Positions 1 to 64,000 of a stretch of DNA of 64,000 nucleotides are shown in pieces. A program made the translations under genes and the position numbers. The DNA is from Pseudomonas migulae. Lineage in GTDB: Bacteria; Pseudomonadota; Gammaproteobacteria; Pseudomonadales; Pseudomonadaceae. Under the pieces are notes generated by a model. The model was given only the letters and a program-made list of their open reading frames with translations. It did no database searches and was not told the DNA's origin. The first letter of the stretch is position 1, and every line of letters starts with the position of its first letter. The stretch spans positions 1,323,501 through 1,387,500 of the forward strand of contig NZ_JALJWR010000001.1 of NCBI RefSeq assembly GCF_024169315.1, in the 5' to 3' direction.

Positions 1-706
1 ACAACACCCAGCCGTGGCAAAAACAGGTGGCGGCCGCCGGCCAGACCCTGCGCAGCATTTGCGGCCAGTTGACCGGAACGACTGCCACCGGCGCCAACGG
101 GGCAGCGGCCGTGACTTCGACCAGTTTCTTCGACTCGCTGAGGCTGAAATACATGACGAACATGTAGATCAGCGTCACCACGCCGAGAATGACGAAGGTC
201 ATGCGCCAGGAAAACTGGATGATCATGAACGTCACGATCAACGGCGCCAGTGCGTTGGCCAGGCGACCTGACGCATGCATCATGCCCTGGGCCGTGCCGC
301 GCTGGGTGATGGGGATGGCGCGGGCAATCATCCGCGCCGCGGTCGGGTAGATCGGCGCTTCGCCGATGCCGACCACGAAACGGGCAATCACCAGCACCAC
401 CAGTCCGCTGACCAGGCCAGTGGCAATGGTCGCGACCGACCAGATGATGCCGTACAGCAGCATCGCCTTGCGCGAGCCGATCCGGTCGCTGAACCAGCCG
501 CCGGGAATCATGAAGCAGCTGTAGGCGATGGCGAACGCGGAAAACATCATGCCCAGGTTGGTGTTGCTGAAACCCAGTTCCTTGCTGATCGTCGGTGCGG
601 CGACCGCGAGGTTGGTGCGATCCACGTACATGATGAAGGCCATGACGCACAGCAACACGAAGGTCAGCGTTGCCCTGCGTTTTTGCGCAAGCGTAGTCGG
701 AATCAT
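1..706 (-). CDS. MFS transporter, anion:cation symporter type (partial, N-terminal half)
   Basis: The reading frame runs off the left edge, so only about 235 N-terminal residues are visible. It starts at ATG 706 with an AAGGTGG ribosome site close upstream. The protein begins MIPTTLAQKRRATLTF and shows the family hallmark MYVDRTNLAVAAP in the first helix, a DRIGSRKAM loop between helices 2 and 3 (the MFS signature), and GIGEAPIYP in helix 4, which is typical of the ACS family of sugar-acid and carboxylate permeases (hexuronate, galactonate, phthalate types). It follows the hydrolase and PdxA2 genes in the same direction, so it probably imports the substrate of that operon. An acid sugar is the likeliest cargo from family and context, but this is inference. 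Confidence 0.85.
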   Translation of the reverse strand, partial: MIPTTLAQKRRATLTFVLLCVMAFIMYVDRTNLAVAAPTISKELGFSNTNLGMMFSAFAIAYSCFMIPGGWFSDRIGSRKAMLLYGIIWSVATIATGLVSGLVVLVIARFVVGIGEAPIYPTAARMIARAIPITQRGTAQGMMHASGRLANALAPLIVTFMIIQFSWRMTFVILGVVTLIYMFVMYFSLSESKKLVEVTAAAPLAPVAVVPVNWPQMLRRVWPAAATCFCHGWVL

Positions 707-769
707 TTTTTCCACCTTTTTTTATAGTTGTAGTGGGCAGGCGGTCATCCCGGACCGCCTGTCATGGCG

Positions 770-1648
770 TTACTTGAAGAAGCCGCTGAGCACCTCGTAG
801 GTCTCGTCCGGGCACTCTTCCTGCAGGTAGTGCCCCGAAGGCACCGTAGCGGTCTGCACGATGTTGGTGGCGTAGCGGCTCCAGATTTGCGCGGCGTTGT
901 GGTTGCGGCCAACGCCGCCCTTCTCGCCCCAGAGGATCAGCGCCGGGTTGTCGATACGCCGGCCCGCGTCGAAGTCGGCAGTGTCCATGTCCAGGTCGAT
1001 GCCGAACGTGGCGCGATAGTCTTCGCACATGGCGTGGGTGGTCGCCGGGTTCTTGATGCAGCGGATGTAATCGGCCAGCGCCTCCGGCCCGAAGAAGCTG
1101 GTGCCCTGGTCGGTCTTCGACAGTTTTCGCAGGATGAAGAACTCCGGATCGGCGTTCATCATGCGCTCCGGCGTCGGCGCGTCCTGGGTCATGAAGAACC
1201 AGTGCCAGGAGAATTTGCCCCACTGGCGCGTGACGTTGTTGAGCAGGTAATGCTGCGGCAGCATGTCGACGAAACCGGCTTTCAGCACCTTGTCGCCGTG
1301 GTCCAGGCACATGCGATGCAGGACCCGCGCACCCCGGTCGTGGCCGGCGGCATAGAACTGCTCGAAGCCCAGCGACTGCATGACTTCGACCTGGTCCTGG
1401 GCCATGGCGCGGAACGAATAAGCCGAATGATCACCGCCACCCTCCGGTTTGGAGCTGTCGCCATAGCCGCGCAAGTCGGTGCAGACCACGGTGAAATCCT
1501 TGGCCAGGCGCGGTGCGATCTTGTGCCAGGACAGGTGATTGAACGGGTTGCCGTGCATCAGCAGCAAGGGCGGGCCCTCGCCTCCCACAACAGTGACGAT
1601 GTCGGCGCCGCTGGTTTTGGTGATGGTTTTGGTGAAATTCTCGAACAT
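770..1648 (-). CDS. Alpha/beta hydrolase, fluoroacetate/haloacetate dehalogenase-like
   Basis: This 292-residue alpha/beta hydrolase has an oxyanion-loop HGNP (32-35), the RGYGDSSKP segment (60-68), a nucleophile elbow GHDRG with Asp104 in place of serine, acid Asp128 and base His273. The nucleophile is followed by Arg105 and Arg108, and WHW gives His149 and Trp150. As I recall them, the fluoroacetate dehalogenase of Burkholderia FA1 uses Asp104, Arg105, Arg108, Asp128, His149, Trp150 and His271. The carboxylate-binding arginines and most of the halide pocket are therefore present at nearly the same numbers. Established chemistry is SN2 displacement of halide through an aspartyl ester; an epoxide hydrolase is the main alternative. 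ATG 1648 has GAGG upstream. The gene lies between pdxA2 and the MFS gene in one operon. Confidence 0.85.
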   Translation of the reverse strand: MFENFTKTITKTSGADIVTVVGGEGPPLLLMHGNPFNHLSWHKIAPRLAKDFTVVCTDLRGYGDSSKPEGGGDHSAYSFRAMAQDQVEVMQSLGFEQFYAAGHDRGARVLHRMCLDHGDKVLKAGFVDMLPQHYLLNNVTRQWGKFSWHWFFMTQDAPTPERMMNADPEFFILRKLSKTDQGTSFFGPEALADYIRCIKNPATTHAMCEDYRATFGIDLDMDTADFDAGRRIDNPALILWGEKGGVGRNHNAAQIWSRYATNIVQTATVPSGHYLQEECPDETYEVLSGFFK

Positions 1649-1714
1649 GGTCTCAGCCTCGATAGGTATGCCTGGCCTGGGCGTTACGCCCTGCTCTTGT
1701 TGTTCGTGGAGGGC

Positions 1715-2719
1715 TCAGCGTTTGAGCTTGCGCGCGGCGGCGTTATCGGTGGCCACGCGGAATGCCGCGGCCATGGCGCCAACGTCGGCGGTGCCTTTGC
1801 CGACGATGTCGTACGCCACGCCATGGGCCGGGGTGGCATAGACGGTCTTGAGGCCACCGGTCAGGGTCACGCCGGACGAGAAGCCCAGCAGCTTGGTCGC
1901 GATCTGGCCCTGGTCGTGATACATGATCACCACTGCGTCGAAATCGCCGTTGCGCGCCTTGATGAACACCGTGTCGGAAGGAAACGGCCCTTCGCAGGCC
2001 AGGCCTTTCAAACGCAAGGCTTCAAGGGTCGGGCGAATGATCGTGATCTCTTCGTCACCGAACAGACCGTTCTCGCCGCCATGGGGATTGAGTGCGGCGA
2101 CACCGATTCGCGGGGCGTTGTTGCCCAGTGCACGCAAGGTGTCGTGGGCCAGTTGCAATGCGCCTTCGATGCGATCCGGTTGCACCATGTCGACGGCCTT
2201 GCGCAGGGCCACATGGGAGGTCACGCGGAAGGTCGAGAACTGCGGGATGATGTTGACCTCACCGAAGTAACCGACGTGCTCGGTCCAGGCCGCAAACATC
2301 TGGTGTTCGTCGTGATAATTCCAGCCACCGCGATGCAGGCCGGCCTTGTTCAGCGGCGCGAAACAGATGCCGTCCAACTCACCGGCCAAGGCCATGTCGG
2401 TCATGATCTTCAGGGTTTCACCGGTCAGCCGACCGGACTCCGCGTTGACCACGCCACGTTCATACAAGGCAGGGTCGACGTTGTGCAAATCGATCAACGG
2501 CACGGCCGCCTGGGTGTGGTCGGCCTCGCTCAGGTGCGTGATTTTCTGGTAGGGAATGCGCCGACCAGCGTCGCGCATGCCCAGCTCGAGCACCCGCTCG
2601 TCACCAATGATCACCACATCCGCCCGCTCACGTGCCTCAGGTGTCGACAACAGCTTGACGACCAACTCAGGGCCAATGCCGGTTACATCGCCGAGCATAA
2701 GTCCAATCAGGGGTTTCAT
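1715..2719 (-). CDS. pdxA2: PdxA2-type 4-phospho-acid-sugar dehydrogenase
   Basis: This 334-residue member of the PdxA family of NAD-dependent oxidative decarboxylases starts at ATG 2719, chosen because GGAGAG lies 6 bases upstream; an in-frame start at 2770 has no such site. Visible family motifs are MLGDVTGIGPEL at the N-terminus, metal histidines in NYHDEHQ, in LNPHGGENGLFGDEE and in MYHDQGQ, and the PSDTVF segment. The variant motifs and the catabolic setting fit PdxA2, which in DUF1537-kinase pathways oxidises 4-phospho-D-threonate or -erythronate to dihydroxyacetone phosphate, better than the vitamin B6 enzyme. No DUF1537 kinase is in the window; it could lie beyond the left edge. The gene leads an operon with the dehalogenase-like hydrolase and the MFS permease. 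Confidence 0.85.
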   Translation of the reverse strand: MKPLIGLMLGDVTGIGPELVVKLLSTPEARERADVVIIGDERVLELGMRDAGRRIPYQKITHLSEADHTQAAVPLIDLHNVDPALYERGVVNAESGRLTGETLKIMTDMALAGELDGICFAPLNKAGLHRGGWNYHDEHQMFAAWTEHVGYFGEVNIIPQFSTFRVTSHVALRKAVDMVQPDRIEGALQLAHDTLRALGNNAPRIGVAALNPHGGENGLFGDEEITIIRPTLEALRLKGLACEGPFPSDTVFIKARNGDFDAVVIMYHDQGQIATKLLGFSSGVTLTGGLKTVYATPAHGVAYDIVGKGTADVGAMAAAFRVATDNAAARKLKR

Positions 2720-3066
2720 CAGATTCTCTCCAGTCCGGTCAAGGCGTGTCTTTGTTGTTATGGCGAGCACCTGTGTGAGCCCGGATTTGCGGGCCGACGC
2801 CCAGGTGCAATCGCTGTGGACATCCTAGGCCGACGGGGTGTGCCTTCAAGGTGCAAAACGTGGGGTGGGCGTTCACAGACTGTGGTTTGAGCGGGGTCGT
2901 TTGCTGGCGCTACGTGGGGAAGATTGCTGATTTGTGTTCACAACACCTTTGCGAAAACAGCCGTTCTGCTCAGGGAGCCCGGCAAGGATACTGATGCCCT
3001 CACGTGTGGCGCACCGTTGATGACTCAACGCCTTACGCCTGATTCGATGTTTGATGAGGACATACA
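2720..3066. other. Divergent intergenic region between pdxA2 and the MDR reductase
   Basis: These 347 bases separate two divergently transcribed genes and must hold both promoters. I see the two ribosome sites (GGAGAG on the minus side, GAGGA on the plus side) but no convincing pair of promoter hexamers. There is no copy of the ATGATATATCAT palindrome found in the neighbouring regulon, which suggests that the operon to the left is controlled separately. Confidence 0.4.
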
Positions 3067-4083
3067 ATGCACACTGATTACGCCGCCTGGTCCTGGACCT
3101 CCGGCAAAGGTATCGACGGTCTGCAACTGATCCGCAAACCGTTGGTGCAACCTGGCCCCGGGGAAGTGCTGGTGGCCAACCGCGCAGTGGCGCTGAACCC
3201 GGTGGACTGGAAGATCATCGAGTGGGGTCACCCCGCGTGGAGCACTGGCCGCGTGCCCGGCGTTGATGGCATGGGCGTTGTGGTTGCCGCCGGTGCCGGC
3301 GTGCCGATCAAACCGGGGACGCGCGTGGCGTATCACCAGTCCCTGGAACGCGATGGCAGCTTTGCCGAATACTGTTTGCTCGATGCCGCGACCGTGCTGA
3401 CGGTGCCGGCCGCGCTGGACGACACCGCCGCCGCGTCGTTGCCCTGCCCTGGCCTGACGGCTTGGCAGGCGCTGGACAAAATACCGGGCACAGGGCCGAG
3501 CGATGTGTTGGTGGTCGGCGCCGGTGGCGCGGTCGGTCTGCTGTTGGTGCAACTGGCCGCACAGCGCGGTTATCGGGTGTGGGCTACGGCAGCCAAAAAG
3601 CATCACGAGCGTTTGAAGGGATTCGGTGCCGTTGACGTATTCGACTACCGCGACGGTCACTGGCAGCAAAACCTCCAGGCCAGCCTCGGTGAGCGTCGAC
3701 TCAAAGCGGTGTTCGACACCGTCAGCGGCACTCATGCTGCCGCACTGGCCCCGCTGCTGGGTTACAACGGTCATTTGGTGTGCATTCAGGATCGCCAGGA
3801 AACCGCACCGCTGCCGGCCTTCAGCACCGCAATCTCCCTGCACGAAGTGGCGCTCAACAGTTTCCATGCCCACGCCAGCCTGAGCGATCGGCAGTTGCTG
3901 AGACAGGCCGGAGAACGTTTGCTCGAAGACGTACTGTCAGGAAACCTGACGACGCCCAAAAGCCAGGTCTTCGATTTCCACAATCTGCCTCAGGCGTTGC
4001 ATGCGCTCAAGCAAGGTGGCGAAGGTGGCAAGTGGGTGGCCCGCTTGGATGAGACAGACCCCAACCCGTTCGCCCAGGCCTGA
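3067..4083 (+). CDS. Zinc-independent medium-chain dehydrogenase/quinone reductase family protein
   Basis: This 338-residue medium-chain dehydrogenase has an N-terminal GroES-like fold with ALNPVDWK (about 39-46) and PGVDGMGVV, then a Rossmann fold with GAGGAVGLLLVQLA near residue 158. The structural zinc cysteines and the catalytic zinc ligands of alcohol dehydrogenases are absent, placing it with quinone oxidoreductase/alkenal reductase-like enzymes that use NADPH. ATG 3067 is preceded by GAGGA. It is a single gene, divergent from pdxA2 and convergent with the gntR gene, with a strong hairpin between them. The substrate cannot be told from the sequence; reduction of a reactive alkenal or quinone is the family norm. 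Confidence 0.85.
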   Translation: MHTDYAAWSWTSGKGIDGLQLIRKPLVQPGPGEVLVANRAVALNPVDWKIIEWGHPAWSTGRVPGVDGMGVVVAAGAGVPIKPGTRVAYHQSLERDGSFAEYCLLDAATVLTVPAALDDTAAASLPCPGLTAWQALDKIPGTGPSDVLVVGAGGAVGLLLVQLAAQRGYRVWATAAKKHHERLKGFGAVDVFDYRDGHWQQNLQASLGERRLKAVFDTVSGTHAAALAPLLGYNGHLVCIQDRQETAPLPAFSTAISLHEVALNSFHAHASLSDRQLLRQAGERLLEDVLSGNLTTPKSQVFDFHNLPQALHALKQGGEGGKWVARLDETDPNPFAQA

Positions 4084-4092
4084 AAACAACAT

Positions 4093-4123
4093 CGCCCGAG
4101 ACTCCAGGAGTGGAGCTCGGGCG
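4093..4123. terminator. Strong hairpin between convergent genes
   Basis: CGCCCGAG (4093-4100) pairs with CTCGGGCG (4116-4123), and CTCCA/TGGAG extends the stem inward around a GGAG loop with one bulged base. It lies between the stop codons of the MDR gene and the gntR gene. Read on the minus strand it is followed by TGTTGTTTTC, so it works best as a terminator for gntR; on the plus strand there is no T run. Confidence 0.6.
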
Positions 4124-4157
4124 ACAGGTTCAGCGTGATCCGACGGAGAAGGTGTGA

Positions 4158-4838
4158 TTACGCCTCAGCCAGGTTTTCTTTTTTCTCCAGCCAATCGATC
4201 ATCAGTTCCCCCCAGGCGATGTCTGCCTGCAGCGCGTCTTTGGCTCTGGCCGAGTCGCGGGTGCGCAGACCTTCCAGCACCTCGAAGTGTTTGTGCTTGG
4301 CGCTGGACAGCTCGCGCTTGGGAACCTCGGCATGGAACCGGCTCAGCAGCGGCCCCATGATGACCCACATGTTTTCCAGGGTTTTCGATACCACCGGCAT
4401 GCGCGCCGCAGAGATCAAACCGAAATGGAATTCCCGGTTGAGCAAGGCGGCCTGTCTATAGTCGACGGTGACCGCCTTCTGGAAGGCATCCTGAATGGCT
4501 TCGAGCTTTTCGATTTCGGGTTTGGTGATCCGCTGCGCCGCCACGCCTGCCGCCTCGCCTTCCAGCAAATGACGGATCAACTGGATTTCTCGCAACTGGC
4601 TGACCGTCAGCTCAGGCACATAGATCGACGTCGCAGCCTTCATGTCCAGCGCATGGTCGCTGACCAGGCGGAAAATCGCTTCGCGCACTGGCGTGATCGA
4701 AACACCGAACTCCTCGGCCAATGTACTGATGCGTAACCGATCGCCGGGTTGGTACTGCCCGTCCATCAACGCGGTGCGAATGATGGAATACACCCGTTCA
4801 CTCAAGTTGCCTTTATCAATGGGCTTATGCACGGTCAC
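4158..4838 (-). CDS. GntR family regulator, FCD subfamily
   Basis: The 226-residue protein has an N-terminal winged helix (about 10-75) with the GntR signature PGDRLRISTLAEEFGVS and TPVREAIFRL, then an all-helical FCD ligand-binding domain with REFHF around residue 138 and further histidines that usually form the metal/ligand pocket. The start is a GTG with GGAGA ten bases upstream; no in-frame ATG fits better. A degenerate copy (10 of 12) of the palindrome ATGATATATCAT lies at 4919-4930 upstream of this gene, and better copies precede the four catabolic units to the left and right of 14500. It is therefore the obvious candidate repressor of the 4-22 kb regulon and probably autoregulated. FCD regulators normally release DNA on binding a sugar acid or other carboxylate; the ligand here is unknown. 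Confidence 0.9.
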   Translation of the reverse strand: MTVHKPIDKGNLSERVYSIIRTALMDGQYQPGDRLRISTLAEEFGVSITPVREAIFRLVSDHALDMKAATSIYVPELTVSQLREIQLIRHLLEGEAAGVAAQRITKPEIEKLEAIQDAFQKAVTVDYRQAALLNREFHFGLISAARMPVVSKTLENMWVIMGPLLSRFHAEVPKRELSSAKHKHFEVLEGLRTRDSARAKDALQADIAWGELMIDWLEKKENLAEA

Positions 4839-4918
4839 GGTGACTCGATCTCCATGGTCGATTAGTGTGCGTAAAAGATCGGACTTGTGAATCTGCCGAC
4901 CTGAAGCGCGGATAACGC

Positions 4919-4930
4919 ATCATACATCAT
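4919..4930. promoter_or_regulatory. Putative GntR operator upstream of gntR
   Basis: ATCATACATCAT matches the palindrome ATGATATATCAT in 10 of 12 positions. It is also 11 of 12 identical to the reverse complement of the site at 14529-14540. It sits about 80 bases upstream of the GTG start of gntR, which fits autoregulation. Function is inferred. Confidence 0.45.
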
Positions 4931-4965
4931 CAAATTGCGCCTGCCACTCCCACCGACGATCAGCG

Positions 4966-6021
4966 CTAAATGCGCGCGTCCCGGCGACCGACGCCTTGCA
5001 GCAACACCGCAATGACGATAATCGCACCTTTGATAATCTGCTGCGGATAGGCCGGCACACTCAGCAAATTCATGATGTTGCCGATCAGCCCCAGCACCAG
5101 CACACCCACCACGGTATAAAAAATCGTGCCTTTGCCACCGGACAGTAATGCTCCCCCGATCACGCATGCAGCGATGGCATCCAGCTCCAGAGCCATGCCG
5201 GCGCTGGGCGTCGCGACCCCCGAACGGGAAGCAATCACCACACCGGCCAACGCAGCAAGGCCACCGCAAATGCCATAGGCGGCCAGTTTGTAGCGCTCCA
5301 CTGGAATACCGGCCAGGCGCACCGCCGTTTCGTTGCTACCGCTGGCAATGGTCAGGCGACCATAAGCGTTGTAACGCAGGATCAAGGCAAACACGACCGT
5401 CACCAACCCCGCCAGCCACACCGGCCAAGGAATACCCAGCACGCCATCGGCCAGCCGACCGAAATCACGTAACAGCTGGGCACTGACCAGTCTGTCATCG
5501 AGCCTTTGTGGCTGGCCGTTGGACAAGATGAACGCCAGGCCACGAGCGACCGTCATCATCGCCAGCGTCGCGATAAAAGGCGCCATGCGAAAGTAGGCGA
5601 TGAAAGTACCCGTCACCAGCCCCATCAATACGCCGGAAGCCACCGCGATCGCGACAGCCAGCAGCAAACCAAAACCACCTTCAACCGGCAGCACATTCAA
5701 GGTCATCGCCACCACGATTCCACCAACCGCTGCGACGGAAGCCACGGACAAATCGATGCCAGCCGTCAGGATCACAATCAACATGCCGACGCTGACCAGC
5801 AACAACGGCGTCAATTGGCGCAACAAGTTGCCAATGTTCTGGTAAGTGAAAAAGTCCGCCGACAACACACTGGCGGCGATGGCCAGCAGCACTAACATCA
5901 CCAGCGCGTTGTGTTGCAGAAACAGCCGCTGCAACGAACGCCGGTCTGTCCGGCCCTCTTGAGCGTGATTGTTTTCCTCTAGAAGTTCAGCCGTAGCCAG
6001 CTTGGTATTAGGGTTATTCAT
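4966..6021 (-). CDS. ABC sugar transporter permease, RbsC type
   Basis: The 351-residue protein is an inner-membrane permease of the ribose/xylose class (BPD_transp_2). About ten hydrophobic stretches are visible after a charged 35-residue N-terminal tail. The conserved cytoplasmic segment ILTAGIDLSVAS and the later AVRLAGIPVERYK loop are family marks for contact with the ATPase. Its ATG overlaps the stop codon of the ATPase gene (ATGAATAA), so the two are translationally coupled. With the ATPase and the periplasmic binding protein it completes an importer for a monosaccharide-, polyol- or furanose-like compound. It is the last gene of the unit starting at the aldehyde dehydrogenase. Confidence 0.93.
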   Translation of the reverse strand: MNNPNTKLATAELLEENNHAQEGRTDRRSLQRLFLQHNALVMLVLLAIAASVLSADFFTYQNIGNLLRQLTPLLLVSVGMLIVILTAGIDLSVASVAAVGGIVVAMTLNVLPVEGGFGLLLAVAIAVASGVLMGLVTGTFIAYFRMAPFIATLAMMTVARGLAFILSNGQPQRLDDRLVSAQLLRDFGRLADGVLGIPWPVWLAGLVTVVFALILRYNAYGRLTIASGSNETAVRLAGIPVERYKLAAYGICGGLAALAGVVIASRSGVATPSAGMALELDAIAACVIGGALLSGGKGTIFYTVVGVLVLGLIGNIMNLLSVPAYPQQIIKGAIIVIAVLLQGVGRRDARI

Positions 6022-7525
6022 GGTGCTCGACTCCCATTGCCAGGCAAATCATTTCTTGTTCTTTAATACGTTCGCCCATCAGTTCGCCGGCGATCGCGCC
6101 TTCACGCATCACCAGCACGCGATCACACATGCCGATGATTTCAATCATTTCCGAGGACACCATGATGATTGCCACGCCTTGTTCGGCGAGGCCATTGATG
6201 ACCCGGTAGATTTCGGTTTTCGCCCCCACATCCACACCGCGGGTAGGCTCGTCGAGAATCAGCACGCGACAGCCCGCATCGACCCACTTCATCAGGGCGA
6301 CTTTCTGTTGGTTGCCGCCTGACAGATCACCCACCAACTGCTCGATCGAGTGCGTCTTGACTGCCAGTTGCTGGCGCAAGGCTTCGATGCCCTGGGTTTC
6401 CCGGCCACTGGCAATCCAGCCCATGGGCCCGGTATAGGGACTGTCGGGGCGGAGCGCGCCGTTGACCCGGATCGACATTTCCAGCAGCACGCCTTGCTGC
6501 TTTCGGTCTTCAGGCAGCAGGCCAATGCCGTTGGCAATCGCTTCACGGGGGGTACGGTTATGGATTTCGCGGCCATCCAGATACAGGACGCCGGAGGTTT
6601 TCCGATCGGCACCGAAGATCGCCCGCATGGTTTCAGTCCGACCGGCGCCGACTAGTCCACAAAAGCCCAGGACCTCGCCCGCTCGAACTTCAAAACTCAC
6701 ATCGCGCACGAGACGTCCGGCATTCAGGTGTTCGACTTTGAGCAACACCTCACCAAGCTGCTGGTTGCGCGGAGGAAACAGATCACTGAGTTCACGACCG
6801 ATCATCATCTCGATCAGGCCACGCTCGGTAATGTCGGCCAGTTCCAGGGTGCCGACCGTCTTGCCGTCCTTGAGCACCGTGGCGCGATCGCAAATCCGGA
6901 AAATTTCATCCATGCGGTGCGAGACGTAAATAATGCACGCCCCTTTGCGGCGCAACTCATCGAGGATCTTGAACAGTTTTTCCGCCTCGTGGGAGGTGAG
7001 CACCGCTGTCGGCTCATCGAAGACCAGCACCGACGAATTGCGCGACAGCGCTTTGCAGATCTCCACGGCTTGTTGATAGGCCACCGGCAGACTACCCACC
7101 GGCTGACGCACATCGATATCACTGAAACCCAGCTCATCCAGAATCCCCCGGGCTTTTTTGCGCATGGCCGCCCACTGGACGAACCCTTTGCGCTGACCCA
7201 GATCGTCGATGCATATGTTCTCGGCCACCGACAAATGCGGCGCCAGGGCGAACTCCTGATAGATGATCGAAATGCCCAGCTTGAGGGCATCGCCAGGTTT
7301 GCGAATTTCGACGGTCTCGCCGTTCAGGCTCACTCCCCCGGAATCCCGTACATAGGCCCCGGAAAGGATCTTCATCAACGTAGACTTACCGGCGCCGTTC
7401 TCGCCCATCAACGCGTGAATTTCGCCTGCATGCGCTGAAAAACTCGCATTGCTCAGCGCGCTGATTCCACCGAATCGCTTCGAGATGTCGAGCATCTCTA
7501 CGGCAGGTTTGTGCATCGCTTTCAT
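6014..7525 (-). CDS. ABC sugar importer ATPase, RbsA/MglA type (tandem ATPase domains)
   Basis: About 503 residues in two fused ABC domains. The first has Walker A GENGAGKSTLMK, Walker B VLVFDEPTAVLT and a degenerate signature LSRNSSV. The second has a degenerate Walker A GLVGAGRTETMRA, the intact signature DLSGGNQQKV and Walker B VLILDEPTRGVDVG. That asymmetry is normal for the carbohydrate uptake transporter-2 class. I chose ATG 7525 because GGTGA lies five bases upstream; an in-frame GTG at 7534 is possible. The gene is followed with an 8-base overlap by the permease and preceded by the binding protein (87 bases apart). It energises uptake of the regulon's substrate. Confidence 0.93.
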   Translation of the reverse strand: MKAMHKPAVEMLDISKRFGGISALSNASFSAHAGEIHALMGENGAGKSTLMKILSGAYVRDSGGVSLNGETVEIRKPGDALKLGISIIYQEFALAPHLSVAENICIDDLGQRKGFVQWAAMRKKARGILDELGFSDIDVRQPVGSLPVAYQQAVEICKALSRNSSVLVFDEPTAVLTSHEAEKLFKILDELRRKGACIIYVSHRMDEIFRICDRATVLKDGKTVGTLELADITERGLIEMMIGRELSDLFPPRNQQLGEVLLKVEHLNAGRLVRDVSFEVRAGEVLGFCGLVGAGRTETMRAIFGADRKTSGVLYLDGREIHNRTPREAIANGIGLLPEDRKQQGVLLEMSIRVNGALRPDSPYTGPMGWIASGRETQGIEALRQQLAVKTHSIEQLVGDLSGGNQQKVALMKWVDAGCRVLILDEPTRGVDVGAKTEIYRVINGLAEQGVAIIMVSSEMIEIIGMCDRVLVMREGAIAGELMGERIKEQEMICLAMGVEHHE

Positions 7526-7612
7526 ACTGTTCACCGTCTATAAACTGTCGCCGTTCGAGCTGTAGCCGCCGACAAAAATGCAGCGGCTACAGTCCGTTTC
7601 ACTCGCGTGAAA

Positions 7613-8854
7613 TCACTTCATCGCGGTTTTGATCTGCTCGATGGAGCGGAAAGGTGGGACGGTTGCGGTAGACGGCGGCAGGCTGTCAGCCTTGATGTAG
7701 GTGTCGACGTTGTCCGGCGTGATCAGCGTGACCGGGAAGTAAGAAGCCAATGGCAGGTTGTTGGCATTCAGGCCCTTGTCGAGTATCTGGTGAATCAACT
7801 CGATGGCGGCCACACCGGTTTCCGAACCACTGTTGGTGGCGGTGACCAGCAATTTACCTTGCTTGATCAGGTCCAGTGCAACCCGAAAACTTCCAGCCCC
7901 CGACGCGACCATCACGCTGTTTTTCTTCCCTGCATTGTCAAGGGCGTTGATCGCACCAATGGCAATGAAGTCGTTCTCTGCCAGGACCAGATTGAGCTTG
8001 TCACCCTGGGACGAGAGGATGTCCTCGGTGGCCGCCAACCCGCCCTCTTCGGTCCAGTCACCACGGCCCCAGGCCAACACATTGAAGCCACCTTCCGGCC
8101 AGCTGAAGCTGCCCTTGGCCTTGACTTGCTGGAACAGCCTGAAGCCCTTGAGCATCGCGTCTTCTTTGGACAAACCCAACTTGCGCTCCTGCGCACGGGC
8201 ATAGACGATTCCGGAAATCATGCCGTTGAGTCGGCTTTCGGAAGTGGAATTGCCCATCACGCCAATGACCATGGCGGCATTGATGACTTTGGCCGGATCG
8301 GTCTTGGCCGCCACGTAACGCCCGGCCTCGAAACCACTTCCGTACGGGTTGCCGGTGCTGGTGGTGATGACCGGCGACCGCGCGTCTGGCGCAGTGCCGA
8401 CGGTGATCACCGGGATCCCCGCCGCCACCGCCCGCTCGACATCCGACACGGAGCCGAGGACATCGGTAGGGTCAATCACGATCAGGTCGACGCCCAAGGT
8501 AATGAAGTTATCGACCTGCGCACTCTGCTTGGCGACATCACTGTCCGCCACTTGCAGTTCAATGTCGTAGTTGTACTGTTTGGCGATGGTTTTGGCGTCG
8601 TCGATCATTGAGACGAACCATGGGTTTCCCAACGTGATTTCAGTCCAGCCGATACGCAGGCGCTCGCCCTTCTTTTTTAGCGGCAAGCCTTTGTTGATCG
8701 AGGTGCGATCCGGCATGTCGGGGTCAATCACACCGGACAACGCGGTGTTGGGAATCAAACTGTAGATTTCATGCTTGGGAGCCGCCCAGGCGTGGGTGCC
8801 GATAAGGCTCGCCAGAGCTAATGCAGTGATCGAACGAACAGCTGACAGATTCAT
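7613..8854 (-). CDS. Periplasmic sugar-binding protein of the ABC importer
   Basis: The 413-residue protein has a Sec signal peptide (LTALALASLIG-like core, cleavage near AWAAPKH, about residue 25) and a type I periplasmic binding fold (Peripla_BP_4) with IGWTEITLGNPWF, VDLIVIDPTD, GIPVITVGT and a C-terminal TLITPDNVD segment. It is about 100 residues longer than RbsB; the extra length includes some 40 residues after the signal peptide and a loop near GSFSWPEGGF. ATG 8854 has GGAGAA at the right distance. It lies 80 bases downstream of the aldehyde dehydrogenase in the same direction, so it is probably transcribed from the operator-bearing promoter near 10490. It sets the import specificity; the ligand is unknown. 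Confidence 0.92.
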   Translation of the reverse strand: MNLSAVRSITALALASLIGTHAWAAPKHEIYSLIPNTALSGVIDPDMPDRTSINKGLPLKKKGERLRIGWTEITLGNPWFVSMIDDAKTIAKQYNYDIELQVADSDVAKQSAQVDNFITLGVDLIVIDPTDVLGSVSDVERAVAAGIPVITVGTAPDARSPVITTSTGNPYGSGFEAGRYVAAKTDPAKVINAAMVIGVMGNSTSESRLNGMISGIVYARAQERKLGLSKEDAMLKGFRLFQQVKAKGSFSWPEGGFNVLAWGRGDWTEEGGLAATEDILSSQGDKLNLVLAENDFIAIGAINALDNAGKKNSVMVASGAGSFRVALDLIKQGKLLVTATNSGSETGVAAIELIHQILDKGLNANNLPLASYFPVTLITPDNVDTYIKADSLPPSTATVPPFRSIEQIKTAMK

Positions 8855-8934
8855 AATTATTATTCTCCAGTGCGCTGATTTTTGAGCTGTGATGCAGGTG
8901 CCGCTTCGAACAGCACCGATTTCTCGTTGACGAC

Positions 8935-10440
8935 TCAGTCCTGCAAATCGATCCAGGCAGATTTGAGTTCCGAGTACTTGTCCAGCGCGTGCAGTGACCG
9001 GTCACGGCCGTTGCCCGATTGCTTGTAGCCACCAAACGGCATGGTGATGTCGCCACCGTCGAAGCAGTTGACCCAAACGCTGCCGGCACGCAGGGAACGG
9101 ATGATCGAGTGGGCACGCGACAAGTCGCTGGTCCAGAGACTGGCGGCCAGGCCATAGGGCGAGTCATTGGCGATGCGCACGGCGTCCAGATGGTCCTTGG
9201 CGCTTATTACTGAAAGCACCGGCCCGAAGATCTCCTCGCGGGCGATGGTCATGTCGTTGGTGACGTTGTCGAAGATCGTCGGCGGGATGAAGAAGCCGTC
9301 GGCCAATGCGCCTGAGGCACGTTCGCCACCGAGGATGATTCGGGCACCTTCCTCGGAGCCTTTCCTGATGTAACCCAGCACCCGATCCATTTGTGCCTTG
9401 TCGACCATGGCGCCCAACTGTGTAGACGGATCGAGCGGGTCGCCGATGGCGATGGTTCGGGCAACTTTCAACACTTCGGCAACCAATTCGTGGCGAATGC
9501 CCTCTTCCACGATCAACCGTGACGGCGCCACGCACACTTCACCCTGGTTGAAAAACATCGATCTGGCCGCGGTGGCGGCCGCCTTTTCCAGGTCACGGCA
9601 GTCATTGAGAATGATGTTCGGGGTCTTGCCGCCGCACTCCAGCCACACCCGTTTCATGTTCGACTGTCCGGCGTATTGCAGGAACAATTTGCCGACTTCA
9701 CCGGACCCGGTGAACACCAGCGTGTCGACATCCATGTGCAGCCCAAGCGCGCGACCAGCAGTCGGACCGAACCCCGGTAGCACGTTGAATACGCCCGGCG
9801 GAATGCCCGCCTGTGCGGCCAGCTCAGCGATGCGCAGCGCCGTCAGCGGCGACTGTTCGGCGGGTTTGAGAATCACCGAGTTGCCTATCGCCAGCGCCGG
9901 CGCGACCTTCCACATCGCCATCAACATCGGGAAATTCCAAGGGGTCACGGCTGCGACCACGCCGATGGCTTCGCGGGTAATCATGCCCAGCGCGCCCGGA
10001 CCTGAAGGGGCGATTTCGTCGTAAACCTTGTCGCAGCATTCGGCGTACCACTGCAGGCACTCAAGCACCGCATGCACATCGAACCCGGCGCTTTCGGACA
10101 CCGGCTTGCCCATGTCCAGCGTCTCCAGCAACGCCAGTTCAGTCATGTGCTGCTCGAACAACGCAGCGAAGCGCAGCAGGACTTTCTTGCGTTCCTTGGG
10201 CGCCAATTGCGACCACACGCCGCTGTCGAACGCCTGTCGAGCGACCTTGACTGCGACGTCGACGTCTTCAGCCTGGCAGGACGCTACGTGATTCAGTACC
10301 TGGCCGTTGCGCGGGGAAATATTGGCGAAGGTTGCACCGCTCAAAGCGTCGACAAACCGGCCATCAATGAAGGCCTGCCCAGGCAGTTTCAGGGCGGCGA
10401 CACGCTGCTGGACCGCAGCGATATCAACGAGAGTGTTCAT
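8935..10440 (-). CDS. NAD(P)-dependent aldehyde dehydrogenase, PuuC/BetB-like
   Basis: This 501-residue ALDH has the full family architecture: VTPWNFP (about residue 165), the coenzyme-loop FTGSGEVGK, the general base in LECGGKTPN, and the nucleophile cysteine in NQGEVCVAPSRL. The closest recognisable type is the gamma-glutamyl-gamma-aminobutyraldehyde/aminoaldehyde class, but the class is broad. ATG 10440 follows AGGAGA. The promoter region carries a copy of the regulon palindrome at 10485-10496, and the ABC importer genes follow downstream, so the gene is the head of an uptake-and-oxidation operon. It probably oxidises an aldehyde made by one of the nearby alcohol dehydrogenases to an acid. 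The exact substrate is not readable. Confidence 0.92.
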   Translation of the reverse strand: MNTLVDIAAVQQRVAALKLPGQAFIDGRFVDALSGATFANISPRNGQVLNHVASCQAEDVDVAVKVARQAFDSGVWSQLAPKERKKVLLRFAALFEQHMTELALLETLDMGKPVSESAGFDVHAVLECLQWYAECCDKVYDEIAPSGPGALGMITREAIGVVAAVTPWNFPMLMAMWKVAPALAIGNSVILKPAEQSPLTALRIAELAAQAGIPPGVFNVLPGFGPTAGRALGLHMDVDTLVFTGSGEVGKLFLQYAGQSNMKRVWLECGGKTPNIILNDCRDLEKAAATAARSMFFNQGEVCVAPSRLIVEEGIRHELVAEVLKVARTIAIGDPLDPSTQLGAMVDKAQMDRVLGYIRKGSEEGARIILGGERASGALADGFFIPPTIFDNVTNDMTIAREEIFGPVLSVISAKDHLDAVRIANDSPYGLAASLWTSDLSRAHSIIRSLRAGSVWVNCFDGGDITMPFGGYKQSGNGRDRSLHALDKYSELKSAWIDLQD

Positions 10441-10484
10441 GCTGTTGCGTCTCCTGTTGTTGTTTTAGGCGTAGGCGCCCAACG

Positions 10485-10496
10485 ACGATATATCAT
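10485..10496. promoter_or_regulatory. Putative GntR operator of the aldehyde dehydrogenase-ABC operon
   Basis: ACGATATATCAT is one base from the perfect palindrome ATGATATATCAT and is followed by GCAT, exactly as at the site 17750-17765. It lies 45 bases upstream of the minus-strand start at 10440. A weak promoter, TTGCGA with TATATC 16 bases downstream on the minus strand, would place the site over the -10 element. Confidence 0.6.
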
Positions 10497-10579
10497 GCAT
10501 TATTAAAATCGCAAGCGAAGGAATGCCCTGATTCAAGGTCTTTTCTTCACAACTGCTGTTCGTAAAAAACGCGTAATTC

Positions 10580-11857
10580 TCAAAAACTGACTTCGGTTTT
10601 CAGGCCGAACACCACCACGCTTTTATCCCCGCTCAACCCGCCGGGATTAACGACGTACTGCACGTTGGGTCGCAGCGTCAGGGCCGGCGTCACACTGACG
10701 CCGTAGTAAAGCTCCACCGGGTATTCGGTGTCCGGCGCCGGTTGGGTGAATGCGTTTTGCTGACGGACGCGCTTGGCGGATTGTTCATTCACCTCAAGAC
10801 GACCGATCGCCAAGCCGATTTCATCCTGCGGACGCGCGGCAAACGGGCCGCTGATAAACGCGCCGACGTGAAAGACCTTTTCCACGTAGGACACATCGCG
10901 ATCCGACTGAATAAAATTGGCGAACAGGGACAGGGCACGGGCACTGTTATTCGGGTCCTGATACACCCGTTGCTCGGCCATGGCGTAATAACCGCTGGCC
11001 TGATCGTCCTGATCCGGCGCATTGCCAGTCAGGCCGATGGGCTGGCCATTGACGTCGTGGTACACATCGTTGAAGTCACCGGTATTGCGCCAGATACCTG
11101 CCCGATAGCTGCCCGGCAAGCCGTTGAGAGTTGGCTTCCAGGCCAACTCGCCGACCGCCAGATAACCGGTGGTGCCGGAAGGGCTGCCAAAGTTCAGGCC
11201 TTGGGAGTTTTCGGTAAAGCGCGGGTTGACCTGATACAGCGAAGCATTGACGGACAGTTCGTCAGTCAGCTTAGCTGCCACTGCGGCCCCCCATTGGCTG
11301 ACGGGCCAGGTGAACCAGTTGGGCGTGATGTAACCGGGCACGGTGCCGCAGAACGTCAGGTTTTGAAATTTGCAGGAAAACGGGAACACATCCCCACTCA
11401 TCGGCAAGCGCCCGAGCTTCACCACCAACCGATCATCCAGCAAGGCCTGCTGGTAATAGAACTGCACCAGGCGGGTAACGCTGCCGTAACCGTAGATTTC
11501 CTGGGCGGCCAGCAAGGTGTTGGTGCCCGCCTTGGCAGTGAGGTTTTCGCCGTTGCGGTCGCTGAAGGTCATACGAAAACTCGCCCCCTGCCAGTCCAGC
11601 AACTTCTGCAAATCGAAGTTGGTATCGATCATGAGCTGATCGCTGTAAGTCCCTTTGTGTTCGTCGCCGCCCTGGGTGTTGTAGGCCAATTCGTTAACGT
11701 AGGTCAGCTGGAAATCCACGCCCTGCTCATGCAAGCGGGTACGTTCACCATCCCAATCCCCCAACAGAAAATCACTCGGGGAGTAACTGGCTGCATAACT
11801 ATTTGGTGATGCGCAGGCACACAAAAGTCCTACGGCAACTAGCGTTTTGTTGGTCAT
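10580..11857 (-). CDS. Carbohydrate-selective porin, OprB family
   Basis: The 425-residue protein starts at ATG 11857 (weak GGGAA site); a longer frame reaching 11950 would bury the signal peptide. MTNKTLVAVGLLCACA leads to a signal cleavage near SYAASY. The mature part opens with LLGDWDGERTRLHEQGVDF, the hallmark of OprB porins, and alternates short amphipathic strands to a terminal phenylalanine (KTEVSF), the outer-membrane assembly signal. OprB-type channels admit neutral sugars and polyols, so the substrate of the adjoining importer and dehydrogenases is probably such a compound. It follows the Fe-ADH gene by 125 bases; it may be cotranscribed with it or have its own promoter in that gap. 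Confidence 0.9.
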   Translation of the reverse strand: MTNKTLVAVGLLCACASPNSYAASYSPSDFLLGDWDGERTRLHEQGVDFQLTYVNELAYNTQGGDEHKGTYSDQLMIDTNFDLQKLLDWQGASFRMTFSDRNGENLTAKAGTNTLLAAQEIYGYGSVTRLVQFYYQQALLDDRLVVKLGRLPMSGDVFPFSCKFQNLTFCGTVPGYITPNWFTWPVSQWGAAVAAKLTDELSVNASLYQVNPRFTENSQGLNFGSPSGTTGYLAVGELAWKPTLNGLPGSYRAGIWRNTGDFNDVYHDVNGQPIGLTGNAPDQDDQASGYYAMAEQRVYQDPNNSARALSLFANFIQSDRDVSYVEKVFHVGAFISGPFAARPQDEIGLAIGRLEVNEQSAKRVRQQNAFTQPAPDTEYPVELYYGVSVTPALTLRPNVQYVVNPGGLSGDKSVVVFGLKTEVSF

Positions 11858-11982
11858 TTTTATTGTTCCCGAAACTGTTTTTATTGTTGGTCTTAGTATT
11901 TTTCGAGCATGCAAAACCCCGCCAACCCAACTGACGGGTCGGTCAAACAACTTGCTTCAGATCTTTGTGACAGAGACTTCGG

Positions 11983-13155
11983 TTAGAAACACATTCTCAC
12001 TATGTCGGCGACTTCCTCCTTGCTGTTGATCTTCTTCGGATGACAGGCCAGGTCCTGGTTGAAACTGGTCCAGACTGTTTGGGCAAATTCATCGATCTGC
12101 TCCGGACGCAAACCGTAACTGCGGAAGGTGTCGGTGACGCCCAACGTGCTGAACAGGGTTTTCAGGAGGTCGGGCAGACGCTCTGCGCGTGCACTCTGCG
12201 TCAGACTCAGCGTCGACGGGTCGAGAATCCCAGCCACACGCGCGAACTTGTCGGCACCCACCGGCAGTGTCCACCTGATGACATGAGGGGTACTGGCCGC
12301 CACGGTGCCGCCGTGGGGCGCGTCGGTCATCGCCCCCAACGGCTGACCCAAGGCATGGGAAACCGTGACCCCGGCACTGGCGATTGCCATGCCGCCGAGG
12401 GTCGAGGCGAAGGCCATGCGCGCGCGAGCCTCCAGATCATCACCGTGCTCCACGCACTGCAGGGCATTGGCCGCGAACAAACGAATCGACTCCAGGGCAA
12501 CCATTTCCACCCACGGTGTGCAGTGAACGCTGATGTACGCCTCCAGCGCGTGACAGAAGGTATCGACAGCGGTCAGCGCGGTCAGCTTCGGCGGTTTCGA
12601 CGCCAGTATTTGCGGGTCGATCAAGGCGACATCGGGGTAAATGAACGGGTTGACAATGGCGCATTTCAGACCCAGTTCAGGATTGTTGATCACCGCAAAC
12701 GGGGTCGCTTCGGTGCCTGTGCCGGAGGTGGTCGGCACCACCAGCAACGGCAGCCCACGGCTTTGCGGGCGGGTGACGGCTTCGCCCAGGCGCTCGGTAT
12801 AGTCCCAGCAACTGCCGCCATGAACGGCTACGAAAGCGACGGCTTTGGCCGAGTCGATCGCACTGCCGCCACCCACCGCCACCACCACATCACAACCGGC
12901 CTCGCGAACCTGCTCGACCGCACGATCGATCGAGGTATGCCGGGGGTTGGGTACGATGTCGTAGAATTCGATAAACCCAATGCCGCGCTCGGCGAAACTG
13001 CCGGTAATGTGAGCCACCAGGTCACTGCCCTGTAGAAACGGGTCGACCATCAAAAAGACTGTTTTGCCGAACGGCTCAACCTTTTCGCCCATGCGCTTGA
13101 TCGCGCCGACTTCAAAATCCAGGGTCAGCGGCAGACTTGCCTGAAATGCTTTCAT
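11983..13155 (-). CDS. Iron-containing (group III) alcohol dehydrogenase
   Basis: The 390-residue protein starts at ATG 13155 with AGGTGA upstream (a longer frame to 13239 has no better site). The N-terminal nucleotide-binding half has VAVGGGSAIDSAKA and VPTTSGTGTEATPFAV. The helical metal half carries the ligands in TAVDTFCHALEAY (Asp, His) and SHALGQ plus APHGGTVA (His, His), the standard set for Fe/Zn group III enzymes such as FucO and the 1,3-propanediol and hydroxyacid dehydrogenases. It begins 40 bases after the stop of the GldA-like gene, so both are one operon with the porin. Likely role: NAD-dependent oxidation of an alcohol, or reduction of the matching aldehyde, in the same pathway. 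Confidence 0.92.
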   Translation of the reverse strand: MKAFQASLPLTLDFEVGAIKRMGEKVEPFGKTVFLMVDPFLQGSDLVAHITGSFAERGIGFIEFYDIVPNPRHTSIDRAVEQVREAGCDVVVAVGGGSAIDSAKAVAFVAVHGGSCWDYTERLGEAVTRPQSRGLPLLVVPTTSGTGTEATPFAVINNPELGLKCAIVNPFIYPDVALIDPQILASKPPKLTALTAVDTFCHALEAYISVHCTPWVEMVALESIRLFAANALQCVEHGDDLEARARMAFASTLGGMAIASAGVTVSHALGQPLGAMTDAPHGGTVAASTPHVIRWTLPVGADKFARVAGILDPSTLSLTQSARAERLPDLLKTLFSTLGVTDTFRSYGLRPEQIDEFAQTVWTSFNQDLACHPKKINSKEEVADIVRMCF

Positions 13156-13195
13156 CAGTTCACCTGTTGTTATGGCGTGTACGCTGCTGACGGGC

Positions 13196-14347
13196 TCAGT
13201 CCACCAGCAACGACCCGCCTTTTTTATAGAATTCGCCAAGGTCGCTGGCCGCGATCAGCGCTGCTTTCATTTCATCGAAAGTGACTTCGAACGGTTCGAC
13301 GTTGCTGGTCTGGTTGGGATCGGCGGCGGTGCGTGCGACGCAGTCGAGTTCGTGCGCAGTGATGTCGGCCAGCGCAAGATCCTCGAAGGTGACCGGCAAC
13401 CCGATACTCAGGCAGAACCTCAGCACCGTATCCAGCTCCCGGCTGGATTTGCCTTCAAGCACCAGCATCACCACAACGCCAAAAGCCACGTATTCGCCGT
13501 GGTACATCGTCGCCCGGGCGCCCAGCTCACTGAACCCGCAATACACCGCATGGGCAGTCGCCACGCCGTTGCTTTCGAAACCGATGCCGCTCATGAGCGC
13601 ATTGGCTTCCACCACGCGATTGAAGGCTTTGGTCACGCAGTGGTGTTCAGCGGCGCGCCTGGCTTGCAGGCCGTCTTCAAGCAGCACCCGATAGCACAAC
13701 TCGGCGATGGCCATGGAAGTCAGCGTCGATTTGGCACCGCCGCCGCCCTCTTTCAGCCCCGCACCGGCATTACCGAGAAAATTGTCCCGGTGCGATTCAA
13801 CGCAGGTGCGGGCTTCGAAATAAGTCGAGAGGGCGTCGCCCATTCCGGCCACCAACAACCGCACGGGGGCCTGGGCGATGATCCAGGTATCGACCACCAC
13901 CACGTCCGGGCTGCGCTCATAAAAAAGCACGTCGTCAAACGCGCCTGCTTCGGTGTACAGCACCGAAAGCGAGCTGGTGGGCGCGTCGTTCGAAACGATG
14001 GTGGGCACGATACACAGCGGCACTTTTGCCCCATTGGCCACAGCCTTCGCAGCATCGAGCACCTTGCCGCCGCCGACACCAATCACCCCGTCGCACTCGA
14101 AGGCGTTGATGCTCGCGGCGAGGCGCTGGATTTCCTGACGCGTCACTTCACCGGAAAATATCCCGTAGTGCAGCTGGGTGTGCTCGGCATCGAAACTGGA
14201 GCTCAGAGTCTGTTTCAGGCTGTCGAGACGGCCCTGAGTGGTAATCACCAGAAACCGTCGGCCGAACCAGGCCACATGCCGGTGCAGTCGTTCGAGTTCC
14301 TTGTAGCCCTGGATATAACGGCCGGGGGCAGCAAACATTTGAGTCAT
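13196..14347 (-). CDS. GldA-like glycerol/polyol dehydrogenase, paralogue 1
   Basis: The 383-residue protein belongs to the glycerol dehydrogenase branch of the metal-dependent alcohol dehydrogenases. It shows IGVGGGKVLDAAKA for NAD binding, the IVPTIVSNDAPTSS segment, and metal ligands in GMGDALSTYFEA (Asp), TAHAVYCG (His) and MYHGEYVAFG (His). It starts PGRYIQG like the second paralogue at 17839-18930, and the two share the SNDAPTS and IAQAP segments, so they arose by duplication. ATG 14347 has AGGA upstream. The promoter carries a perfect regulon palindrome at 14432-14443. Probable reaction: oxidation of a secondary hydroxyl of a polyol to the ketone, giving a dihydroxyacetone-like end. 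Confidence 0.9.
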   Translation of the reverse strand: MTQMFAAPGRYIQGYKELERLHRHVAWFGRRFLVITTQGRLDSLKQTLSSSFDAEHTQLHYGIFSGEVTRQEIQRLAASINAFECDGVIGVGGGKVLDAAKAVANGAKVPLCIVPTIVSNDAPTSSLSVLYTEAGAFDDVLFYERSPDVVVVDTWIIAQAPVRLLVAGMGDALSTYFEARTCVESHRDNFLGNAGAGLKEGGGGAKSTLTSMAIAELCYRVLLEDGLQARRAAEHHCVTKAFNRVVEANALMSGIGFESNGVATAHAVYCGFSELGARATMYHGEYVAFGVVVMLVLEGKSSRELDTVLRFCLSIGLPVTFEDLALADITAHELDCVARTAADPNQTSNVEPFEVTFDEMKAALIAASDLGEFYKKGGSLLVD

Positions 14348-14431
14348 GTCATCGTCATCCTGGCCCCATCGTGGAGGCTTTTTGTTATTGCTTTGAGGAC
14401 GTTTGCGAGAGGCTCATCTCTCGGCGGATCG

Positions 14432-14443
14432 ATGATATATCAT
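14432..14443. promoter_or_regulatory. Putative GntR operator, perfect palindrome (GldA1-FeADH-OprB promoter)
   Basis: ATGATATATCAT is a perfect 12-base palindrome 85 bases upstream of the GldA1 start. It lies in the 222-base divergent region shared with the GMC oxidoreductase, whose own promoter has a second, weaker copy at 14529-14540. The same perfect sequence recurs at 17750-17761. Confidence 0.65.
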
Positions 14444-14502
14444 ATTTTATTTTCAGCTACCAAACGTTTTTTTGCGAAACGCCCAACGTGAAAAACCCGG
14501 GA

Positions 14503-14540
14503 TTGACGCTTGGGGGGAACAAAGATATATGATGTATGAA
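14503..14540 (+). promoter_or_regulatory. Promoter with overlapping GntR-like operator for the GMC oxidoreductase operon
   Basis: TTGACG (14503-14508) is followed after 17 bases by TATATG (14526-14531), a reasonable sigma-70 promoter. The sequence ATGATGTATGAA at 14529-14540 matches the regulon palindrome in 9 of 12 positions and overlaps the -10 element, a position where a bound regulator would block transcription. Start codon 14570 lies 30 bases further on. Function is inferred from position and recurrence. Confidence 0.5.
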
Positions 14541-14569
14541 AACAAGAACAACACAGTTCGGAGGAAGGC

Positions 14570-16174
14570 ATGCACGATTACGTTGTCATTGGAGGCGGTT
14601 CTGCGGGCTGCGCGTTGACCGGCCGCCTGATCGAAGCCGGCGCTTCGGTCCTGCTGATTGAGGCAGGGCCGCGCGATACTCATCCGCTGATTCATATCCC
14701 CGCCGGATTCACCCGGCTGTTGTCCAGCCCGCTGCTGTCGCGTCACGAAACCCAACCGCAAACAGCCATGGACGGGCGCAAGCGCATTCTTCCCCAGGGT
14801 CGGGTGCTGGGCGGTGGGAGCTCGGTGAATGCGCTGATTTATATCCGCGGCCAGCACGAGGATTACGACGACTGGGCCAGCGCAGGCTGCGACGGTTGGT
14901 CGTTTCGCGAAGTGCTGCCGTACTTCAAGCGGGCCGAGGACAATGAGCGCTTCGACAATGGCTACCACGCTACTGGAGGCCCGCTGGGTGTCTCGGACCT
15001 CAAGCAAGTGTGCGAGTTGTCGCGTGGGTTTGTGCGCGCCGCGCAGCAGGCCGGCATCCCCTTCACGCCCGACTTCAATGGCGAACGCCAGAACGGCGTC
15101 GGCTTCAATCAGATCACAGCTCGCAACAATCGTCGCTGCAGCGCCGCCGTGGCGTACCTGCGCGCAGCGGAAAAATCCGATCGCCTGACCGTCGTCACTG
15201 ACGCCACGGTGCAACGAATTCTGGTCGAAGGCGATCAAGCCGTGGGGGTTGAATACGTCCACAAAGGCCAGCGGGTGCAGGCGCGGGGCAGCAAGGAAGT
15301 GATCCTCAGCGCAGGCGCGATTCAGTCACCCAAGCTGTTGATGCTGTCCGGCATCGGTCTCGCCGAAGAACTTCAACGCCATGGCATTCCGTTGCTGCAT
15401 GAGCTGCCCGGCGTCGGCCAGAACCTGCAGGACCACGCGGAAGTCGGCAGCATTGCCTACTGCCACGGCAAGTACGGTTACTACGGTCAGGACAACGCCT
15501 TGAACACGGTCAAGAACGGTCTGCAGTATTTGATGTTTGGCAGTGGCCCGGTCAGCTCGAACGTCACCGAGGCCTGTGCGTTCGTCAACACCGACAATGC
15601 GCAAGAACGGCCCAACGCCCAGATGCATTTCGTGCCCATCGTGTTTTTCGACCTTGATCAGGAGACCATCAAAAAGCCCGGTGCAACCATCAACACCTGC
15701 GTGCTGCGCCCAATGAGCCGTGGCGAAATCCGCCTGGCCGACAACAAGGTCGACACGCCTCCGCGCATTGACCCTCGTTACTTCGCTCACCCGGAGGACC
15801 GTCGTATCGCGATCAAGGGGTTGAACCTGTCACGGGAAATTCTCGCTCAACCAGCCATGCGCACCTTCACCGGTGAAGAGGTTTTTCCAGGATTGGACGT
15901 GCGCAGCGATGAAGCACTGCTGAGCTACATCAACCAACGGGCCAAGACCGTTTACCACCCGGTCGGCACCTGCAAGATGGGCGACGATGACATGGCCGTG
16001 GTCGATCCGCAGCTGCGTGTGCGCGGCCTGCGCAATCTGCGGGTAGTCGACGCCTCGATCATGCCCAACCTGATATCGGGCAACACCAATGCGCCGTCAA
16101 TCATGATCGGCGAAAAAGCTGCGGATATGATCCTCGGACGCGCCGCATTACCCGCTTCTACAGCCCATTTTTGA
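14570..16174 (+). CDS. GMC family FAD-dependent oxidoreductase (choline dehydrogenase-like)
   Basis: The 534-residue GMC flavoenzyme opens with the dinucleotide motif VVIGGGSAGCALTGRL and IEAG, has the two GMC signatures (RGQHEDYDDW context after GRVLGGGSSVNALIY, and the GAIQSPKLLMLSGIG segment), and ends with the catalytic pair in VYHPVGTCKMG (His) and SGNTNAPSIMIGEKAA (Asn). No signal peptide is seen, so it is cytoplasmic and probably passes electrons to quinone at the membrane, as BetA and other alcohol dehydrogenases of this branch do. ATG 14570 has GGAGGAAGG upstream. It heads an operon with the AroE-like and SDR genes. It is a candidate for the first, quinone-coupled oxidation of a primary or secondary alcohol of the imported compound. 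Confidence 0.93.
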   Translation: MHDYVVIGGGSAGCALTGRLIEAGASVLLIEAGPRDTHPLIHIPAGFTRLLSSPLLSRHETQPQTAMDGRKRILPQGRVLGGGSSVNALIYIRGQHEDYDDWASAGCDGWSFREVLPYFKRAEDNERFDNGYHATGGPLGVSDLKQVCELSRGFVRAAQQAGIPFTPDFNGERQNGVGFNQITARNNRRCSAAVAYLRAAEKSDRLTVVTDATVQRILVEGDQAVGVEYVHKGQRVQARGSKEVILSAGAIQSPKLLMLSGIGLAEELQRHGIPLLHELPGVGQNLQDHAEVGSIAYCHGKYGYYGQDNALNTVKNGLQYLMFGSGPVSSNVTEACAFVNTDNAQERPNAQMHFVPIVFFDLDQETIKKPGATINTCVLRPMSRGEIRLADNKVDTPPRIDPRYFAHPEDRRIAIKGLNLSREILAQPAMRTFTGEEVFPGLDVRSDEALLSYINQRAKTVYHPVGTCKMGDDDMAVVDPQLRVRGLRNLRVVDASIMPNLISGNTNAPSIMIGEKAADMILGRAALPASTAHF

Positions 16175-16189
16175 AAGAGGAATGTCGAC

Positions 16190-16990
16190 ATGCCCATCAG
16201 CGGAAAAACCCGAGTAGTGGTTCATCTGACCTACCCCGCCAAACACCTGCGCACTCCCGAATTTTTCAACCCGCTGCTGGAACGACTCGGCCACGACGGT
16301 GTGCTCGTGCCCTGGGAGGTTTCACCGGCGAACCTCGCCACGGCGTGGGAAGGTTTGCGCGGGATTGAAAACCTGGCGGGGGTGATTGTCACCGTCCCGC
16401 ACAAGCTGGAGGTGGCGAAATTGTGCGATGAGCTCAAAGGCACTGCCAGTGTGCTGAAGGTCTGCAACGTCGCCAAACGCCTGCCCGACGGCCGCTTCAG
16501 CGGGCGCATGTTCGATGGCGACGGCTTTGTCGGTGGCCTGAAAAAACAAGGCCATGACCTGAGCAATAAACGTGTGCTGTTGCTGGGTGCGGGGGGCGCG
16601 GCGACTGGAATCGCTCATGCACTGCTCGCCGAGACCATTCAAGAACTGGTGATCAGCAACCGCACCCCCGCCAAGGCTGAAGAGCTGGCCCGCGAACTGC
16701 GACAGCTATTCCCGGGTCGGCTGATCAATGCCGGCCCCGCCGACGCCACGGGTTTCGATGTGGTGATCAACGGCACCGCGCTAGGTCTCAAAGCCGAGGA
16801 CCCGTTGCCACTGCCCGTAGAAACCCTCGCCCCCGGTACGGTCGTCGGCGAAGTGGTGATGAACCCGGACATCACCCCGCTGCTGAGCGCCGCCGCCGAG
16901 CGTGGCTGCGTCATCCACAAAGGCGCGCACATGATCACCGGCCAGATCGATCTGCTGGCCGAGTTTCTGTTTTCCAAAACCGGCGTTTGA
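16190..16990 (+). CDS. Shikimate dehydrogenase-like protein (AroE paralogue, probably not for shikimate)
   Basis: This 266-residue protein has the two-domain AroE fold: VIVTVPHK with Lys72 at the catalytic position, a FDGDGF segment with Asp109 at the second catalytic position, and the NADP-binding loop GAGGAATG (133-140) followed by SNRTPAKAEELA. The substrate-carboxylate motif of true shikimate dehydrogenases, HSxSP with two serines, reads HLRTP here (19-23), so both serines are lost. The C-terminal MITGQIDLLAEFLF is normal. Catalysis on a hydroxylated ring or polyol is plausible but the ligand is probably not shikimate. It lies 15 bases after the GMC gene with AGAGGA upstream, and 28 bases before the SDR, so its role belongs to the catabolic operon. 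Confidence 0.85.
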   Translation: MPISGKTRVVVHLTYPAKHLRTPEFFNPLLERLGHDGVLVPWEVSPANLATAWEGLRGIENLAGVIVTVPHKLEVAKLCDELKGTASVLKVCNVAKRLPDGRFSGRMFDGDGFVGGLKKQGHDLSNKRVLLLGAGGAATGIAHALLAETIQELVISNRTPAKAEELARELRQLFPGRLINAGPADATGFDVVINGTALGLKAEDPLPLPVETLAPGTVVGEVVMNPDITPLLSAAAERGCVIHKGAHMITGQIDLLAEFLFSKTGV

Positions 16991-17018
16991 TACGCCCTTC
17001 TCCGTATAAGGAACGACC

Positions 17019-17711
17019 ATGAAAAAGACTGCAATCGTCACCGGCGGCGGCTCCGGCATCGGCCTGGCCACGGCACTACGCCTGCACGCCGACGGTTATG
17101 ACGTATTCACCGTGGGCCTCGGCGAACCCGAGCAACGCGTCGAAGGCATTCATTACCAGGAACTGGACGTGACCAACGACGCGGCGGTCGCCGGGTACTT
17201 CGAGCGGTTCGAACGCGTTGACGCCATCGTCAACGCCGCCGGCATCATTGACCACAATCGCGAGTGGGAACTGGACGGCTTCAGCCGCGTCATCGACGTC
17301 AACCTCACCGCCGTGTTGCGCATCACCAACGCCGCCCTTCCCGGCCTGAAAGCCGCGCGCGGAGCGGTGGTGAACTTCGCCTCGATGCATGGGATTTTCG
17401 GTTCCGCCAAGACCCCGGCCTACGCGTCGAGCAAAGCGGCCATCTCAGAATTGACACGCTGCATGGCCGTGGCCTGGGCGACCGATGGCGTGCGGGCCAA
17501 TGCCGTGGCACCGGGCTGGATTCTGACCAACCTGTCGCGTCGCGCGTTCGAAGACCCGGCACGCTCCGAAGGCATCATGGCGCGTATCCCGATGAAAACC
17601 TGGGGTGCGCCCGAAGACGTGGCCAACGTGATCGCCTTCCTGGTGTCGGACAACGCGCGTTACGTGACGGGCACAACGTTGCCGGTTGATGGCGGGTATT
17701 CGATCGCCTGA
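17019..17711 (+). CDS. Short-chain dehydrogenase/reductase (SDR)
   Basis: The 230-residue classical SDR has the cofactor loop TGGGSGIGLATAL (8-20), the NAAGI motif, and the catalytic tetrad with Ser in NFASMHG and YASSK (Tyr-x-x-x-Lys), and closes with VTGTTLPVDGGYSIA. The Asp expected to select NAD after strand 2 is replaced by FTVGLGEPE, which leaves cofactor choice uncertain. ATG 17019 follows AAGGA. It ends the GMC-AroE-like-SDR operon, 38 bases before the operator of the next unit. It probably oxidises or reduces a hydroxyl/keto intermediate of the same pathway. Confidence 0.92.
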   Translation: MKKTAIVTGGGSGIGLATALRLHADGYDVFTVGLGEPEQRVEGIHYQELDVTNDAAVAGYFERFERVDAIVNAAGIIDHNREWELDGFSRVIDVNLTAVLRITNAALPGLKAARGAVVNFASMHGIFGSAKTPAYASSKAAISELTRCMAVAWATDGVRANAVAPGWILTNLSRRAFEDPARSEGIMARIPMKTWGAPEDVANVIAFLVSDNARYVTGTTLPVDGGYSIA

Positions 17712-17733
17712 CGTCATCTCGTAGCTTGAGTGC

Positions 17734-17761
17734 TTGACCGTTTAAAAACATGATATATCAT
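17734..17761 (+). promoter_or_regulatory. Promoter with perfect GntR-like operator for the GldA2-transketolase operon
   Basis: TTGACC (17734-17739) and TATCAT (17756-17761), 16 bases apart, form a likely sigma-70 promoter. The perfect palindrome ATGATATATCAT occupies 17750-17761 and covers the -10 element. The start codon of the downstream gene is at 17839. The same 12 bases occur at 14432-14443. Confidence 0.6.
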
Positions 17762-17838
17762 GCATCACTACAAGATCAGGACTCGGCATCTGCCGCCGAG
17801 CCTCGAATAACAATGAGCAGTGAAGTGAGAGGTGCTGA

Positions 17839-18930
17839 ATGAATCTGGTTTTCGGCTCGCCCGGACGGTACGTCCAGGGCACTGAAGTGCTCGCCCAGGC
17901 GGGAACTTATCTGGCGCACTGCGGACGCCAGGGCGTGGTGGTCATCGACAGCTACGTGCTGGGTCTGATCCGCCAACGCCTCGATGACACCTGCGCCCAA
18001 GCAGGTGTCGAGTTGCACTACATCACCTTCGACGGCGAAATCACCGCCGACGGGATTGCCGGCCTGAGAAAGGCCGCCGCAGAGGTCGAGTTCGACATGA
18101 TCCTGGCCGTCGGTGGCGGTAAATGCATCGACGCCGGCAAAGCCCTCGCCCACACCTCGGGTCGCGCACTGATCACCATGCCGACCGTGGCGTCCAACGA
18201 TGCACCCACCTCGAAAAACTACGTGGTCTACGACGCCCATCACCAACTGAGCGAAGTCGGCCACTTGCTGGTCAGCCCGCGCTACGTGCTGGTGGACACC
18301 TCGTTGATTGCCCAGGCACCGCGGCAGTTTTTGCTCGCAGGGATTGCCGATGCGCTGACCAAAAAGTTTGAAGCCGAGCAGTGTTACAAATCCGGTGGCG
18401 TGAACATGTTCGGCGCACGCCCGGCGCTGTCGGGGCTGGTGCTGGCGCGCGAGTGCTATCACCTCATTCGTCAATACGCCGAACCGGCACTGGCCCAGGC
18501 CGGTACGGGCGAGGTGACGGTCGCCTTCGATCACTTGATCGAAGCGGTGCTGTTGATGAGTGGCCTGGGATTCGAAAGCGGTGGCCTGTCCATTGCCCAC
18601 GCAATGACCCGCGGCCTGTCAAAAATCCCCGGCGCGCAACAGCAGGTTCACGGTTTTCAAGTGGCGTATGGCTTGCTCGTGCAGCTGGTGCTTGAAGACC
18701 GCAACGCCGACCTCATGGGCGATATGTTGAGCTTCTATCAACGCATCGGTTTGCCTCGCAACCTGGCCGAACTGGGCGTACTTAACGTCGACGACTCAGT
18801 GCTCATGCAAGTGGCCGAACCCACGTTGAAAGCCCCACATGCACGCAACTTTTTCTCCGATTCGGGTGGCGCATTGACCTGCGACGAACTGATCGGGGCG
18901 ATGCGCGCGCTGGAAGGCTTGACCCACTGA
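17839..18930 (+). CDS. GldA-like glycerol/polyol dehydrogenase, paralogue 2
   Basis: The 363-residue protein is a diverged paralogue of the gene at 13196-14347. It has GSPGRYVQG at the start, LAVGGGKCIDAGKA for NAD binding, MPTVASNDAPTSKN, and metal ligands in GIADALTKKFEA (Asp), SIAHAMTRGL (His) and QQVHGFQVAYG (His). ATG 17839 has GAGAGGTG upstream. It heads the unit with the split transketolase, 106 bases before it. The pairing with a transketolase suggests that it forms the ketose the transketolase cleaves. Two such enzymes in one regulon could act at different positions, or on different stereoisomers, of the polyol. Confidence 0.9.
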   Translation: MNLVFGSPGRYVQGTEVLAQAGTYLAHCGRQGVVVIDSYVLGLIRQRLDDTCAQAGVELHYITFDGEITADGIAGLRKAAAEVEFDMILAVGGGKCIDAGKALAHTSGRALITMPTVASNDAPTSKNYVVYDAHHQLSEVGHLLVSPRYVLVDTSLIAQAPRQFLLAGIADALTKKFEAEQCYKSGGVNMFGARPALSGLVLARECYHLIRQYAEPALAQAGTGEVTVAFDHLIEAVLLMSGLGFESGGLSIAHAMTRGLSKIPGAQQQVHGFQVAYGLLVQLVLEDRNADLMGDMLSFYQRIGLPRNLAELGVLNVDDSVLMQVAEPTLKAPHARNFFSDSGGALTCDELIGAMRALEGLTH

Positions 18931-19036
18931 GCACCGACTCGAAAGCGCCGTTGAACCCACAACCACCCCGTTGAAGTTCAAACCCCGCCACTGAGATTCA
19001 ACTTCAACAAATTCATGCCTGTGATTGGAGGTAGAG

Positions 19037-19924
19037 ATGTCTGCACCCCGCAAAACACTCGAACAGTGGAAAGCCAGTAACTTTGTGCCTTCCGCCGAGA
19101 CTGTCATCAAGTTGAAAGACCGGGCGAAATTCGTCCGTCTGGAAACGATCCGCCTGATTGAAATCGCCAAGACCGGCCACTACACCTCGGTGTTTTCCGC
19201 CGCCGAATTGTTCTCGGCGCTGTACTACGACGTGATGACCATTCGCCCCGACGAACCGAAGTGGCCGGGCCGCGACCGCTTCCTGATGGGCAAGGGCCAC
19301 GCCGCCGTGGGCCAGTTCCCGATCCTGGCGGACCTTGGCGTGTTCCCCAAGGAATGGCTCGATGAATACACCCGCCTGGGCAGCCCTCTGGGCGATCACC
19401 CTGATATGCGCAAAGTGCCCGGCATCGACTTCTCTTCCGGCTCCATCGGCCACGCCCTCTCCGGCGGCCTGGGCATGTGCCTGGCCCAGCGTTTCACCGG
19501 CGAAGTCTACGACGTGTTCGTGATGCTCGGTGACGGCGAAATGCAGGAAGGCCAGGTCTGGGAAGCCGCGATGAGCGCCGCCCATCACAAGGCCAAACAC
19601 CTCATCGCGATTGTCGACCGTAACGGCTTCCAGCTCGACGGTTCGGTCGACGACGTGATCGGCATCGAACCCCTGGACGAAAAATGGCGCGCCTTCGGTT
19701 GGGAAGTGCACGTCATCGACGGCCACAACATTGCCGAAGTGACCGAAACCTTGCGCCGCGTCAAAGCCGATGAAACCCGCGACAAGCCGGTGTGCATCAT
19801 CGCCAGGACCGTCAAAGGCAAAGGCGTTTCCTACATGGAAACCGAACCCGGCTGGCACCTCGGTTACCTCGACCCGGAAGACGCCAAACGCGCTATCGCT
19901 GAAATTGAAGCCATGGAGATCTGA
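19037..19924 (+). CDS. Split transketolase, N-terminal (ThDP-binding) subunit
   Basis: The 295-residue protein equals the first third of a full transketolase. It has the substrate-side histidine in MGKGHAAVGQFP, the DHPDMRKVPGID segment, GSIGHALSGGLGMC, and the ThDP motif from LGDGEMQEGQVWEA to IVDRNGFQLDG. ATG 19037 was chosen because GGAGG lies just upstream; a start at 19025 lacks a site. The partner subunit follows after 2 bases. Split transketolases of this form occur in archaea and in dedicated sugar pathways (for example apulose-4-phosphate transketolase), whereas housekeeping TktA is a single chain. It presumably moves a two-carbon ketol unit from the pathway's ketose to an acceptor aldose phosphate. 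The donor is unknown. Confidence 0.92.
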   Translation: MSAPRKTLEQWKASNFVPSAETVIKLKDRAKFVRLETIRLIEIAKTGHYTSVFSAAELFSALYYDVMTIRPDEPKWPGRDRFLMGKGHAAVGQFPILADLGVFPKEWLDEYTRLGSPLGDHPDMRKVPGIDFSSGSIGHALSGGLGMCLAQRFTGEVYDVFVMLGDGEMQEGQVWEAAMSAAHHKAKHLIAIVDRNGFQLDGSVDDVIGIEPLDEKWRAFGWEVHVIDGHNIAEVTETLRRVKADETRDKPVCIIARTVKGKGVSYMETEPGWHLGYLDPEDAKRAIAEIEAMEI

Positions 19925-19926
19925 AC

Positions 19927-20907
19927 ATGAACGCCCCTCTTTCCCCCAATTCCTGGCAGTACCGTGGCCTTAACGCGCTCAACCCGGGTCTTTCCTACCT
20001 GTCTGATGCGCTGATCGAATTGACCGAGGCCGGTTATCCGGTGATGGCCGGCTCTGCCGACTTGCAGTACTCAAACGGCCTGAACAAGTTCGCCAGCCGC
20101 TACCCCGAGCGCTACCTGCAGTTCGGTATCTCGGAGCAGAACATGGTCACGGCGGCCGCCGGCCTGGCTACGTGCGGCGTGATGCCGTTCGTGGCGACCT
20201 TCGCCTCGTTCCTCGGCCTGCTGTGCTGCGAACAGATCCGTATGGACGTCGCCTACTCGGCACAACCGGTGCGCCTGATCGGTCACCACACCGGGATTTC
20301 CCTGGGCTTCTACGGCACCTCGCACCACGCCACCGAAGACATCGCCACGATGCGCTCGATTGCCGATCTGGCGGTCGTGTCGCCGGCGGACGGCGCACAG
20401 CTGGTGGCCGCGATCAAAGCCTCGGCCACCTACGACAAGCCGGTGTATTTCCGCATCGGCCGCGGCCGTGATCCGGTCGTTTACGAGGACGGTGTGATCT
20501 TCGAATTCGGCAAGGCGCATGAACACTTTGAAGGTGAGGAACTGACCATCATCGCCTGCGGCATCACCGTGCATCCGGCGCTCGCCGCTGCTCGCAAGAT
20601 GAACGCTGAAGGCCGCTCGGTGGGCGTGATCGACATGGCGTCGATCAAGCCGATCGACCGTGACGCCATCCTGCGCGCCGCTGCCCGCAGCAAACGCATG
20701 ATGACCGTCGAAGAGCACAACGTGCTCGGTGGCCTTGGCGCCGCTGTGGCTGAGGTGCTGGCGGACGAAGGCGTCGGCGTGAAGCTCAAGCGTCACGGTA
20801 TCTACGACGAGTACAGCCTGATTGCCCCGCCGACTCACTTGTACGAGCACTACAAACTCGACGCGGCCGGGATCGAGGAAGTGGCGCTGACGCACATCAA
20901 CGCCTGA
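19927..20907 (+). CDS. Split transketolase, pyrimidine-binding and C-terminal subunit
   Basis: The 326-residue protein supplies the other two thirds: the Pyr domain with FGISEQNMVTAAAGLATCG (glutamate that activates ThDP) and FASFLGLLCCEQIRMD, the substrate-side loop GHHTGISLGFYGTSHHATED, and the C-terminal transketolase domain with GVIDMASIKPID and TVEEHNVLGGLG. ATG 19927 overlaps the ribosome site GGAGAT inside the end of the upstream gene, so the subunits are translationally coupled. The phosphate-binding arginine/serine set of classical TktA cannot be confirmed by eye, which matters because no kinase was found in the regulon. Confidence 0.92.
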   Translation: MNAPLSPNSWQYRGLNALNPGLSYLSDALIELTEAGYPVMAGSADLQYSNGLNKFASRYPERYLQFGISEQNMVTAAAGLATCGVMPFVATFASFLGLLCCEQIRMDVAYSAQPVRLIGHHTGISLGFYGTSHHATEDIATMRSIADLAVVSPADGAQLVAAIKASATYDKPVYFRIGRGRDPVVYEDGVIFEFGKAHEHFEGEELTIIACGITVHPALAAARKMNAEGRSVGVIDMASIKPIDRDAILRAAARSKRMMTVEEHNVLGGLGAAVAEVLADEGVGVKLKRHGIYDEYSLIAPPTHLYEHYKLDAAGIEEVALTHINA

Positions 20908-20918
20908 CGCTGAACCCT

Positions 20919-21009
20919 TGTGGGAGCGGGCTTGCCCGCGAAGGCGGTGTGTCAGTCACCATCAAATTCATCTGACCCATCGCCTTCGCGAGCAAGCTCG
21001 CTCCCACAT
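20919..21009. repeat. REPIN (two inverted REP sequences)
   Basis: GTGGGAGCGGGCTTGCCCGCG begins at 20920 and its inverted partner CGCGAGCAAGCTCGCTCCCAC ends at 21007, separated by a short spacer. This is the usual Pseudomonas REP doublet. It lies in the 204-base gap between the transketolase and the MHS permease and could attenuate readthrough. Confidence 0.85.
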
Positions 21010-21111
21010 TGAAATTCGTTTGCCTGGAGACCGCATTTTTTCAAGGAGCTTTTTCGCAACCCATCGTCACCCACCACATCCCGTGGTTCATGAAACATCT
21101 CGGAGCCAACA

Positions 21112-22419
21112 ATGAATAACATCACCGAGACCATGCCCGACTACTCGATCGGGCAGGCCAAAACACGTACCACCCTGCGCAGAAAGTCATTGATGGCCAC
21201 CGGCGTCGGCAACCTGCTGGAATGGTTCGACTGGACGATCTATACCGTCGCATCGGTGTACATCGCTGCGGCACTCTTCGATAAAAGCAACGCCACCTCT
21301 GCCCTGCTCAACACCCTGGCGGTGTTTGCCGCCGGTTTTCTGTTACGGCCTATTGGCGGCATTTTCTTCGGCATCCTCGCCGACAGGCTGGGCAGGCGTG
21401 TGGTGTTGCTCAGCACCATGCTGCTGATGGCCGGCGCGAGTCTGCTGATTGCGTTCATTCCCTCATATGACGCGATCGGTAGCTGGGCGTCAGCGCTCCT
21501 GTTGCTGGCCAGGCTGGTGCAGGGCTTTGCCCATGGCGGCGAAACCACCACGTCCTACGCCTACATCGCTGAAATCGCCCCGCCCAAGCGTCGCGGGCTG
21601 TGGTCGAGCACGGTGTTTCTCGCGGTGGGCTGCGGCTCATTGCTGGCGACGTTTTACATGGCCTTGCTGACGTCGTTGTTGTCCGTCAGTGAAATGCAGG
21701 AATGGGGCTGGCGCATCCCCTTCGCCACCGGTGGTCTGCTGGCGGTTTTTGCCTTGTGGCTGCGGCGCAACATGATGGAAAGCGAGCACAGCCCCAGTGC
21801 CGGTGCTACGTCCGAACAACCTGCGTGGAGTCGCGGCACGATCATTCAACATGGCGTTCGCTTGTTTCTCTATGAAGCCGGCGCCACGTTGACGTATTAC
21901 ACGTGGGTGACTTCGGCGTCGATCTACGCCATCAGCGTCAAGGGCATGGACCCGCGCAGTGCGTTCACCATGAGCTGTATCGCACAGGTGATTTACCTGG
22001 TGTTCCTGCCGATTTCAGGCTGGATCTCCGATCAGTGGGGACGCAAGATTTCGGCGCTGATTTCCTTGCTGGGGATTGCCGCGACGCTGTTCCCGCTGTG
22101 GGGTTTGATCTCCAATGAGCCGTGGACGTTGATGGTGGCGCAGACGGCAGGCTTGCTGTTGGTGGGCTTTATCACCGGCTGCAAACCGGCTTCGATTTCG
22201 GAGCAGATTCCGACCCGCTATCGCACTCGCATGTTTGGGGTGTGCATTTCTCTGGGTGTAGCGGTGTTTGGCGGTACGGCTTCGTACCTGACGACCTGGT
22301 TGTACTCGGAGAACATTGGGTGGATGTTCAACATTTACCTGATTGTGGTTGCGGTGATTGCCAGTGCTGTGGTGTTGATGTGGAAGAACAACCACGGGGT
22401 GCCGATCGACAAGATCTGA
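21112..22419 (+). CDS. MFS transporter of the metabolite:H+ symporter (MHS) family
   Basis: The 435-residue permease has twelve predicted hydrophobic segments. MHS family marks are GNLLEWFDWTIYT in helix 1, RPIGGIFFGILADRLGRR (helix 2-3 loop), RLVQGFAHGGETTTS and the large loop after AEIAPPKRRG. Members (KgtP, ShiA, ProP, CitA) import carboxylates, quinate/shikimate-like acids or betaines with protons. ATG 21112 follows CGGAG. It is in the same direction as the transketolase genes but separated by a REPIN, so cotranscription is uncertain. It offers a second uptake route beside the ABC importer, possibly for an acid form of the substrate. Confidence 0.9.
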   Translation: MNNITETMPDYSIGQAKTRTTLRRKSLMATGVGNLLEWFDWTIYTVASVYIAAALFDKSNATSALLNTLAVFAAGFLLRPIGGIFFGILADRLGRRVVLLSTMLLMAGASLLIAFIPSYDAIGSWASALLLLARLVQGFAHGGETTTSYAYIAEIAPPKRRGLWSSTVFLAVGCGSLLATFYMALLTSLLSVSEMQEWGWRIPFATGGLLAVFALWLRRNMMESEHSPSAGATSEQPAWSRGTIIQHGVRLFLYEAGATLTYYTWVTSASIYAISVKGMDPRSAFTMSCIAQVIYLVFLPISGWISDQWGRKISALISLLGIAATLFPLWGLISNEPWTLMVAQTAGLLLVGFITGCKPASISEQIPTRYRTRMFGVCISLGVAVFGGTASYLTTWLYSENIGWMFNIYLIVVAVIASAVVLMWKNNHGVPIDKI

Positions 22420-22450
22420 TTTGGGTTTTGATTGGTTGGGGGTTGGGGGC

Positions 22451-22698
22451 ATATCCGTTTCTTCGGTAACGGCGGCTGGTGGTTTCGCCCTTACGGCGAG
22501 TCACTTGGAAGAGCCCCAAGTACCAAGGGCTTTTGCCCCTTTCGTTCGGTGCCTCGCCTAGGCTCGGCATGCCCTCCTTCCGGTCCTGCTCCGTGGGCCC
22601 GCCGCCATCGGCCATCCATGGCCGGGGGCGGCTAACCCGGCATCCATGCCGGGTTGTCCACTGCGCAGAACCTCCACTCGGCCTCTCGAGGGGGCGAC
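22451..22698 (+). repeat. Long inverted repeat, left arm (about 250 bp)
   Basis: This arm runs from ATATCCGTT through a nearly exact core (GTGGGCCCGCCGCCATCGGC onward, including CCATGGCCGGGGGCGGCTAA) to CTGCGCAGAACCT. It matches the right arm at 22977-23226 in reverse complement, with only patchy divergence in the outer third. It contains no credible gene. The arms flank a REPIN. It looks like a genus-specific intergenic repeat and not a known insertion sequence; no transposase is present. Confidence 0.75.
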
Positions 22699-22758
22699 CA
22701 CCGCCACAGCACCGTGAGGCGGCCTTCGGGCCGACCTGGCTCTTCAAGTGTTCGCATT

Positions 22759-22866
22759 CCCCTGTGGGAGTTGGCTTGCCAGCGATGGACGTTAACGATG
22801 ATGCGTGCTGCCTGGATCAACGCATCGCCTGGACGTTTTTCGCGAGCAAGCTCGCTCCTACAGGGG
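22759..22866. repeat. REPIN inside the long inverted repeat
   Basis: CCCCTGTGGGAGTTGGCTTG begins at 22759 and the inverted partner CGCGAGCAAGCTCGCTCCTA leads to CAGGGG ending at 22866. The outermost CCCCTGT/ACAGGGG bases pair as well. It sits between the two arms of the large inverted repeat. Confidence 0.8.
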
Positions 22867-22976
22867 AGTGTTGGCGGGCATGACATGGGGGTTCACCGCC
22901 GATGATCCTGACGGACTTCAGGTCGGCTATCAGGCCGCCTCGCTTTTGCTGTTGATTTGGCTTTTGATCTTGATCT

Positions 22977-23226
22977 GCCCCGTCGGAAGGCCGAGCGCAG
23001 GTTCTGCGCAGTGGGCAACCCGGCAGGGATGCCGGGTTAGCCGCCCCCGGCCATGGATGGCCGATGGCGGCGGGCCCACGAAGCAGGACCGGAGTGAGGG
23101 AATGGCGAGCACTAGCGAGCCACCGTACGTCAGGGGCAAAGCCTTTTGGTTCCTTTTCGGCGTTTGGAAAAGGGACTCGCCGTAAGGGCGAAACCATTAG
23201 CCGCCGTTACCGCAGCAACGGATATG
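22977..23226 (-). repeat. Long inverted repeat, right arm (about 250 bp)
   Basis: Reverse complement of the left arm at 22451-22698; both share the segments AACGGCGGCT, TTTCGCCCTTACGGCGAGTC, the GGGCCCGCCGCC core and TGCGCAGAACCT. Short open frames within it (for example one starting MVSPLRR in each arm) reflect the repeated DNA and show no protein-like features. Together with the left arm and the REPIN it fills the 842-base gap between the MHS permease and the RND operon. Confidence 0.75.
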
Positions 23227-23261
23227 TACACCCTAAAAACCCCCGCCGCCGAAACCTCCCG

Positions 23262-24644
23262 CTACCCACCCAGAGCATTCACCAACGCCGCCTGATTCTG
23301 CCACTGCGCCGTCTTGACCTGGGACAACGCATTCTGCGCCGCCAACTGCACCCGCTGCGCCTGCAGCACATCCAGAAACGGCGTCTCACCCGCCTGCCAG
23401 GCCCGCTGAATCTGCTCGGCGGCGGAGCTGGCCTGACTGGCAGCACTCGACAGAAAAGTCCGGCGCTCGGCATTGCGTTGCGCTGCGGCCAAGGCTGACT
23501 CCACCTCGGAGACGGCTGTCAGCACGGTGCGTCGATAACTCAACAACGCCTGCCGCGCTTCAGCATCCCGAAGATCGACCACGTTACGCCGACGGCCACC
23601 GTCGAGCACCGGCACGCTGGCATTCAAGCCCGCCAGCCAGAACGTCGAGCTGGCCAGATTGGCGGCGCTCACACCGTCAATCAAAGACCCCAGGGCGGCT
23701 GACAGACTCAGGCGCGGCATCAGGTCCGCCTTGGCCACACCGACTCGCGCGTAGGCCGCAATCAAGCGTGCTTCGGCGGCGCGTATATCGGGACGTCGGC
23801 GTAATAGATCCGCAGGCGTACCGGCGTCCAACGACGACACCGTCGAGACGTTCGCCGGACTCTCCTTGAACTGCTGATAAAGCGTCTCGGTCGGCTGGGC
23901 GAGCAGCACCGACAAGCGATGCAGTGAACGTTGCCAGTTCAGTTGCAACGCGGGGACCTGCGCAGCGGTGGAATCCGATTGCGAGCGCGCGCGCAGCACA
24001 TCTGCTTCAGGACTGTCCCCGGCCGCATACAACTGCTCGGTCAGCTGCAAGGTTTCCGCCTGACTGGCAGCACTTTGCTTGACGATCGCCAGACGCTCCT
24101 CCAGTCCTCGCGCCTCGGCATAGGCCTGGACCACTTCGGTGATCAACGCCACGCGTACACCCCGCGCCTCGTCCTCGGTTGCGTTGAGGTCGGCGTCAGC
24201 CGCACGCACGCCTTCGCGGATGCGACCGAACAGATCAATTTCCCAGGCCGCGCTCAATCCGATCGAGGCGGGCTCGGTGATCAGCGAATCAGTGAAACCG
24301 GCTTGATCCGCCGAGATCCGCTGGCGTGCCGCGCTCGCTCCCAGATCAACCTGCGGGCTGCCCGAGGCAGCGCTGATGTTGCGCAATGCGCGCCCGGCAT
24401 CGATCCGCGCCAGGGCAATCTGCAGGTCAAGGTTTTGCCCCAGGGCGCGCTCGACCAGACGGTCCAGCAGCGGGTCCTGATAACGCGTCCACCAAAGGTC
24501 GGTTACGCTTGCCGGCTGTGCCGTTTGAGCGTTGACAAAACGCTCGACCGGCACCTCGCTGTTGGGCGGCATGACCGGCGAAGCACACGCACTCAGCAAC
24601 GCCGCTCCCAACACCAGGCTTGGGGTACGAAGAAGGTTATTCAT
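23262..24644 (-). CDS. RND efflux outer-membrane channel, OprN/NodT family lipoprotein
   Basis: The 460-residue protein starts at ATG 24644, which overlaps the end of the RND pump gene as ATGAATAA. The signal peptide ends in a lipobox LLSACASP (Cys about residue 20), so the channel is a lipoprotein. Two repeats of the OEP (TolC-like) domain follow; RISADQAGF, AAWEIDLFGRIREGVRAAD and RRRPDIRAAEARLIAA are standard marks. It ends LVNALGG. It forms the exit duct for the adaptor and pump encoded upstream. Confidence 0.93.
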   Translation of the reverse strand: MNNLLRTPSLVLGAALLSACASPVMPPNSEVPVERFVNAQTAQPASVTDLWWTRYQDPLLDRLVERALGQNLDLQIALARIDAGRALRNISAASGSPQVDLGASAARQRISADQAGFTDSLITEPASIGLSAAWEIDLFGRIREGVRAADADLNATEDEARGVRVALITEVVQAYAEARGLEERLAIVKQSAASQAETLQLTEQLYAAGDSPEADVLRARSQSDSTAAQVPALQLNWQRSLHRLSVLLAQPTETLYQQFKESPANVSTVSSLDAGTPADLLRRRPDIRAAEARLIAAYARVGVAKADLMPRLSLSAALGSLIDGVSAANLASSTFWLAGLNASVPVLDGGRRRNVVDLRDAEARQALLSYRRTVLTAVSEVESALAAAQRNAERRTFLSSAASQASSAAEQIQRAWQAGETPFLDVLQAQRVQLAAQNALSQVKTAQWQNQAALVNALGG

Positions 24645-27600
24645 GGGCCACGCCCTGTTCAGAATGGAGGGTAGGAGCGTTGACCTGACGCTCGCCACCC
24701 GCGAGGCGACGGATCAACACATAGAAAACCGGCGTGAACAACAGACCGAACAAGGTGACGCCGATCATGCCGAAGAACACCGCCGAACCGACGGCCTGAC
24801 GCATTTCGGAACCCGCGCCTTCGGACATGACCAACGGCAATACACCCAGGACAAATGCCAGCGACGTCATCAGGATCGGGCGCAGACGCAGGCGACACGC
24901 CTCAACCACGGCATCGACGATGCCCTGCCCTTCCTTCTCCTGCTGCCTCGCCACTTCGACGATCAGAATCGCGTTCTTCGCCGCCAGTCCGACCAGTACG
25001 ATGAAACCGATCTGCGTCAGGATGTTGATGTCGAGCCCCATCAGGCGCACGCCTCCGGCGGCCGCCAACAGACACATCGGCACGATCAGCAGGATCGCCA
25101 GCGGAAGACTCCAACTGCCGTACTGCGCAGCCAAAACCAGGTAGACAAAGATCACACACAGCGGGAACACCAGAAGACCCATGTTGCCGGCAGTGGTCTG
25201 CTGGTAACTGAGATCGGTCCACTGATAAGTGATGCCGGCCGGCAGTGTCTCCTCAGCGAGGCGTTCCATGGTCTTGATCCCGAACTCCGACCCCAGGCCA
25301 GGCAAGGTGTCGCCGTTGATTTCTGCGGTCGGGAACAGGTTGTAGCGCGGGAACCGCTCCACTCCCAGCGCCTCATGCAGACGCGTTACGCCGGCAATCG
25401 GGACCATCTGCCCGGCATCGTTGCGCACCTTGACCCGCGCCAGATCCTCCGGCGTGACCCGGTACGGCAAGTCGGCCTGTGCCGTCACCCGATAAGTACG
25501 CCCGACCAGGTTGAAGTCGTTGATATAGGACGAGCCAAAGTAAGTCTCGATGGCCTGGTTGATCTGGCTGCTGGGTACACCGAGCATTTCTGCGCGTTCG
25601 CGGTCCAGCTCGACGAACACCTGTGGCGTCCGGGCCGAGAACGGTGAGTACACGCCGGTCATGCCTTGGGTGGCGTTGGCGGCGGCAATCAAGTCATCGG
25701 TCGCTTTGGCCAGGGCTTCGGTGCCCAGGCCAGCCGTATCCTGCAGGCGCATGGAAAAACCGCCCGTACTGCCCAGACCTTGAACCGGTGGCGGCGTGGC
25801 CACAATCACCGTTGCACCGCTGACTACTTTCAGGCGCTCACGCAAGTCTTCGGCGATTTTGTCCGAGGTCAGGCCGTGCACTTTTCGCTCGGACCACGGC
25901 TGGAACACCGGCGCCAGACCGGCCGAGTTCGAGGAACTGGTACCCGTCACCATCGAGAAACCGGAGAACGTCGGTACCCGGTCCACACCCGGCACATCCA
26001 GGGCAATCGCCTCGATCTGCTGCGAAATTTCGTTGGTCCGCTCCAGCGAAGCGCCATCGGGCAGTTGCACGATGACCACCAGGTAGCCACGATCCTGAAC
26101 CGGGATGAAACCCTTCGGGGTCGACACCAACAGGTAAGCGGTCGCGGCAATCAGCACCGCGTAGATCGCCAGCATCAAAGGAGTTCTGGCGACCAGGCCG
26201 CGCACGCTGCCGGCATAACTCGAAGAGAGTTTCAGGAAGCCACGGTTGAAGCCGTCGGCCGCACGTTTAAGCACGCCGAAGACGCCTGTTTTCGGCTGTT
26301 GATGAGCGTCGGGGTCATGTCGGCGCAGGATCATCGCCGCCAGGGCCGGCGACAGGGTCACCGAGTTGAACAACGAGATCGCCGTGGCCACTGCAATCGT
26401 GACCCCGAACTGACGGAAGAACTCACCGGAAATGCCGGGAATGAACGCGGTCGGAATGAACACCGCACACAACACCAGGGTAATGGCGATCAACGCACCA
26501 CCGATTTCCTGCATGGTCACGATGGTCGCTTCCAGCGGGTTCTTGCCGTCGGCCAGATGGCGCTCGACGTTCTCTACCACCACGATGGCGTTGTCGACCA
26601 CGATCCCCACGGCCAGCACCAGACCGAACAACGTCAGGTTGTTGACCGAGTAACCGAGCATCGCCATGACCGCAAAGGTGCCCACCAGCGACACCGGGAT
26701 CGCCAGAATCGGAATGATCGATGGCCGCCAGCCCTGCAGGAAGATCATGATCACCAGCACCACGAGGATCACCGCCTCGTAGATGGTCTTGCCCAGCTCG
26801 CCGATACTGTCGGCGATGAACGCCGTCGGGTTGTAACCGATGCTGTACTCGATGCCTTCGGGAAACTCCTTGCCGATTTTTTCCATGGTCTCTTCGACCA
26901 CTTTCATCGTCGCCAGCGCGTTGGCGCCCGGACGTTGCAGCACTTGCAGGCCGATGGCCGGGTTGCGCAGGTAATAGGTGTTGTTGACGTAGGCCAGCCC
27001 GGCGATTTCCGTGCGCGCCACATCCTTGAGACGCACCAGGCGCCCCGCCGTACCCGACTTGAGGACGATGTTGTCGAAGTCGGCGGGTTCCTTCAGACGC
27101 CCTTCGAAAATCAGGTTCGGCTGAAAGGCCTGGGACGCCACCGGCGGCTGGGCGATGACCCCACCGGCCACCTGCGTGTTCTGCGAACGCACCGCGGCGA
27201 TGATGTCAGCAGGCGTCAGATTGAAAGCCGCCACGCGCTCCGGGTCGAGCCAGATGCGCATCGAATACTCGCGCGCGCCCAACGGGTTGATGTCGCCGAC
27301 ACCGTCGATACGCTTGAGCACGTCGGCGACGTTACGGATCGCGAAGTTGGAAACGTACAGCTGATCGTAAGTGCCCTTGGGTGACGAGATGAAGATCGTC
27401 GACAGCTGCGTCGGCGAGGACTTGCGGACCGTCACACCACTGCGCTGCACCGGCTCCGGCAGACGCGGCGTGGCCAGCGCCACGCGGTTCTGCACCAGGA
27501 CCTGCGCCTTGTCGACATCGGTACCGGGCTTGAAGGTCACGGTCAGGTTGAGGCTGCCATCGGATGTCGCCTGGCTGTACATGTAGAGCATGTCTTCAAC

Positions 27601-27819
27601 GCCGTTGACCTCCTGTTCGATGGGGATCGCCAGGGTCTCGGCGACCGTCTGCGCCGAGGCGCCGGGATAGGTCGCGGTGACCACCACCGTGGGCGGTGCG
27701 ATGTCCGGGTACTCGGACGTCGGCAGCACCAGATAGGCCAGGCCACCGACAATCATCAGGACAATGGACAGCACAATCGCCAATACCGGTTGTTCGATGG
27801 ACGTGCGTCCCAGGCTCAT
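24637..27819 (-). CDS. RND multidrug efflux pump, HAE1 family (MexF-like)
   Basis: The 1060-residue inner-membrane pump has the twelve-helix, two-loop plan. It starts MSLGRTSIEQPVLAIVLS, has YPDIAPPTVVV and the GAREYSMRIWLDP segment in the first periplasmic loop, GIVVDNAIVVVENVERH in helix 4 with the proton-relay Asp pair, and QIGFIVLVGLAAKNAILIVE in the second half with the conserved Lys. The sequence style is closest to MexF/TtgE-like pumps that export chloramphenicol, quinolones, aromatic acids or solvents. Its start overlaps the adaptor stop by 4 bases (ATGA) and its end overlaps the channel gene. No regulator is adjacent. Confidence 0.95.
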   Translation of the reverse strand: MSLGRTSIEQPVLAIVLSIVLMIVGGLAYLVLPTSEYPDIAPPTVVVTATYPGASAQTVAETLAIPIEQEVNGVEDMLYMYSQATSDGSLNLTVTFKPGTDVDKAQVLVQNRVALATPRLPEPVQRSGVTVRKSSPTQLSTIFISSPKGTYDQLYVSNFAIRNVADVLKRIDGVGDINPLGAREYSMRIWLDPERVAAFNLTPADIIAAVRSQNTQVAGGVIAQPPVASQAFQPNLIFEGRLKEPADFDNIVLKSGTAGRLVRLKDVARTEIAGLAYVNNTYYLRNPAIGLQVLQRPGANALATMKVVEETMEKIGKEFPEGIEYSIGYNPTAFIADSIGELGKTIYEAVILVVLVIMIFLQGWRPSIIPILAIPVSLVGTFAVMAMLGYSVNNLTLFGLVLAVGIVVDNAIVVVENVERHLADGKNPLEATIVTMQEIGGALIAITLVLCAVFIPTAFIPGISGEFFRQFGVTIAVATAISLFNSVTLSPALAAMILRRHDPDAHQQPKTGVFGVLKRAADGFNRGFLKLSSSYAGSVRGLVARTPLMLAIYAVLIAATAYLLVSTPKGFIPVQDRGYLVVIVQLPDGASLERTNEISQQIEAIALDVPGVDRVPTFSGFSMVTGTSSSNSAGLAPVFQPWSERKVHGLTSDKIAEDLRERLKVVSGATVIVATPPPVQGLGSTGGFSMRLQDTAGLGTEALAKATDDLIAAANATQGMTGVYSPFSARTPQVFVELDRERAEMLGVPSSQINQAIETYFGSSYINDFNLVGRTYRVTAQADLPYRVTPEDLARVKVRNDAGQMVPIAGVTRLHEALGVERFPRYNLFPTAEINGDTLPGLGSEFGIKTMERLAEETLPAGITYQWTDLSYQQTTAGNMGLLVFPLCVIFVYLVLAAQYGSWSLPLAILLIVPMCLLAAAGGVRLMGLDINILTQIGFIVLVGLAAKNAILIVEVARQQEKEGQGIVDAVVEACRLRLRPILMTSLAFVLGVLPLVMSEGAGSEMRQAVGSAVFFGMIGVTLFGLLFTPVFYVLIRRLAGGERQVNAPTLHSEQGVAHE

Positions 27820-29024
27820 AGCGAAGCCTCCTGGTTGTCCGTCGCTTTCGCGGCCTGGACCAGCGAGCGCTCCTGTGCCGTCGCCGTATCACCGGCCCGC
27901 ACGCGTTGCAGGCCATCGACAATCACCCGGTCCTGCGCCTGCAAGCCGCTGGCGATTTCGCGTAAACCGTCATGCAGTTTGCCGAGCGTCACCGGGCGAA
28001 CTTCGACCTTGTTCTGCGCATTCAGCACGTAGACGACTTTGCGCGTCGCATCGACGCCGATAGCGGTGTCCGGCAGGAGCAGTGCCGAGTAAGGCGCCTG
28101 GCTGGAGAACTGCACCCGGCCAAACTGCCCCGGGCTCAAATGCAGGTCTTGGTTACTGACGCGGGCCCGCTGACGCAAGGTCCCGGTCGACTGATCCAGG
28201 CGGTTGTCGATGAAGTCCATGCGCCCGGTCATGCTCGGCTCCACTTCACCGGGCAAGGCAATGCGCACCTGACTCTGATTGGCGGCAGTGTTCGCCTGGC
28301 GGCGGTATTTGAGGTAGCTCTGCTCGTCGATATCGAAGTAGATATCAATCGGGTCAATCGAGACGATGGCGGTCAGCAACGTGGCGCTGCTGTTACCGCC
28401 GTTGACCAGGTTTCCTTCGCTGATCAGCTTGCGGCTGATGCGCCCGGTCATGGGCGCGGTGATGCGGGTGAATTCCAGGTCCAGCTTCGCTGCGCTCAGC
28501 GCCCCTTCGGCACTGAGGACCTCGGCCTGCGCGGCCTGACGCGCTTGCAAACGTTGGTCATAGAGGCTGCGCGCAATGGTTTTGGATTCGATCAGGACGT
28601 TGGCGCGGGCAAACTCCTGCTCGGCGAGGGCCAGTTGCGAGCGCACCTGTGCCAGTTTGCCTTGCGCCTGGATCACGGCAGCCTGGAAGGAGCGCGAATC
28701 AATCACGAACAGCAGGTCGCCTTTCTTGACGATGGCCCCGTCCTGAAACGCGACTTTCTCAAGATAACCGCTGACCCGCGAACGAACTTCGACTGAATCG
28801 GTGGCCTCGAAGCGGCCGGTAAAACTGTCCCAGTCGGTGATTACCGACTTGACGGGTTGGCTGACCGTGACGCTCGGGGTCGCCGACGCGCTGCTGGCGT
28901 GATCCGGGCCACAACCGCTCAAGGCAGCCACCAGCGCAAGGCTGATCGCGGACAACGCCGCGCCTTTTATTAACTTTGATTTGATTGGGGATGCTGCCGG
29001 TTTCCCCGTGGTGTGCAAGTTCAC
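27816..29024 (-). CDS. RND efflux periplasmic adaptor (membrane fusion protein)
   Basis: The start is taken at GTG 29024, 7 bases after GGAGAG; this gives 402 residues. The next upstream option is a TTG at 29054 without a ribosome site. After a hydrophobic signal segment a lipobox ALSGCGPD marks a lipoprotein anchor. The adaptor order follows: beta-barrel/lipoyl halves with RVSGYLEKVAFQDGAIVKKG and ITAPMTGRISRKLISEGN flanking a coiled hairpin (about 100-180), then the beta-barrel with DIYFDIDEQSYLK and a membrane-proximal domain. It couples the pump to the OprN-like channel. Confidence 0.93.
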   Translation of the reverse strand: MNLHTTGKPAASPIKSKLIKGAALSAISLALVAALSGCGPDHASSASATPSVTVSQPVKSVITDWDSFTGRFEATDSVEVRSRVSGYLEKVAFQDGAIVKKGDLLFVIDSRSFQAAVIQAQGKLAQVRSQLALAEQEFARANVLIESKTIARSLYDQRLQARQAAQAEVLSAEGALSAAKLDLEFTRITAPMTGRISRKLISEGNLVNGGNSSATLLTAIVSIDPIDIYFDIDEQSYLKYRRQANTAANQSQVRIALPGEVEPSMTGRMDFIDNRLDQSTGTLRQRARVSNQDLHLSPGQFGRVQFSSQAPYSALLLPDTAIGVDATRKVVYVLNAQNKVEVRPVTLGKLHDGLREIASGLQAQDRVIVDGLQRVRAGDTATAQERSLVQAAKATDNQEASL

Positions 29025-29086
29025 TTTTGTGCTCTCCGAAGTGAGTAAAACCAAAACATAAGTTCATTTATCCAGAACAGGTTTAA

Positions 29087-29224
29087 TCAACTTCCGACAG
29101 CGCGCTCATTCAGTGTTTTATTACGATCAACAAAGGCACCCGACTCTTCTGCATGAACTGTAAAAGATCCAGAAAGAGCAGCCAGAGTGGCAAACAGGGC
29201 AATGATTTTTTTGAAGCAAGTCAT
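29087..29224 (-). CDS. Small secreted/periplasmic peptide, 45 residues, unknown function
   Basis: A short frame with ATG 29224 encodes MTCFKKIIALFATLAALSG followed by SFTVHA and a polar 20-residue mature part (EESGAFVDRNKTLNERAVGS). The lysine pair, hydrophobic core and VHA cleavage site form a textbook Sec signal peptide, which is unlikely by chance. It precedes the efflux adaptor by 62 bases in the same direction, so it may be the first gene of the efflux transcript. The ribosome site is weak (GAG eleven bases upstream). I do not recognise a family; small exported stress peptides next to efflux or metal operons are known in Pseudomonas. Confidence 0.5.
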   Translation of the reverse strand: MTCFKKIIALFATLAALSGSFTVHAEESGAFVDRNKTLNERAVGS

Positions 29225-29484
29225 GATGAAAAATCTCGGTAGTGATCAGGATGGAAAGGATTTTCCAGTACCACTCACCGAAGATAAACCGCAGGAATAC
29301 GAAAACAATATTGACTAAAAGACAAGAGCGAACGCTCTAGCACAAGGCTTATACAAACGCTACCGCGGCGTTACAACGCCGCGGGACAATGACTTGTGAA
29401 GCGTATTCACTGATGACGGGCGAATGCCATTTATTGAGGCAGGATAAAAAACAAGACGATTGAAGCAGGCAGGGTTATTTAACT
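29225..29484. other. Upstream region of the RND operon with two palindromes
   Basis: This spacer (to the gabD-like terminator) holds AGAGCGAACGCTCT at 29325-29338, within a near-perfect palindrome CAAGAGCGAACGCTCTAG, and a perfect 10-base-arm inverted repeat CCGCGGCGTTACAACGCCGCGG at 29363-29384. Either could be a regulator site or, for the second, a hairpin. No gene is seen here. The promoter of the small peptide and efflux operon must lie here, but clear hexamers are not visible. Confidence 0.4.
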
Positions 29485-29520
29485 TTAAATAAACAAGGAG
29501 ATGGCCTGGCGACCATCTCC
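29485..29520 (-). terminator. Rho-independent terminator of the gabD-like operon
   Basis: Just after the stop codon at 29529, the minus strand reads GGAGATGG, an 8-base loop, CCATCTCC, then TTGTTTATTT. Stem arms are at 29497-29504 and 29513-29520 on the plus strand. Confidence 0.75.
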
Positions 29521-29528
29521 ACAAACTA

Positions 29529-31007
29529 TCAGCGATCAATACCTCCCAGACAAAGGTACTTGATCTCAAGATAATCCTCGATGCCGTACTTGGAACCTTC
29601 ACGGCCAAGTCCCGACGATTTGACCCCACCAAACGGCGCCACTTCCGTTGAGATCAGCCCTTCGTTGATCCCGACAATGCCGCACTCCAGCGCTTCAGCC
29701 ACGCGCATGATCCGGCCGATATCGCGGCTGTAGAAATACGCAGCCAAACCAAACTCGGTGTCGTTGGCCATCTCGATGGCTTGCGCCTCGGTGCTGAAAC
29801 GGAACAACGGCGCCACCGGGCCGAAGGTTTCCTCACGAAACACCCTCGATTCGCGCGGTACATTCACCAGGATAGTCGGCCGGTAGAAGCTGCCACCCAG
29901 CGGATGACGCTCGCCACCGGTCAAGACCGACGCACCGCGCTCGACGGCATCGGCGACATGCTCCTCGGCCTTGCGCACAGCGTTGTCGTCGATCAGCGGA
30001 CCGATCGTCACGCCGTCCTCGAACCCGTTACCGACCTTCAGCGCTTCGACGGCGGTTTTCAGTTTGGCGGCGAAGGCGTCGTAAATGCCGTCCTGCACCA
30101 GCAAGCGGTTGGCGCAGACACAGGTCTGCCCGGCGTTGCGGTACTTGGAGGCCAACGCGCCCTGCACGGCGGCATCGAGATCGGCGTCGTCGAACACGAT
30201 AAATGGCGCGTTGCCACCCAGCTCCATGCTGGTCTTCTTGATGGTGGGTGCGCATTGCGCCAGTAGCGTGGCACCGACTTCGGTGCTACCGGTGAACGAC
30301 AGCTTGCGCACATCCGGGCTGGAGGTCAGCTCGCCACCTATTTCACTGCCCGGTCCGGTAATCACATTGCACACGCCGGCAGGCAGGCCGGCGCGCTCGG
30401 CCAGCACGGCAATCGCGATCGCCGAAAACGGTGTCTGACTGGCCGGACGCAACACGCCGGTGCAACCCGCTGCCCAGCCTGGCCCGGCCTTGCGGGTGAT
30501 CATCGCCGCCGGGAAATTCCACGGGGTAATCGCGGCAAACACGCCGATGGGTTCTTTCTGAACGATGATGCGGCTGGTCGTTGAATGAGAGGCGATGGTA
30601 TCGCCATAAACACGCTTGCCCTCCTCGGCGAACCACTCAATGAAGGACGCAGCGTAGGTGATCTCGCCACGACTTTCGGCCAGCGGCTTGCCTTGTTCGG
30701 CGGTCATGATTTGCGCGAGGTCTTCGCGATGGGTGATCATCAATTCGAACAAGGCGCGCAGTTTGACCGCGCGCTCTTTGGCAGTAAGCGCTCGCCACGC
30801 CGGTTGCGCACGTTTGGCGGCGGCGATGGCCTGGGCGGTCTCAGTGGCACCAAATGAAGGCACGCGCCCCAGTACCTTGCCGGTGGCCGGGTTGGTCACG
30901 GTGATGCTGCGTCCCTCGCCCACCTCAAGCCACTGGCCATTGATGAAGTTCGCCTCACGGAACAACGTGGGATCGTCGAGTGTTGCCAGGAAGTTGGTAT
31001 CGGCCAT
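29529..31007 (-). CDS. Succinate-semialdehyde dehydrogenase-like aldehyde dehydrogenase (GabD family)
   Basis: The 492-residue ALDH starts at ATG 31007 with GAGGGG upstream (a TTG at 31022 is not needed). Motifs: ITPWNFPAAMITRK, FTGSTEVGATLL, the base in MELGGNAPFIVFDDADLD, the nucleophile cysteine in YRNAGQTCVCANR, and FGGVKSSGLGREGSKYG near the C-terminus. The CVCANR context and the tail are typical of NADP-dependent GabD enzymes, which also accept glutarate semialdehyde and related aldehydes. It follows the zinc alcohol dehydrogenase by 11 bases. Together they would oxidise an alcohol such as 4-hydroxybutyrate or a diol to an acid; this is inference. Confidence 0.9.
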   Translation of the reverse strand: MADTNFLATLDDPTLFREANFINGQWLEVGEGRSITVTNPATGKVLGRVPSFGATETAQAIAAAKRAQPAWRALTAKERAVKLRALFELMITHREDLAQIMTAEQGKPLAESRGEITYAASFIEWFAEEGKRVYGDTIASHSTTSRIIVQKEPIGVFAAITPWNFPAAMITRKAGPGWAAGCTGVLRPASQTPFSAIAIAVLAERAGLPAGVCNVITGPGSEIGGELTSSPDVRKLSFTGSTEVGATLLAQCAPTIKKTSMELGGNAPFIVFDDADLDAAVQGALASKYRNAGQTCVCANRLLVQDGIYDAFAAKLKTAVEALKVGNGFEDGVTIGPLIDDNAVRKAEEHVADAVERGASVLTGGERHPLGGSFYRPTILVNVPRESRVFREETFGPVAPLFRFSTEAQAIEMANDTEFGLAAYFYSRDIGRIMRVAEALECGIVGINEGLISTEVAPFGGVKSSGLGREGSKYGIEDYLEIKYLCLGGIDR

Positions 31008-31018
31008 GCTGTTCCCCC

Positions 31019-32143
31019 TCAAAATTCAATGACCTGACGGACCGCGCTGCCATCGTGCAAGCGGTCGAAACCTTCGTTGATGTCGTCCAGTTTCAGCCGG
31101 CCGCTGAGCAGCCGATCCACCGGCAGGCGACCATCACGATAGAGTTCGATGAAGCGCGGAATATCGCGCAGCGGCACACAGGTGCCGATGTAGCTGCCCT
31201 TGAGCGTGCGCTCTTCGCCCACCAGTTGAACGACGTTGACCGGCAACGTGGAACCGGGTGGCGGCAGGCCGGCGGTCACGGTCATGCCACCGCGTTTGGT
31301 CATTTGCATGGCGTTGTCCAGCGCCCGGATCGAACCGGCCATTTCGAACACATAGTCGGCGCCACCGCCGGTCAATTGCCGCACCTGCTCCACGGCGTCC
31401 GGGTCGGCGCCATTGACCACTGCGGAGGCCCCGACTTCTTTAGCCAGTGCGAGCTTCTCGGGTGACAGGTCGACGGCGATGATTCTGCTCGCCCCGGCGG
31501 CCCTCGCCCCCAACACCGCTGCCAGGCCGACACCGCCCAGCCCGATCACCACGGCGGTCGAGCCCGCCCGCAGCTGCGCGGTGTTGACCACCGCACCGAC
31601 GCCTGTCAACACCGCGCAACCAAACAGCGCGGCTTCGACAAACGGCAAATCGCGGTCGATCTTCACCACCGAATTGCGCGACACCACCGCGTATTCGGCA
31701 AATGCCGAAACGCCGAGATGGTGATGGACGTGACCGGCTGCGCTGCTCAAACGCACCGAGCCATTGATCAGCGTGCCGGCCGCATTCGCTTTCGCCCCCG
31801 GCTCGCACAGCGCCGGACGACCTTCAGCGCACGGCAGGCAGTGGCCGCAACTGGGCATGAACACCATCACCACATGGTCGCCCGGCTCAAGGTCACTGAC
31901 CCCGTCACCGAGTGCTTCGACCACACCCGCCGCTTCATGACCGAGCGCCATGGGCATGGGTCGCGGACGGTCGCCATTGATCACCGACAGGTCGGAATGG
32001 CACAGGCCCGCGGCGCGGATTCGCACCAGCACCTCGCCCGGCCCCGGTGGCGCCAGCTCGATGGTTTCAATCGCGATCGGCTTGCTTTGCGCGTACGGCG
32101 GCGCAACTTTCATGTGTCTTAGAACAGCAGCTCTGACTTGCAT
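31019..32143 (-). CDS. Zinc-dependent alcohol dehydrogenase (class III-like MDR)
   Basis: The 374-residue enzyme starts at ATG 32143 (GGAGA upstream); the longer open frame to 32299 is arginine-rich and unlikely. Catalytic zinc ligands are Cys in GLCHSD, His-Glu in LGHEAAGVVEALG, and a later Cys in LFGCAVLTG. The structural zinc lobe is complete with PSCGHCLPCAEGRPALC. NAD binds at GLGGVGLAAVLGA followed by AVDLSPEKL (Asp for NAD). The class resembles AdhC/formaldehyde-dehydrogenase-like proteins without a glutathione requirement being evident. It heads a two-gene unit with the GabD-like enzyme and has a palindrome (TGAGTACTCA) 32 bases upstream. Confidence 0.92.
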   Translation of the reverse strand: MQVRAAVLRHMKVAPPYAQSKPIAIETIELAPPGPGEVLVRIRAAGLCHSDLSVINGDRPRPMPMALGHEAAGVVEALGDGVSDLEPGDHVVMVFMPSCGHCLPCAEGRPALCEPGAKANAAGTLINGSVRLSSAAGHVHHHLGVSAFAEYAVVSRNSVVKIDRDLPFVEAALFGCAVLTGVGAVVNTAQLRAGSTAVVIGLGGVGLAAVLGARAAGASRIIAVDLSPEKLALAKEVGASAVVNGADPDAVEQVRQLTGGGADYVFEMAGSIRALDNAMQMTKRGGMTVTAGLPPPGSTLPVNVVQLVGEERTLKGSYIGTCVPLRDIPRFIELYRDGRLPVDRLLSGRLKLDDINEGFDRLHDGSAVRQVIEF

Positions 32144-32170
32144 CCTTCGTCTCCGACGCAGCTGGACTCG

Positions 32171-32191
32171 ATAGTGAGTACTCATCACTAT
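32171..32191. promoter_or_regulatory. Palindrome upstream of the zinc alcohol dehydrogenase
   Basis: ATAGTGA (32171-32177) pairs with TCACTAT (32185-32191), and the centre TGAGTACTCA (32175-32184) is itself a perfect 10-base palindrome. It lies 28-48 bases before the ADH start codon, where an operator would act. Which regulator reads it is unknown; its TA centre differs from the CG centre of the nearby LacI-type site. Confidence 0.4.
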
Positions 32192-32338
32192 GCCGCAGCC
32201 TTCCTGTGCCAGAAACACGTCGCCAGGCCTAGCTGTTTGGAATTGAATTCGCAGAACAGTCGCGGCGAATGTGCTTAAGCCGCATCCCGTTCTCGACAAG
32301 GATCGGGGGTTTCGAAGTCAGGGTTCACTGTCGGGTGA

Positions 32339-33412
32339 CTAGTCGTGCGGTTGCCAGACCAGGCAATCAGGCGCCTGCTTTACGCCAGACGCAGGCATCT
32401 TCGAGCTTTTGCGCACGATCAACCGCCCTCGAACGACCTCTTGAATCGCCGGTGTATCCGGGTTTTCCAATTGCGCGCAGATGATGCCGACCGCACGACT
32501 GACCATGTCGCCAACCGGTTGAACGTAAGTGGTCAACGAAAAGACGGGCCAGGCTGCCAGGGCGATGTCATCGAAACCGACGATTGAAATGTCGGTGCCC
32601 GGTGCGAGCCCGAACTCCTCGCGAGCGACGTTGATGGCGCCCAACGCCATGATGTCATTCGCGCAAAAAATGCCGTCCGGTGGAGTGGCGCTCGACAGCA
32701 GTCGGCGAGTGGCGTCCATGGCCCCGTCAAACGTGTAATGACCCACTTCGCGCTGTGGCGCGGGATGACCAAGACATTGCAGCGTGTCGACAAACCCTCT
32801 TTCGCGGTCGCGGCTGGTTGAAGAGCTTTCCTTGCCGGCGATATAAGCCAGCTGACGATGACCACCCGCCACCAGGAATTGCGCAATTTCCATGCTGCCT
32901 TGTGCGTTGTCACTGGTCACGCTGGAAATGCTGCTGCTGTCATTTCTACGGTTTAGCAGCACGACGGGTAAACCTGTCTGCTTGCACTCTTGGGCAAAAC
33001 GCGAAGACAGGCTCGCCGATACCAGAATCAGGGCTTCAACGCGGTAGCCCAGTACTTCTTCGAGCACCGGATCGGAGTCTTCATGATTCGCGGTGGAGAA
33101 CAACAGCACCCGATAACCGAGCCCTTCGAACGCCGCCGACAAGGCCTCCAGCACCGCTGAATAAAAAGGGTTCTCCATGCTGGGCGCGACGACGCCGATC
33201 AGGTTGGATCGGCGTTTGATCAACGAGCGTGCCCACTGATTGGGGCGGTAACCCAGCGCCGCCGCCGCATCCTCTACCTTCTGGCGCGTCTTCGGCGAAA
33301 CACTGGCGCCCTTGGTGAAGGTTCGCGAAACCGCAGACTGCGAGACACCCGCCAACCTGGCCACATCATGGGCGGTGACCGGATGCCGGGATTGGTCGTT
33401 GGAATCAGCCAT
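32339..33412 (-). CDS. LacI family transcriptional regulator
   Basis: The 357-residue regulator has the helix-turn-helix and hinge of the family: VTAHDVARLAGVSQSAVSRT (11-30), LGYRPNQWARSLIKRRSNLIG (hinge, about 54-74), then a periplasmic-binding-like sensor domain with VAPSMENPFYS, DGIFCANDIMALGA and SIVGFDDIALAAW. ATG 33412. It is divergent from the HisD-like gene; the 217-base gap holds a perfect palindrome with a central CG, the typical LacI-family operator form. It probably represses the HisD-like/GntP unit, and perhaps the following genes, until a sugar-like or acid effector binds. Confidence 0.93.
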   Translation of the reverse strand: MADSNDQSRHPVTAHDVARLAGVSQSAVSRTFTKGASVSPKTRQKVEDAAAALGYRPNQWARSLIKRRSNLIGVVAPSMENPFYSAVLEALSAAFEGLGYRVLLFSTANHEDSDPVLEEVLGYRVEALILVSASLSSRFAQECKQTGLPVVLLNRRNDSSSISSVTSDNAQGSMEIAQFLVAGGHRQLAYIAGKESSSTSRDRERGFVDTLQCLGHPAPQREVGHYTFDGAMDATRRLLSSATPPDGIFCANDIMALGAINVAREEFGLAPGTDISIVGFDDIALAAWPVFSLTTYVQPVGDMVSRAVGIICAQLENPDTPAIQEVVRGRLIVRKSSKMPASGVKQAPDCLVWQPHD

Positions 33413-33541
33413 TGCGTCTCAGCTCAATTTTAGAAATGCCGATCATACCTGCCATTGACTGCGACGTGTGCTGCCTGCCTGTTCTGCGAGCAAACGCTTG
33501 GCCCTGACCTGGAAAACTTCGGATCTTTTTTCGGCCCCCCC

Positions 33542-33571
33542 TTTTCAACTTCCTTGGGAATGGCTTAGGAT
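33542..33571 (+). promoter_or_regulatory. Possible sigma-70 promoter of the HisD-like operon
   Basis: TTTTCA (33542-33547) and TAGGAT (33566-33571) are 18 bases apart. Transcription would begin about 33578, directly at the palindromic operator. The hexamers are weak matches. Confidence 0.3.
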
Positions 33572-33580
33572 TGCCCCGCC

Positions 33581-33596
33581 TTGCATACGTATGCAA
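33581..33596. promoter_or_regulatory. Putative LacI-family operator, perfect 16-bp palindrome
   Basis: TTGCATACGTATGCAA is an exact palindrome with the central CG dyad that LacI/GalR proteins kink with their hinge helix. It lies 34 bases upstream of the HisD-like start codon and faces the divergent lacI-type gene. Confidence 0.7.
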
Positions 33597-33629
33597 AACC
33601 AAAAACAACAACGCTCAGGAATTTATCCC

Positions 33630-34937
33630 ATGGCAACTTGGCTCAAAAAAGGCGCGGAAGCCTCCGTCATCAAATCGGCAGCCCGCGAAGTGCGTGACAC
33701 GGTTGAAAAGACCCTGGCCGACATCGAAGAGCGCGGCGATGCGGCGATTCGCGACCTCTCGATTCGTTTCGACAACCTCGATCGCGAGGACTACCGACTC
33801 ACCAGCGCCGAGATCGATGCGTGCATGGCGCAACTGACCAAACGCGACATCTCCGACATCGAGTTCGCCCAGACCCAGGTGCGCAACTTCGCCCAGCACC
33901 AACGCAACAGCCTGAGTGATCTGGAAGTCGAAACGCTGCCGGGCGTGATCCTCGGCCACAAAAACATTCCAGTGAACGCGGCGGGTTGTTATGTGCCGGG
34001 CGGCAAGTACCCGCTGCTGGCATCGGCGCACATGTCAGTGATTACGGCCAAGGTCGCCGGCGTGCCGCGCATCATCACCTGTGCTCCACCGTTCCATGGC
34101 AAACCGGCCCCGGCCATTGTCGCTGCGCAGCACATGGCGGGCGCCGATGAGATCTACTGCCTGGGCGGGATTCAGGCCATCGGGGCGATGGCGCTGGGCA
34201 CCAAGTCGATTGCTCCGGTCGATATGCTAGTCGGCCCGGGCAACGCTTTTGTCGCCGAGGCCAAACGCCAACTGTTCGGTCGAGTCGGTATCGACCTGTT
34301 CGCCGGCCCCACCGAAACGCTGGTGATCGCCGATGAAACGGTCGACGGTGAAATCTGCGCCACGGACCTGCTGGGCCAAGCCGAACACGGTCCGGATTCG
34401 CCGGCGATTTTGCTGACGACATCGGAAAAACTGGCGCGCGAGACCATGGCTGAAATCGAACGGCTGCTGCAGATCCTGCCGACCGCAGGTATTGCTCGCC
34501 AGGCCTGGGAAAGCTTTGGTGAAGTGATCGTGGCCGAAGACGAACAGGAAATGCTGGCCATCGCCAACGACCTGGCGTTCGAGCACGTCCAAGTCATGAC
34601 CCATCACCCGGACTTCTTCCTGAAAAACATGCGCAACTACGGCGCGCTGTTCCTCGGCCCGCGCACCAACGTTTCTTACGGCGACAAGGCCATCGGCACC
34701 AACCACACCCTGCCGACCAAGAAAGCCGCGCGCTACACCGGTGGCCTGTGGGTCGGCAAGTTCATCAAGACCTGCACCTATCAGAAGGTCACGACCGACG
34801 AAGCGTCGGCCCTGATTGGTGAGTACTGCTCACGCCTGTGCGCCCTGGAAGGATTCGCCGGACACGGCGAGCAAGCCAACATCCGTGTCCGTCGCTACGG
34901 TCACAAGGATGTGCCGTACGCCGGTATCGCCGAGTAA
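33630..34937 (+). CDS. Histidinol dehydrogenase-like oxidoreductase (HisD paralogue, HpsN-like)
   Basis: The 435-residue protein starts at ATG 33630 (AGGA upstream). All HisD catalytic groups can be placed: zinc ligands Gln250 and His253 in [11 protein letters not shown], Asp352 in [10 protein letters not shown], His412 in [10 protein letters not shown], and the Glu318-His319 pair in [24 protein letters not shown] is the family signature. No histidine genes are nearby; a LacI regulator and a GntP permease are. That setting points to a paralogue oxidising another alcohol in two NAD-dependent steps to an acid, as HpsN does for 2,3-dihydroxypropanesulfonate. The substrate is not determined. Confidence 0.88.
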
Positions 34938-35056
34938 TAACAGTCTGGCTAAAAAGGGCCGCGACACGTGCGCGGCCCAACAACAAAAATCACAGCCACT
35001 GCGCAGCCCATCGCTCGCCCCCTCTGCGCTGCAGGCTCAGCCTCGAAGGACATCCC

Positions 35057-36448
35057 ATGAGTGTCATCATCGCCTTGTTGGCGCTGTTCGCCTTAATGCT
35101 CGCCGCTTATCGAGGATACAGCGTCATTATCTTCGCGCCTCTCGCTGCACTTGCTGCCGTTTTGCTCACTGATCCCAGCGCGGTAGCCCCGGCGTTCAGT
35201 GATATTTTCATGGACAAGATGGTCGGTTTTATAAAGCTCTACTTTCCCGTTTTTTTATTGGGCGCCGTGTTTGGCAAGTTGATCGAGCTGTCCGGCTTTT
35301 CCCGCTCGATCGTCAGATCAGTCATTCACGTGCTGGGCGGCAGCCAGGCCATGCTGGTGATTGTTCTGGTTTGCGCGTTGCTCACGTATGGCGGCGTCTC
35401 GCTGTTTGTGGTGGTGTTTGCGGTCTATCCCTTTGCGGCGGAAATGTTCCGTCAAAGCAACATTCCCAAGCGACTCATGCCCGCGACCATTGCCCTGGGC
35501 GCGTTCACCTTCACCATGGATGCGTTGCCCGGTTCGCCGCAGATCCAGAACATCATCCCGACCACCTTCTTCGGCACCACCTCCTGGGCTGCGCCCTGGC
35601 TGGGTGTGCTGGGCTCGTTGTTCGTGTTGATCGGCGGCATGCTGTATCTCGAGCGTCAGCGGCGTAAAGCGCAACGTGCAGGAGAAGGCTACGGCACCGA
35701 TCTGCGCAATGAGCCGGAAACACCGCAGGACATCGCCCTTCCTCACCCGCTGGTGGCGCTGCTGCCCTTGCTGTTGGTCGGGGTGATGAACCTGGCCTTC
35801 ACGCACTGGATTCCACACTGGTATGGCAGTGTTTATGACATTGATCTGCCAGGTTTGAAGGCGCCGATCCAGACGCAAGTGTCGAAGATGATCGCCATTT
35901 GGTCGGTGCAGGCAGCGTTGCTGGTCGGGATCGTTACCGTCTTCCTGTTCAGCTATCGCACTATCTCTCGCAAACTGGCCGAAGGCAGCCGTACCGCCGT
36001 CAGCGGTGCGATGCTTGCCACCCTCAACACCGCCTCGGAATATGGCTTCGGTGCGGTCATTGCCGCGTTGCCCGGCTTCGTCGCTGTCGTTGAAGCTCTG
36101 AAGGTCATTCCCAATCCCTTGGTCAATCAGGCCATCACCATCAACTTGCTGGCGGGTATCACCGGGTCGTCATCCGGCGGCATGAGCATTGCGCTCGCCG
36201 CCATGTCGGACACCTTCATTGCCTCGGCCAACGCGGCGCACATCCCTCTGGAAGTCATGCATCGCGTTGCGGCAATGGCTGCCGGAGGTATGGATACCTT
36301 GCCCCACAACGGCGCCGTCATCACGTTGCTGGCGGTCACCGGATTGACCCACCGTCAGGCCTATAAAGACATTTTCGGCATGACCATTTTCAAGGTGCTG
36401 GCGGCGTTTTTCGTGATCGGCGTGTATTACCTGACCGGGATCGTCTGA
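35057..36448 (+). CDS. GntP family proton symporter
   Basis: The 463-residue permease starts at ATG 35057 (AAGGA upstream); the longer frame from 34838 overlaps the HisD-like gene in another frame and is spurious. About twelve hydrophobic segments are visible. GntP-like marks include LTYGGVSLFVVVFAVYPFA, FTMDALPGSPQIQN and the SSSGGMSIALAAMSDTF region. Members carry gluconate, glycerate and related hydroxy acids. It lies 119 bases after the HisD-like gene, before a strong terminator, so these two form the core LacI-controlled unit. It most likely imports the substrate, or a precursor, of the HisD-like enzyme. Confidence 0.9.
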   Translation: MSVIIALLALFALMLAAYRGYSVIIFAPLAALAAVLLTDPSAVAPAFSDIFMDKMVGFIKLYFPVFLLGAVFGKLIELSGFSRSIVRSVIHVLGGSQAMLVIVLVCALLTYGGVSLFVVVFAVYPFAAEMFRQSNIPKRLMPATIALGAFTFTMDALPGSPQIQNIIPTTFFGTTSWAAPWLGVLGSLFVLIGGMLYLERQRRKAQRAGEGYGTDLRNEPETPQDIALPHPLVALLPLLLVGVMNLAFTHWIPHWYGSVYDIDLPGLKAPIQTQVSKMIAIWSVQAALLVGIVTVFLFSYRTISRKLAEGSRTAVSGAMLATLNTASEYGFGAVIAALPGFVAVVEALKVIPNPLVNQAITINLLAGITGSSSGGMSIALAAMSDTFIASANAAHIPLEVMHRVAAMAAGGMDTLPHNGAVITLLAVTGLTHRQAYKDIFGMTIFKVLAAFFVIGVYYLTGIV

Positions 36449-36465
36449 CCGGATTCGAGCGTGCG

Positions 36466-36504
36466 CAAAAAAAAAACGGCAACCCCGGGGTTGCCGTTTT
36501 TTTT
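36466..36504. terminator. Strong bidirectional rho-independent terminator
   Basis: AACGGCAACCCC pairs with GGGGTTGCCGTT (36475-36498) with no loop bases between arms, flanked by ten A on the left and eight T on the right. It ends the HisD-like/GntP transcript and separates it from the cupin gene. Confidence 0.9.
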
Positions 36505-36634
36505 ATTGAATTGTTATTTCAATTCTCAAATCTTGTGCCCGGCCACAGCGTTCTCTGCCATCAACCCAGTGCTTATCCTGAACCCGCAAACAACATCACA
36601 GCGTCCCCAGAGGCGCCTGAATGAGGGTTTCAAG

Positions 36635-37075
36635 ATGACCGAAGCAATCCCCCGGAAAAAACTGGTAGAGGCCGCACCCCATGCCTCGTTCAATCTTGAC
36701 GAGATCGTCAAGACCTTCCCCGAAACCGCCGAAACCCTGCTGGTCGACACCCGTCTGACCGACGAAGACGAGGCCAGTGCACGCGTCTTCCGGGTCTATC
36801 ACCCGACGCCCGCGCACTATCACGCCACCTGTGACGAATACCTGATTGTGCTGTCCGGGCGCGCAACCTTTTTCATGGGTGACCGTGAAGAGTTCGAGGT
36901 CGGTCCGGGCGAGATGCTGTTCTTCAAGAAGTTCACCATCCACGGCATGCCGAAGATTCTCGAACACCCGCTGTTCATGGTGTCGGTGGACACTCCGCGT
37001 CGCGATCCAAGCGACATCATTTTTGTCGATCCTTCCAGCGGCACCGCCGAATCGTTCGTGCAGGCAAAGCCATGA
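36635..37075 (+). CDS. Small cupin domain protein
   Basis: The 146-residue protein starts at ATG 36635 with GAGGG upstream (the frame to 36461 runs through the terminator). One cupin fold: motif 1 is HYHATCDEYLIVLSGRATFF with two histidines and a glutamate, motif 2 is EVGPGEMLFFKKFTIHG with one histidine, together the usual metal set. Short cupins of this type are isomerases, dioxygenase-like enzymes or binding proteins. Its stop overlaps the start of the MRJP-like gene by ATGA. It has no adjacent regulator other than the LacI unit before the terminator. Confidence 0.85.
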   Translation: MTEAIPRKKLVEAAPHASFNLDEIVKTFPETAETLLVDTRLTDEDEASARVFRVYHPTPAHYHATCDEYLIVLSGRATFFMGDREEFEVGPGEMLFFKKFTIHGMPKILEHPLFMVSVDTPRRDPSDIIFVDPSSGTAESFVQAKP

Positions 37076-38130
37076 GCAGCAACGCGCTGGAGATTTTCGC
37101 GACCTTTCCAGTCGAGCGTCCCGGCAATCCAACCGTGATGCCGGACGGGCGCGTGCTGGTGTCGGTTTCGGCCATTATCGCGCCGGCGATCTCGGTGCGC
37201 GCCGTGTCCGAAAACGGCGAGCATTCCGCCTACCCCAATGAGGTGTGGGCCGGCAAACCCGGCGCTGACGGTCGCGGCATGTCCGCCGTGATCGGCATCC
37301 GCAATGACCCCGAAGGAATCGTCTGGATCCTCGACATGGGCGGCCCGCAGCAACAGCCCCGGCTCATCGCCTGGAATGACCGCGAGCAATGCCTGCACCG
37401 CCTGATCGTGCTGCCGCAGAACGTGCTTCGGCCCAGTTCCTTCACCCAGGACTTCGTCATCGACTGGCGCCGCCAGCGCATTTACATCGCCGACATGACG
37501 ATGAATACCAGCGGTGCCAGCGACTATCCGGCCATCGTCGTGGTCGACCTGAACAGCGGTCTTTCGTGGCGTTCACTGGAGTGCTACCCAGGCCTGATGC
37601 CTGGCGATGTGCCGCTGATGGTCGCCGGCAAACCGTTGTCGCTACGCCCACCGGACGGCGAGGTCATTCCTTACCGCTACGGCCTCAATCCGATCGCGAT
37701 CGACCCGTTGGGTCGCTGGGTTTACTTCGGCTCGATGTCCGCGCGCAAGGTCTACCGGGTCGCCACCGAAATCCTTGCGCAACCTGCCGGTAATGCACCG
37801 TTGAGCGAGGTGGTGGAATACTGGTGCGAAAAGCCGCATTGCGACGGGTTTGATGTCGATGCACAAGGCAACGTTTACGTGACGGACATCGCCAACAATG
37901 CGATCGGGCTCGCGTCTCCCGCTGGCTACCGCCTCCTGGCCCAGGACGACCGATTGCTCGCCTGGCCGGACGGCGTCGAGCTCGATGCGCAGGGAAAATG
38001 GTTGTACATCACGGCGAACCAGTTGCACCGACACCCACTCCTCAATGCCGGTGAAGACGACAGCCTGCCGCCCTTCCATGTTCTGCGTTTGCGGGTGGAT
38101 GCGCCGATGGGGTTGAGCGAAGCACCATGA
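37072..38130 (+). CDS. MRJP/yellow-like beta-propeller protein
   Basis: The 352-residue protein resembles the major royal jelly/yellow family and the wider SMP-30/lactonase six-bladed propellers. The sections GRVLVSVSA, GIVWILDMG, DFVIDWRRQRIYIADM, GLNPIAIDPLGRWVYFGSM, CDGFDVDAQGNVYVTDI and WPDGVELDAQGKWLYIT repeat at blade spacing. No signal peptide is seen, unlike many bacterial family members. Some relatives are annotated as lactonases or dopachrome-tautomerase-related proteins; activity here is unknown. Translationally coupled to the cupin before it and to the membrane protein after it (both ATGA overlaps), so the three act together. Confidence 0.8.
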   Translation: MSSNALEIFATFPVERPGNPTVMPDGRVLVSVSAIIAPAISVRAVSENGEHSAYPNEVWAGKPGADGRGMSAVIGIRNDPEGIVWILDMGGPQQQPRLIAWNDREQCLHRLIVLPQNVLRPSSFTQDFVIDWRRQRIYIADMTMNTSGASDYPAIVVVDLNSGLSWRSLECYPGLMPGDVPLMVAGKPLSLRPPDGEVIPYRYGLNPIAIDPLGRWVYFGSMSARKVYRVATEILAQPAGNAPLSEVVEYWCEKPHCDGFDVDAQGNVYVTDIANNAIGLASPAGYRLLAQDDRLLAWPDGVELDAQGKWLYITANQLHRHPLLNAGEDDSLPPFHVLRLRVDAPMGLSEAP

Positions 38131-38528
38131 GCCCTACGCGTATTGCACTGTTACTGCTGATGACGGCCAGCACGATAGCCCTGACCCTGGCGGGAGGCAG
38201 CGCGAGTATCGGCGTGTGGATCTACGTCGTGGTGGTCATCGCCGCTATAACGCTCTCGCGTGCCCGCCCAGACGGTTGGCCCGGGCGGCTGTTCGAGGTA
38301 TCGAAGCCTTTACGGACCGCACTGACCCAGCGTCTGCTGACCCAATTGGCGGCGCTGGTGTGCCTGCTGTCCGCTCAATGCCTGAGCGGGAACCTGTCGG
38401 ACATCCTGTCAGTGGCAGGGGTTCTGCTGTTTGTTCATACCCTGGTGCTGGCACGTCTGCCGCGGATTGGCCGGACGTCCACAAACCGCTGTCAAAACAC
38501 CCCGAAACCCCTTCCCCCCTACAGCTGA
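38127..38528 (+). CDS. Small membrane protein of unknown function
   Basis: The 133-residue protein has three or four hydrophobic segments (about residues 5-23, 27-44, 67-85 and 88-109) and a proline-rich tail. It is coupled by ATGA overlap to the propeller gene and is 4 bases before the SRPBCC gene. I do not recognise a family. The fixed position inside the coupled gene set suggests a shared process at the membrane. Confidence 0.7.
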   Translation: MSPTRIALLLLMTASTIALTLAGGSASIGVWIYVVVVIAAITLSRARPDGWPGRLFEVSKPLRTALTQRLLTQLAALVCLLSAQCLSGNLSDILSVAGVLLFVHTLVLARLPRIGRTSTNRCQNTPKPLPPYS

Positions 38529-38532
38529 AAAC

Positions 38533-38952
38533 ATGAGTGAAGTCCACATCCGGATTGCTATCGAACGCCCCATCGAACAAGTCTGGTCGCTACTGGGCGG
38601 CTTTGACTGGCTCCCGCGCTGGGTCGATGTCATCGCCAGCAGCCGCCTAAGCGACAGCGGTCGACTGCGTCATCTGAAAACTACTGACGGTGCCGTCATT
38701 GTCGAACGCCTGCTCACGTTTGACGAAAATGAAAAATACTACAGCTATGCCCTGCTCGAAGGCCCCTCACCGGTCACCGATTATGTCGGCACGATGTCAG
38801 CCCGGAGCGACGGCCCCGGCAAAACACTGGCCTCCTGGTCGAGCACCTTCCAGGTCGAGGACGCCGACGAAGCGCAGGTCGTCGCGCGTCTCGAGACGCT
38901 CTACCGCAATGGTCTGGAGCGCCTAAAAGCCATCGTCGAAGCCATGGACTGA
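38533..38952 (+). CDS. SRPBCC family protein (polyketide cyclase/PYR-like)
   Basis: The 139-residue protein has the START-like pattern: VHIRIAIERPIEQVWSLLGGFDWLPRWVD at the N-terminus, alternating strands, and a long C-terminal helix (RLETLYRNGLERLKAIVEAM). These small proteins bind hydrophobic ligands in a helix-grip cavity and sometimes catalyse cyclisation or dehydration. ATG 38533 lies 4 bases after the preceding stop; the ribosome site AGCTGAAA is weak, so translation is probably coupled. It is the last gene of the cupin-propeller-membrane set. Confidence 0.85.
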   Translation: MSEVHIRIAIERPIEQVWSLLGGFDWLPRWVDVIASSRLSDSGRLRHLKTTDGAVIVERLLTFDENEKYYSYALLEGPSPVTDYVGTMSARSDGPGKTLASWSSTFQVEDADEAQVVARLETLYRNGLERLKAIVEAMD

Positions 38953-38966
38953 GCCCCGCAAAAGCC

Positions 38967-39869
38967 TCATCCCCGGTTCATGAACGCCTGCAGACGCGGC
39001 ACCATAAAATCGAGGAACGTCCGGATGCGCTGGGGCACATGCTGCCCGCCCTGATACAGCGCATGGACTTCCTCGCAATCGTGCCCGGTCTGTGCAAGCA
39101 CCTCGACCAGACGCCCCGAGGCCAAGTCTTCATCAATGTGAAAATCCGCCAACCGGGCAATCCCGACCCCGGCGATGGCCATGCGCCGGACCGTCTCGCC
39201 ATTGTTGGCTTGCAGGTTGCCCTGAACGATGCGATCCACGATGCGGCCATTCTGATGCATGGGCCAGACCGGACTCGAGCGGCGGAAATTGAAGCTCAGG
39301 CAATTATGCTCGGCGAGGTCTTCAAGGGTCTCGGGCACACCGTACTTTTCCAGGTAATCAGGGGAAGCCACTATCTTGCGCCGGGCAACACCGATGCTCC
39401 GTGCACGCAACGTCGAATCGGGCAACACGCCGACGCGAAAGGCAACGTCGGTGCGGTCCAGGTACATGTCGACGATGTCATCGCACAGGGACAGGTTGAT
39501 CTGAACGTTCGGATGAGCCTCCCAGAAGGCCGGCAAATTCGGCTCGATCGCCAGCGTGCCGAAGGCCACCGAGGCATTGATGCGCACGGTTCCGCGAGCT
39601 TTCTGTGCACCCTGGGCCAACACTCGCTCGACATCGTCCAGTTCGGCCAGCAACGCGTTACTGCGCTCGTAGTAAATGCGTCCTTCATCGGTCAACGACA
39701 GCTTGCGGGTCGAACGCTCGAGCAGACGAACACCCAGGCGCAACTCCAGGCGAACGATCAGTTTGCTGACCGTGGAAGGTGTCATCAGCATCTGCCGCGC
39801 CGCTTGGGAAAAGCTGCCGGCATCGACGACCCGCACAAAAACCTGCATCTCGCCCGCTCTGTTATCCAC
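38967..39869 (-). CDS. LysR family regulator (AaeR/DsdC-like subgroup)
   Basis: The 300-residue regulator starts at GTG 39869 with GGAGACAGG upstream. Winged helix: VRVVDAGSFSQAARQMLMTPSTVSKLIVRLE (about 10-43) and LGVRLLERSTRKLSLTDEG. The effector domain has RINASVAFG and the NFRRSSPVWPMHQNG segment. Members of this branch usually control a neighbouring oxidoreductase or efflux gene. It is convergent with the SRPBCC gene and 79 bases from the end of a second LysR gene in the same direction, so its target is not evident from position. Confidence 0.92.
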   Translation of the reverse strand: MDNRAGEMQVFVRVVDAGSFSQAARQMLMTPSTVSKLIVRLELRLGVRLLERSTRKLSLTDEGRIYYERSNALLAELDDVERVLAQGAQKARGTVRINASVAFGTLAIEPNLPAFWEAHPNVQINLSLCDDIVDMYLDRTDVAFRVGVLPDSTLRARSIGVARRKIVASPDYLEKYGVPETLEDLAEHNCLSFNFRRSSPVWPMHQNGRIVDRIVQGNLQANNGETVRRMAIAGVGIARLADFHIDEDLASGRLVEVLAQTGHDCEEVHALYQGGQHVPQRIRTFLDFMVPRLQAFMNRG

Positions 39870-39948
39870 GCCTGTCTCCCGCTCATTGATTAGTGAAAAA
39901 ATATCACAGGTGACACCCGCTGATACGCCGGAATAAGCCGTTCAATGC

Positions 39949-40896
39949 TCACTGCACTTGTGAAGACTTTTCATAGATCAAAGCACTGACGTCATCCGCC
40001 ACTTCCCGGGTCAGAAAGTCGATCAAGGCCCGCGCTGTCGCGGACAACTGGCGATGGGGCGGGTAGATCACCGAGAACGGTCGGGAGCGTCCGCCCGACT
40101 GTTCGAGCAACGGCACCAGGCGGCCGCTTTGAATCCGCTCACGGACGATGAAGTCGTAGCTCTGACAGATCCCCATGCCGTGCTCGGCCAGCGACACAAT
40201 GCCCAGCACGTCGTCGGACACCTGAACACCCGCCTCGGGTACCCACTCCCGATCCACCCCTTGTTCGCAGAACAGCCAGGGCCCGACGCGGCCGCTGCTG
40301 GGCATCACAAACGGCAGGCAGGCATGCGCCGACAGTTCGTCGACACTGCGCGGTGTGCCGGCACGACTCAGGTACTCCGGTGCAGCGACCAGGCACAACC
40401 CCGCGTCTTCAAGCTTGCGGCCGATCAGGCCACTGTCCGGCAATTGCCCGAGACGAATCGCCAGGTCATACCCTTCCGCCACCAGGTCCACATTGCGATT
40501 GCTGATGCTCAACTCGATGCGCACCTGCGGATACTGCCGGGTAAAGCGAGCCAGCAACGGTGGCAACCGGTAATGCCCGTAGGTCGTCGGCACACTGAGC
40601 CGCACCCGTCCGGTCAACTCGCCTTCCTGCCCCTGGATCGTCCGTTCGGCGTCATCGATCAAACCGAACGCCGCGCGGGATTGTTCAAGGTAAAGCAGGC
40701 CCGCCTCGGTCAGGCTCAGGCGCCGGGTCGTGCGTCGCAACAGCTGAACGCCGAGGCGCGCTTCCAGACGCGAAATCGCCCGGCTGACCACCGACGGCGT
40801 GGTTGCCAGAAACACCGCCCCGGCGCTCAACGAGCCCTTTTCCACCACGGTGACGAACACTTCAACGTCCGCGAGATAATCGAATCGCCGGCTCAC
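39949..40896 (-). CDS. LysR family regulator divergent from the DJ-1-like gene
   Basis: The 315-residue regulator starts at GTG 40896, five bases after GGAGG; the longer frame to 40971 would place about 25 residues before the helix-turn-helix. FVTVVEKGSLSAGAVFLATTPSVVSRAISRLE is the DNA-binding helix region, followed by RLSVPTTYGHYRLPPLLARF and a normal effector domain. The 114-base divergent region before the DJ-1/PfpI gene includes TGATCGATCA at 40986-40995 and is the likely binding region. It probably activates or represses that gene and perhaps the MFS pump beyond. Confidence 0.9.
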   Translation of the reverse strand: MSRRFDYLADVEVFVTVVEKGSLSAGAVFLATTPSVVSRAISRLEARLGVQLLRRTTRRLSLTEAGLLYLEQSRAAFGLIDDAERTIQGQEGELTGRVRLSVPTTYGHYRLPPLLARFTRQYPQVRIELSISNRNVDLVAEGYDLAIRLGQLPDSGLIGRKLEDAGLCLVAAPEYLSRAGTPRSVDELSAHACLPFVMPSSGRVGPWLFCEQGVDREWVPEAGVQVSDDVLGIVSLAEHGMGICQSYDFIVRERIQSGRLVPLLEQSGGRSRPFSVIYPPHRQLSATARALIDFLTREVADDVSALIYEKSSQVQ

Positions 40897-41010
40897 CTTA
40901 ACCTCCAAAGAACAAGTGCTTTCCCTTGCAGCGAGTTTATCGCCCATGGAGGCATGAATATAGTCAATCAACGATCGGCGCCCGCTGATCGATCACTCAC
41001 GGAAGCCCCC

Positions 41011-41859
41011 ATGCGCCCTATCGCTCGACTCGCCCTCGCCATGACCATTTCCGCTGCTGCCTTCAATGCACAGGCCGGCAATGTCCTGATCGTGCTCTCA
41101 GACTCCGACCACCTCGACCTCAAGGACAACAAGGTCTTCGCCACCGGGTTCTACCTGAACGAACTGATGCAACCGGTGAAACTGCTGCTCGATGCCGGGC
41201 ACTCGGTGACCTTCGCCACCCCGAACGGCAAGGCGCCGACGCTGGACCAATCGTCCAACGACAAGATGTATTTCAACAATGACGGGGCGGTCTTGCAGGC
41301 GCATAAGGCGCTGCTGGATCAACTGAAAATCACCTCGAAGGGTGAGTCGCCGGTCATCAGCCTGGCGCGGGTCGAACAGATCGGCTACGAACAGTTCGAT
41401 GCCGTCTACGTTCCCGGCGGTCATGCGCCGATGCAGGACCTGCTGCACAGCGCCCCGCTGGGCAAACTGCTGAACAACTTCCACGACAACGGCAAGACCA
41501 CCGCCCTCGTCTGCCACGGCCCGATTGCCCTGCTGTCGACCCTGGCCGATCCTCTCGCTTTCACCCGACAACTTGAAACCGGCGGCAAAGCCTCGACAAA
41601 AGGCTGGACCTACGCGGGCTATAAATTCACGGTCATCAGCAATCAGGAAGAAGAACTCGCCAAGGGCTTGCTGAATGGCGGCGCCATGAAGTTCTATCCG
41701 CAAACGGCGCTGGAACAAGCGGGCGGCGTCTATCGCAGCAACACCTCGCCATGGACTTCCAACGTTGTCATCGACCGCGAGTTAGTGACCGGACAAAACC
41801 CGGGCTCAGCGCTGGACGTGGGCAAGGCAATCGTCGAGCGTCTCAAGCCCCGCAGCTAG
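41011..41859 (+). CDS. Exported DJ-1/PfpI family protein
   Basis: The 282-residue protein starts at ATG 41011 (GGAAG upstream); a longer frame to 40054 covers the LysR gene and is false. MRPIARLALAMTISAAAFNA is a Sec signal with cleavage near QAGN, so the protein is periplasmic. The DJ-1/ThiJ fold follows with the acid in the first strands, FDAVYVPGGHAPMQDLL and the nucleophile elbow ALVCHGPIALL. The CHG context is that of Hsp31/type-1 amidotransferase-like glyoxalases and chaperones. A periplasmic location is less common. A role in detoxifying reactive carbonyls or handling thiols is suggested by the family only. Confidence 0.88.
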   Translation: MRPIARLALAMTISAAAFNAQAGNVLIVLSDSDHLDLKDNKVFATGFYLNELMQPVKLLLDAGHSVTFATPNGKAPTLDQSSNDKMYFNNDGAVLQAHKALLDQLKITSKGESPVISLARVEQIGYEQFDAVYVPGGHAPMQDLLHSAPLGKLLNNFHDNGKTTALVCHGPIALLSTLADPLAFTRQLETGGKASTKGWTYAGYKFTVISNQEEELAKGLLNGGAMKFYPQTALEQAGGVYRSNTSPWTSNVVIDRELVTGQNPGSALDVGKAIVERLKPRS

Positions 41860-41935
41860 AGACTGAGCGGACTCGGGATGGTAAAACTCATCGCGAAACT
41901 TTCTGTTTGAAGCGTCTCGAAAAAGGATCACCTCG

Positions 41936-43375
41936 GTGAAGTCACCCGCCACACCCGATTCAAGTGTCACAGCCGAGTCTGGCCTGAGCCTGCAAACCCG
42001 GCTGATCGCACTGGTAGTGGCGGTGACCTTTTTCATGGAAAACCTCGACGCGACCGTCATCGCCACCGCGCTGCCCACCATGGCCAGCGCCTTCGGGATC
42101 ACCCCCGTCGACATGAACGTCGGCATCACCGCCTACATTCTGGCGGTGGCGATCTTCATCCCGCTTTCCAGCTGGATCGCCGACCGCTTTGGTGCGCGGC
42201 GAGTGTTCGCCGGCGCGATCGTCGTGTTCACCCTAGCCTCGCTCTTGTGCGGGCTCAGCCAGAACATCGAAATGTTTGTGTTCGCCCGCGTGCTACAAGG
42301 CATCGGTGGCGCTTTGATGGTGCCGGTGGGACGCCTCGCCGTGCTGCGCAACACCGACAAAAAAGACCTGGTGAAAATGATCGCGGTGATTACCTGGCCC
42401 GGCCTGGTCGCGCCCATCCTCGGGCCATTGGTGGGCGGCCTGATCGTCACCCACGCCTCATGGCCATGGATCTTCTACGTCAACCTGCCGCTCGGAGCCC
42501 TGGCACTAGTGGCTGCACTTTGGCTGGTGCCCGAAGGACGAGAAGCAAACGTCCGCCCATTCGACGGCAAAGGATTCGCTTTACTGGCCGGCGCCTGCGC
42601 CTCCCTTCTGGGCGGCCTGGAATGGCTGGGCAGCCAGCACGGCAACGCCATGTTCTCGGGATTCGGGCTGGTGACTGCCGGCGTGATACTCGCCGTGTGG
42701 GCCGTGCATCACTGCCGACATCACACCCACCCGCTGTTGCCGCTCGGCACCGTGTCCATCAACACCTTTCGCGTCAGCATCTTCGGCGGCTCACTCTTTC
42801 GCCTGGCCATCAGCGCCTTGCCGTTTTTGCTGCCGCTGTTGTTCCAGGTCGGCTTCGGTTTATCGCCCGTCGACGCGGGCCTGCTGGTGTTGGCGGTGTT
42901 CGCCGGTAACCTGGCGATGAAGCCGTTTACCACGGCAATCATGCAGCGTTATGGCTTTCGCAAGGTGTTGCTGGTCAATGGCGTTATCGGCGTTGTTTCC
43001 ATTCTGGCCTGCGCGCTGTTTACCCCACAGACGCCTTTTGCCGTGATCGCCGCTGTGCTGTTTGTGGGTGGCTTGTCGCGATCGATGCAGTTCACTTGCT
43101 ACAACTCCATCGGGTTTGCCGATGTTCCCAAGGAGCGGATGAGCGAGGCATCGGCGTTGTTCAGTATGTTTTTTCAACTGGCCATGGGGATGGGCGTGAC
43201 GGTTGCCGCGTTATTGTTGCGGGCTTCGATGTCGTTGCAGGGGCATGAGCTGCAGGCGCAGGTTGGGGACTTTCGGATTGCTTTTGTTGGGGTCGCGGTG
43301 TTGGGGTTGTTGGCGTTGGTCGACGTGCTTCGATTGCCCAGGGACGCGGGGGAAAGTGTGTTGAAGCGAGTTTGA
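41936..43375 (+). CDS. MFS efflux pump, DHA2/EmrB family (14 helices)
   Basis: The 479-residue protein starts at GTG 41936 with AGGA upstream. It has about fourteen hydrophobic segments and the DHA2 marks ENLDATVIATALPTMASAFG in helix 1, SSWIADRFGARRVF (motif A), RVLQGIGGALMVPVGR (motif B) and GPLVGGLIVTHASWPWIFYVN (motif C). Such pumps export drugs, dyes or aromatic compounds by proton antiport. It follows the DJ-1-like gene by 76 bases, so both may respond to the divergent LysR regulator as a stress-response pair. Confidence 0.92.
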   Translation: MKSPATPDSSVTAESGLSLQTRLIALVVAVTFFMENLDATVIATALPTMASAFGITPVDMNVGITAYILAVAIFIPLSSWIADRFGARRVFAGAIVVFTLASLLCGLSQNIEMFVFARVLQGIGGALMVPVGRLAVLRNTDKKDLVKMIAVITWPGLVAPILGPLVGGLIVTHASWPWIFYVNLPLGALALVAALWLVPEGREANVRPFDGKGFALLAGACASLLGGLEWLGSQHGNAMFSGFGLVTAGVILAVWAVHHCRHHTHPLLPLGTVSINTFRVSIFGGSLFRLAISALPFLLPLLFQVGFGLSPVDAGLLVLAVFAGNLAMKPFTTAIMQRYGFRKVLLVNGVIGVVSILACALFTPQTPFAVIAAVLFVGGLSRSMQFTCYNSIGFADVPKERMSEASALFSMFFQLAMGMGVTVAALLLRASMSLQGHELQAQVGDFRIAFVGVAVLGLLALVDVLRLPRDAGESVLKRV

Positions 43376-43455
43376 GTGCCGCGCGGACACTCGGGTGAAA
43401 GATGTAACTTTTGAATGCGTTTATGCAGTGCTGAGAGCCCGCGAAAAAGATCGGT

Positions 43456-43491
43456 CAATTCGGCGCTCGCATTATGACGTTCACCGAATTG
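43456..43491 (+). terminator. Possible terminator after the EmrB-like gene
   Basis: CAATTCGG (43456-43463) pairs with CCGAATTG (43484-43491) around a 20-base loop and is followed by GATTTTTAC. The loop is long, so the call is weak. Confidence 0.35.
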
Positions 43492-43566
43492 GATTTTTAC
43501 AATTGCAGCTCAGAACCAGACTCTGCTGCATCAGCAAAAAGATCGACCTCGCCTATTGTGCTCAAC

Positions 43567-44085
43567 TTAAGAACTGGCCGGACGATTATAGGCGGCCCAT
43601 ACGAGACGCTGATAACAATTATCATACTGCAAATCAGGGAATAAGGCCTTAATCCGCCACCAGCCTGCAGGCACGCGCTCCCTAACATGCAGATAGGCAG
43701 TGGTTGTATATGATTGTACCAACACCCCTAAATGCTCATACAACTCCCATGAGCCCTCGTTTCCAGGTGTTAATGTCCGCTCAACATGGGCCCTGAATAA
43801 CGTAGGTCTACCGGCCGATTCTGATCCCACCAGATTAACGTCAAAATAAACCTTAGTGTTCGGATCATTCAATTCAGGCAACCACACCACCTGTGTCGTA
43901 TAGACTGCTTCGTTACCTGTAAATGGAGAGTTCTTTGTTCTGCGAAACAATTCCTCTCTACTCTTCACCTGCTCATCGGGACCTACATATTTCAGTGTAT
44001 TATCGCCGTGACTTACAAGACACTTCACACTGTCTACCGATGAGAACTGGCCATTCGAAAACGAAATAAATTCATTATGATTCAT
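43567..44085 (-). CDS. Hypothetical protein of 172 residues, AT-rich orphan
   Basis: The frame starts at ATG 44085 with AAGGGTGA upstream and has a plausible promoter further up, so it is probably a real gene. The protein is soluble, without signal or membrane segment, rich in aromatic residues (WELYEHLGVLVQSYTTTAYL, PAGWWRIKALFPDLQYDNCY) and predicted to be mainly beta. I recognise no family. Its GC content and codon use are clearly lower than those of its neighbours, and it lies in an AT-rich stretch from about 43500 to 44550, which points to recent transfer. It stands alone between a convergent MFS gene and the DapF-like cassette. Confidence 0.65.
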   Translation of the reverse strand: MNHNEFISFSNGQFSSVDSVKCLVSHGDNTLKYVGPDEQVKSREELFRRTKNSPFTGNEAVYTTQVVWLPELNDPNTKVYFDVNLVGSESAGRPTLFRAHVERTLTPGNEGSWELYEHLGVLVQSYTTTAYLHVRERVPAGWWRIKALFPDLQYDNCYQRLVWAAYNRPASS

Positions 44086-44548
44086 AAATCACCCTTCCAA
44101 TAGGATATCAAGCCTAGTTATGACTCAACCCAGGAGAACTGAAACTCAACAAATTTATTCCTTGGGCAAAACAAACTTCCTTGAAGTTTTCGATCGGAGC
44201 CAAACAATCGAATACAAAGATCTACACAGCTGACCGACATTGTTTCATTTTTGTAAAACAATACAGATAAAGTAACTCGCCACGCCTAACTTGACCACTG
44301 TCATAAATGACAGGAAAATATAACCATATGAAACAAAAAAAGTATTTTTAATTTCAAATCCGCTTGATCATTTCTTCACATGCAGCTTATTTACTGTCCC
44401 TCATGATTCAACGCTTGCTCGTTAACGCCCCTATTGGATAGGAGGGAACCGCCAGATACATAGCTAACTAAAACAACACACCTGCCATTGCCGCGACCAG
44501 GTGAGATTTATTGACTCCTCTGTTGATCACGAGCAGGTATTAGTCCTG
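44086..44548. other. AT-rich intergenic region upstream of the orphan gene
   Basis: These 463 bases are much more AT-rich than the rest of the window. A likely promoter for the orphan gene on the minus strand is TTGAGT (44123-44128) and TCCTAT (44100-44105) with a 17-base spacer. A 37-codon plus-strand frame from 44120 has no ribosome site and is probably not a gene. The right end carries a small hairpin (AGCAGG 44532-44537, CCTGCT 44545-44550) at the end of the DapF-like gene. Nothing else is recognised. Confidence 0.4.
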
Positions 44549-45352
44549 CTAGACATCCGTAAGCGTTCCCGAAAAAATCGCTTCCACCGGCCCAGTAAGA
44601 AACACCGCTCCCACCCCATCCCATTGAACGGTTACGGTCCCGCCATCACATTCAACCTCCACGGATTCATCGAACAAACCCCGACGAATCCCGTTCACAA
44701 CCGCCCCACAACAGCACGAACCCGAACCAAGCGGAATCCCACCCCCACGCTCCCAGATACGCAACCGAATGTGCTTCCGATCAATGATCTGCACGAAATG
44801 CACATTCGTCTTCCGGGGAAACAACGGACCGGTTTCAATGGCCGGCCCAACTGTCGCGATATCAATCGCCGTCAGGTCTTCCACAAAATAGGTGCAGTGC
44901 GGATTGCCCATGCTGCACGCGGCCGGGCTGCCCTCCAGGGGCAAAACAGCCGTGTCCATTTCCTGAGCCAAAGGAACATCCGACCAGCTGAAAAGCGGCG
45001 CGCCCATGTTGACCGAAATGGCGCCGATGGCGGTCCGTTCGCAGCTCAGCAAACCTCGGTTGGTGCGGAGCATTATCGAAGTCGAACTAGACTCGCGCAT
45101 CAGCCTGTCCGCGGCACCGCGGGTTGCGCTGCCGCACGCATCCAGCGGGTAGCCATCGGCGTTCCAGAACTCCAGGCGCGCGGCGGCGTCTTTGCAATCG
45201 AGCAGTACCGCGAGCTGATTGAATCCGATGCCGTGGTTGCGATCACCCATTCGCCGAGCAATGGCACTGGTCACTGGGTTGGCGGAGTTTCGTGCGTCGA
45301 CAATAACGAAGTCATCGCCATTGGCGTGCATCTTGTGAAAACTCAGCGGCAT
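44549..45352 (-). CDS. Diaminopimelate epimerase-like protein (DapF paralogue) with altered active site
   Basis: The 267-residue protein starts at ATG 45352 (AGGA upstream). The DapF fold is clear: KMHANGDDFVIVDA, HGIGFNQLAVLL, WNADGYPLDACGS, SMGNPHC, and RKHIRLRIWERGGG are collinear with the E. coli enzyme. One catalytic cysteine is kept (DACGS, residue 73 in standard numbering). The second, in the standard QACGSGAC, is replaced by serine: here LGSGSCCCG. GNGARC after the first cysteine reads GSATRG, and the conserved GND near the N-terminus reads GDD. A two-base racemase needs both thiols, so this is unlikely to be the housekeeping enzyme. It is the last gene of a four-gene cassette. Confidence 0.85.
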   Translation of the reverse strand: MPLSFHKMHANGDDFVIVDARNSANPVTSAIARRMGDRNHGIGFNQLAVLLDCKDAAARLEFWNADGYPLDACGSATRGAADRLMRESSSTSIMLRTNRGLLSCERTAIGAISVNMGAPLFSWSDVPLAQEMDTAVLPLEGSPAACSMGNPHCTYFVEDLTAIDIATVGPAIETGPLFPRKTNVHFVQIIDRKHIRLRIWERGGGIPLGSGSCCCGAVVNGIRRGLFDESVEVECDGGTVTVQWDGVGAVFLTGPVEAIFSGTLTDV

Positions 45353-45410
45353 AAACAGATCCTGGCGACGAGGCATGTGGGACGGATCTAGCCCCATTCG
45401 CAGCGCTTTT

Positions 45411-46310
45411 TCAAGCTGGCCGCGAATAGCGCTCGATCATCCCACAGCCAAGAATTTCGCTCAGGCGCTTCCCATCGCTCATCCGGCGAAACAACCCGGG
45501 CGTTTGCCACGGCGCATAACCGTCGATATTGGGAGCGCCCATGCCGGCCATCACGTCGGCGATCAGCACCGAGCGTGTCTCGAACGAGATCCGCGTCAGG
45601 CCGGTGCTGTTGCCGACGCCGGCATGGGCATGGGCGCCGGAAAAGGCAATGAGGCTGCCCGGCTCGATCTCGACGGCAATCCCCTCCTCCGGATCGACTA
45701 CCTCCAGCAGGTGCGGGATGGCCTCGTCGGCGTCCACCGCATTGCGCCCGTCCTGATGGGAGCGCTGCAGAATGGCGCGCATATCGAAAGTGATACTTGA
45801 GTTGAGCAGCGGCCGCTGCCACAGGCCGGGGTACAGCGCGAACGTCCGCCCGGCCGTGACCGGATAAACCGGCGCCCACCAGTTGGTCTGCGCATACAGG
45901 TTCGAGCCCCAGGTATCGCGGTGGAAGGCGATGGTGGCCGTGGTGCGGGCGCGTGGGGTGAACGGCTCGGGTTCTCGATGGGGCTGGAAACGCAGGTGCA
46001 ATCGATCACACGCCAGAGACTCCGGGGTCAACCCGAGCTGTTCGATGACGGCGTGCCATAGACGCTGGATCTCGGCCGAGCGGGCGAATTCGTTCTGGCA
46101 TTTGGCGAACAGGACCGTCTGCTGTTCGTGGCTCAGGTGGCGATGGATGTGTTGTGGCAGCCACGGATGCAGGGCGTCTTCGAGAAATGCACGGGTGAAT
46201 TCGACCAGCGCTGTCATGGGCGGTAAGTCCGCGGCAAGCAGGATGTCGCCGGCGTAGACGCGGTCGTGGAAGTGGCGAGCAGTGCCCGGGAGGGCAAGCG
46301 GGCTGTACAT
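45411..46310 (-). CDS. Putative Fe(II)/2-oxoglutarate dioxygenase (phytanoyl-CoA dioxygenase-like)
   Basis: The 299-residue protein starts at ATG 46310. The central part has a metal-type His-x-Asp in TIAFHRDTWGSNLY, a distal histidine in AFSGAHAHAGVGNSTG and an arginine nine to ten residues later in TRISFETR, the arrangement that binds iron and 2-oxoglutarate. PGSLIAFSG before the distal histidine is the usual strand. The family hydroxylates or otherwise oxidises small molecules and amino acids. It lies 58 bases before the DapF-like gene and 106 bases after the GT61 gene, all on the minus strand. Likely role: a tailoring step in a small biosynthetic set. The assignment rests on motifs. Confidence 0.7.
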   Translation of the reverse strand: MYSPLALPGTARHFHDRVYAGDILLAADLPPMTALVEFTRAFLEDALHPWLPQHIHRHLSHEQQTVLFAKCQNEFARSAEIQRLWHAVIEQLGLTPESLACDRLHLRFQPHREPEPFTPRARTTATIAFHRDTWGSNLYAQTNWWAPVYPVTAGRTFALYPGLWQRPLLNSSITFDMRAILQRSHQDGRNAVDADEAIPHLLEVVDPEEGIAVEIEPGSLIAFSGAHAHAGVGNSTGLTRISFETRSVLIADVMAGMGAPNIDGYAPWQTPGLFRRMSDGKRLSEILGCGMIERYSRPA

Positions 46311-46416
46311 GACCAGAGGTTCCCTGAAGAGGCGTCCTCGACTGTAGATCCGCGCCCATCGTTACGAAAGTGGCAGATCGGGTAAAAAATTGCGGATCAG
46401 CGAGCTTTGGCAGCCG

Positions 46417-47535
46417 TCATGAAGGAAACAGATCCAGTGTGCGCTCCACCTCTTCGATGTCGATTCTGAAGCCATCGCCCTCAGGCGTTCCGACCACAAA
46501 GCCGAAATTCTGCTGGTCGCGATCCGTCAGGTATTTGAAATAACTGACGAAGCGGTTCGGTGGCTGCAGCGTCAGCAACGAACCGCCCTGCTGCAGTACA
46601 TTGACGCCATGGACGAGTTGACTGCCTTCGACCCCGATCACGGTCCGCGCGCCGGCACAGGTTGCCACGATAGTCGGGACGTCGGTTTGCAAAGGATCGA
46701 GTACGCGAAACCCACGGGTCTTGCGCAGGTGTTCGGCGATCTCGAGTTCGTTGCGCAACAGGCGCAAGTCGCCGGCGCTGCCGCGAAGAATGAACACGCC
46801 TGGGTGATCCTCATCGCTCACGTGGGACAGCAACTTTTCACCCATGGCCCGGTAACGCTGGTGCCTGCTTTGGTTGTTGCTGAAATCGTCGAACAACACA
46901 AGCTCATGAAAAAACGCGCCGTTCAAGCGAACCGGCTTCATGCCCAGCCAGTCTTCGTACGCGAGGGTCTGCGCAGACAGGGGAAACCGGGCGGAGGGCG
47001 CGGTGGTCACCGGGACGCCTTCGTCGCAGGCCAATGGATAGGTCGGGAAGTCTTCCATCAACCGCGTTCCAAACCAGGTATTGCCATTTTGCGTGCAGAA
47101 AACGGCCCCGCGTTCGATCTCGTTTTCCACGACGATGCGCGGAAACTTGCCGGGCTTGAGCGACAGCCAGAAACTTGCCTTGTCCTTGTAGAGTGCGCCA
47201 TCGATCAGCCAGACATTTTCGAGCAAGTAACCCCGTGTCGGGCCTTGCACCACGTCACCCAGCCCTTCCATGGTGCGCGCGGGATGCTCGAAAGGATAAA
47301 AGCGCTTGGCCTCCCATCCTGTCACCCGTTCCATCTGATTGGGCAGGAAGAACGCCGGTGGCGAATGCGACACCCCGCCCGGCGCAACGTCCCAGCGCTT
47401 CACCGCCAGGCTTTTCAAGTTGATCTCTGCCGTGTGTGCGAGTCTTTTTCTTGCCATGTGCTTGTAGGCGGCAAGGGTCCACTTCCTTCGATTGCCAGCG
47501 ATCGAAGTGCTGATTTCCGAGACATCGCTTTCCAT
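46417..47535 (-). CDS. Glycosyltransferase family 61-like protein
   Basis: The 372-residue protein starts at ATG 47535 with a strong GGGAGG site. The C-terminal half matches the GT61 (DUF563) pattern: HPGVFILRGSAGDLRLLRNE, the middle helix LRKTRGFRVLDPLQ, and VIGVEGSQLVHGVNVL, where the GSQL/H segment is the nucleotide-sugar site. GT61 enzymes transfer pentoses, GlcNAc or related sugars to glycans or proteins. In the N-terminal half no signal is seen. It is between the FemAB/GNAT-like gene (38 bases upstream) and the oxygenase gene, so it is probably part of the same product assembly. Confidence 0.8.
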   Translation of the reverse strand: MESDVSEISTSIAGNRRKWTLAAYKHMARKRLAHTAEINLKSLAVKRWDVAPGGVSHSPPAFFLPNQMERVTGWEAKRFYPFEHPARTMEGLGDVVQGPTRGYLLENVWLIDGALYKDKASFWLSLKPGKFPRIVVENEIERGAVFCTQNGNTWFGTRLMEDFPTYPLACDEGVPVTTAPSARFPLSAQTLAYEDWLGMKPVRLNGAFFHELVLFDDFSNNQSRHQRYRAMGEKLLSHVSDEDHPGVFILRGSAGDLRLLRNELEIAEHLRKTRGFRVLDPLQTDVPTIVATCAGARTVIGVEGSQLVHGVNVLQQGGSLLTLQPPNRFVSYFKYLTDRDQQNFGFVVGTPEGDGFRIDIEEVERTLDLFPS

Positions 47536-47573
47536 GAAAAGTCCTCCCTTCGGGACAATGTGTCCTGAAATAC

Positions 47574-48719
47574 TCAGCTGGATGGAATCCTTTCCATAAC
47601 GGGTGGGGTCTGCAAGTTTGCGTAGCGACTGCGCAAGGTCTCGAGGAACTGTTCGCCCGAGTTCTGGGCGCAGTAGAGATAAATCTTGTGCAGCCCGCCG
47701 AACACCATTTCATGATAGCGGCTGGCGGCTTCCTCATCGCTGGGCCCGTCAGGCAAGCCAAGGTGAAGGGTCAATTCCTTGCCTTCGGCAGCGAAAAGCG
47801 GCGTGTCCCACAGGAACCTGGCGACACCGGTCTTGGGCAGATGCAGAAACATGTAAGCGTGGTTTCCCAGGGAATCGATGTCACCGCCGCGCCTTCTTTT
47901 CCATTTCAGCAGTCCGTCATCCGGCCGTGCCACGCAAAGACCGATGTCGTAATAATCGAAGCCTTCATTGATCGCCGATTCAAGCGCCATGAAGGTGGTA
48001 ATCGCGTTGACTTCGCCCAGCCGCTTGGCATCTGAAAAAACCGCCTCGGTGTAGCCGAAACGCAGCGTGCTCCAGTAGCGTTTTCCACCACGCGTTACCA
48101 CGCAGCCAAGGTGACAGCCAATCACCTCGCCCTCTCTCTCGATAAGGTCAAGCCGCCCGACCGTCCTGGCGATCCTGAACACTTCCTCGGTGGGAAATTG
48201 CGCGGTGTGAATGCCCTGCCTTGCTTCAGCATAAGGCCGCAGCATTTCCCTGTCGGCCTGTGCAATTTCTTCATCCAGCAGCGCCGGTCGCATGTTATAG
48301 AGCGGTCGGTTCTTGCGGATGTTTCGACGCAACTCACCATCGTATTTCGCGGTGATGTCCTCGAGGGATCGCCCCAGCGGTACGACAGCACTCAGGTACA
48401 AGGGGACAGACAAAGCCCCCGGGGTCCGCACCTCACTGACCACCACCACATGATTCGACTCGGCGGGTGTCGGCTCGCCCTCCGTCACAGCGATATTCTT
48501 CCCGCCGATGAGCAGCTTGGCCATCTCCCGCTGCTGTTTCCTTCCGATATAAAGAATCTCGTACGGGCTGTCCTTCTGCAGCCTGAACCTGGCAACCTCC
48601 CAGCGCCAGAAACACGCCCGTGCGAGGATGTCTTGCCACCAGTTTGCAGCGTTTCGAATCTCATACCGCATTGAAGGCGATATGAGTTTTCGGATAACGG
48701 CCGCCACGTTCTCTTTCAT
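47574..48719 (-). CDS. FemAB/GNAT-type acyl- or aminoacyltransferase
   Basis: The 381-residue protein starts at ATG 48719 (AAGGA upstream); a longer frame to 48770 has no better site. The GNAT_6/FemAB pattern is present: LRRNIRKNRPLYNM, VIGCHLGCVVTRGGKRYWSTLRF and EVNAITTFMALESAINEGFDYYDIG, the last being the usual helix and strand before the catalytic pocket, followed by LLKWKRRRGGD. Such enzymes move an acyl or amino-acid group to an amine, for instance in peptidoglycan bridges, exopolysaccharides or natural products. It is the first gene of the four-gene minus-strand cassette. Confidence 0.75.
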   Translation of the reverse strand: MKENVAAVIRKLISPSMRYEIRNAANWWQDILARACFWRWEVARFRLQKDSPYEILYIGRKQQREMAKLLIGGKNIAVTEGEPTPAESNHVVVVSEVRTPGALSVPLYLSAVVPLGRSLEDITAKYDGELRRNIRKNRPLYNMRPALLDEEIAQADREMLRPYAEARQGIHTAQFPTEEVFRIARTVGRLDLIEREGEVIGCHLGCVVTRGGKRYWSTLRFGYTEAVFSDAKRLGEVNAITTFMALESAINEGFDYYDIGLCVARPDDGLLKWKRRRGGDIDSLGNHAYMFLHLPKTGVARFLWDTPLFAAEGKELTLHLGLPDGPSDEEAASRYHEMVFGGLHKIYLYCAQNSGEQFLETLRSRYANLQTPPVMERIPSS

Positions 48720-48913
48720 TGCTTCGTCATCCTTGTGGGTTTTCTGCTGTGCAGAGCAGAAAAAGATCATGGCTGAACTTCAAGAGGCGTGCTTAAACCT
48801 TGATATTGAAGACATATTTAATGAAGCAACGCTTGCAGATTCAGTACTAGTAAAGATCAAGGCAGGGGGTTTGCAAGCGGCATGCCGGTCTTTCCGATTG
48901 AAACCTCCGTTCA

Positions 48914-48950
48914 CAAAAAAGCCCACTGACCGTCACCGGTTCAGTGGGCT
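48914..48950 (-). terminator. Rho-independent terminator of mqo
   Basis: On the minus strand AGCCCACTGA, an 11-base loop and TCAGTGGGCT are followed by a T run. Arms are at 48920-48929 and 48941-48950 and the A run at 48915-48920 on the plus strand. It lies directly after the mqo stop codon and ahead of the cassette's promoter region. Confidence 0.9.
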
Positions 48951-48967
48951 TTCAGATTACGCCCTGA

Positions 48968-50614
48968 TTACAGAGCCATGTCGCTCGCTGCGTTGGCTTT
49001 CGGTGCCTTTGGCGCCTCGGCCGGAGCAGCCGTCGGAGCCGCTACCTGACCGATCGCCGGCGGTGGAGTCAGCTGCAACACCTTGGCGGTGTAGGCCCAC
49101 TCTTCAGCCACTTTTTCAGGGCTACCGTTCAGCTGAGTGCCATAGCTCGGCACGATCTGGTGCAGCTTTTCCTGCCAGGCAGGCGAAGCCACCTTGTCCT
49201 TGAACACTTTCTGCAGCACGGTCAGCATGATCGGCGCAGCGGTCGAGGCACCCGGCGAGGCACCCAGCAGACCGGCGATGGAGCCGTCAGCGGAAGCCAC
49301 GATTTCAGTACCCAGTTTCAGCACGCCACCGGCCGCTTCATCACGCTTGATGATTTGCACGCGCTGGCCGGCTTGCCACAGGCGCCAGTCTTCAGCCTTG
49401 GCGTTCGGGAAGTATTCTTTCAGGGCGTTGAGGCGGTCTTCATCCGACAGCATCAGTTGGCCGGCGAGGTACTCGACCAGCGGGTATTCCTTGATGCCGA
49501 CCTTGGTCATTGGCCACACGTTGTGCGTGGTGGTCGTGGTCAGCAGGTCCAGGTACGAACCTTCCTTGAGGAACTTGGTGCTGAAGGTCGCGAATGGGCC
49601 AAACAGGATGACGCGTTTGCCGTCCAGGACACGGGTGTCCAGGTGCGGAACCGACATTGGCGGAGCGCCAACGGAGGCCTTGCCGTACGCCTTGGCCAGG
49701 TGTTGCTCGGCGATGGTCGGGTTCTCGGTCACGAGGAACGAGCCGCCTACCGGGAAGCCTGCGTATTCCTTGGCTTCAGGAATACCGGACTTCTGCAGCA
49801 GGTGCAGGGCACCGCCGCCCGCGCCGATGAACACGAACTTGGCGTCAGTTTCGGATTTGCTGCCGTCTTTCAGGTTTTTGTAGCTGACGCGCCAGGTGCC
49901 GTCTTCGTTCTTGGTGATGTCTTGCACTTCGCTAGACAGTTTCAAGTCGAATTTCGGGGTGGTTTGCAGGTGCGCAACGAATTGGCGGGTGATTTCGCCA
50001 AAGTTCACGTCGGTACCGATCGGGCTCCAGGTGGCGGCGATTTTCTGGTTCGGGTCACGCCCTTCCATCATCAGCGGAACCCACTTCTTGATCACAGCCG
50101 GGTCTTCCGAATACTGCATGCCGGCAAACAGCGGGCTCGCTTGCAGGGCTTCGTAGCGCTTCTTCAGGAACTTGATGTTGTCATCGCCCCACACAAAGCT
50201 CATGTGCGGCGTGGAGTTGATGAACGAACGCGGGTTTTTCAGCACGCCTTGCTGAACCTGCCAGGCCCAGAACTGACGGGAAATCTGGAACGCTTCGTTG
50301 ATTTCAACGGCTTTCGGGATCGATACGTTGCCTTTATCGTCTTCCGGGGTGTAGTTCAACTCGGCCAGGGCGGAGTGACCGGTACCGGCGTTGTTCCAGC
50401 CATTGGAGCTTTCCAGGGCGACGCCGTCGAGGCGCTCGATCATTTCCATCGAAGTGCCAGGTTCCAGCTCATTGAGCCAGACACCGAGGGTCGCGCTCAT
50501 GATGCCGCCGCCGATGAGCAATACATCGACTTTCTTTGCCTCTTCCGCGTGAACGGACGTGATCCCCATCGACAAAGCCAGCCCCAGCAGGGCTGTGTTC
50601 ATTTTCTTAAACAT
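48968..50614 (-). CDS. mqo: Malate:quinone oxidoreductase with signal peptide
   Basis: The 548-residue FAD enzyme oxidises malate to oxaloacetate and passes electrons to quinone in the respiratory membrane. It starts at ATG 50614 (AAGGTG upstream); a frame to 50737 is open but lacks a site. Marks: [21 protein letters not shown] for [42 protein letters not shown] and [40 protein letters not shown] near the N-terminus is a Sec-type signal, and the last 30 residues are rich in alanine and proline. Many Pseudomonas Mqo proteins have this form. Single gene with its own terminator; regulation cannot be read. Confidence 0.97.
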
Positions 50615-50999
50615 CTGTAGCACCTTTGATAAAACGCCATCCGCCCTTCCATCTTCACTCACAAGCCCTTGTTTCACGGCATTCAGGCAGGATGTCGTGG
50701 GTACTCGCACATGAAGACTGAGAGGGTGGGCACACAAGGCCGACGTGTTCCATCGACCTCAGTTTATATGTCCCTTCTGAACTGACTTTTTATCTTTATT
50801 AGCTTCAGCTACTTGAGCGACAGTGATTCTGCTGGCGCGTCTCGAGGACGCGCAAACTGAATAGGTCAAACCAAGTTGTGGCAAAGAATATCACGACATC
50901 GCAAACCCGCGCGTCTGTTCCCGACCTGATAGTCCGAGCATAGACGCCGAGGCCACTATACTCATCGTGATTTTCTCGGTGAGTCGGTGGGGAGCAGTC
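50615..50999. other. Divergent intergenic region between mqo and ilvD
   Basis: These 385 bases hold both promoters. On the plus side TATACT at 50957-50962 is a good -10 element for ilvD without a clear -35. A perfect hairpin GCGCGTC-TCGAG-GACGCGC lies at 50835-50853 near the middle. No gene is seen. Confidence 0.45.
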
Positions 51000-52682
51000 A
51001 TGAGCGACAAAGACAACTTGCGCAAATATTCCTCTCAAGTGGTCGACGGCGTGGAGCGCGCGCCCGGCCGCTCGATGTTGCGCGCCGTGGGTTTCACGGA
51101 CGAGGACTTCAAGAAGCCGCAGATCGGCATCGCCTCGACCTGGGCGATGGTGACACCGTGCAACATGCACATCGACAAGCTGGCGATAGAGGCTGAAAAA
51201 GGCGCGAATGCCGCCGGGGCCAAGGGCGTGATTTTCAACACCATCACCATTTCCGACGGCATCGCCAACGGCACCGAGGGCATGAAGTATTCGCTGGTGT
51301 CGCGGGAGGTGATTGCCGATTCAATCGAGGTCGTCGCCGGGTGCGAAGGCTTTGATGGCCTGGTGACGGTGGGCGGTTGCGACAAGAACATGCCGGGCTG
51401 CCTGATCGGCATGGCACGGCTGAACCGCCCTTCCATCTTCGTATATGGCGGTACGATCCGCCCGGGTGCCGGCCACACCGACATCATTTCCGTGTTCGAA
51501 GCCGTGGGCCAGAATGCGCGCGGTGACATCAACGAAATCCAGGTCAAGCAGATCGAGGAAGTGGCGATTCCCGGCCCCGGTTCCTGCGGCGGGATGTACA
51601 CCGCCAACACCATGGCTTCGGCCATTGAAGCGCTGGGCATGAGCCTGCCCGGTTCCAGCTCTCAGGACGCCGTCGGCAGCGACAAGGCCTCGGACAGTTT
51701 CCGCGCCGGCCAGCAGGTCATGGAGCTGCTGAAGCTGGACCTCAAACCGCGGGACATCATGACCCGCAAAGCCTTCGAAAATGCGATTCGCGTGGTGATC
51801 GCCCTCGCCGGCTCGACCAATGCGGTGCTGCATCTGCTGGCCATGGCGCACGCCGTGGATGTCGAGCTGACGCTGGATGATTTTGTCGAGCTGGGCAAGG
51901 TGTCGCCGGTGGTGGCCGACCTGCGTCCCAGCGGTCAATACATGATGAGCGAACTGGTCGCCATCGGTGGCATTCAACCGCTGATGAAGCGCATGCTCGC
52001 GGCGGGCATGTTGCATGGCGATGCCATGACCGTGACCGGCAAGACCCTAGCGGAAAACCTCGAAAACGTGGCGGATTACCCCGAAGGCCAGGACGTGATC
52101 CTGCCCTTCGACCGGCCGGTCAAGAAGGATTCCCACCTGGTCGTGCTGCGCGGCAACCTCTCGCCCACTGGCGCGGTGGCCAAGATCACGGGCAAGGAAG
52201 GCCTGCGTTTTGAAGGGACGGCGCGGGTCTATCACGGCGAGGAAGGTGCGCTGGCCGGCATTCTGAACGGTGAGGTGAAAGCCGGTGACGTGATCGTGAT
52301 TCGCTACGAGGGCCCCAAGGGCGGCCCGGGCATGCGCGAAATGCTCTCGCCGACGTCGGCGGTCATGGGCAAAGGCTTGGGCAAGGACGTTGCGCTGATC
52401 ACCGACGGCCGTTTCTCCGGGGGTTCGCACGGTTTCGTGGTGGGGCACATCACGCCGGAGGCTTTTGATGGCGGGCCGATTGCGTTGATCGAAAACGGCG
52501 ACAGAATCACCATTGATGCCGAAAGCCGGCAGATCACCGTGGACGTTTCCGATGCTGAGCTGGCCGAGCGCAAGACCCGCTGGGTGCGGCCGGAATCGAA
52601 GTACAAACGCGGGGTGTTGGCGAAGTATGCGAAGACGGTGTCGAGTGCTTCGGAGGGGGCTGTGACGGATAAGTACCTTTGA
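51000..52682 (+). CDS. ilvD: Dihydroxy-acid dehydratase
   Basis: The 560-residue enzyme dehydrates 2,3-dihydroxy-isovalerate and -methylvalerate in valine and isoleucine synthesis with an Fe-S cluster. ATG 51000 has GGGGAG upstream. Cluster cysteines are seen in [11 protein letters not shown] and [15 protein letters not shown], a third in the N-terminal TPCNMH; the acid-base serine region is [22 protein letters not shown]. At 560 residues it belongs to the short type shared with actinobacteria and plants and not to the 615-residue E. coli type. Sugar-acid dehydratases of the same superfamily are an alternative, but the motif set fits IlvD best. It stands alone, with a REPIN after it. Confidence 0.92.
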
Positions 52683-52710
52683 CGGTTTTTTGCGTTGCCT
52701 GTTCTGACGC

Positions 52711-52806
52711 ATTCGCGAGCAAGCCCGCTCCCACATGAGATCAGCGGCGTACACACATTTAGTGTTCGATGCAGATCAAATGTGGGAGCGGGCTTGCTCG
52801 CGAAGA
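52711..52806. repeat. REPIN (two inverted REP sequences)
   Basis: TTCGCGAGCAAGCCCGCTCC starts at 52712 and its inverted partner GGAGCGGGCTTGCTCGCGAA ends at 52804, with CAT/ATG extending both. It lies between ilvD and the convergent chemoreceptor gene. Confidence 0.88.
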
Positions 52807-52849
52807 GGCCTTCGCAGCCACTAAAAAATCAAATGACTCAACACCCGCC

Positions 52850-54463
52850 TCAAAGCCGAAACCGATCCACCGACTGCGACAGCTTCCCCGCCAACGCCGA
52901 CAAATCATCCGTGGTCGAAGCCGTCTGGCCAATGACCTTGCTGTTGCCTTCCGACATGCCCGCAATCACCTCCACCTGATGCGCGATTTCATTGCTGGCC
53001 AGGCTCTGCTCGCCGATCGTGCGGGAGATGTCGTTCACCAGTTGCGTGGTGTTCAACGTGGCCTCGAGGATTTCACGGATGGCGCGTTCGACGTCGGCGG
53101 TCACTGCCATGCCTTTATCGACCTGGGCCACGCCCGCCTCCATGCTGGTGACTGCCTCGCGGGTACTTTGCTGGATGCGCGCGACCATGGTGGCGATTTC
53201 CTGGGTGGAGGCGCTGGTGCGTCCCGCCAGGCTGCGGACTTCGTCGGCCACCACGGCAAAGCCGCGGCCCTGCTCACCGGCACGCGCGGCCTCGATGGCA
53301 GCGTTCAGCGCCAGCAGGTTGGTTTGATCGGCGATGCCCTTGATCACCTGAATGATGCTGAAAATGCCCTCGGATTCCTTGTCCAGCGTGCGGATGACCT
53401 GAGCCGACTGCTGCGCCGAACGGGCAATCCCGTCCATGTCGTTGACCACCTGATGGATCACCCGGCCGCCATCCTTGGCCAATGCCTCGGCCTGGTTGGC
53501 CATGTTCAGCGCACGTTCGGCGTGGCGGGTGATGTCCTCGATGCTCGCGGTCATTTCGCTCGCGGCGGCGGCCATGGTGCTGGCGGCGGCGCTCTGCTGC
53601 TGGCTGCTGTCGGCGACTTCGTGGCAACCAATGCTCAACTGCTCGCTCATGCCACTGACGCCATGGGCGTTGCTGCGCACGACTTCGATCATGCCACGCA
53701 AATCACGCTGCATGGTCGCGAGGCTGCGGATCAGCGCGCTGGCTTCATCCTGACGGGTCGGCTCGGCAATCGCCTCGCTCAAGTTGCCGTGAGCGATGCT
53801 CTCGGCAATTCGGCTGGCAGTCTGCAACGGCCCCATGATGCTCAGAATCACCCAACGTCCCTGGACAAGCAGCAGCAACAGGCTGGCGGCAAGCACGATG
53901 CCCAGCGTGAGATTGGCGTCGCTGATGGCCTGCTGAGTGCCCGCGCTGGTCTGTTGAGTGTTGCTCTCGATCAGCTCGCTGAGGGCGGCCATCTGGTCTT
54001 CCAGTTGGCTGAATGCGGTGTTGAACGTGCCCAGTTCTTTTTGCGCGGCCTCCGGATTGTTCAGGGCCTGCCCGACAATGCGCTCGGCGGCGCTGATGTA
54101 CGTATCGAGGCTGGGTTTGATCTGGTTGAGGCCGGCCTTGAGGGTGTCGTTGACCGGCAGCTTGAGGTTTTCACCCAGCACCTCACGAAAGCGCGACGCG
54201 TGTTCCTCAATGGAACTGCGCACGTCGGCAGGGGTGCTGGTGCTTTTGCCCAGCCCGACCAGCATCGCCGACAGCACATCGGCGCGTAACGCATCGTGCA
54301 TCATGTCGGCCTCGAGGTGATTGCGCAGCGCGGCCATGCTGACCTCGTTGTCGTTCACCGCGGTCGCCATTTGCGAGTTTCCCAGGTAACTGACCAGGCT
54401 CATGATCAAAGCCGTGAGCAGACCGGTGCCAATCAGCAGGATCAAGCGTAATTTTATCGACAC
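52850..54463 (-). CDS. Methyl-accepting chemotaxis protein
   Basis: The 537-residue receptor starts at GTG 54463 with GGGGA upstream. A first membrane helix (about 7-29) is followed by a periplasmic four-helix sensor of about 155 residues, a second helix ([16 protein letters not shown], about 185-205), a HAMP domain and the long signalling coiled coil with the tip [20 protein letters not shown] and [13 protein letters not shown]. No C-terminal pentapeptide for CheR/CheB tethering is present (ends DRFRL). It passes ligand binding to CheA/CheW. The ligand is unknown and no metabolic operon is directly linked. Confidence 0.95.
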
Positions 54464-54680
54464 TCTATGAGTCCCCTGTCAGTTGGCTACAGCCATTCGC
54501 GAATGGCTTCTGAACAGGCTATCGACTGCGGCAGGGGGGAATTGAAGGCTATTTCGATCCGCTGGTGCTTTTGCGACATGCGGTCATCGTCGGCGCTTTT
54601 GGCGTTTTGCCGCGAAGGTAAACCAGTAGCAGTCTCCGTTCGTATCGGGGATGTGCGTTGAGCTGCATGATTCGAGTGCG

Positions 54681-55523
54681 TCACAGGTTGGATACCGCTT
54701 GGGCCTTGCCACTCATAAGCATTTGCAGGGTCAGCGCATTGCCCAGCGCAAAGCCACTGGCGGTGTTATCAAAGATGCACCAGCTGACGGCGCCCGCCTG
54801 CTCCGCATTTCGCACCTGCTGCGCCAACAGCTCCAGTCGGTTTTCGTCGTAATCACTGTGATAGATGCGTGGCGAACCGTGCCAGCGCCAGTATTGAATC
54901 CCCGACCAGCCACCCGGTCTGTCGCCACCGGTAATGGGCGATGGGTCGGCGGCCACCCGGCCGACTTTCTGTTCGATCAGCAAGGCCTCCGCGTCCAGCC
55001 AGCTTGCATGCCGGGGTTCAAGCACAACCGGCCCGGCATAACGCTGGCGCAGCGCCGCGAAAAACGCCGAAGCGATGCCCTCCTCGTAAGCCAGCGACGG
55101 CGGCAACTGCACCAGTATGCAACCCAAAGACTCACCCAGCGCGGTGCACTGGGCCAGAAATTCGTCCAGCAACAGCTCACAGCCCTGCAGGCGCTGAATA
55201 TGGGTGATGAACTTGGGCATCTTCACCGAAAAACGGAAGGCGTTCGGGACCGACTGCGCCCAGCGCAAATAGGTCTGCGGGCGATGCGGGCGGTAGAACG
55301 AGCTGTTGATTTCAACGGCCGTCAGTTGCGATGCATACCGCTGCAAGTGCGTGCCATCGGCAGCAAACGATGGCCAGTAATCCCGAGGCAGGTTCCAACC
55401 AGCACAACCGATGTAGATCTGATTCAGCTCGCTCAATAGAGCACCCCCGGCGCCATCGCGGATGAACATCTCCATAACTTCGAGAAAAGCCCGGCCCGCA
55501 AGTTCGTTTTTTCCCCAGCGCAT
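54681..55523 (-). CDS. DUF72 family protein
   Basis: The 280-residue frame opens at ATG 55523, but the first 30 residues are atypical; internal starts at ATG 55475 and 55469, or a TTG just before SELNQIYIG with GGGGGTG upstream, would give the usual DUF72 N-terminus. The TIM-barrel-like family is shown by IYIGCAGWNLP, YASQLTAVEINSSFYRPH, FRFSVKMPKFITHIQRL, LVQLPPSL, and the C-terminal WCIFDNTASGFALGNA. Function of the family is not established. It lies apart from the chemoreceptor gene and diverges from the NTF2-like gene. Confidence 0.85.
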   Translation of the reverse strand: MRWGKNELAGRAFLEVMEMFIRDGAGGALLSELNQIYIGCAGWNLPRDYWPSFAADGTHLQRYASQLTAVEINSSFYRPHRPQTYLRWAQSVPNAFRFSVKMPKFITHIQRLQGCELLLDEFLAQCTALGESLGCILVQLPPSLAYEEGIASAFFAALRQRYAGPVVLEPRHASWLDAEALLIEQKVGRVAADPSPITGGDRPGGWSGIQYWRWHGSPRIYHSDYDENRLELLAQQVRNAEQAGAVSWCIFDNTASGFALGNALTLQMLMSGKAQAVSNL

Positions 55524-55597
55524 GCTAGGTTGTACGACGACTGATGAATGCTACTTAAATCCATCACTCGATCACCCACAACAACAAGGAAACACCC

Positions 55598-56029
55598 ATG
55601 AAAAAAATGAAAGTGCTGATTGGTTTTCTGTGCCTGTTCAGTGGCTACGTCGCGGCCACCCCGTCCTCCGCTGAGAAAGACGTGGCGCAGGCCGTCGACC
55701 ACCTGACCCAAGCGATGTTGAAAAAGAACATTCCCGAACTGAACGCTCTGACCGCCGAGAACCTGACCTACGGGCATTCCAGCGGGAAGATCCAGAACAA
55801 ACAGGAATACATCGCCGACATCGAAACCGGCCGAAGCGCCTTCAAGACCCTGGAGATGCAAAACCAGACCATCACCCTGTCCGGTGACGTTGCCTTGGTT
55901 CGCAACCATTTCTCTGCACAGGCATTGAAAGGCACGGAAGTGATTCCAACCGAAATCGAAAACTTCCAGATCTGGCAGAAACAGAAAGGTCACTGGCTGC
56001 TGGTTGGACGCCAGGCGTTCAAGTTCTGA
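55598..56029 (+). CDS. Exported NTF2-like (DUF4440) protein
   Basis: The 143-residue protein starts at ATG 55598 with AAGGAA upstream. MKKMKVLIGFLCLFSGYVAA is a signal peptide with cleavage near ATPS. The mature 120 residues form one SnoaL/NTF2-like domain (VAQAVDHLTQAMLKKNIPEL, LTAENLTYGHSSGK, WQKQKGHWLLVGRQAFKF). Such small cone-shaped domains bind ligands or act as ketosteroid-isomerase-like enzymes; here there is no proof of either. A monocistronic gene, with a possible terminator after it. Confidence 0.85.
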   Translation: MKKMKVLIGFLCLFSGYVAATPSSAEKDVAQAVDHLTQAMLKKNIPELNALTAENLTYGHSSGKIQNKQEYIADIETGRSAFKTLEMQNQTITLSGDVALVRNHFSAQALKGTEVIPTEIENFQIWQKQKGHWLLVGRQAFKF

Positions 56030-56044
56030 TGGTGATGTGATGAC

Positions 56045-56078
56045 GGGGATGGGGTATGCGGAGCCCTGTCCCCTTTTA
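56045..56078 (+). terminator. Possible terminator after the NTF2-like gene
   Basis: GGGGA at 56045-56049 pairs with TCCCC at 56069-56073, extended by an inner GGG/CCC, and is followed by TTTTAT. The stem has mismatches. Confidence 0.45.
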
Positions 56079-56235
56079 TATCAATCATGAACAGCATGCT
56101 GCCTCCGTACGGAGCCTGAATCCTTTGGAACAGACGATAGATTAAAAGCGCCCGGTGACAGGCCGAACGCGTGTGTTTCACTCCACTGGCGAGAACGCTA
56201 GAGTGTCGCAACTCTCCCGGACAACGTGGACGCCA

Positions 56236-57177
56236 ATGGATTACCAAACGCCTGAGCCTCAAGCCATCTGCAACCCGATTACCAGCAGCGCGATTTTTAT
56301 CGTGGCAACCCTGGCGCCTGGCAGTGACGCTGCCGGAAAAGTCCGGGCCTGGTGCGCCGATGTCGCGGCCCTGACACGATCGGTTGGCAAACGCGTTCCC
56401 TCCGGTAATTTGTCGTGTGTCTGCGGTTTCGGGTCCACAGCGTGGGACACCTTGTTCGGCAACCCGCGTCCGGCCTCACTGCATGCCTTTCGCGAGTTTG
56501 GCGTAGAGGGTCGCCGCGCCGTGGCAACGCCGGGCGATATTTTGCTGCACATCCGTGCAGACCAGATGGACCTCTGCTTCGAACTGGCGACGCAGTTGAT
56601 GTCATCGCTTGGAGAGGCGGTTTCGGTCGTCGATGAAGTCCAGGGTTTTCGCTATTTCGATATGCGCAGCATCATCGGTTTCGTAGATGGCACCGAAAAC
56701 CCGGTCGGTCGCAAGGCGGTCGACTTCACGCTGGTGGGCAACGAAGATCCGTCGTTCGCCGCAGGCAGTTATGTGCTGGTGCAAAAGTACCTGCACAACA
56801 TGACGGCCTGGAACGCATTGTCCGTCGAGGCTCAGGAACGGGTTATCGGGCGCACCAAACTGTCCGACATCGAACTCGATGACGCAGTCAAGCCGACCTC
56901 CTCGCACAGCGCCCTGACGACAATTACCGAAGACGGGCAGGAAGTGAAAATCCTGCGCGACAACATGCCCTTCGGTCGCCCGGGCGCCGGTGAGTTCGGC
57001 ACGTATTTCATCGGCTATGCGCGCTCACCCGCCCCCCTTGAGCTGATGCTCGAAAACATGTTTGTCGGCAGACCCGCGGGCAACTACGACCGTTTGCTCG
57101 ATTTCAGCACGGCGGTCACCGGAGGCCTGTTCTTCGTTCCTTCAGCAGACCTGCTGGAAGAACTGGCGGATCGTTGA
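56236..57177 (+). CDS. Dye-decolorizing (DyP-type) heme peroxidase, YfeX-like
   Basis: The 313-residue peroxidase starts at ATG 56236 (GTGGA upstream); the longer frame to 56155 is not supported. Its hallmark GFVDGTENP (the GxxDG motif with the distal aspartate) follows RYFDMRSII. The heme face continues with LRDNMPFGRPGAGEFG, which holds the distal arginine position, and the proximal histidine is probably in SSHSAL. No signal peptide: a cytoplasmic YfeX/B-type enzyme using hydrogen peroxide on porphyrins or dyes. It is 103 bases upstream of an iron-starvation sigma factor gene in the same direction, but has its own terminatorless spacer with a Fur-like site, so cotranscription is doubtful. 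Confidence 0.93.
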   Translation: MDYQTPEPQAICNPITSSAIFIVATLAPGSDAAGKVRAWCADVAALTRSVGKRVPSGNLSCVCGFGSTAWDTLFGNPRPASLHAFREFGVEGRRAVATPGDILLHIRADQMDLCFELATQLMSSLGEAVSVVDEVQGFRYFDMRSIIGFVDGTENPVGRKAVDFTLVGNEDPSFAAGSYVLVQKYLHNMTAWNALSVEAQERVIGRTKLSDIELDDAVKPTSSHSALTTITEDGQEVKILRDNMPFGRPGAGEFGTYFIGYARSPAPLELMLENMFVGRPAGNYDRLLDFSTAVTGGLFFVPSADLLEELADR

Positions 57178-57244
57178 ACCAGGAAGTGCCCGCGCCCTTG
57201 GCAAAGTCAGAGATTGCAGTGGCCATCATCTCAAAGGTAGTATT

Positions 57245-57263
57245 GAGAACGATTCACACTAAC
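57245..57263. promoter_or_regulatory. Possible Fur box upstream of the ECF sigma factor
   Basis: GAGAACGATTCACACTAAC matches the 19-base Fur consensus GATAATGATAATCATTATC in 12 positions, in the usual range for Pseudomonas sites. It ends 17 bases before the start of the sigma-factor gene. Confidence 0.45.
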
Positions 57264-57280
57264 ATCTGGAAAACCAACCG

Positions 57281-57787
57281 GTGCAACTTCCTCCAACCAG
57301 CAAGCTGGGCTTCTTTTTCAGCGACCATCATCGCTGGCTGCTGCAGCATATCCAGCGGCGCCTGCGCAATCACGCGGACGCTGAGGACACCGCCGCCGAT
57401 ACGTTTTGCCAGATGCTGACGGCCCGGGTAGACCCGGACACCATCGAACAGCCACGCGCGTACCTCTCGACCATTGCCCGACGGCTGATCTTTGACCGTC
57501 ATCGCCGGCGCAAGCTGGAACTGGCCTACCTCGAACGCCTTTCCACGCTGCCCGAATCCTTCGCCCCTTCCCCGGAAGAGCAATTGCAGTTGATCGAAGC
57601 CCTGGTTGCCATCGACCGGGCGCTCGACGGCTTGCCAATGGTCGTCAAGGCCACGTTCCTCTACAGCCAGCTGGACGGTCTGAGCTACGTGGCGATTGCG
57701 CAAAAACTGGGGCTTTCGGAGCGTACGGTCAGCCGTTACATGAAACAGGCACTGTGTCAGTGCTACCTGAGCGAGTTGGCGCCATGA
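57281..57787 (+). CDS. ECF sigma factor, FecI type
   Basis: The 168-residue sigma factor begins at GTG 57281 (GGAAAA upstream). Region 2 is seen from FFSDHHRWLLQHIQRRL to DAEDTAADTFCQML with the RAYLSTIARRLIFDRHRRR segment (region 2.4 to linker), and region 4 is VAIDRALDGLPMVVKATFLY to LGLSERTVSRYMKQALCQCY. It overlaps the FecR-like gene by ATGA. Together with the TonB receptor downstream it forms a cell-surface signalling set that switches on ferric-siderophore uptake when the receptor is loaded. The Fur-like box suggests iron-starvation control. Confidence 0.93.
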   Translation: MQLPPTSKLGFFFSDHHRWLLQHIQRRLRNHADAEDTAADTFCQMLTARVDPDTIEQPRAYLSTIARRLIFDRHRRRKLELAYLERLSTLPESFAPSPEEQLQLIEALVAIDRALDGLPMVVKATFLYSQLDGLSYVAIAQKLGLSERTVSRYMKQALCQCYLSELAP

Positions 57788-58752
57788 GCGCGCCGCGCCT
57801 CGATCCGGTCAGCGAGCAGGCCATCGACTGGATGGTAAGCCTTCGTGCCGGCAAGCCCGATGCCGCACTTCAAGAACGGTTCAACGCATGGCTGGCGATA
57901 GATCCCGCAAACGCCCGGGCCTGGGCGAATTTGCAGGAACGTCTCGGGGCTTCCTTCAACACGATTCGTGCGCTGGATCGGCGTCTGCCCGGTCAGGCCG
58001 ACGAAGCGCGGCAACTGCTGCTGCAACCCCGCGGTTCACGCCGCGATGCGTTGCGCGTGATCGCGGGTCTGGGCCTGCTGGGTGGCGGCGCATGGCTGGG
58101 TGTTCGCAGCCCGCTGGGTGACTCGCTGCTGGCGGATCTGCACACCGTCCGCGGCCAGCGCCAGGACTTCACGCTGACCGACGGCAGCCGCCTCAGCCTG
58201 AATGCCAACAGCGCGGTGGATCTGCGCTTCGATGACCAGCAAAGGCTGGTGATTCTGCGCCATGGCGAGCTGGTGATTCAGGTCGCAGCCGACCCCAAGC
58301 GTCCGCTGCGCGTGCGCACCGCCCAGGGTGAAATACGTGCACTGGGCACGCGATTCCTGGTGGCTCAGGAACACGACGCGACTCGCGTCGTGGTGCTGCA
58401 ACATTCGGTCGAAACCCGTCTGTTCGACGGCACGACGCTTGACCTGCAGGAAGGTCAATCGGCCTTGCTGTATGCAGGGAAGATTGCACCTGTGGCGGGC
58501 GATCAGCGTCATCGCGCCGATTGGCTCAGCGGCCGATTGAATGTGCTGGACGATCCACTGGAGCAGGTGGTCGACGCGCTACGTCCTTACAGCCGGGGTT
58601 TTGTCCGCGTGGCGCCCGAGGTTCGCGGCTTGCGTGTCCAGGGCGTATTCCCGTTGAACGATCCGGATCGGGTGTTCACAGCACTGGCGGAAACCCTGCC
58701 GATTCGCGTGGATCGCTACAGCCCATGGCTAACGCTGATTCGTGCGAAATAG
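57784..58752 (+). CDS. FecR family anti-sigma regulator
   Basis: The 322-residue protein starts at ATG 57784, overlapping the sigma-factor stop. The N-terminal DUF4880 helix (SEQAIDWMVSLRAGKPD to FNAWLAIDPANARAW) binds the sigma factor in the cytoplasm. One membrane segment follows (ALRVIAGLGLLGGGAWLGV, about 87-105). The periplasmic FecR domain has DGSRLSLNANSAVDLRFD and FLV-type strands and ends in a DUF4974/STN-like part (LDDPLEQVVDALRPYSRGFV) that contacts the receptor's signalling domain. It transmits the siderophore signal across the inner membrane. Confidence 0.94.
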   Translation: MSAPRLDPVSEQAIDWMVSLRAGKPDAALQERFNAWLAIDPANARAWANLQERLGASFNTIRALDRRLPGQADEARQLLLQPRGSRRDALRVIAGLGLLGGGAWLGVRSPLGDSLLADLHTVRGQRQDFTLTDGSRLSLNANSAVDLRFDDQQRLVILRHGELVIQVAADPKRPLRVRTAQGEIRALGTRFLVAQEHDATRVVVLQHSVETRLFDGTTLDLQEGQSALLYAGKIAPVAGDQRHRADWLSGRLNVLDDPLEQVVDALRPYSRGFVRVAPEVRGLRVQGVFPLNDPDRVFTALAETLPIRVDRYSPWLTLIRAK

Positions 58753-58854
58753 TCCCGCTGGAAGGTTTTTTTTGCAAATCGCTCTCATTCGTGTCCGGTT
58801 TTCATTTCTCGTCCCACCTATCTCCTGACACTTCCACATTTTCAGGAGAACGCT

Positions 58855-61290
58855 GTGTTCAACCCATGGCCCCACGCCCTTTCCGCCGCTGTCGCCCTGG
58901 CAACCCTGGTAAGCCCTGCCCTGTCGCAGGCGCAAGACCTGACGTTCAACCTGCCGGCCGGCCCACTCGCCAGCACGTTGAATGCCATCGCCAGCCAGAG
59001 CGGCCATATCGTTTCATTGGAGCCTTCGCTGGTGCGGGGCAAACAAGCGCCGGCGGTGGTCGGCCAGATGCCCGCGGAACAGGCGATGCAGAAGGCGTTG
59101 GCGGGCAGCGGCCTGCAATTGCGAGTGACCGGCCAAGGTAACTTCAGTGTCGAGCCCGCCCCGGACAACGGCGCAGCGTTGCAACTGGGCGTGACCAGCA
59201 TCGTCGAACGCAGCACCGACGCCACCACCGAAGGCTCAGGCTCCTACGCCGCGCGTGCGGTGACCATCGGCAAGGGCACCCACACCCTCAAGGAAATTCC
59301 GCAGTCGGTCACGGTGATGACCCGCAAGCAAATGGACGATCAGGATATCGTCGACCTCAAGGACGCGGCCAACAAGACCACCGGCCTGGTCGGTGCTCAA
59401 GGCGTCGGCAGAGGCTTGATCCTCAGTTCCCGCGGTTTCCAGATCGATGACTGGCAATACGACGGCGTGCCGATCCCGCGCAACACCTACGCGCTGGGCA
59501 ACTGGGCCACGCAGGACCTGATCTTCTTCGATCGCATGGAAGTGCTGCGTGGCGCGTCCGGTTTGCTGCAAGGCACCGGCAGCCCCGGCGGCGCGGTCAA
59601 CCTAGTGCGCAAACGCGGCCAGGCCGCACCGACCGTGACCCTCACCGGCAAGGCCGGCTCCTGGGATCACTACGGTCTGCAACTGGACGCCGGCGGGCCG
59701 CTGAACCAGGCCGGTACGGTGCGTGGACGCCTGGTGGCCGACCAGGACAACAGCCACTCGTTCGTCGACTCGGAATGGTATGAGACCACCTCACTGTACG
59801 GCGCGCTGGACTTCGACCTGAGCGAGGCCACGACCCTGGGCTTTGCGGTCAGCCAGTCCGACGGCGAATCGCGCTCGAATGTCCGCGGCTTCCCGCGCTA
59901 CGCTGACGGCAAACCCGTCGACCTGCCGCGCAAGACTTACACCGGGGCGAAGTGGAACCATTCGGACATCGATGTCACCACGCTCTACACCGACCTGGAA
60001 CACCGTTTCAATGACGATTGGGCCTTCAAGGTCGGCGCTGTGCGCATGACCGAAACCAACAAGGCAAAGAACCAGCGGGTGCAATCCAGCGGCAGTGGCA
60101 TCAATGCCGATGGCAGCGGCGTGCAATACGCTGACTTCGTGACTGACCTGGACTCAACCAAAGTCGCTCTGGACATGAACCTCAACGGTAAGTTCGAAGC
60201 CTTGTCCATGCAGCAGGAAATCATGGTGGGCGGCAACTACTCCAAGTACACCTCGGATGACAAATTCGCCCGGACCTTCAATAACAGCACCGACAATATC
60301 TTCGACATTGATCACGATCGTCCGGAAATCAGTTACGACGGTTTGCTCAATAGCCCCGGAGGTCGCGGGACACCGAGCAAATATGACATTCGCCAAAAAG
60401 GCCTGTACGGCAGCTGGCGGGTCAAGCCGATCGATCCGATGACCCTGGTGCTCGGCTCGCGCGTCAGCTGGTACGACTACAGCTACAAATCGTGGAGCCA
60501 GGACGCGACCAGCCTCAGCGAGTTTCCTGAAAGCACCAGCAATGAAAACGGCGAAGTGACCCCCTACGCCGGTATCGTCTATGACCTGAGCCGCGAATGG
60601 GCGGTCTATGCCAGCTACACCGACGTGTTCACACCGCAAACCGAACGCGATACCGGCGGCGCGGTCGTTAAACCGATTATCGGTACTAACTACGAAGTGG
60701 GTCTCAAGGGCGAGTTGATGGACGGTCGGGTCAATACGTCCCTGGCCCTGTTCCGTTACGACCAGGAAAACCGAGCCACTCTCGATACCGACGGCGGGCA
60801 AATCTGCGACGGTTGGTACTGCTCGAAGGCCTCCGGCAAAGTACGCAGCCAGGGTCTCGACGCTGAAATCAGCGGCGAAGTGCTGGACGGTCTGCAACTG
60901 TTTGCCGGTTATACCTACAACACCACCAAGTACATCAAGGACCCGGAAAACGAAGGCAAGGTCTTCAGCTGGTGGACGCCGAAACACATGCTGCGCGTCT
61001 GGGGCAACTACCAGTTCAGCGGCGACTGGAACCGTGTCAGCACGGGCCTGGGCTTCGTTGCTCAAACCCACACGATCGGTTACGACCACTCCGTCAACGT
61101 CCCGGGTTACACCGTGTGGAACGCACGTGTCGGCTACCAGCTCACGCCGAAAATCGAACTGGCGATGAATGCCAACAACCTGTTTGACAAGACCTACTTC
61201 GCGGCGGCCTACAACCAGATCAATGGCAACAACAACTACGGTGATCCGCGCAACGTGATGTTCAGCGTGAAATACACGCCGGAGTTCTAA
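58855..61290 (+). CDS. TonB-dependent siderophore receptor with signalling (STN) domain
   Basis: The 811-residue receptor starts at GTG 58855 with AGGAGAA upstream. A signal peptide (cleavage near SQAQ, about residue 25) is followed by the STN domain LTFNLPAGPLASTLNAIASQ (30-105), a TonB-box region, the plug (KEIPQSVTVMTRKQMDDQ, RGFQIDDWQYDGVPIPRN, EVLRGASGLLQGTGSPGG), and a 22-strand barrel ending MFSVKYTPEF with the terminal phenylalanine. The plug style is that of FpvA/FoxA-like ferrisiderophore receptors. The STN domain links it to the FecR/FecI pair upstream. The siderophore is unknown. Confidence 0.95.
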   Translation: MFNPWPHALSAAVALATLVSPALSQAQDLTFNLPAGPLASTLNAIASQSGHIVSLEPSLVRGKQAPAVVGQMPAEQAMQKALAGSGLQLRVTGQGNFSVEPAPDNGAALQLGVTSIVERSTDATTEGSGSYAARAVTIGKGTHTLKEIPQSVTVMTRKQMDDQDIVDLKDAANKTTGLVGAQGVGRGLILSSRGFQIDDWQYDGVPIPRNTYALGNWATQDLIFFDRMEVLRGASGLLQGTGSPGGAVNLVRKRGQAAPTVTLTGKAGSWDHYGLQLDAGGPLNQAGTVRGRLVADQDNSHSFVDSEWYETTSLYGALDFDLSEATTLGFAVSQSDGESRSNVRGFPRYADGKPVDLPRKTYTGAKWNHSDIDVTTLYTDLEHRFNDDWAFKVGAVRMTETNKAKNQRVQSSGSGINADGSGVQYADFVTDLDSTKVALDMNLNGKFEALSMQQEIMVGGNYSKYTSDDKFARTFNNSTDNIFDIDHDRPEISYDGLLNSPGGRGTPSKYDIRQKGLYGSWRVKPIDPMTLVLGSRVSWYDYSYKSWSQDATSLSEFPESTSNENGEVTPYAGIVYDLSREWAVYASYTDVFTPQTERDTGGAVVKPIIGTNYEVGLKGELMDGRVNTSLALFRYDQENRATLDTDGGQICDGWYCSKASGKVRSQGLDAEISGEVLDGLQLFAGYTYNTTKYIKDPENEGKVFSWWTPKHMLRVWGNYQFSGDWNRVSTGLGFVAQTHTIGYDHSVNVPGYTVWNARVGYQLTPKIELAMNANNLFDKTYFAAAYNQINGNNNYGDPRNVMFSVKYTPEF

Positions 61291-61311
61291 TACCGCCGAT
61301 TGTTTCATCAA

Positions 61312-61343
61312 CGCCCTCCCCGTTTGCAAGCGCAGGGAGGGCG
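61312..61343. terminator. Hairpin between the TonB receptor and the convergent hxlR gene
   Basis: CGCCCTCCC (61312-61320) pairs exactly with GGGAGGGCG (61335-61343). No T run follows on either strand, so termination is likely but not certain. Confidence 0.55.
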
Positions 61344-61355
61344 GTTACACCATCC

Positions 61356-61865
61356 TTACGCTTGACTTCGACTCCCCTTGAAAGCCTCACGCCGCGTTTG
61401 CCGTTCTGCGGCGTAGGCTTCGCTCTGCTCACTGATCAGCTCATCCCGACGCAACAGCTCACCGCAATGTTCGCAAAGCGGGCCTAACCCCGCGGGCTCG
61501 CCACAGGTTTTGTGGGTGTACACCACCGCCAGGCCTTCCTCCGGCGACTTGCACCAGGTTTCCCCCCAGGCGCGCAGCGCCAGCACCACCGAGTAAAAGG
61601 CCTGCCCTTTTTCAGTCAGGTGGTATTCGTAGCGTGGCGGGCGTTCGTTGTAGAGACGGCGTTCGACCAGGCCGTCAGCCTCCAGACTCTTCAAGCGTGC
61701 AGCGACCATTTGCGGGGTGCCGCCGGTCTGCGCCTGGATCTCGTCGTACCGATGACTCCCCATGATCAGCTCACGCAGGACCAGCACGGTCCAGCGATCG
61801 CCCACGATCGCCTCGGCCCGGGAAATCGGGCACAGGGTGTCGGGAACAGTGGTATTTATCGACAT
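61356..61865 (-). CDS. HxlR family transcriptional regulator
   Basis: The 169-residue winged-helix regulator has the HxlR pattern: LCPISRAEAIVGDRWTVLVL with the redox- or electrophile-reactive N-terminal cysteine, RYDEIQAQTGGTPQMVAARL, and the wing RRLYNERPPRYEYHLTEKG. A C-terminal extension after residue 110 carries several cysteines (TCGEPAGLGPLCEHCGELL, including CxxC), which could bind metal or sense oxidants. ATG 61865 has GAGG upstream. It is divergent from the isochorismatase-like gene and probably controls it through the palindrome between them. Confidence 0.92.
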   Translation of the reverse strand: MSINTTVPDTLCPISRAEAIVGDRWTVLVLRELIMGSHRYDEIQAQTGGTPQMVAARLKSLEADGLVERRLYNERPPRYEYHLTEKGQAFYSVVLALRAWGETWCKSPEEGLAVVYTHKTCGEPAGLGPLCEHCGELLRRDELISEQSEAYAAERQTRREAFKGSRSQA

Positions 61866-61890
61866 ACGGACTTGCCTCTTTCGCAGTTAC

Positions 61891-61903
61891 TATGATTATC
61901 ATA
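61891..61903. promoter_or_regulatory. Putative HxlR operator palindrome
   Basis: TATGATTATCATA is an exact palindrome around a single central T, and lies 26 bases from the hxlR start and 62 bases from the start of the hydrolase gene. It resembles the GntR-type site ATGATATATCAT but has one base less in the centre. Confidence 0.5.
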
Positions 61904-61965
61904 TCAACAAGATGCCCAGGCAAGTCCCCGGCACCGGTCACTCACTTTTCGTGGAGAACATCGTC

Positions 61966-62595
61966 ATGTCGAACGCCCTTTACCCGCTCAACAGGACCGC
62001 CTACCTGCTGGTCGATCCGTACAACGATTTCCTGTCGGAAAACGGCAAGGTCTTTCCCTTGATCAAGCCGATCGCCGAGCAAGTCGGCCTGCTCGACAAC
62101 CTTCGTACCCTCGACCGCGCAGTGCGTGCCCTCGACATTCCAGTGGTCATCGTACCGCACCATCGCTGGGAACACGGCGACTACGAAGGCTGGGACCATC
62201 CGACGCCGACCCAGTACAAGATCATGCACATGCACCACTTCGCTCGCGGGGAATGGGGTGGCGAATGGCACCCGGATTTCGCGCCGAAGGACGGTGACAT
62301 CGTCGTTCAGGAACATTGGGGCTCCAGCGGTTTTGCCAACACCGACCTCGATTTTCGCCTCAAGCAGAAAGGCATCACCCACGTGATCATCGTGGGCCTG
62401 TTGGCCAACACCTGCATCGAAGCGACTGCCCGCTATGCCTCGGAACTGGGTTACCACGTCACCCTGGTGCGTGATGCGACCGCTGCTTTCCGCCCGGAGA
62501 TGATGCACGCTGCCCACGAGCTGAATGGCCCCACCTTCGCCCACGCTATTGTGACCACAGACGAACTCGTCGCCACCCTGGCACAGCAGGAGTAA
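61966..62595 (+). CDS. Isochorismatase-like cysteine hydrolase
   Basis: The 209-residue protein starts at ATG 61966 (GGAG eleven bases upstream); the longer frame to 61762 is not real. Catalytic Asp is in LLVDPYNDFL, the Lys and cis-peptide region are near FAPKDGDIVVQEHW, and the nucleophile Cys is in IIVGLLANTCIEATAR. The family includes nicotinamidase, N-carbamoylsarcosine amidase and ureidoacrylate/maleamate hydrolases. It is 5 bases before the aldehyde dehydrogenase, so the two act in one pathway, possibly for an amide or aldehyde-bearing compound sensed by the HxlR protein. Confidence 0.9.
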   Translation: MSNALYPLNRTAYLLVDPYNDFLSENGKVFPLIKPIAEQVGLLDNLRTLDRAVRALDIPVVIVPHHRWEHGDYEGWDHPTPTQYKIMHMHHFARGEWGGEWHPDFAPKDGDIVVQEHWGSSGFANTDLDFRLKQKGITHVIIVGLLANTCIEATARYASELGYHVTLVRDATAAFRPEMMHAAHELNGPTFAHAIVTTDELVATLAQQE

Positions 62596-62600
62596 CGCCG

Positions 62601-64000
62601 ATGAAACTGACAGGAAACCTGATCATCGGCGACCACGATGTCCCGGCCACTGAAGGGACGATGAAAGCGCTCAACCCCGCCACCAACACGTTGATCGAGC
62701 CGGAGTTCGCGCTGGGTGGCGTGGCGCAAGTGCACCAGGCGGCCACCCTCGCTGACGAGGCGTTCGACAGTTACAGCCATACCTCGCTCGCTGTGCGCGC
62801 GGCGTTTCTCGAGAGCATCGCCGACAATCTCGAAGCCGTCCGCGAAGCGTTAGCGGCCCGTGCCGCGCTTGAAACAGGCTTGCCGCAAGCGCAACTGGAA
62901 GGCGAGGCAACCAGGGCTGCCACGCAGTTTCGCCAATTCGCGGAGGTCGTGCGCAAAGGCCGCTTCCTGCAACTGGCCATCGACCCGGCGCAGCCTGATC
63001 GCCAGCCTCGCCCACGCATGGACCATCGCCTGCAGAAAATGGCCATCGGCCCGGTGGCGATTTTCGGCGCGAGCAACTTTCCGATCGCCTATTCGGTGGC
63101 CGGTGGCGACACCGCGTCGGCACTGGCCGCTGGCGCGACCGTCATTCTGAAGGCGCACAACGCCCATCCGGGCGCTTCGGAAATCCAGGCGCGGGCTATC
63201 CAAAAAGCAGTGCAGGACCACGGGTTGCACGAGGGTGTTTTCTCGATGTTGCGCGGCATCGGCAACACGATCGGTGAAGCCCTGGTCGATCATCCGCTGA
63301 TCAAGGCCGTGACGTTTACCGGTTCGGAACAGGGCGGCATGGCGCTGTATCGCCGTGCGCAGTTACGGCCCGATCCCATTCCGGTGTTCACCGAGATGAC
63401 CAGCATCAACCCCACGTTCATCCTGCCCGCCGCACTGGCCGAACGTGGCACGCCGATTGGCGATGGCTTTATCGAGCGCATGCTGGTGAATGTCGGGCAA
63501 GCCTGCCTCAGGCCCGCCCTGCTGATCGCGATCAAAGGCGCAGGTCTTGAAGCACTGCGCGACGCCATGGTGAAACGCGTGGCCGACGCCTCGGCGCGCA
63601 CGATGCTGACGCCGGGGATTCATGCGTCCTACCTGAACGGTCTGGCCGCGATGGAGAACGCCGGTGCGCGCCGCGTCGCTGAAGGCTCGGCGGCCAGCGC
63701 AGACTTTGACGGCCAGTCAGCGCTGCTGGAGGTCGACGGCCAACGCTTCCTGAGCGAAGCGGTACTTTCGCAGGAAGTCTTCGGTCCATCCGCCCTGCTG
63801 GTGACCGCCGAGGATGAAGCTGAATTGCTCGCCATCGCTCGCTCGCTCGAAGGCCAGCTCAGCGCCGCCCTGCACCTGGAAGAAAGTGACTTGCCACTGG
63901 GTCGGCGCCTGCTGCCGGTGCTGGAACGCCGCACCGGGCGCATCGTCGTCAACGCGTTTGCCCATCCCCAAGAGGTGACCTATGCCACCGTTCACGGCGG
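62601..64000 (+). CDS. Aldehyde dehydrogenase, 2-oxoglutarate semialdehyde (2,5-dioxovalerate) type, partial
   Basis: The frame starts at ATG 62601 with AGGAG upstream and runs off the right edge; 466 residues are visible of about 520. It is a Rossmann-type ALDH with GPVAIFGASNFPIAYSVAGG, the coenzyme loop FTGSEQGGMALYR, the base in VFTEMTSINPTF and the cysteine in VGQACLRPALL. The GASNFP and EMTSINP segments are those of the alpha-ketoglutaric-semialdehyde dehydrogenase class (type III-like), which ends pentose and hydroxyproline/sugar-acid breakdown. The cysteine context differs from the usual GQFCTNPG. It is coupled to the isochorismatase-like gene. Confidence 0.88.
   Translation, partial: MKLTGNLIIGDHDVPATEGTMKALNPATNTLIEPEFALGGVAQVHQAATLADEAFDSYSHTSLAVRAAFLESIADNLEAVREALAARAALETGLPQAQLEGEATRAATQFRQFAEVVRKGRFLQLAIDPAQPDRQPRPRMDHRLQKMAIGPVAIFGASNFPIAYSVAGGDTASALAAGATVILKAHNAHPGASEIQARAIQKAVQDHGLHEGVFSMLRGIGNTIGEALVDHPLIKAVTFTGSEQGGMALYRRAQLRPDPIPVFTEMTSINPTFILPAALAERGTPIGDGFIERMLVNVGQACLRPALLIAIKGAGLEALRDAMVKRVADASARTMLTPGIHASYLNGLAAMENAGARRVAEGSAASADFDGQSALLEVDGQRFLSEAVLSQEVFGPSALLVTAEDEAELLAIARSLEGQLSAALHLEESDLPLGRRLLPVLERRTGRIVVNAFAHPQEVTYATVHG

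Follow-up and report, generated by a model that had tools for sequence, protein, structure and literature searches.

A palindrome shared by five promoters as candidate operator of an FCD/GntR regulator in a Pseudomonas migulae catabolic cluster

A 12-base palindrome, ATGATATATCAT, lies in exact or slightly altered form in the promoters of five sets of genes in one cluster of Pseudomonas migulae and is, with a probability of about 0.85, the operator for the FCD/GntR regulator that the cluster itself encodes; this regulator would repress all five promoters, that of its own gene gntR included. The DNA analysed is a stretch of 64,000 nucleotides (the window), to which all coordinates refer. As we picture it, a dimer of the regulator would sit on the half-sites ATSATA and TATSAT, with the right half on or overlapping the -10 element, and would keep RNA polymerase off gntR, ALDH-ABC, GldA1-FeADH-porin, GMC-AroE-SDR and GldA2-transketolase; a metabolite of a carbohydrate or polyol substrate might then release it. 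An accessory cluster becomes in this way a testable regulon with exact candidate operator coordinates, and comparisons between genera link its operator with its regulator.

Genes, sites and genome-wide counts

The presumed DNA-binding protein (226 aa; 4158..4838, minus strand) scored above cut-off with Pfam GntR (PF00392, 57.7 bits, cut-off 27) and FCD (PF07729, 73.5 bits, cut-off 24.3), which places it in the GntR superfamily, FCD (FadR) subfamily. Its score with the McbR equivalog model NF008504 (NCBIfam, PRK11414) was 122.9 bits at a cut-off of 225, and by sequence it is classed as McbR-like, not as McbR. The structure model (mean pLDDT 50.1, pTM 0.36, seven near-identical rows) was too poor for counting the helices of the effector domain. 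The other genes are an ABC permease, an ATPase, a periplasmic binding protein (RbsABC-like) and an aldehyde dehydrogenase, whose gene order makes them a single operon (4966..10440, minus strand); GldA1 (glycerol dehydrogenase family), an iron-containing alcohol dehydrogenase and an OprB-type porin (10580..14347, minus strand); a GMC oxidoreductase, an AroE-like dehydrogenase and a short-chain dehydrogenase (14570..17711, plus strand); and GldA2 with a transketolase split into two chains (17839..20907, plus strand). The AroE-like protein also matches the 5-ketofructose reductase 7cok, though this is not its best match, and the transketolase resembles 6yak in its split chains; together these likenesses hint at the use of a keto-sugar or polyol, and the cluster probably serves sugar or sugar-alcohol utilisation.

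All five putative operators are intergenic and lie in the promoters named by the first-pass annotation, and the five places it quoted read as it described them; the fourth fits better in a shifted register. The gntR site (4919..4930, minus strand) has two changes relative to ATGATATATCAT and is the most degenerate; on the transcribed strand it reads ATGATGTATGAT, a 12-mer identical in 8/9 Pseudomonas genomes and one base off in L005. The ALDH-ABC site (10485..10496, minus strand; extended site 10485-10500) has one change, while the GldA1-FeADH-porin site (14432..14443, minus strand) has none and is the same in all eight genomes having the region. For GMC-AroE-SDR (14522..14540, plus strand), the place at 14529-14540, with three changes, was replaced by the overlapping 14522-14533 (AAGATATATGAT, two changes), the best register and the one kept in other species; its 12-mer is the same in 7/8 genomes and altered in L005. 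The GldA2-transketolase site (17750..17761, plus strand) is exact and, together with its -35 and -10 elements, unchanged in 8/8 genomes having the region. The conserved core of the sites is TGATATATCA, that is GA-N4-TC, and a one-sided extension, AYGCATSATAYATCWT, is common to four of the five.

A scan of the whole genome, proposed in the first-pass annotation, singled out this locus. With at most one mismatch to ATGATATATCAT, three places were found in 6.54 Mb, all at the cluster; with at most two there were 30, five of them within the 12.8 kb of the cluster (Poisson P 2.3e-9, the motif having been chosen from the very stretch scored). The 16-base extended pattern, itself built from the five sites, found four of them as the only places in the genome with 0-1 mismatch and the fifth at 2. 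Among the other 25 two-mismatch places 17 look noncoding, so further targets are possible. In the 64-kb window alone, nine places with up to three mismatches compared with 6.7 expected, and 18/100 shuffles reached nine, which is not significant; the significance of the palindrome is taken from the whole-genome counts, since a window-only test would mislead.

A position weight matrix trained on the five sites gave the weakest of them 23.5, whereas the best non-overlapping place in the window, at 54289, reached 13.6. The scan thus rules out an operator of comparable strength near pdxA2 (2720-3066), in agreement with the earlier view that this side is separate, and the MFS gene at 21112 has no site before it. 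The control of about 18 kb that had been proposed holds as a local set of operons, its span being nearer 16.7 kb (4158-20907).

Conservation and the palindromes of related regulators

Comparison of orthologous loci, likewise proposed at the outset, found the sites conserved along with the regulator in nine Pseudomonas genomes. With the ALDH region left out, 51/55 columns were invariant in the sites, as against 190/421 in other noncoding DNA (Fisher P 1.5e-12). The ALDH site was present in four of eight aligned genomes (window, L004, L006 and L007) and missing in L005, L008, L009 and L018. In the rearranged cluster L017 the site at gntR is kept, and another stands before the AroE gene, which there adjoins gntR. 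The proposal of one GntR/FCD regulator acting on five promoters, its own among them, is therefore upheld by the genome-unique local set, the nine-genome conservation, L017 and the sister palindromes described below, with the reservation that the ALDH-ABC site is not universal.

Homologues of the regulator with 32-45% identity were compared at 66 listed loci, which, at up to 30 per search, are part of the matches from the family and from the order of G462; a class-level search of 369 genomes gave the window's own gene alone at E 1e-27, and the searches of the phylum, the family and the order of G462 gave others. Sister palindromes occur with homologous regulators in other genera. Among the listed loci, the pattern TGWTRYAWCA was found near 12/26 cluster representatives, with 0.47 expected and a maximum of three in 100 simulations (13/26 clusters when all members were counted), and it ranked first of 60 column-permuted patterns, the runner-up reaching 7. 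It was present, in one kind each, at 44 of the 66 loci, yet within the regulator's own 250 bp upstream at just 11/66, being elsewhere at neighbouring genes or absent; in the 22 loci without it, nothing above background was seen upstream of most regulators. In the window itself, the gntR site is not an exact match to TGWTRYAWCA, and the pattern was found upstream of none of the genome's 18 other FCD genes themselves. The kind of palindrome follows the regulator tree (five kinds on 51 regulators, six changes for 39 labelled rows): L032 and L064, in a neighbouring tree group, carry exact TGATATATCA, while for the five rows at the shortest tree path from the window regulator no site is listed.

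The putative operator is an exception to the GT/AC rule published for FCD regulators: the sites do not fit the form TKGT-N2-3-ACMA. This misfit is no bar to FCD membership by domain, because the survey behind the rule itself lists FCD exceptions (PMC4494728). As read from the alignment, the cluster regulator is the only one of the genome's 19 FCD proteins to have neither Arg nor Lys at the helix position; Arg is also absent there from all 66 listed homologues, which have S-x-T-P or S-x-M-P instead of S-R-T-P. Loss of the helix arginine alone was ruled out as the explanation for the loss of GT/AC, since regulators with TGTTATAACA also lack the arginine and yet keep GT-N4-AC. Among the listed loci, TGTGATCACA accompanies 5/6 S-x-M-P clusters versus 0/20 S-x-T-P clusters. 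A wing residue (G or N versus R, K or T) tells TGAT from TGTT kinds in 15/15 cluster-level cases, in a column picked after looking and with cases that are phylogenetically non-independent; four loci (L029, L081, L082 and L085) have G at this place yet no TGTTATAACA. On balance we lean, with much less assurance than for the operator itself, towards an FCD/GntR branch without the guanine-reading arginine that would read TG-N6-CA palindromes whose inner bases follow a code particular to the branch: TGATATATCA (in the window, L032 and L064), TGATGCATCA, TGTTATAACA and TGTGATCACA. Such a branch would have a readable protein-to-operator code outside the published FCD consensus, and should the covariation of helix and wing residues with the inner bases be borne out, it would allow operator prediction for many McbR-like regulators that are still uncharacterised.

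Position on the promoters and alternative readings

At gntR the palindrome's right half coincides with the -10 element TATGAT, which has GTGGCA 17 bases upstream, and at GldA2 it is the -10 element TATCAT, with TTGACC 16 bases upstream. The GMC promoter reads TTGACG-17-TATATG or TTGACG-19-TATGAT in 8/8 genomes, the right half overlapping the -10 element. This register is conserved at all three promoters. Promoter-like matches in 4700-21200 were not above shuffles (3 versus 5.0); in two of these three the second hexamer lies inside a site, in line with the earlier statement that at least two sites overlap a -10 region. Sites at its own promoter and at neighbouring operons, with -10 overlap at gntR, GMC and GldA2, are the pattern of an autoregulated local repressor. 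Because the -10 element coincides with the right half, or shares bases with it, at the three clearest promoters, repression, read from site position alone, would be by occlusion.

The same positions bear on whether the protein is instead an activator or a dual regulator at some sites, which we consider unlikely. Some FCD members activate, as reported for CitO, and the promoter matches at GldA1 and ALDH are weak, -35 included, when hexamers are tried near the site only. At the clear promoters, however, the site covers the -10 element, where a bound protein would block, and Atu1419, a repressor, is reported to have its short palindromes on the -10 elements of two promoters (PMC7797058).

Still less probable is that the sites are real operators of a regulator encoded elsewhere, with the GntR protein as a passenger. 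Its binding to the sites is argued from comparison, no other site is as degenerate as its own, and a third of the listed homologue stretches (22/66) have no such palindrome; against this, the gntR promoter does have a site, gntR and the sites go together in nine genomes, rearranged L017 included, and the kind of palindrome tracks the regulator-family tree.

That the conserved element is just the -10 box of similar promoters, and no repressor site, is very unlikely. Such a box would account for the right half at gntR, GldA2 and GMC, and the TATSAT palindrome is itself AT-rich and promoter-like; but the left half and the flanking bases are conserved as well as the right half, the full 12-mer is, within one mismatch, confined to this locus although the genome abounds in promoters, and regulators homologous to this one have sister palindromes in other genera. 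Chance matches picked by eye, which the window-only count at three mismatches would allow, are made very unlikely by the whole-genome counts (3/3 and 5/30) and the nine-genome conservation. The preferred reading is that of an operator through which the regulator would repress the cluster and itself.

Comparison with known systems

In the open-licence literature no paper was found on ATGATATATCAT, none on TGATATATCA or TTGTTATAACAA with GntR, and none on TGTTATAACA with GntR and regulator; for TGATGCATCA no GntR-regulator title stood among the matches listed, and broader searches likewise gave no title on this regulon among the matches listed. The best solved relative of the regulator is E. coli McbR/YncC (PDB 4p9f; E 2.5e-26), of the VanR group of FCD/GntR proteins, and SITPVREA in the recognition helix is common to both. 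A preference of McbR for ATATAT has been reported (PMC13343897) and agrees with the operator centre described here. McbR controls biofilm and other genes and is described in the same source as binding a great number of AT-rich sites, which a local repressor would not do, whereas the window protein sits in a catabolic cluster.

Alike in arrangement is the Agrobacterium fabrum protein Atu1419 (PDB 6z74 and others), reported as an autoregulated FCD repressor that acts on a local cluster of catabolic genes (PMC7797058). Its palindrome, ATGTATACAT, is 10 bp long with GT/AC, in contrast to the GA-N4-TC core in the window, and it is described as a tetramer with the helix arginine that the window regulator lacks. 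For the FadR subfamily as a whole, the survey gives the consensus TKGT/ACMA, with a GT-AC spacing of mostly 3 and sometimes 2 nt, and a correlation of the FadR Thr46 position with the central operator bases; its regulons, like the one proposed here, have local palindromic operators (PMC4494728).

Candidate operators in the cluster and across the genome

Both strands were scanned with the palindrome query ATGATATATCAT. At up to three mismatches, 9 places were found in the window against 6.7 in shuffles, so that the window count by itself proves nothing. The full genome sequence, a single 6,535,528-base contig with the window at 1323501-1387500, gave a clearer result. The first-pass annotation had proposed one palindrome shared by five catabolic promoters and a genome-wide search for it; at ≤1 mismatch all three genomic places indeed lay in the cluster (10485, 14432 and 17750), and at ≤2 mismatches five of 30 did (the same three, 4919 and 14522). 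The backward-read control pattern yielded one and six places at these thresholds. Of the 25 two-mismatch places outside the cluster, 8 were coding-like and 17 were not, as judged roughly from ORFs and GC3, and the palindrome may therefore have additional genomic targets. A perfect palindrome in noncoding-like DNA at 2699714-2699725 of the genome, AAGATATATCTT, differs from the operator by two changes and is a possible distant target of the cluster's regulator. The fourth proposed site was present at the GMC promoter, with a revised register: position 14529 (three changes) was replaced by the overlapping 14522 (two changes), the register kept by other species.

Four of the five sites shared the one-sided extension AYGCATSATAYATCWT, which the GldA1 site lacked. 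At 0-1 mismatch AYGCATSATAYATCWT occurred at four places in the genome, all of them cluster sites, the fifth cluster site was one of nine rows at 2 mismatches, and ≤3 mismatches gave 54 + 64 matches against 34 + 19 for the backward control; since AYGCATSATAYATCWT was built from the cluster sites, these counts show separation rather than independent discovery.

Promoters were fitted in the direction of transcription, with -10 hexamers tried near the site only. The best fits were GTGGCA-17-TATGAT for gntR (4158..4838, minus strand; 8/9 genomes, TAGGAT in L005), TTGACC-16-TATCAT for GldA2 (8/8), TTGACG-17-TATATG or -19-TATGAT for GMC (8/8) and TTGACT-17-TATATC for AroE in the rearranged locus L017; GldA1 and ALDH were fitted poorly. 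An unbiased promoter scan of 4700-21200 returned three matches against 5.0 in shuffles; two of the three had their -10 within a site, in line with the earlier claim that at least two sites overlie a -10 region.

Conservation among Pseudomonas genomes

Using GldA1 as query, the cluster was located in six named Pseudomonas (L004-L009); a seventh match, L010, was left out at 26% identity. Of 298 genomes of the genus, five, including the window's own, contained the regulator at an E-value of 1e-60 or lower. G002 and G140, whose contigs equal those of L006 and L008 in length, were removed as duplicates, and nine genomes remained. The 12-base sites of GldA1 and GldA2 were each the same in all eight genomes having the region, the GMC site in 7/8 (L005 deviating) and the gntR site in 8/9 (L005 being one base off). 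In the comparison of orthologous loci that had been proposed, 51/55 site columns were invariant against 190/421 other noncoding columns (gntR, GldA1-GMC and GldA2 regions, the ALDH region being left out). The ALDH site was present in four of the eight genomes aligned there; the porin-ALDH spacer was altered in L005 and L018 and almost lost in L008 and L009, so that ALDH-ABC may be driven from the GldA1 promoter in the latter two. No counterpart of window 16989-23261 (SDR, GldA2, transketolase, MFS) was found in L005 among matches >300 bases.

In L017, gntR adjoins AroE-SDR-GldA2-transketolase-MFS; gntR and AroE each have a site, and 70 bases separate the two sites. The 20 kb read (1-20000) contained no ABC transporter, ALDH, porin, GldA1 or GMC, and its gene set is perhaps the core pathway. 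In the window, an AroE-like dehydrogenase that also matches 5-ketofructose reductase (16190-16990) and a GldA paralogue with a split-chain transketolase (17839-20907) together suggest a so far undescribed route for keto-sugars or polyols. An operon-like row of outer-membrane factor, RND pump and HlyD-type genes adjoins the cluster (23262-29054); a PWM scan found no operator of the cluster kind there.

Palindromes beside related regulators

The 226-residue protein comprises GntR and FCD domains. Among the 19 FCD proteins found in the genome, the helix column held Arg in 17, Lys in one and Ile in the cluster regulator. The sister palindrome TGWTRYAWCA lay upstream of its own gene in 0/18 other FCD proteins and elsewhere in the 3.3-3.4-kb stretch in 2/18, and T[TG]GT-N1-3-AC[AC]A lay upstream in 5/18. 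The exact TGWTRYAWCA was also missing from the window regulator's own stretch, because the gntR site is degenerate.

Among the matches listed, 66 stretches of ~3.6 kb around regulators at 32-45% identity were searched; such stretches can include other regulators' sites. Clustering at 65% protein identity gave 27 clusters, two of which were merged (26). Within this set the regulators were associated with TGWTRYAWCA, which occurred in 13/26 clusters with all members counted (simulated mean 0.73, up to four members) and in 12/26 by representatives (0.47), the largest count in 100 simulations being 3 in both cases. It ranked first of 60 column-permuted patterns; the runners-up reached 7, two of them sharing TGTTATAACA. 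By locus it was present in 44/66, one kind per locus, and within 250 bp upstream of the regulator start in only 11/66, again among the matches listed; in most of the large group of Pseudomonadaceae shown, its distance upstream was ~850-900 bp. In a word-free test, perfect 10-bp palindromes with TG arms occurred in the own upstream 250 bp in 11/26 clusters (next arm class, 4), two of the five upstream TG words, TGCTGCAGCA and TGGCCGGCCA, falling outside the TGWTRYAWCA class; over whole loci TG arms (18/26) were not the commonest (GG and CG 20, GC 19).

TGTGATCACA, a different palindrome that keeps the TG-N6-CA form, was found in 5/6 clusters with the recognition-helix type S-x-M-P against 0/20 with S-x-T-P, among the matches listed. 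It lay within the 250 bp preceding the S-x-M-P FCD regulator itself in L065, L067, L069, L073, L075, L076, L077, L080 and L082, and also beside that of L081.

A quick tree of 51 regulators was built after removal of 16 similar ones, with SH-aLRT as the sole support measure. Six changes sufficed for five palindrome kinds on 39 labelled rows. The window regulator lay on a long branch and fell into no small group with good support, and the five rows at the shortest path distance from it (L060, L059, L058, L062, L066) had no listed site. Three of these share a group with L032 and L064, both of which carry an exact TGATATATCA, ~2 kb downstream of the regulator start and ~290 bases upstream, respectively.

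Proposed mechanism and comparison with known FCD regulators

The comparisons above show where the sites lie, that they are conserved and that palindromes of this class are associated with this class of regulator. We infer from them that the regulator binds and represses at these sites and is released by an effector: a regulator dimer bound to the palindrome would mask the -10 region and exclude polymerase, and a pathway metabolite would free the promoter. Residue positions were mapped by eye onto the numbering of FadR, with the table of PMC4494728 and with PMC7797058 as guides.

Among proteins of solved structure, McbR of E. coli is the best relative, and it too has SITPVREA in the helix. McbR is reported to prefer ATATAT but to bind AT-rich sites in very large number (PMC13343897). 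The branch-wide TG-N6-CA pattern, its inner bases tracking helix and wing residues, was not found in the literature searched, which covered palindromes other than TGTGATCACA; few independent changes lie beneath this code, which was spotted after the fact. The cluster operator deviates from the FCD consensus of PMC4494728, TKGT/ACMA with 2-3 nt separating GT and AC. The survey also reports that the Thr46 position correlates with the central bases, and the T-to-M shift accompanying TGTGATCACA agrees with this. The closest experimental precedent is Atu1419: at two promoters its palindrome lies across the -10, and at its own promoter the palindrome lies between -35 and -10 (PMC7797058).
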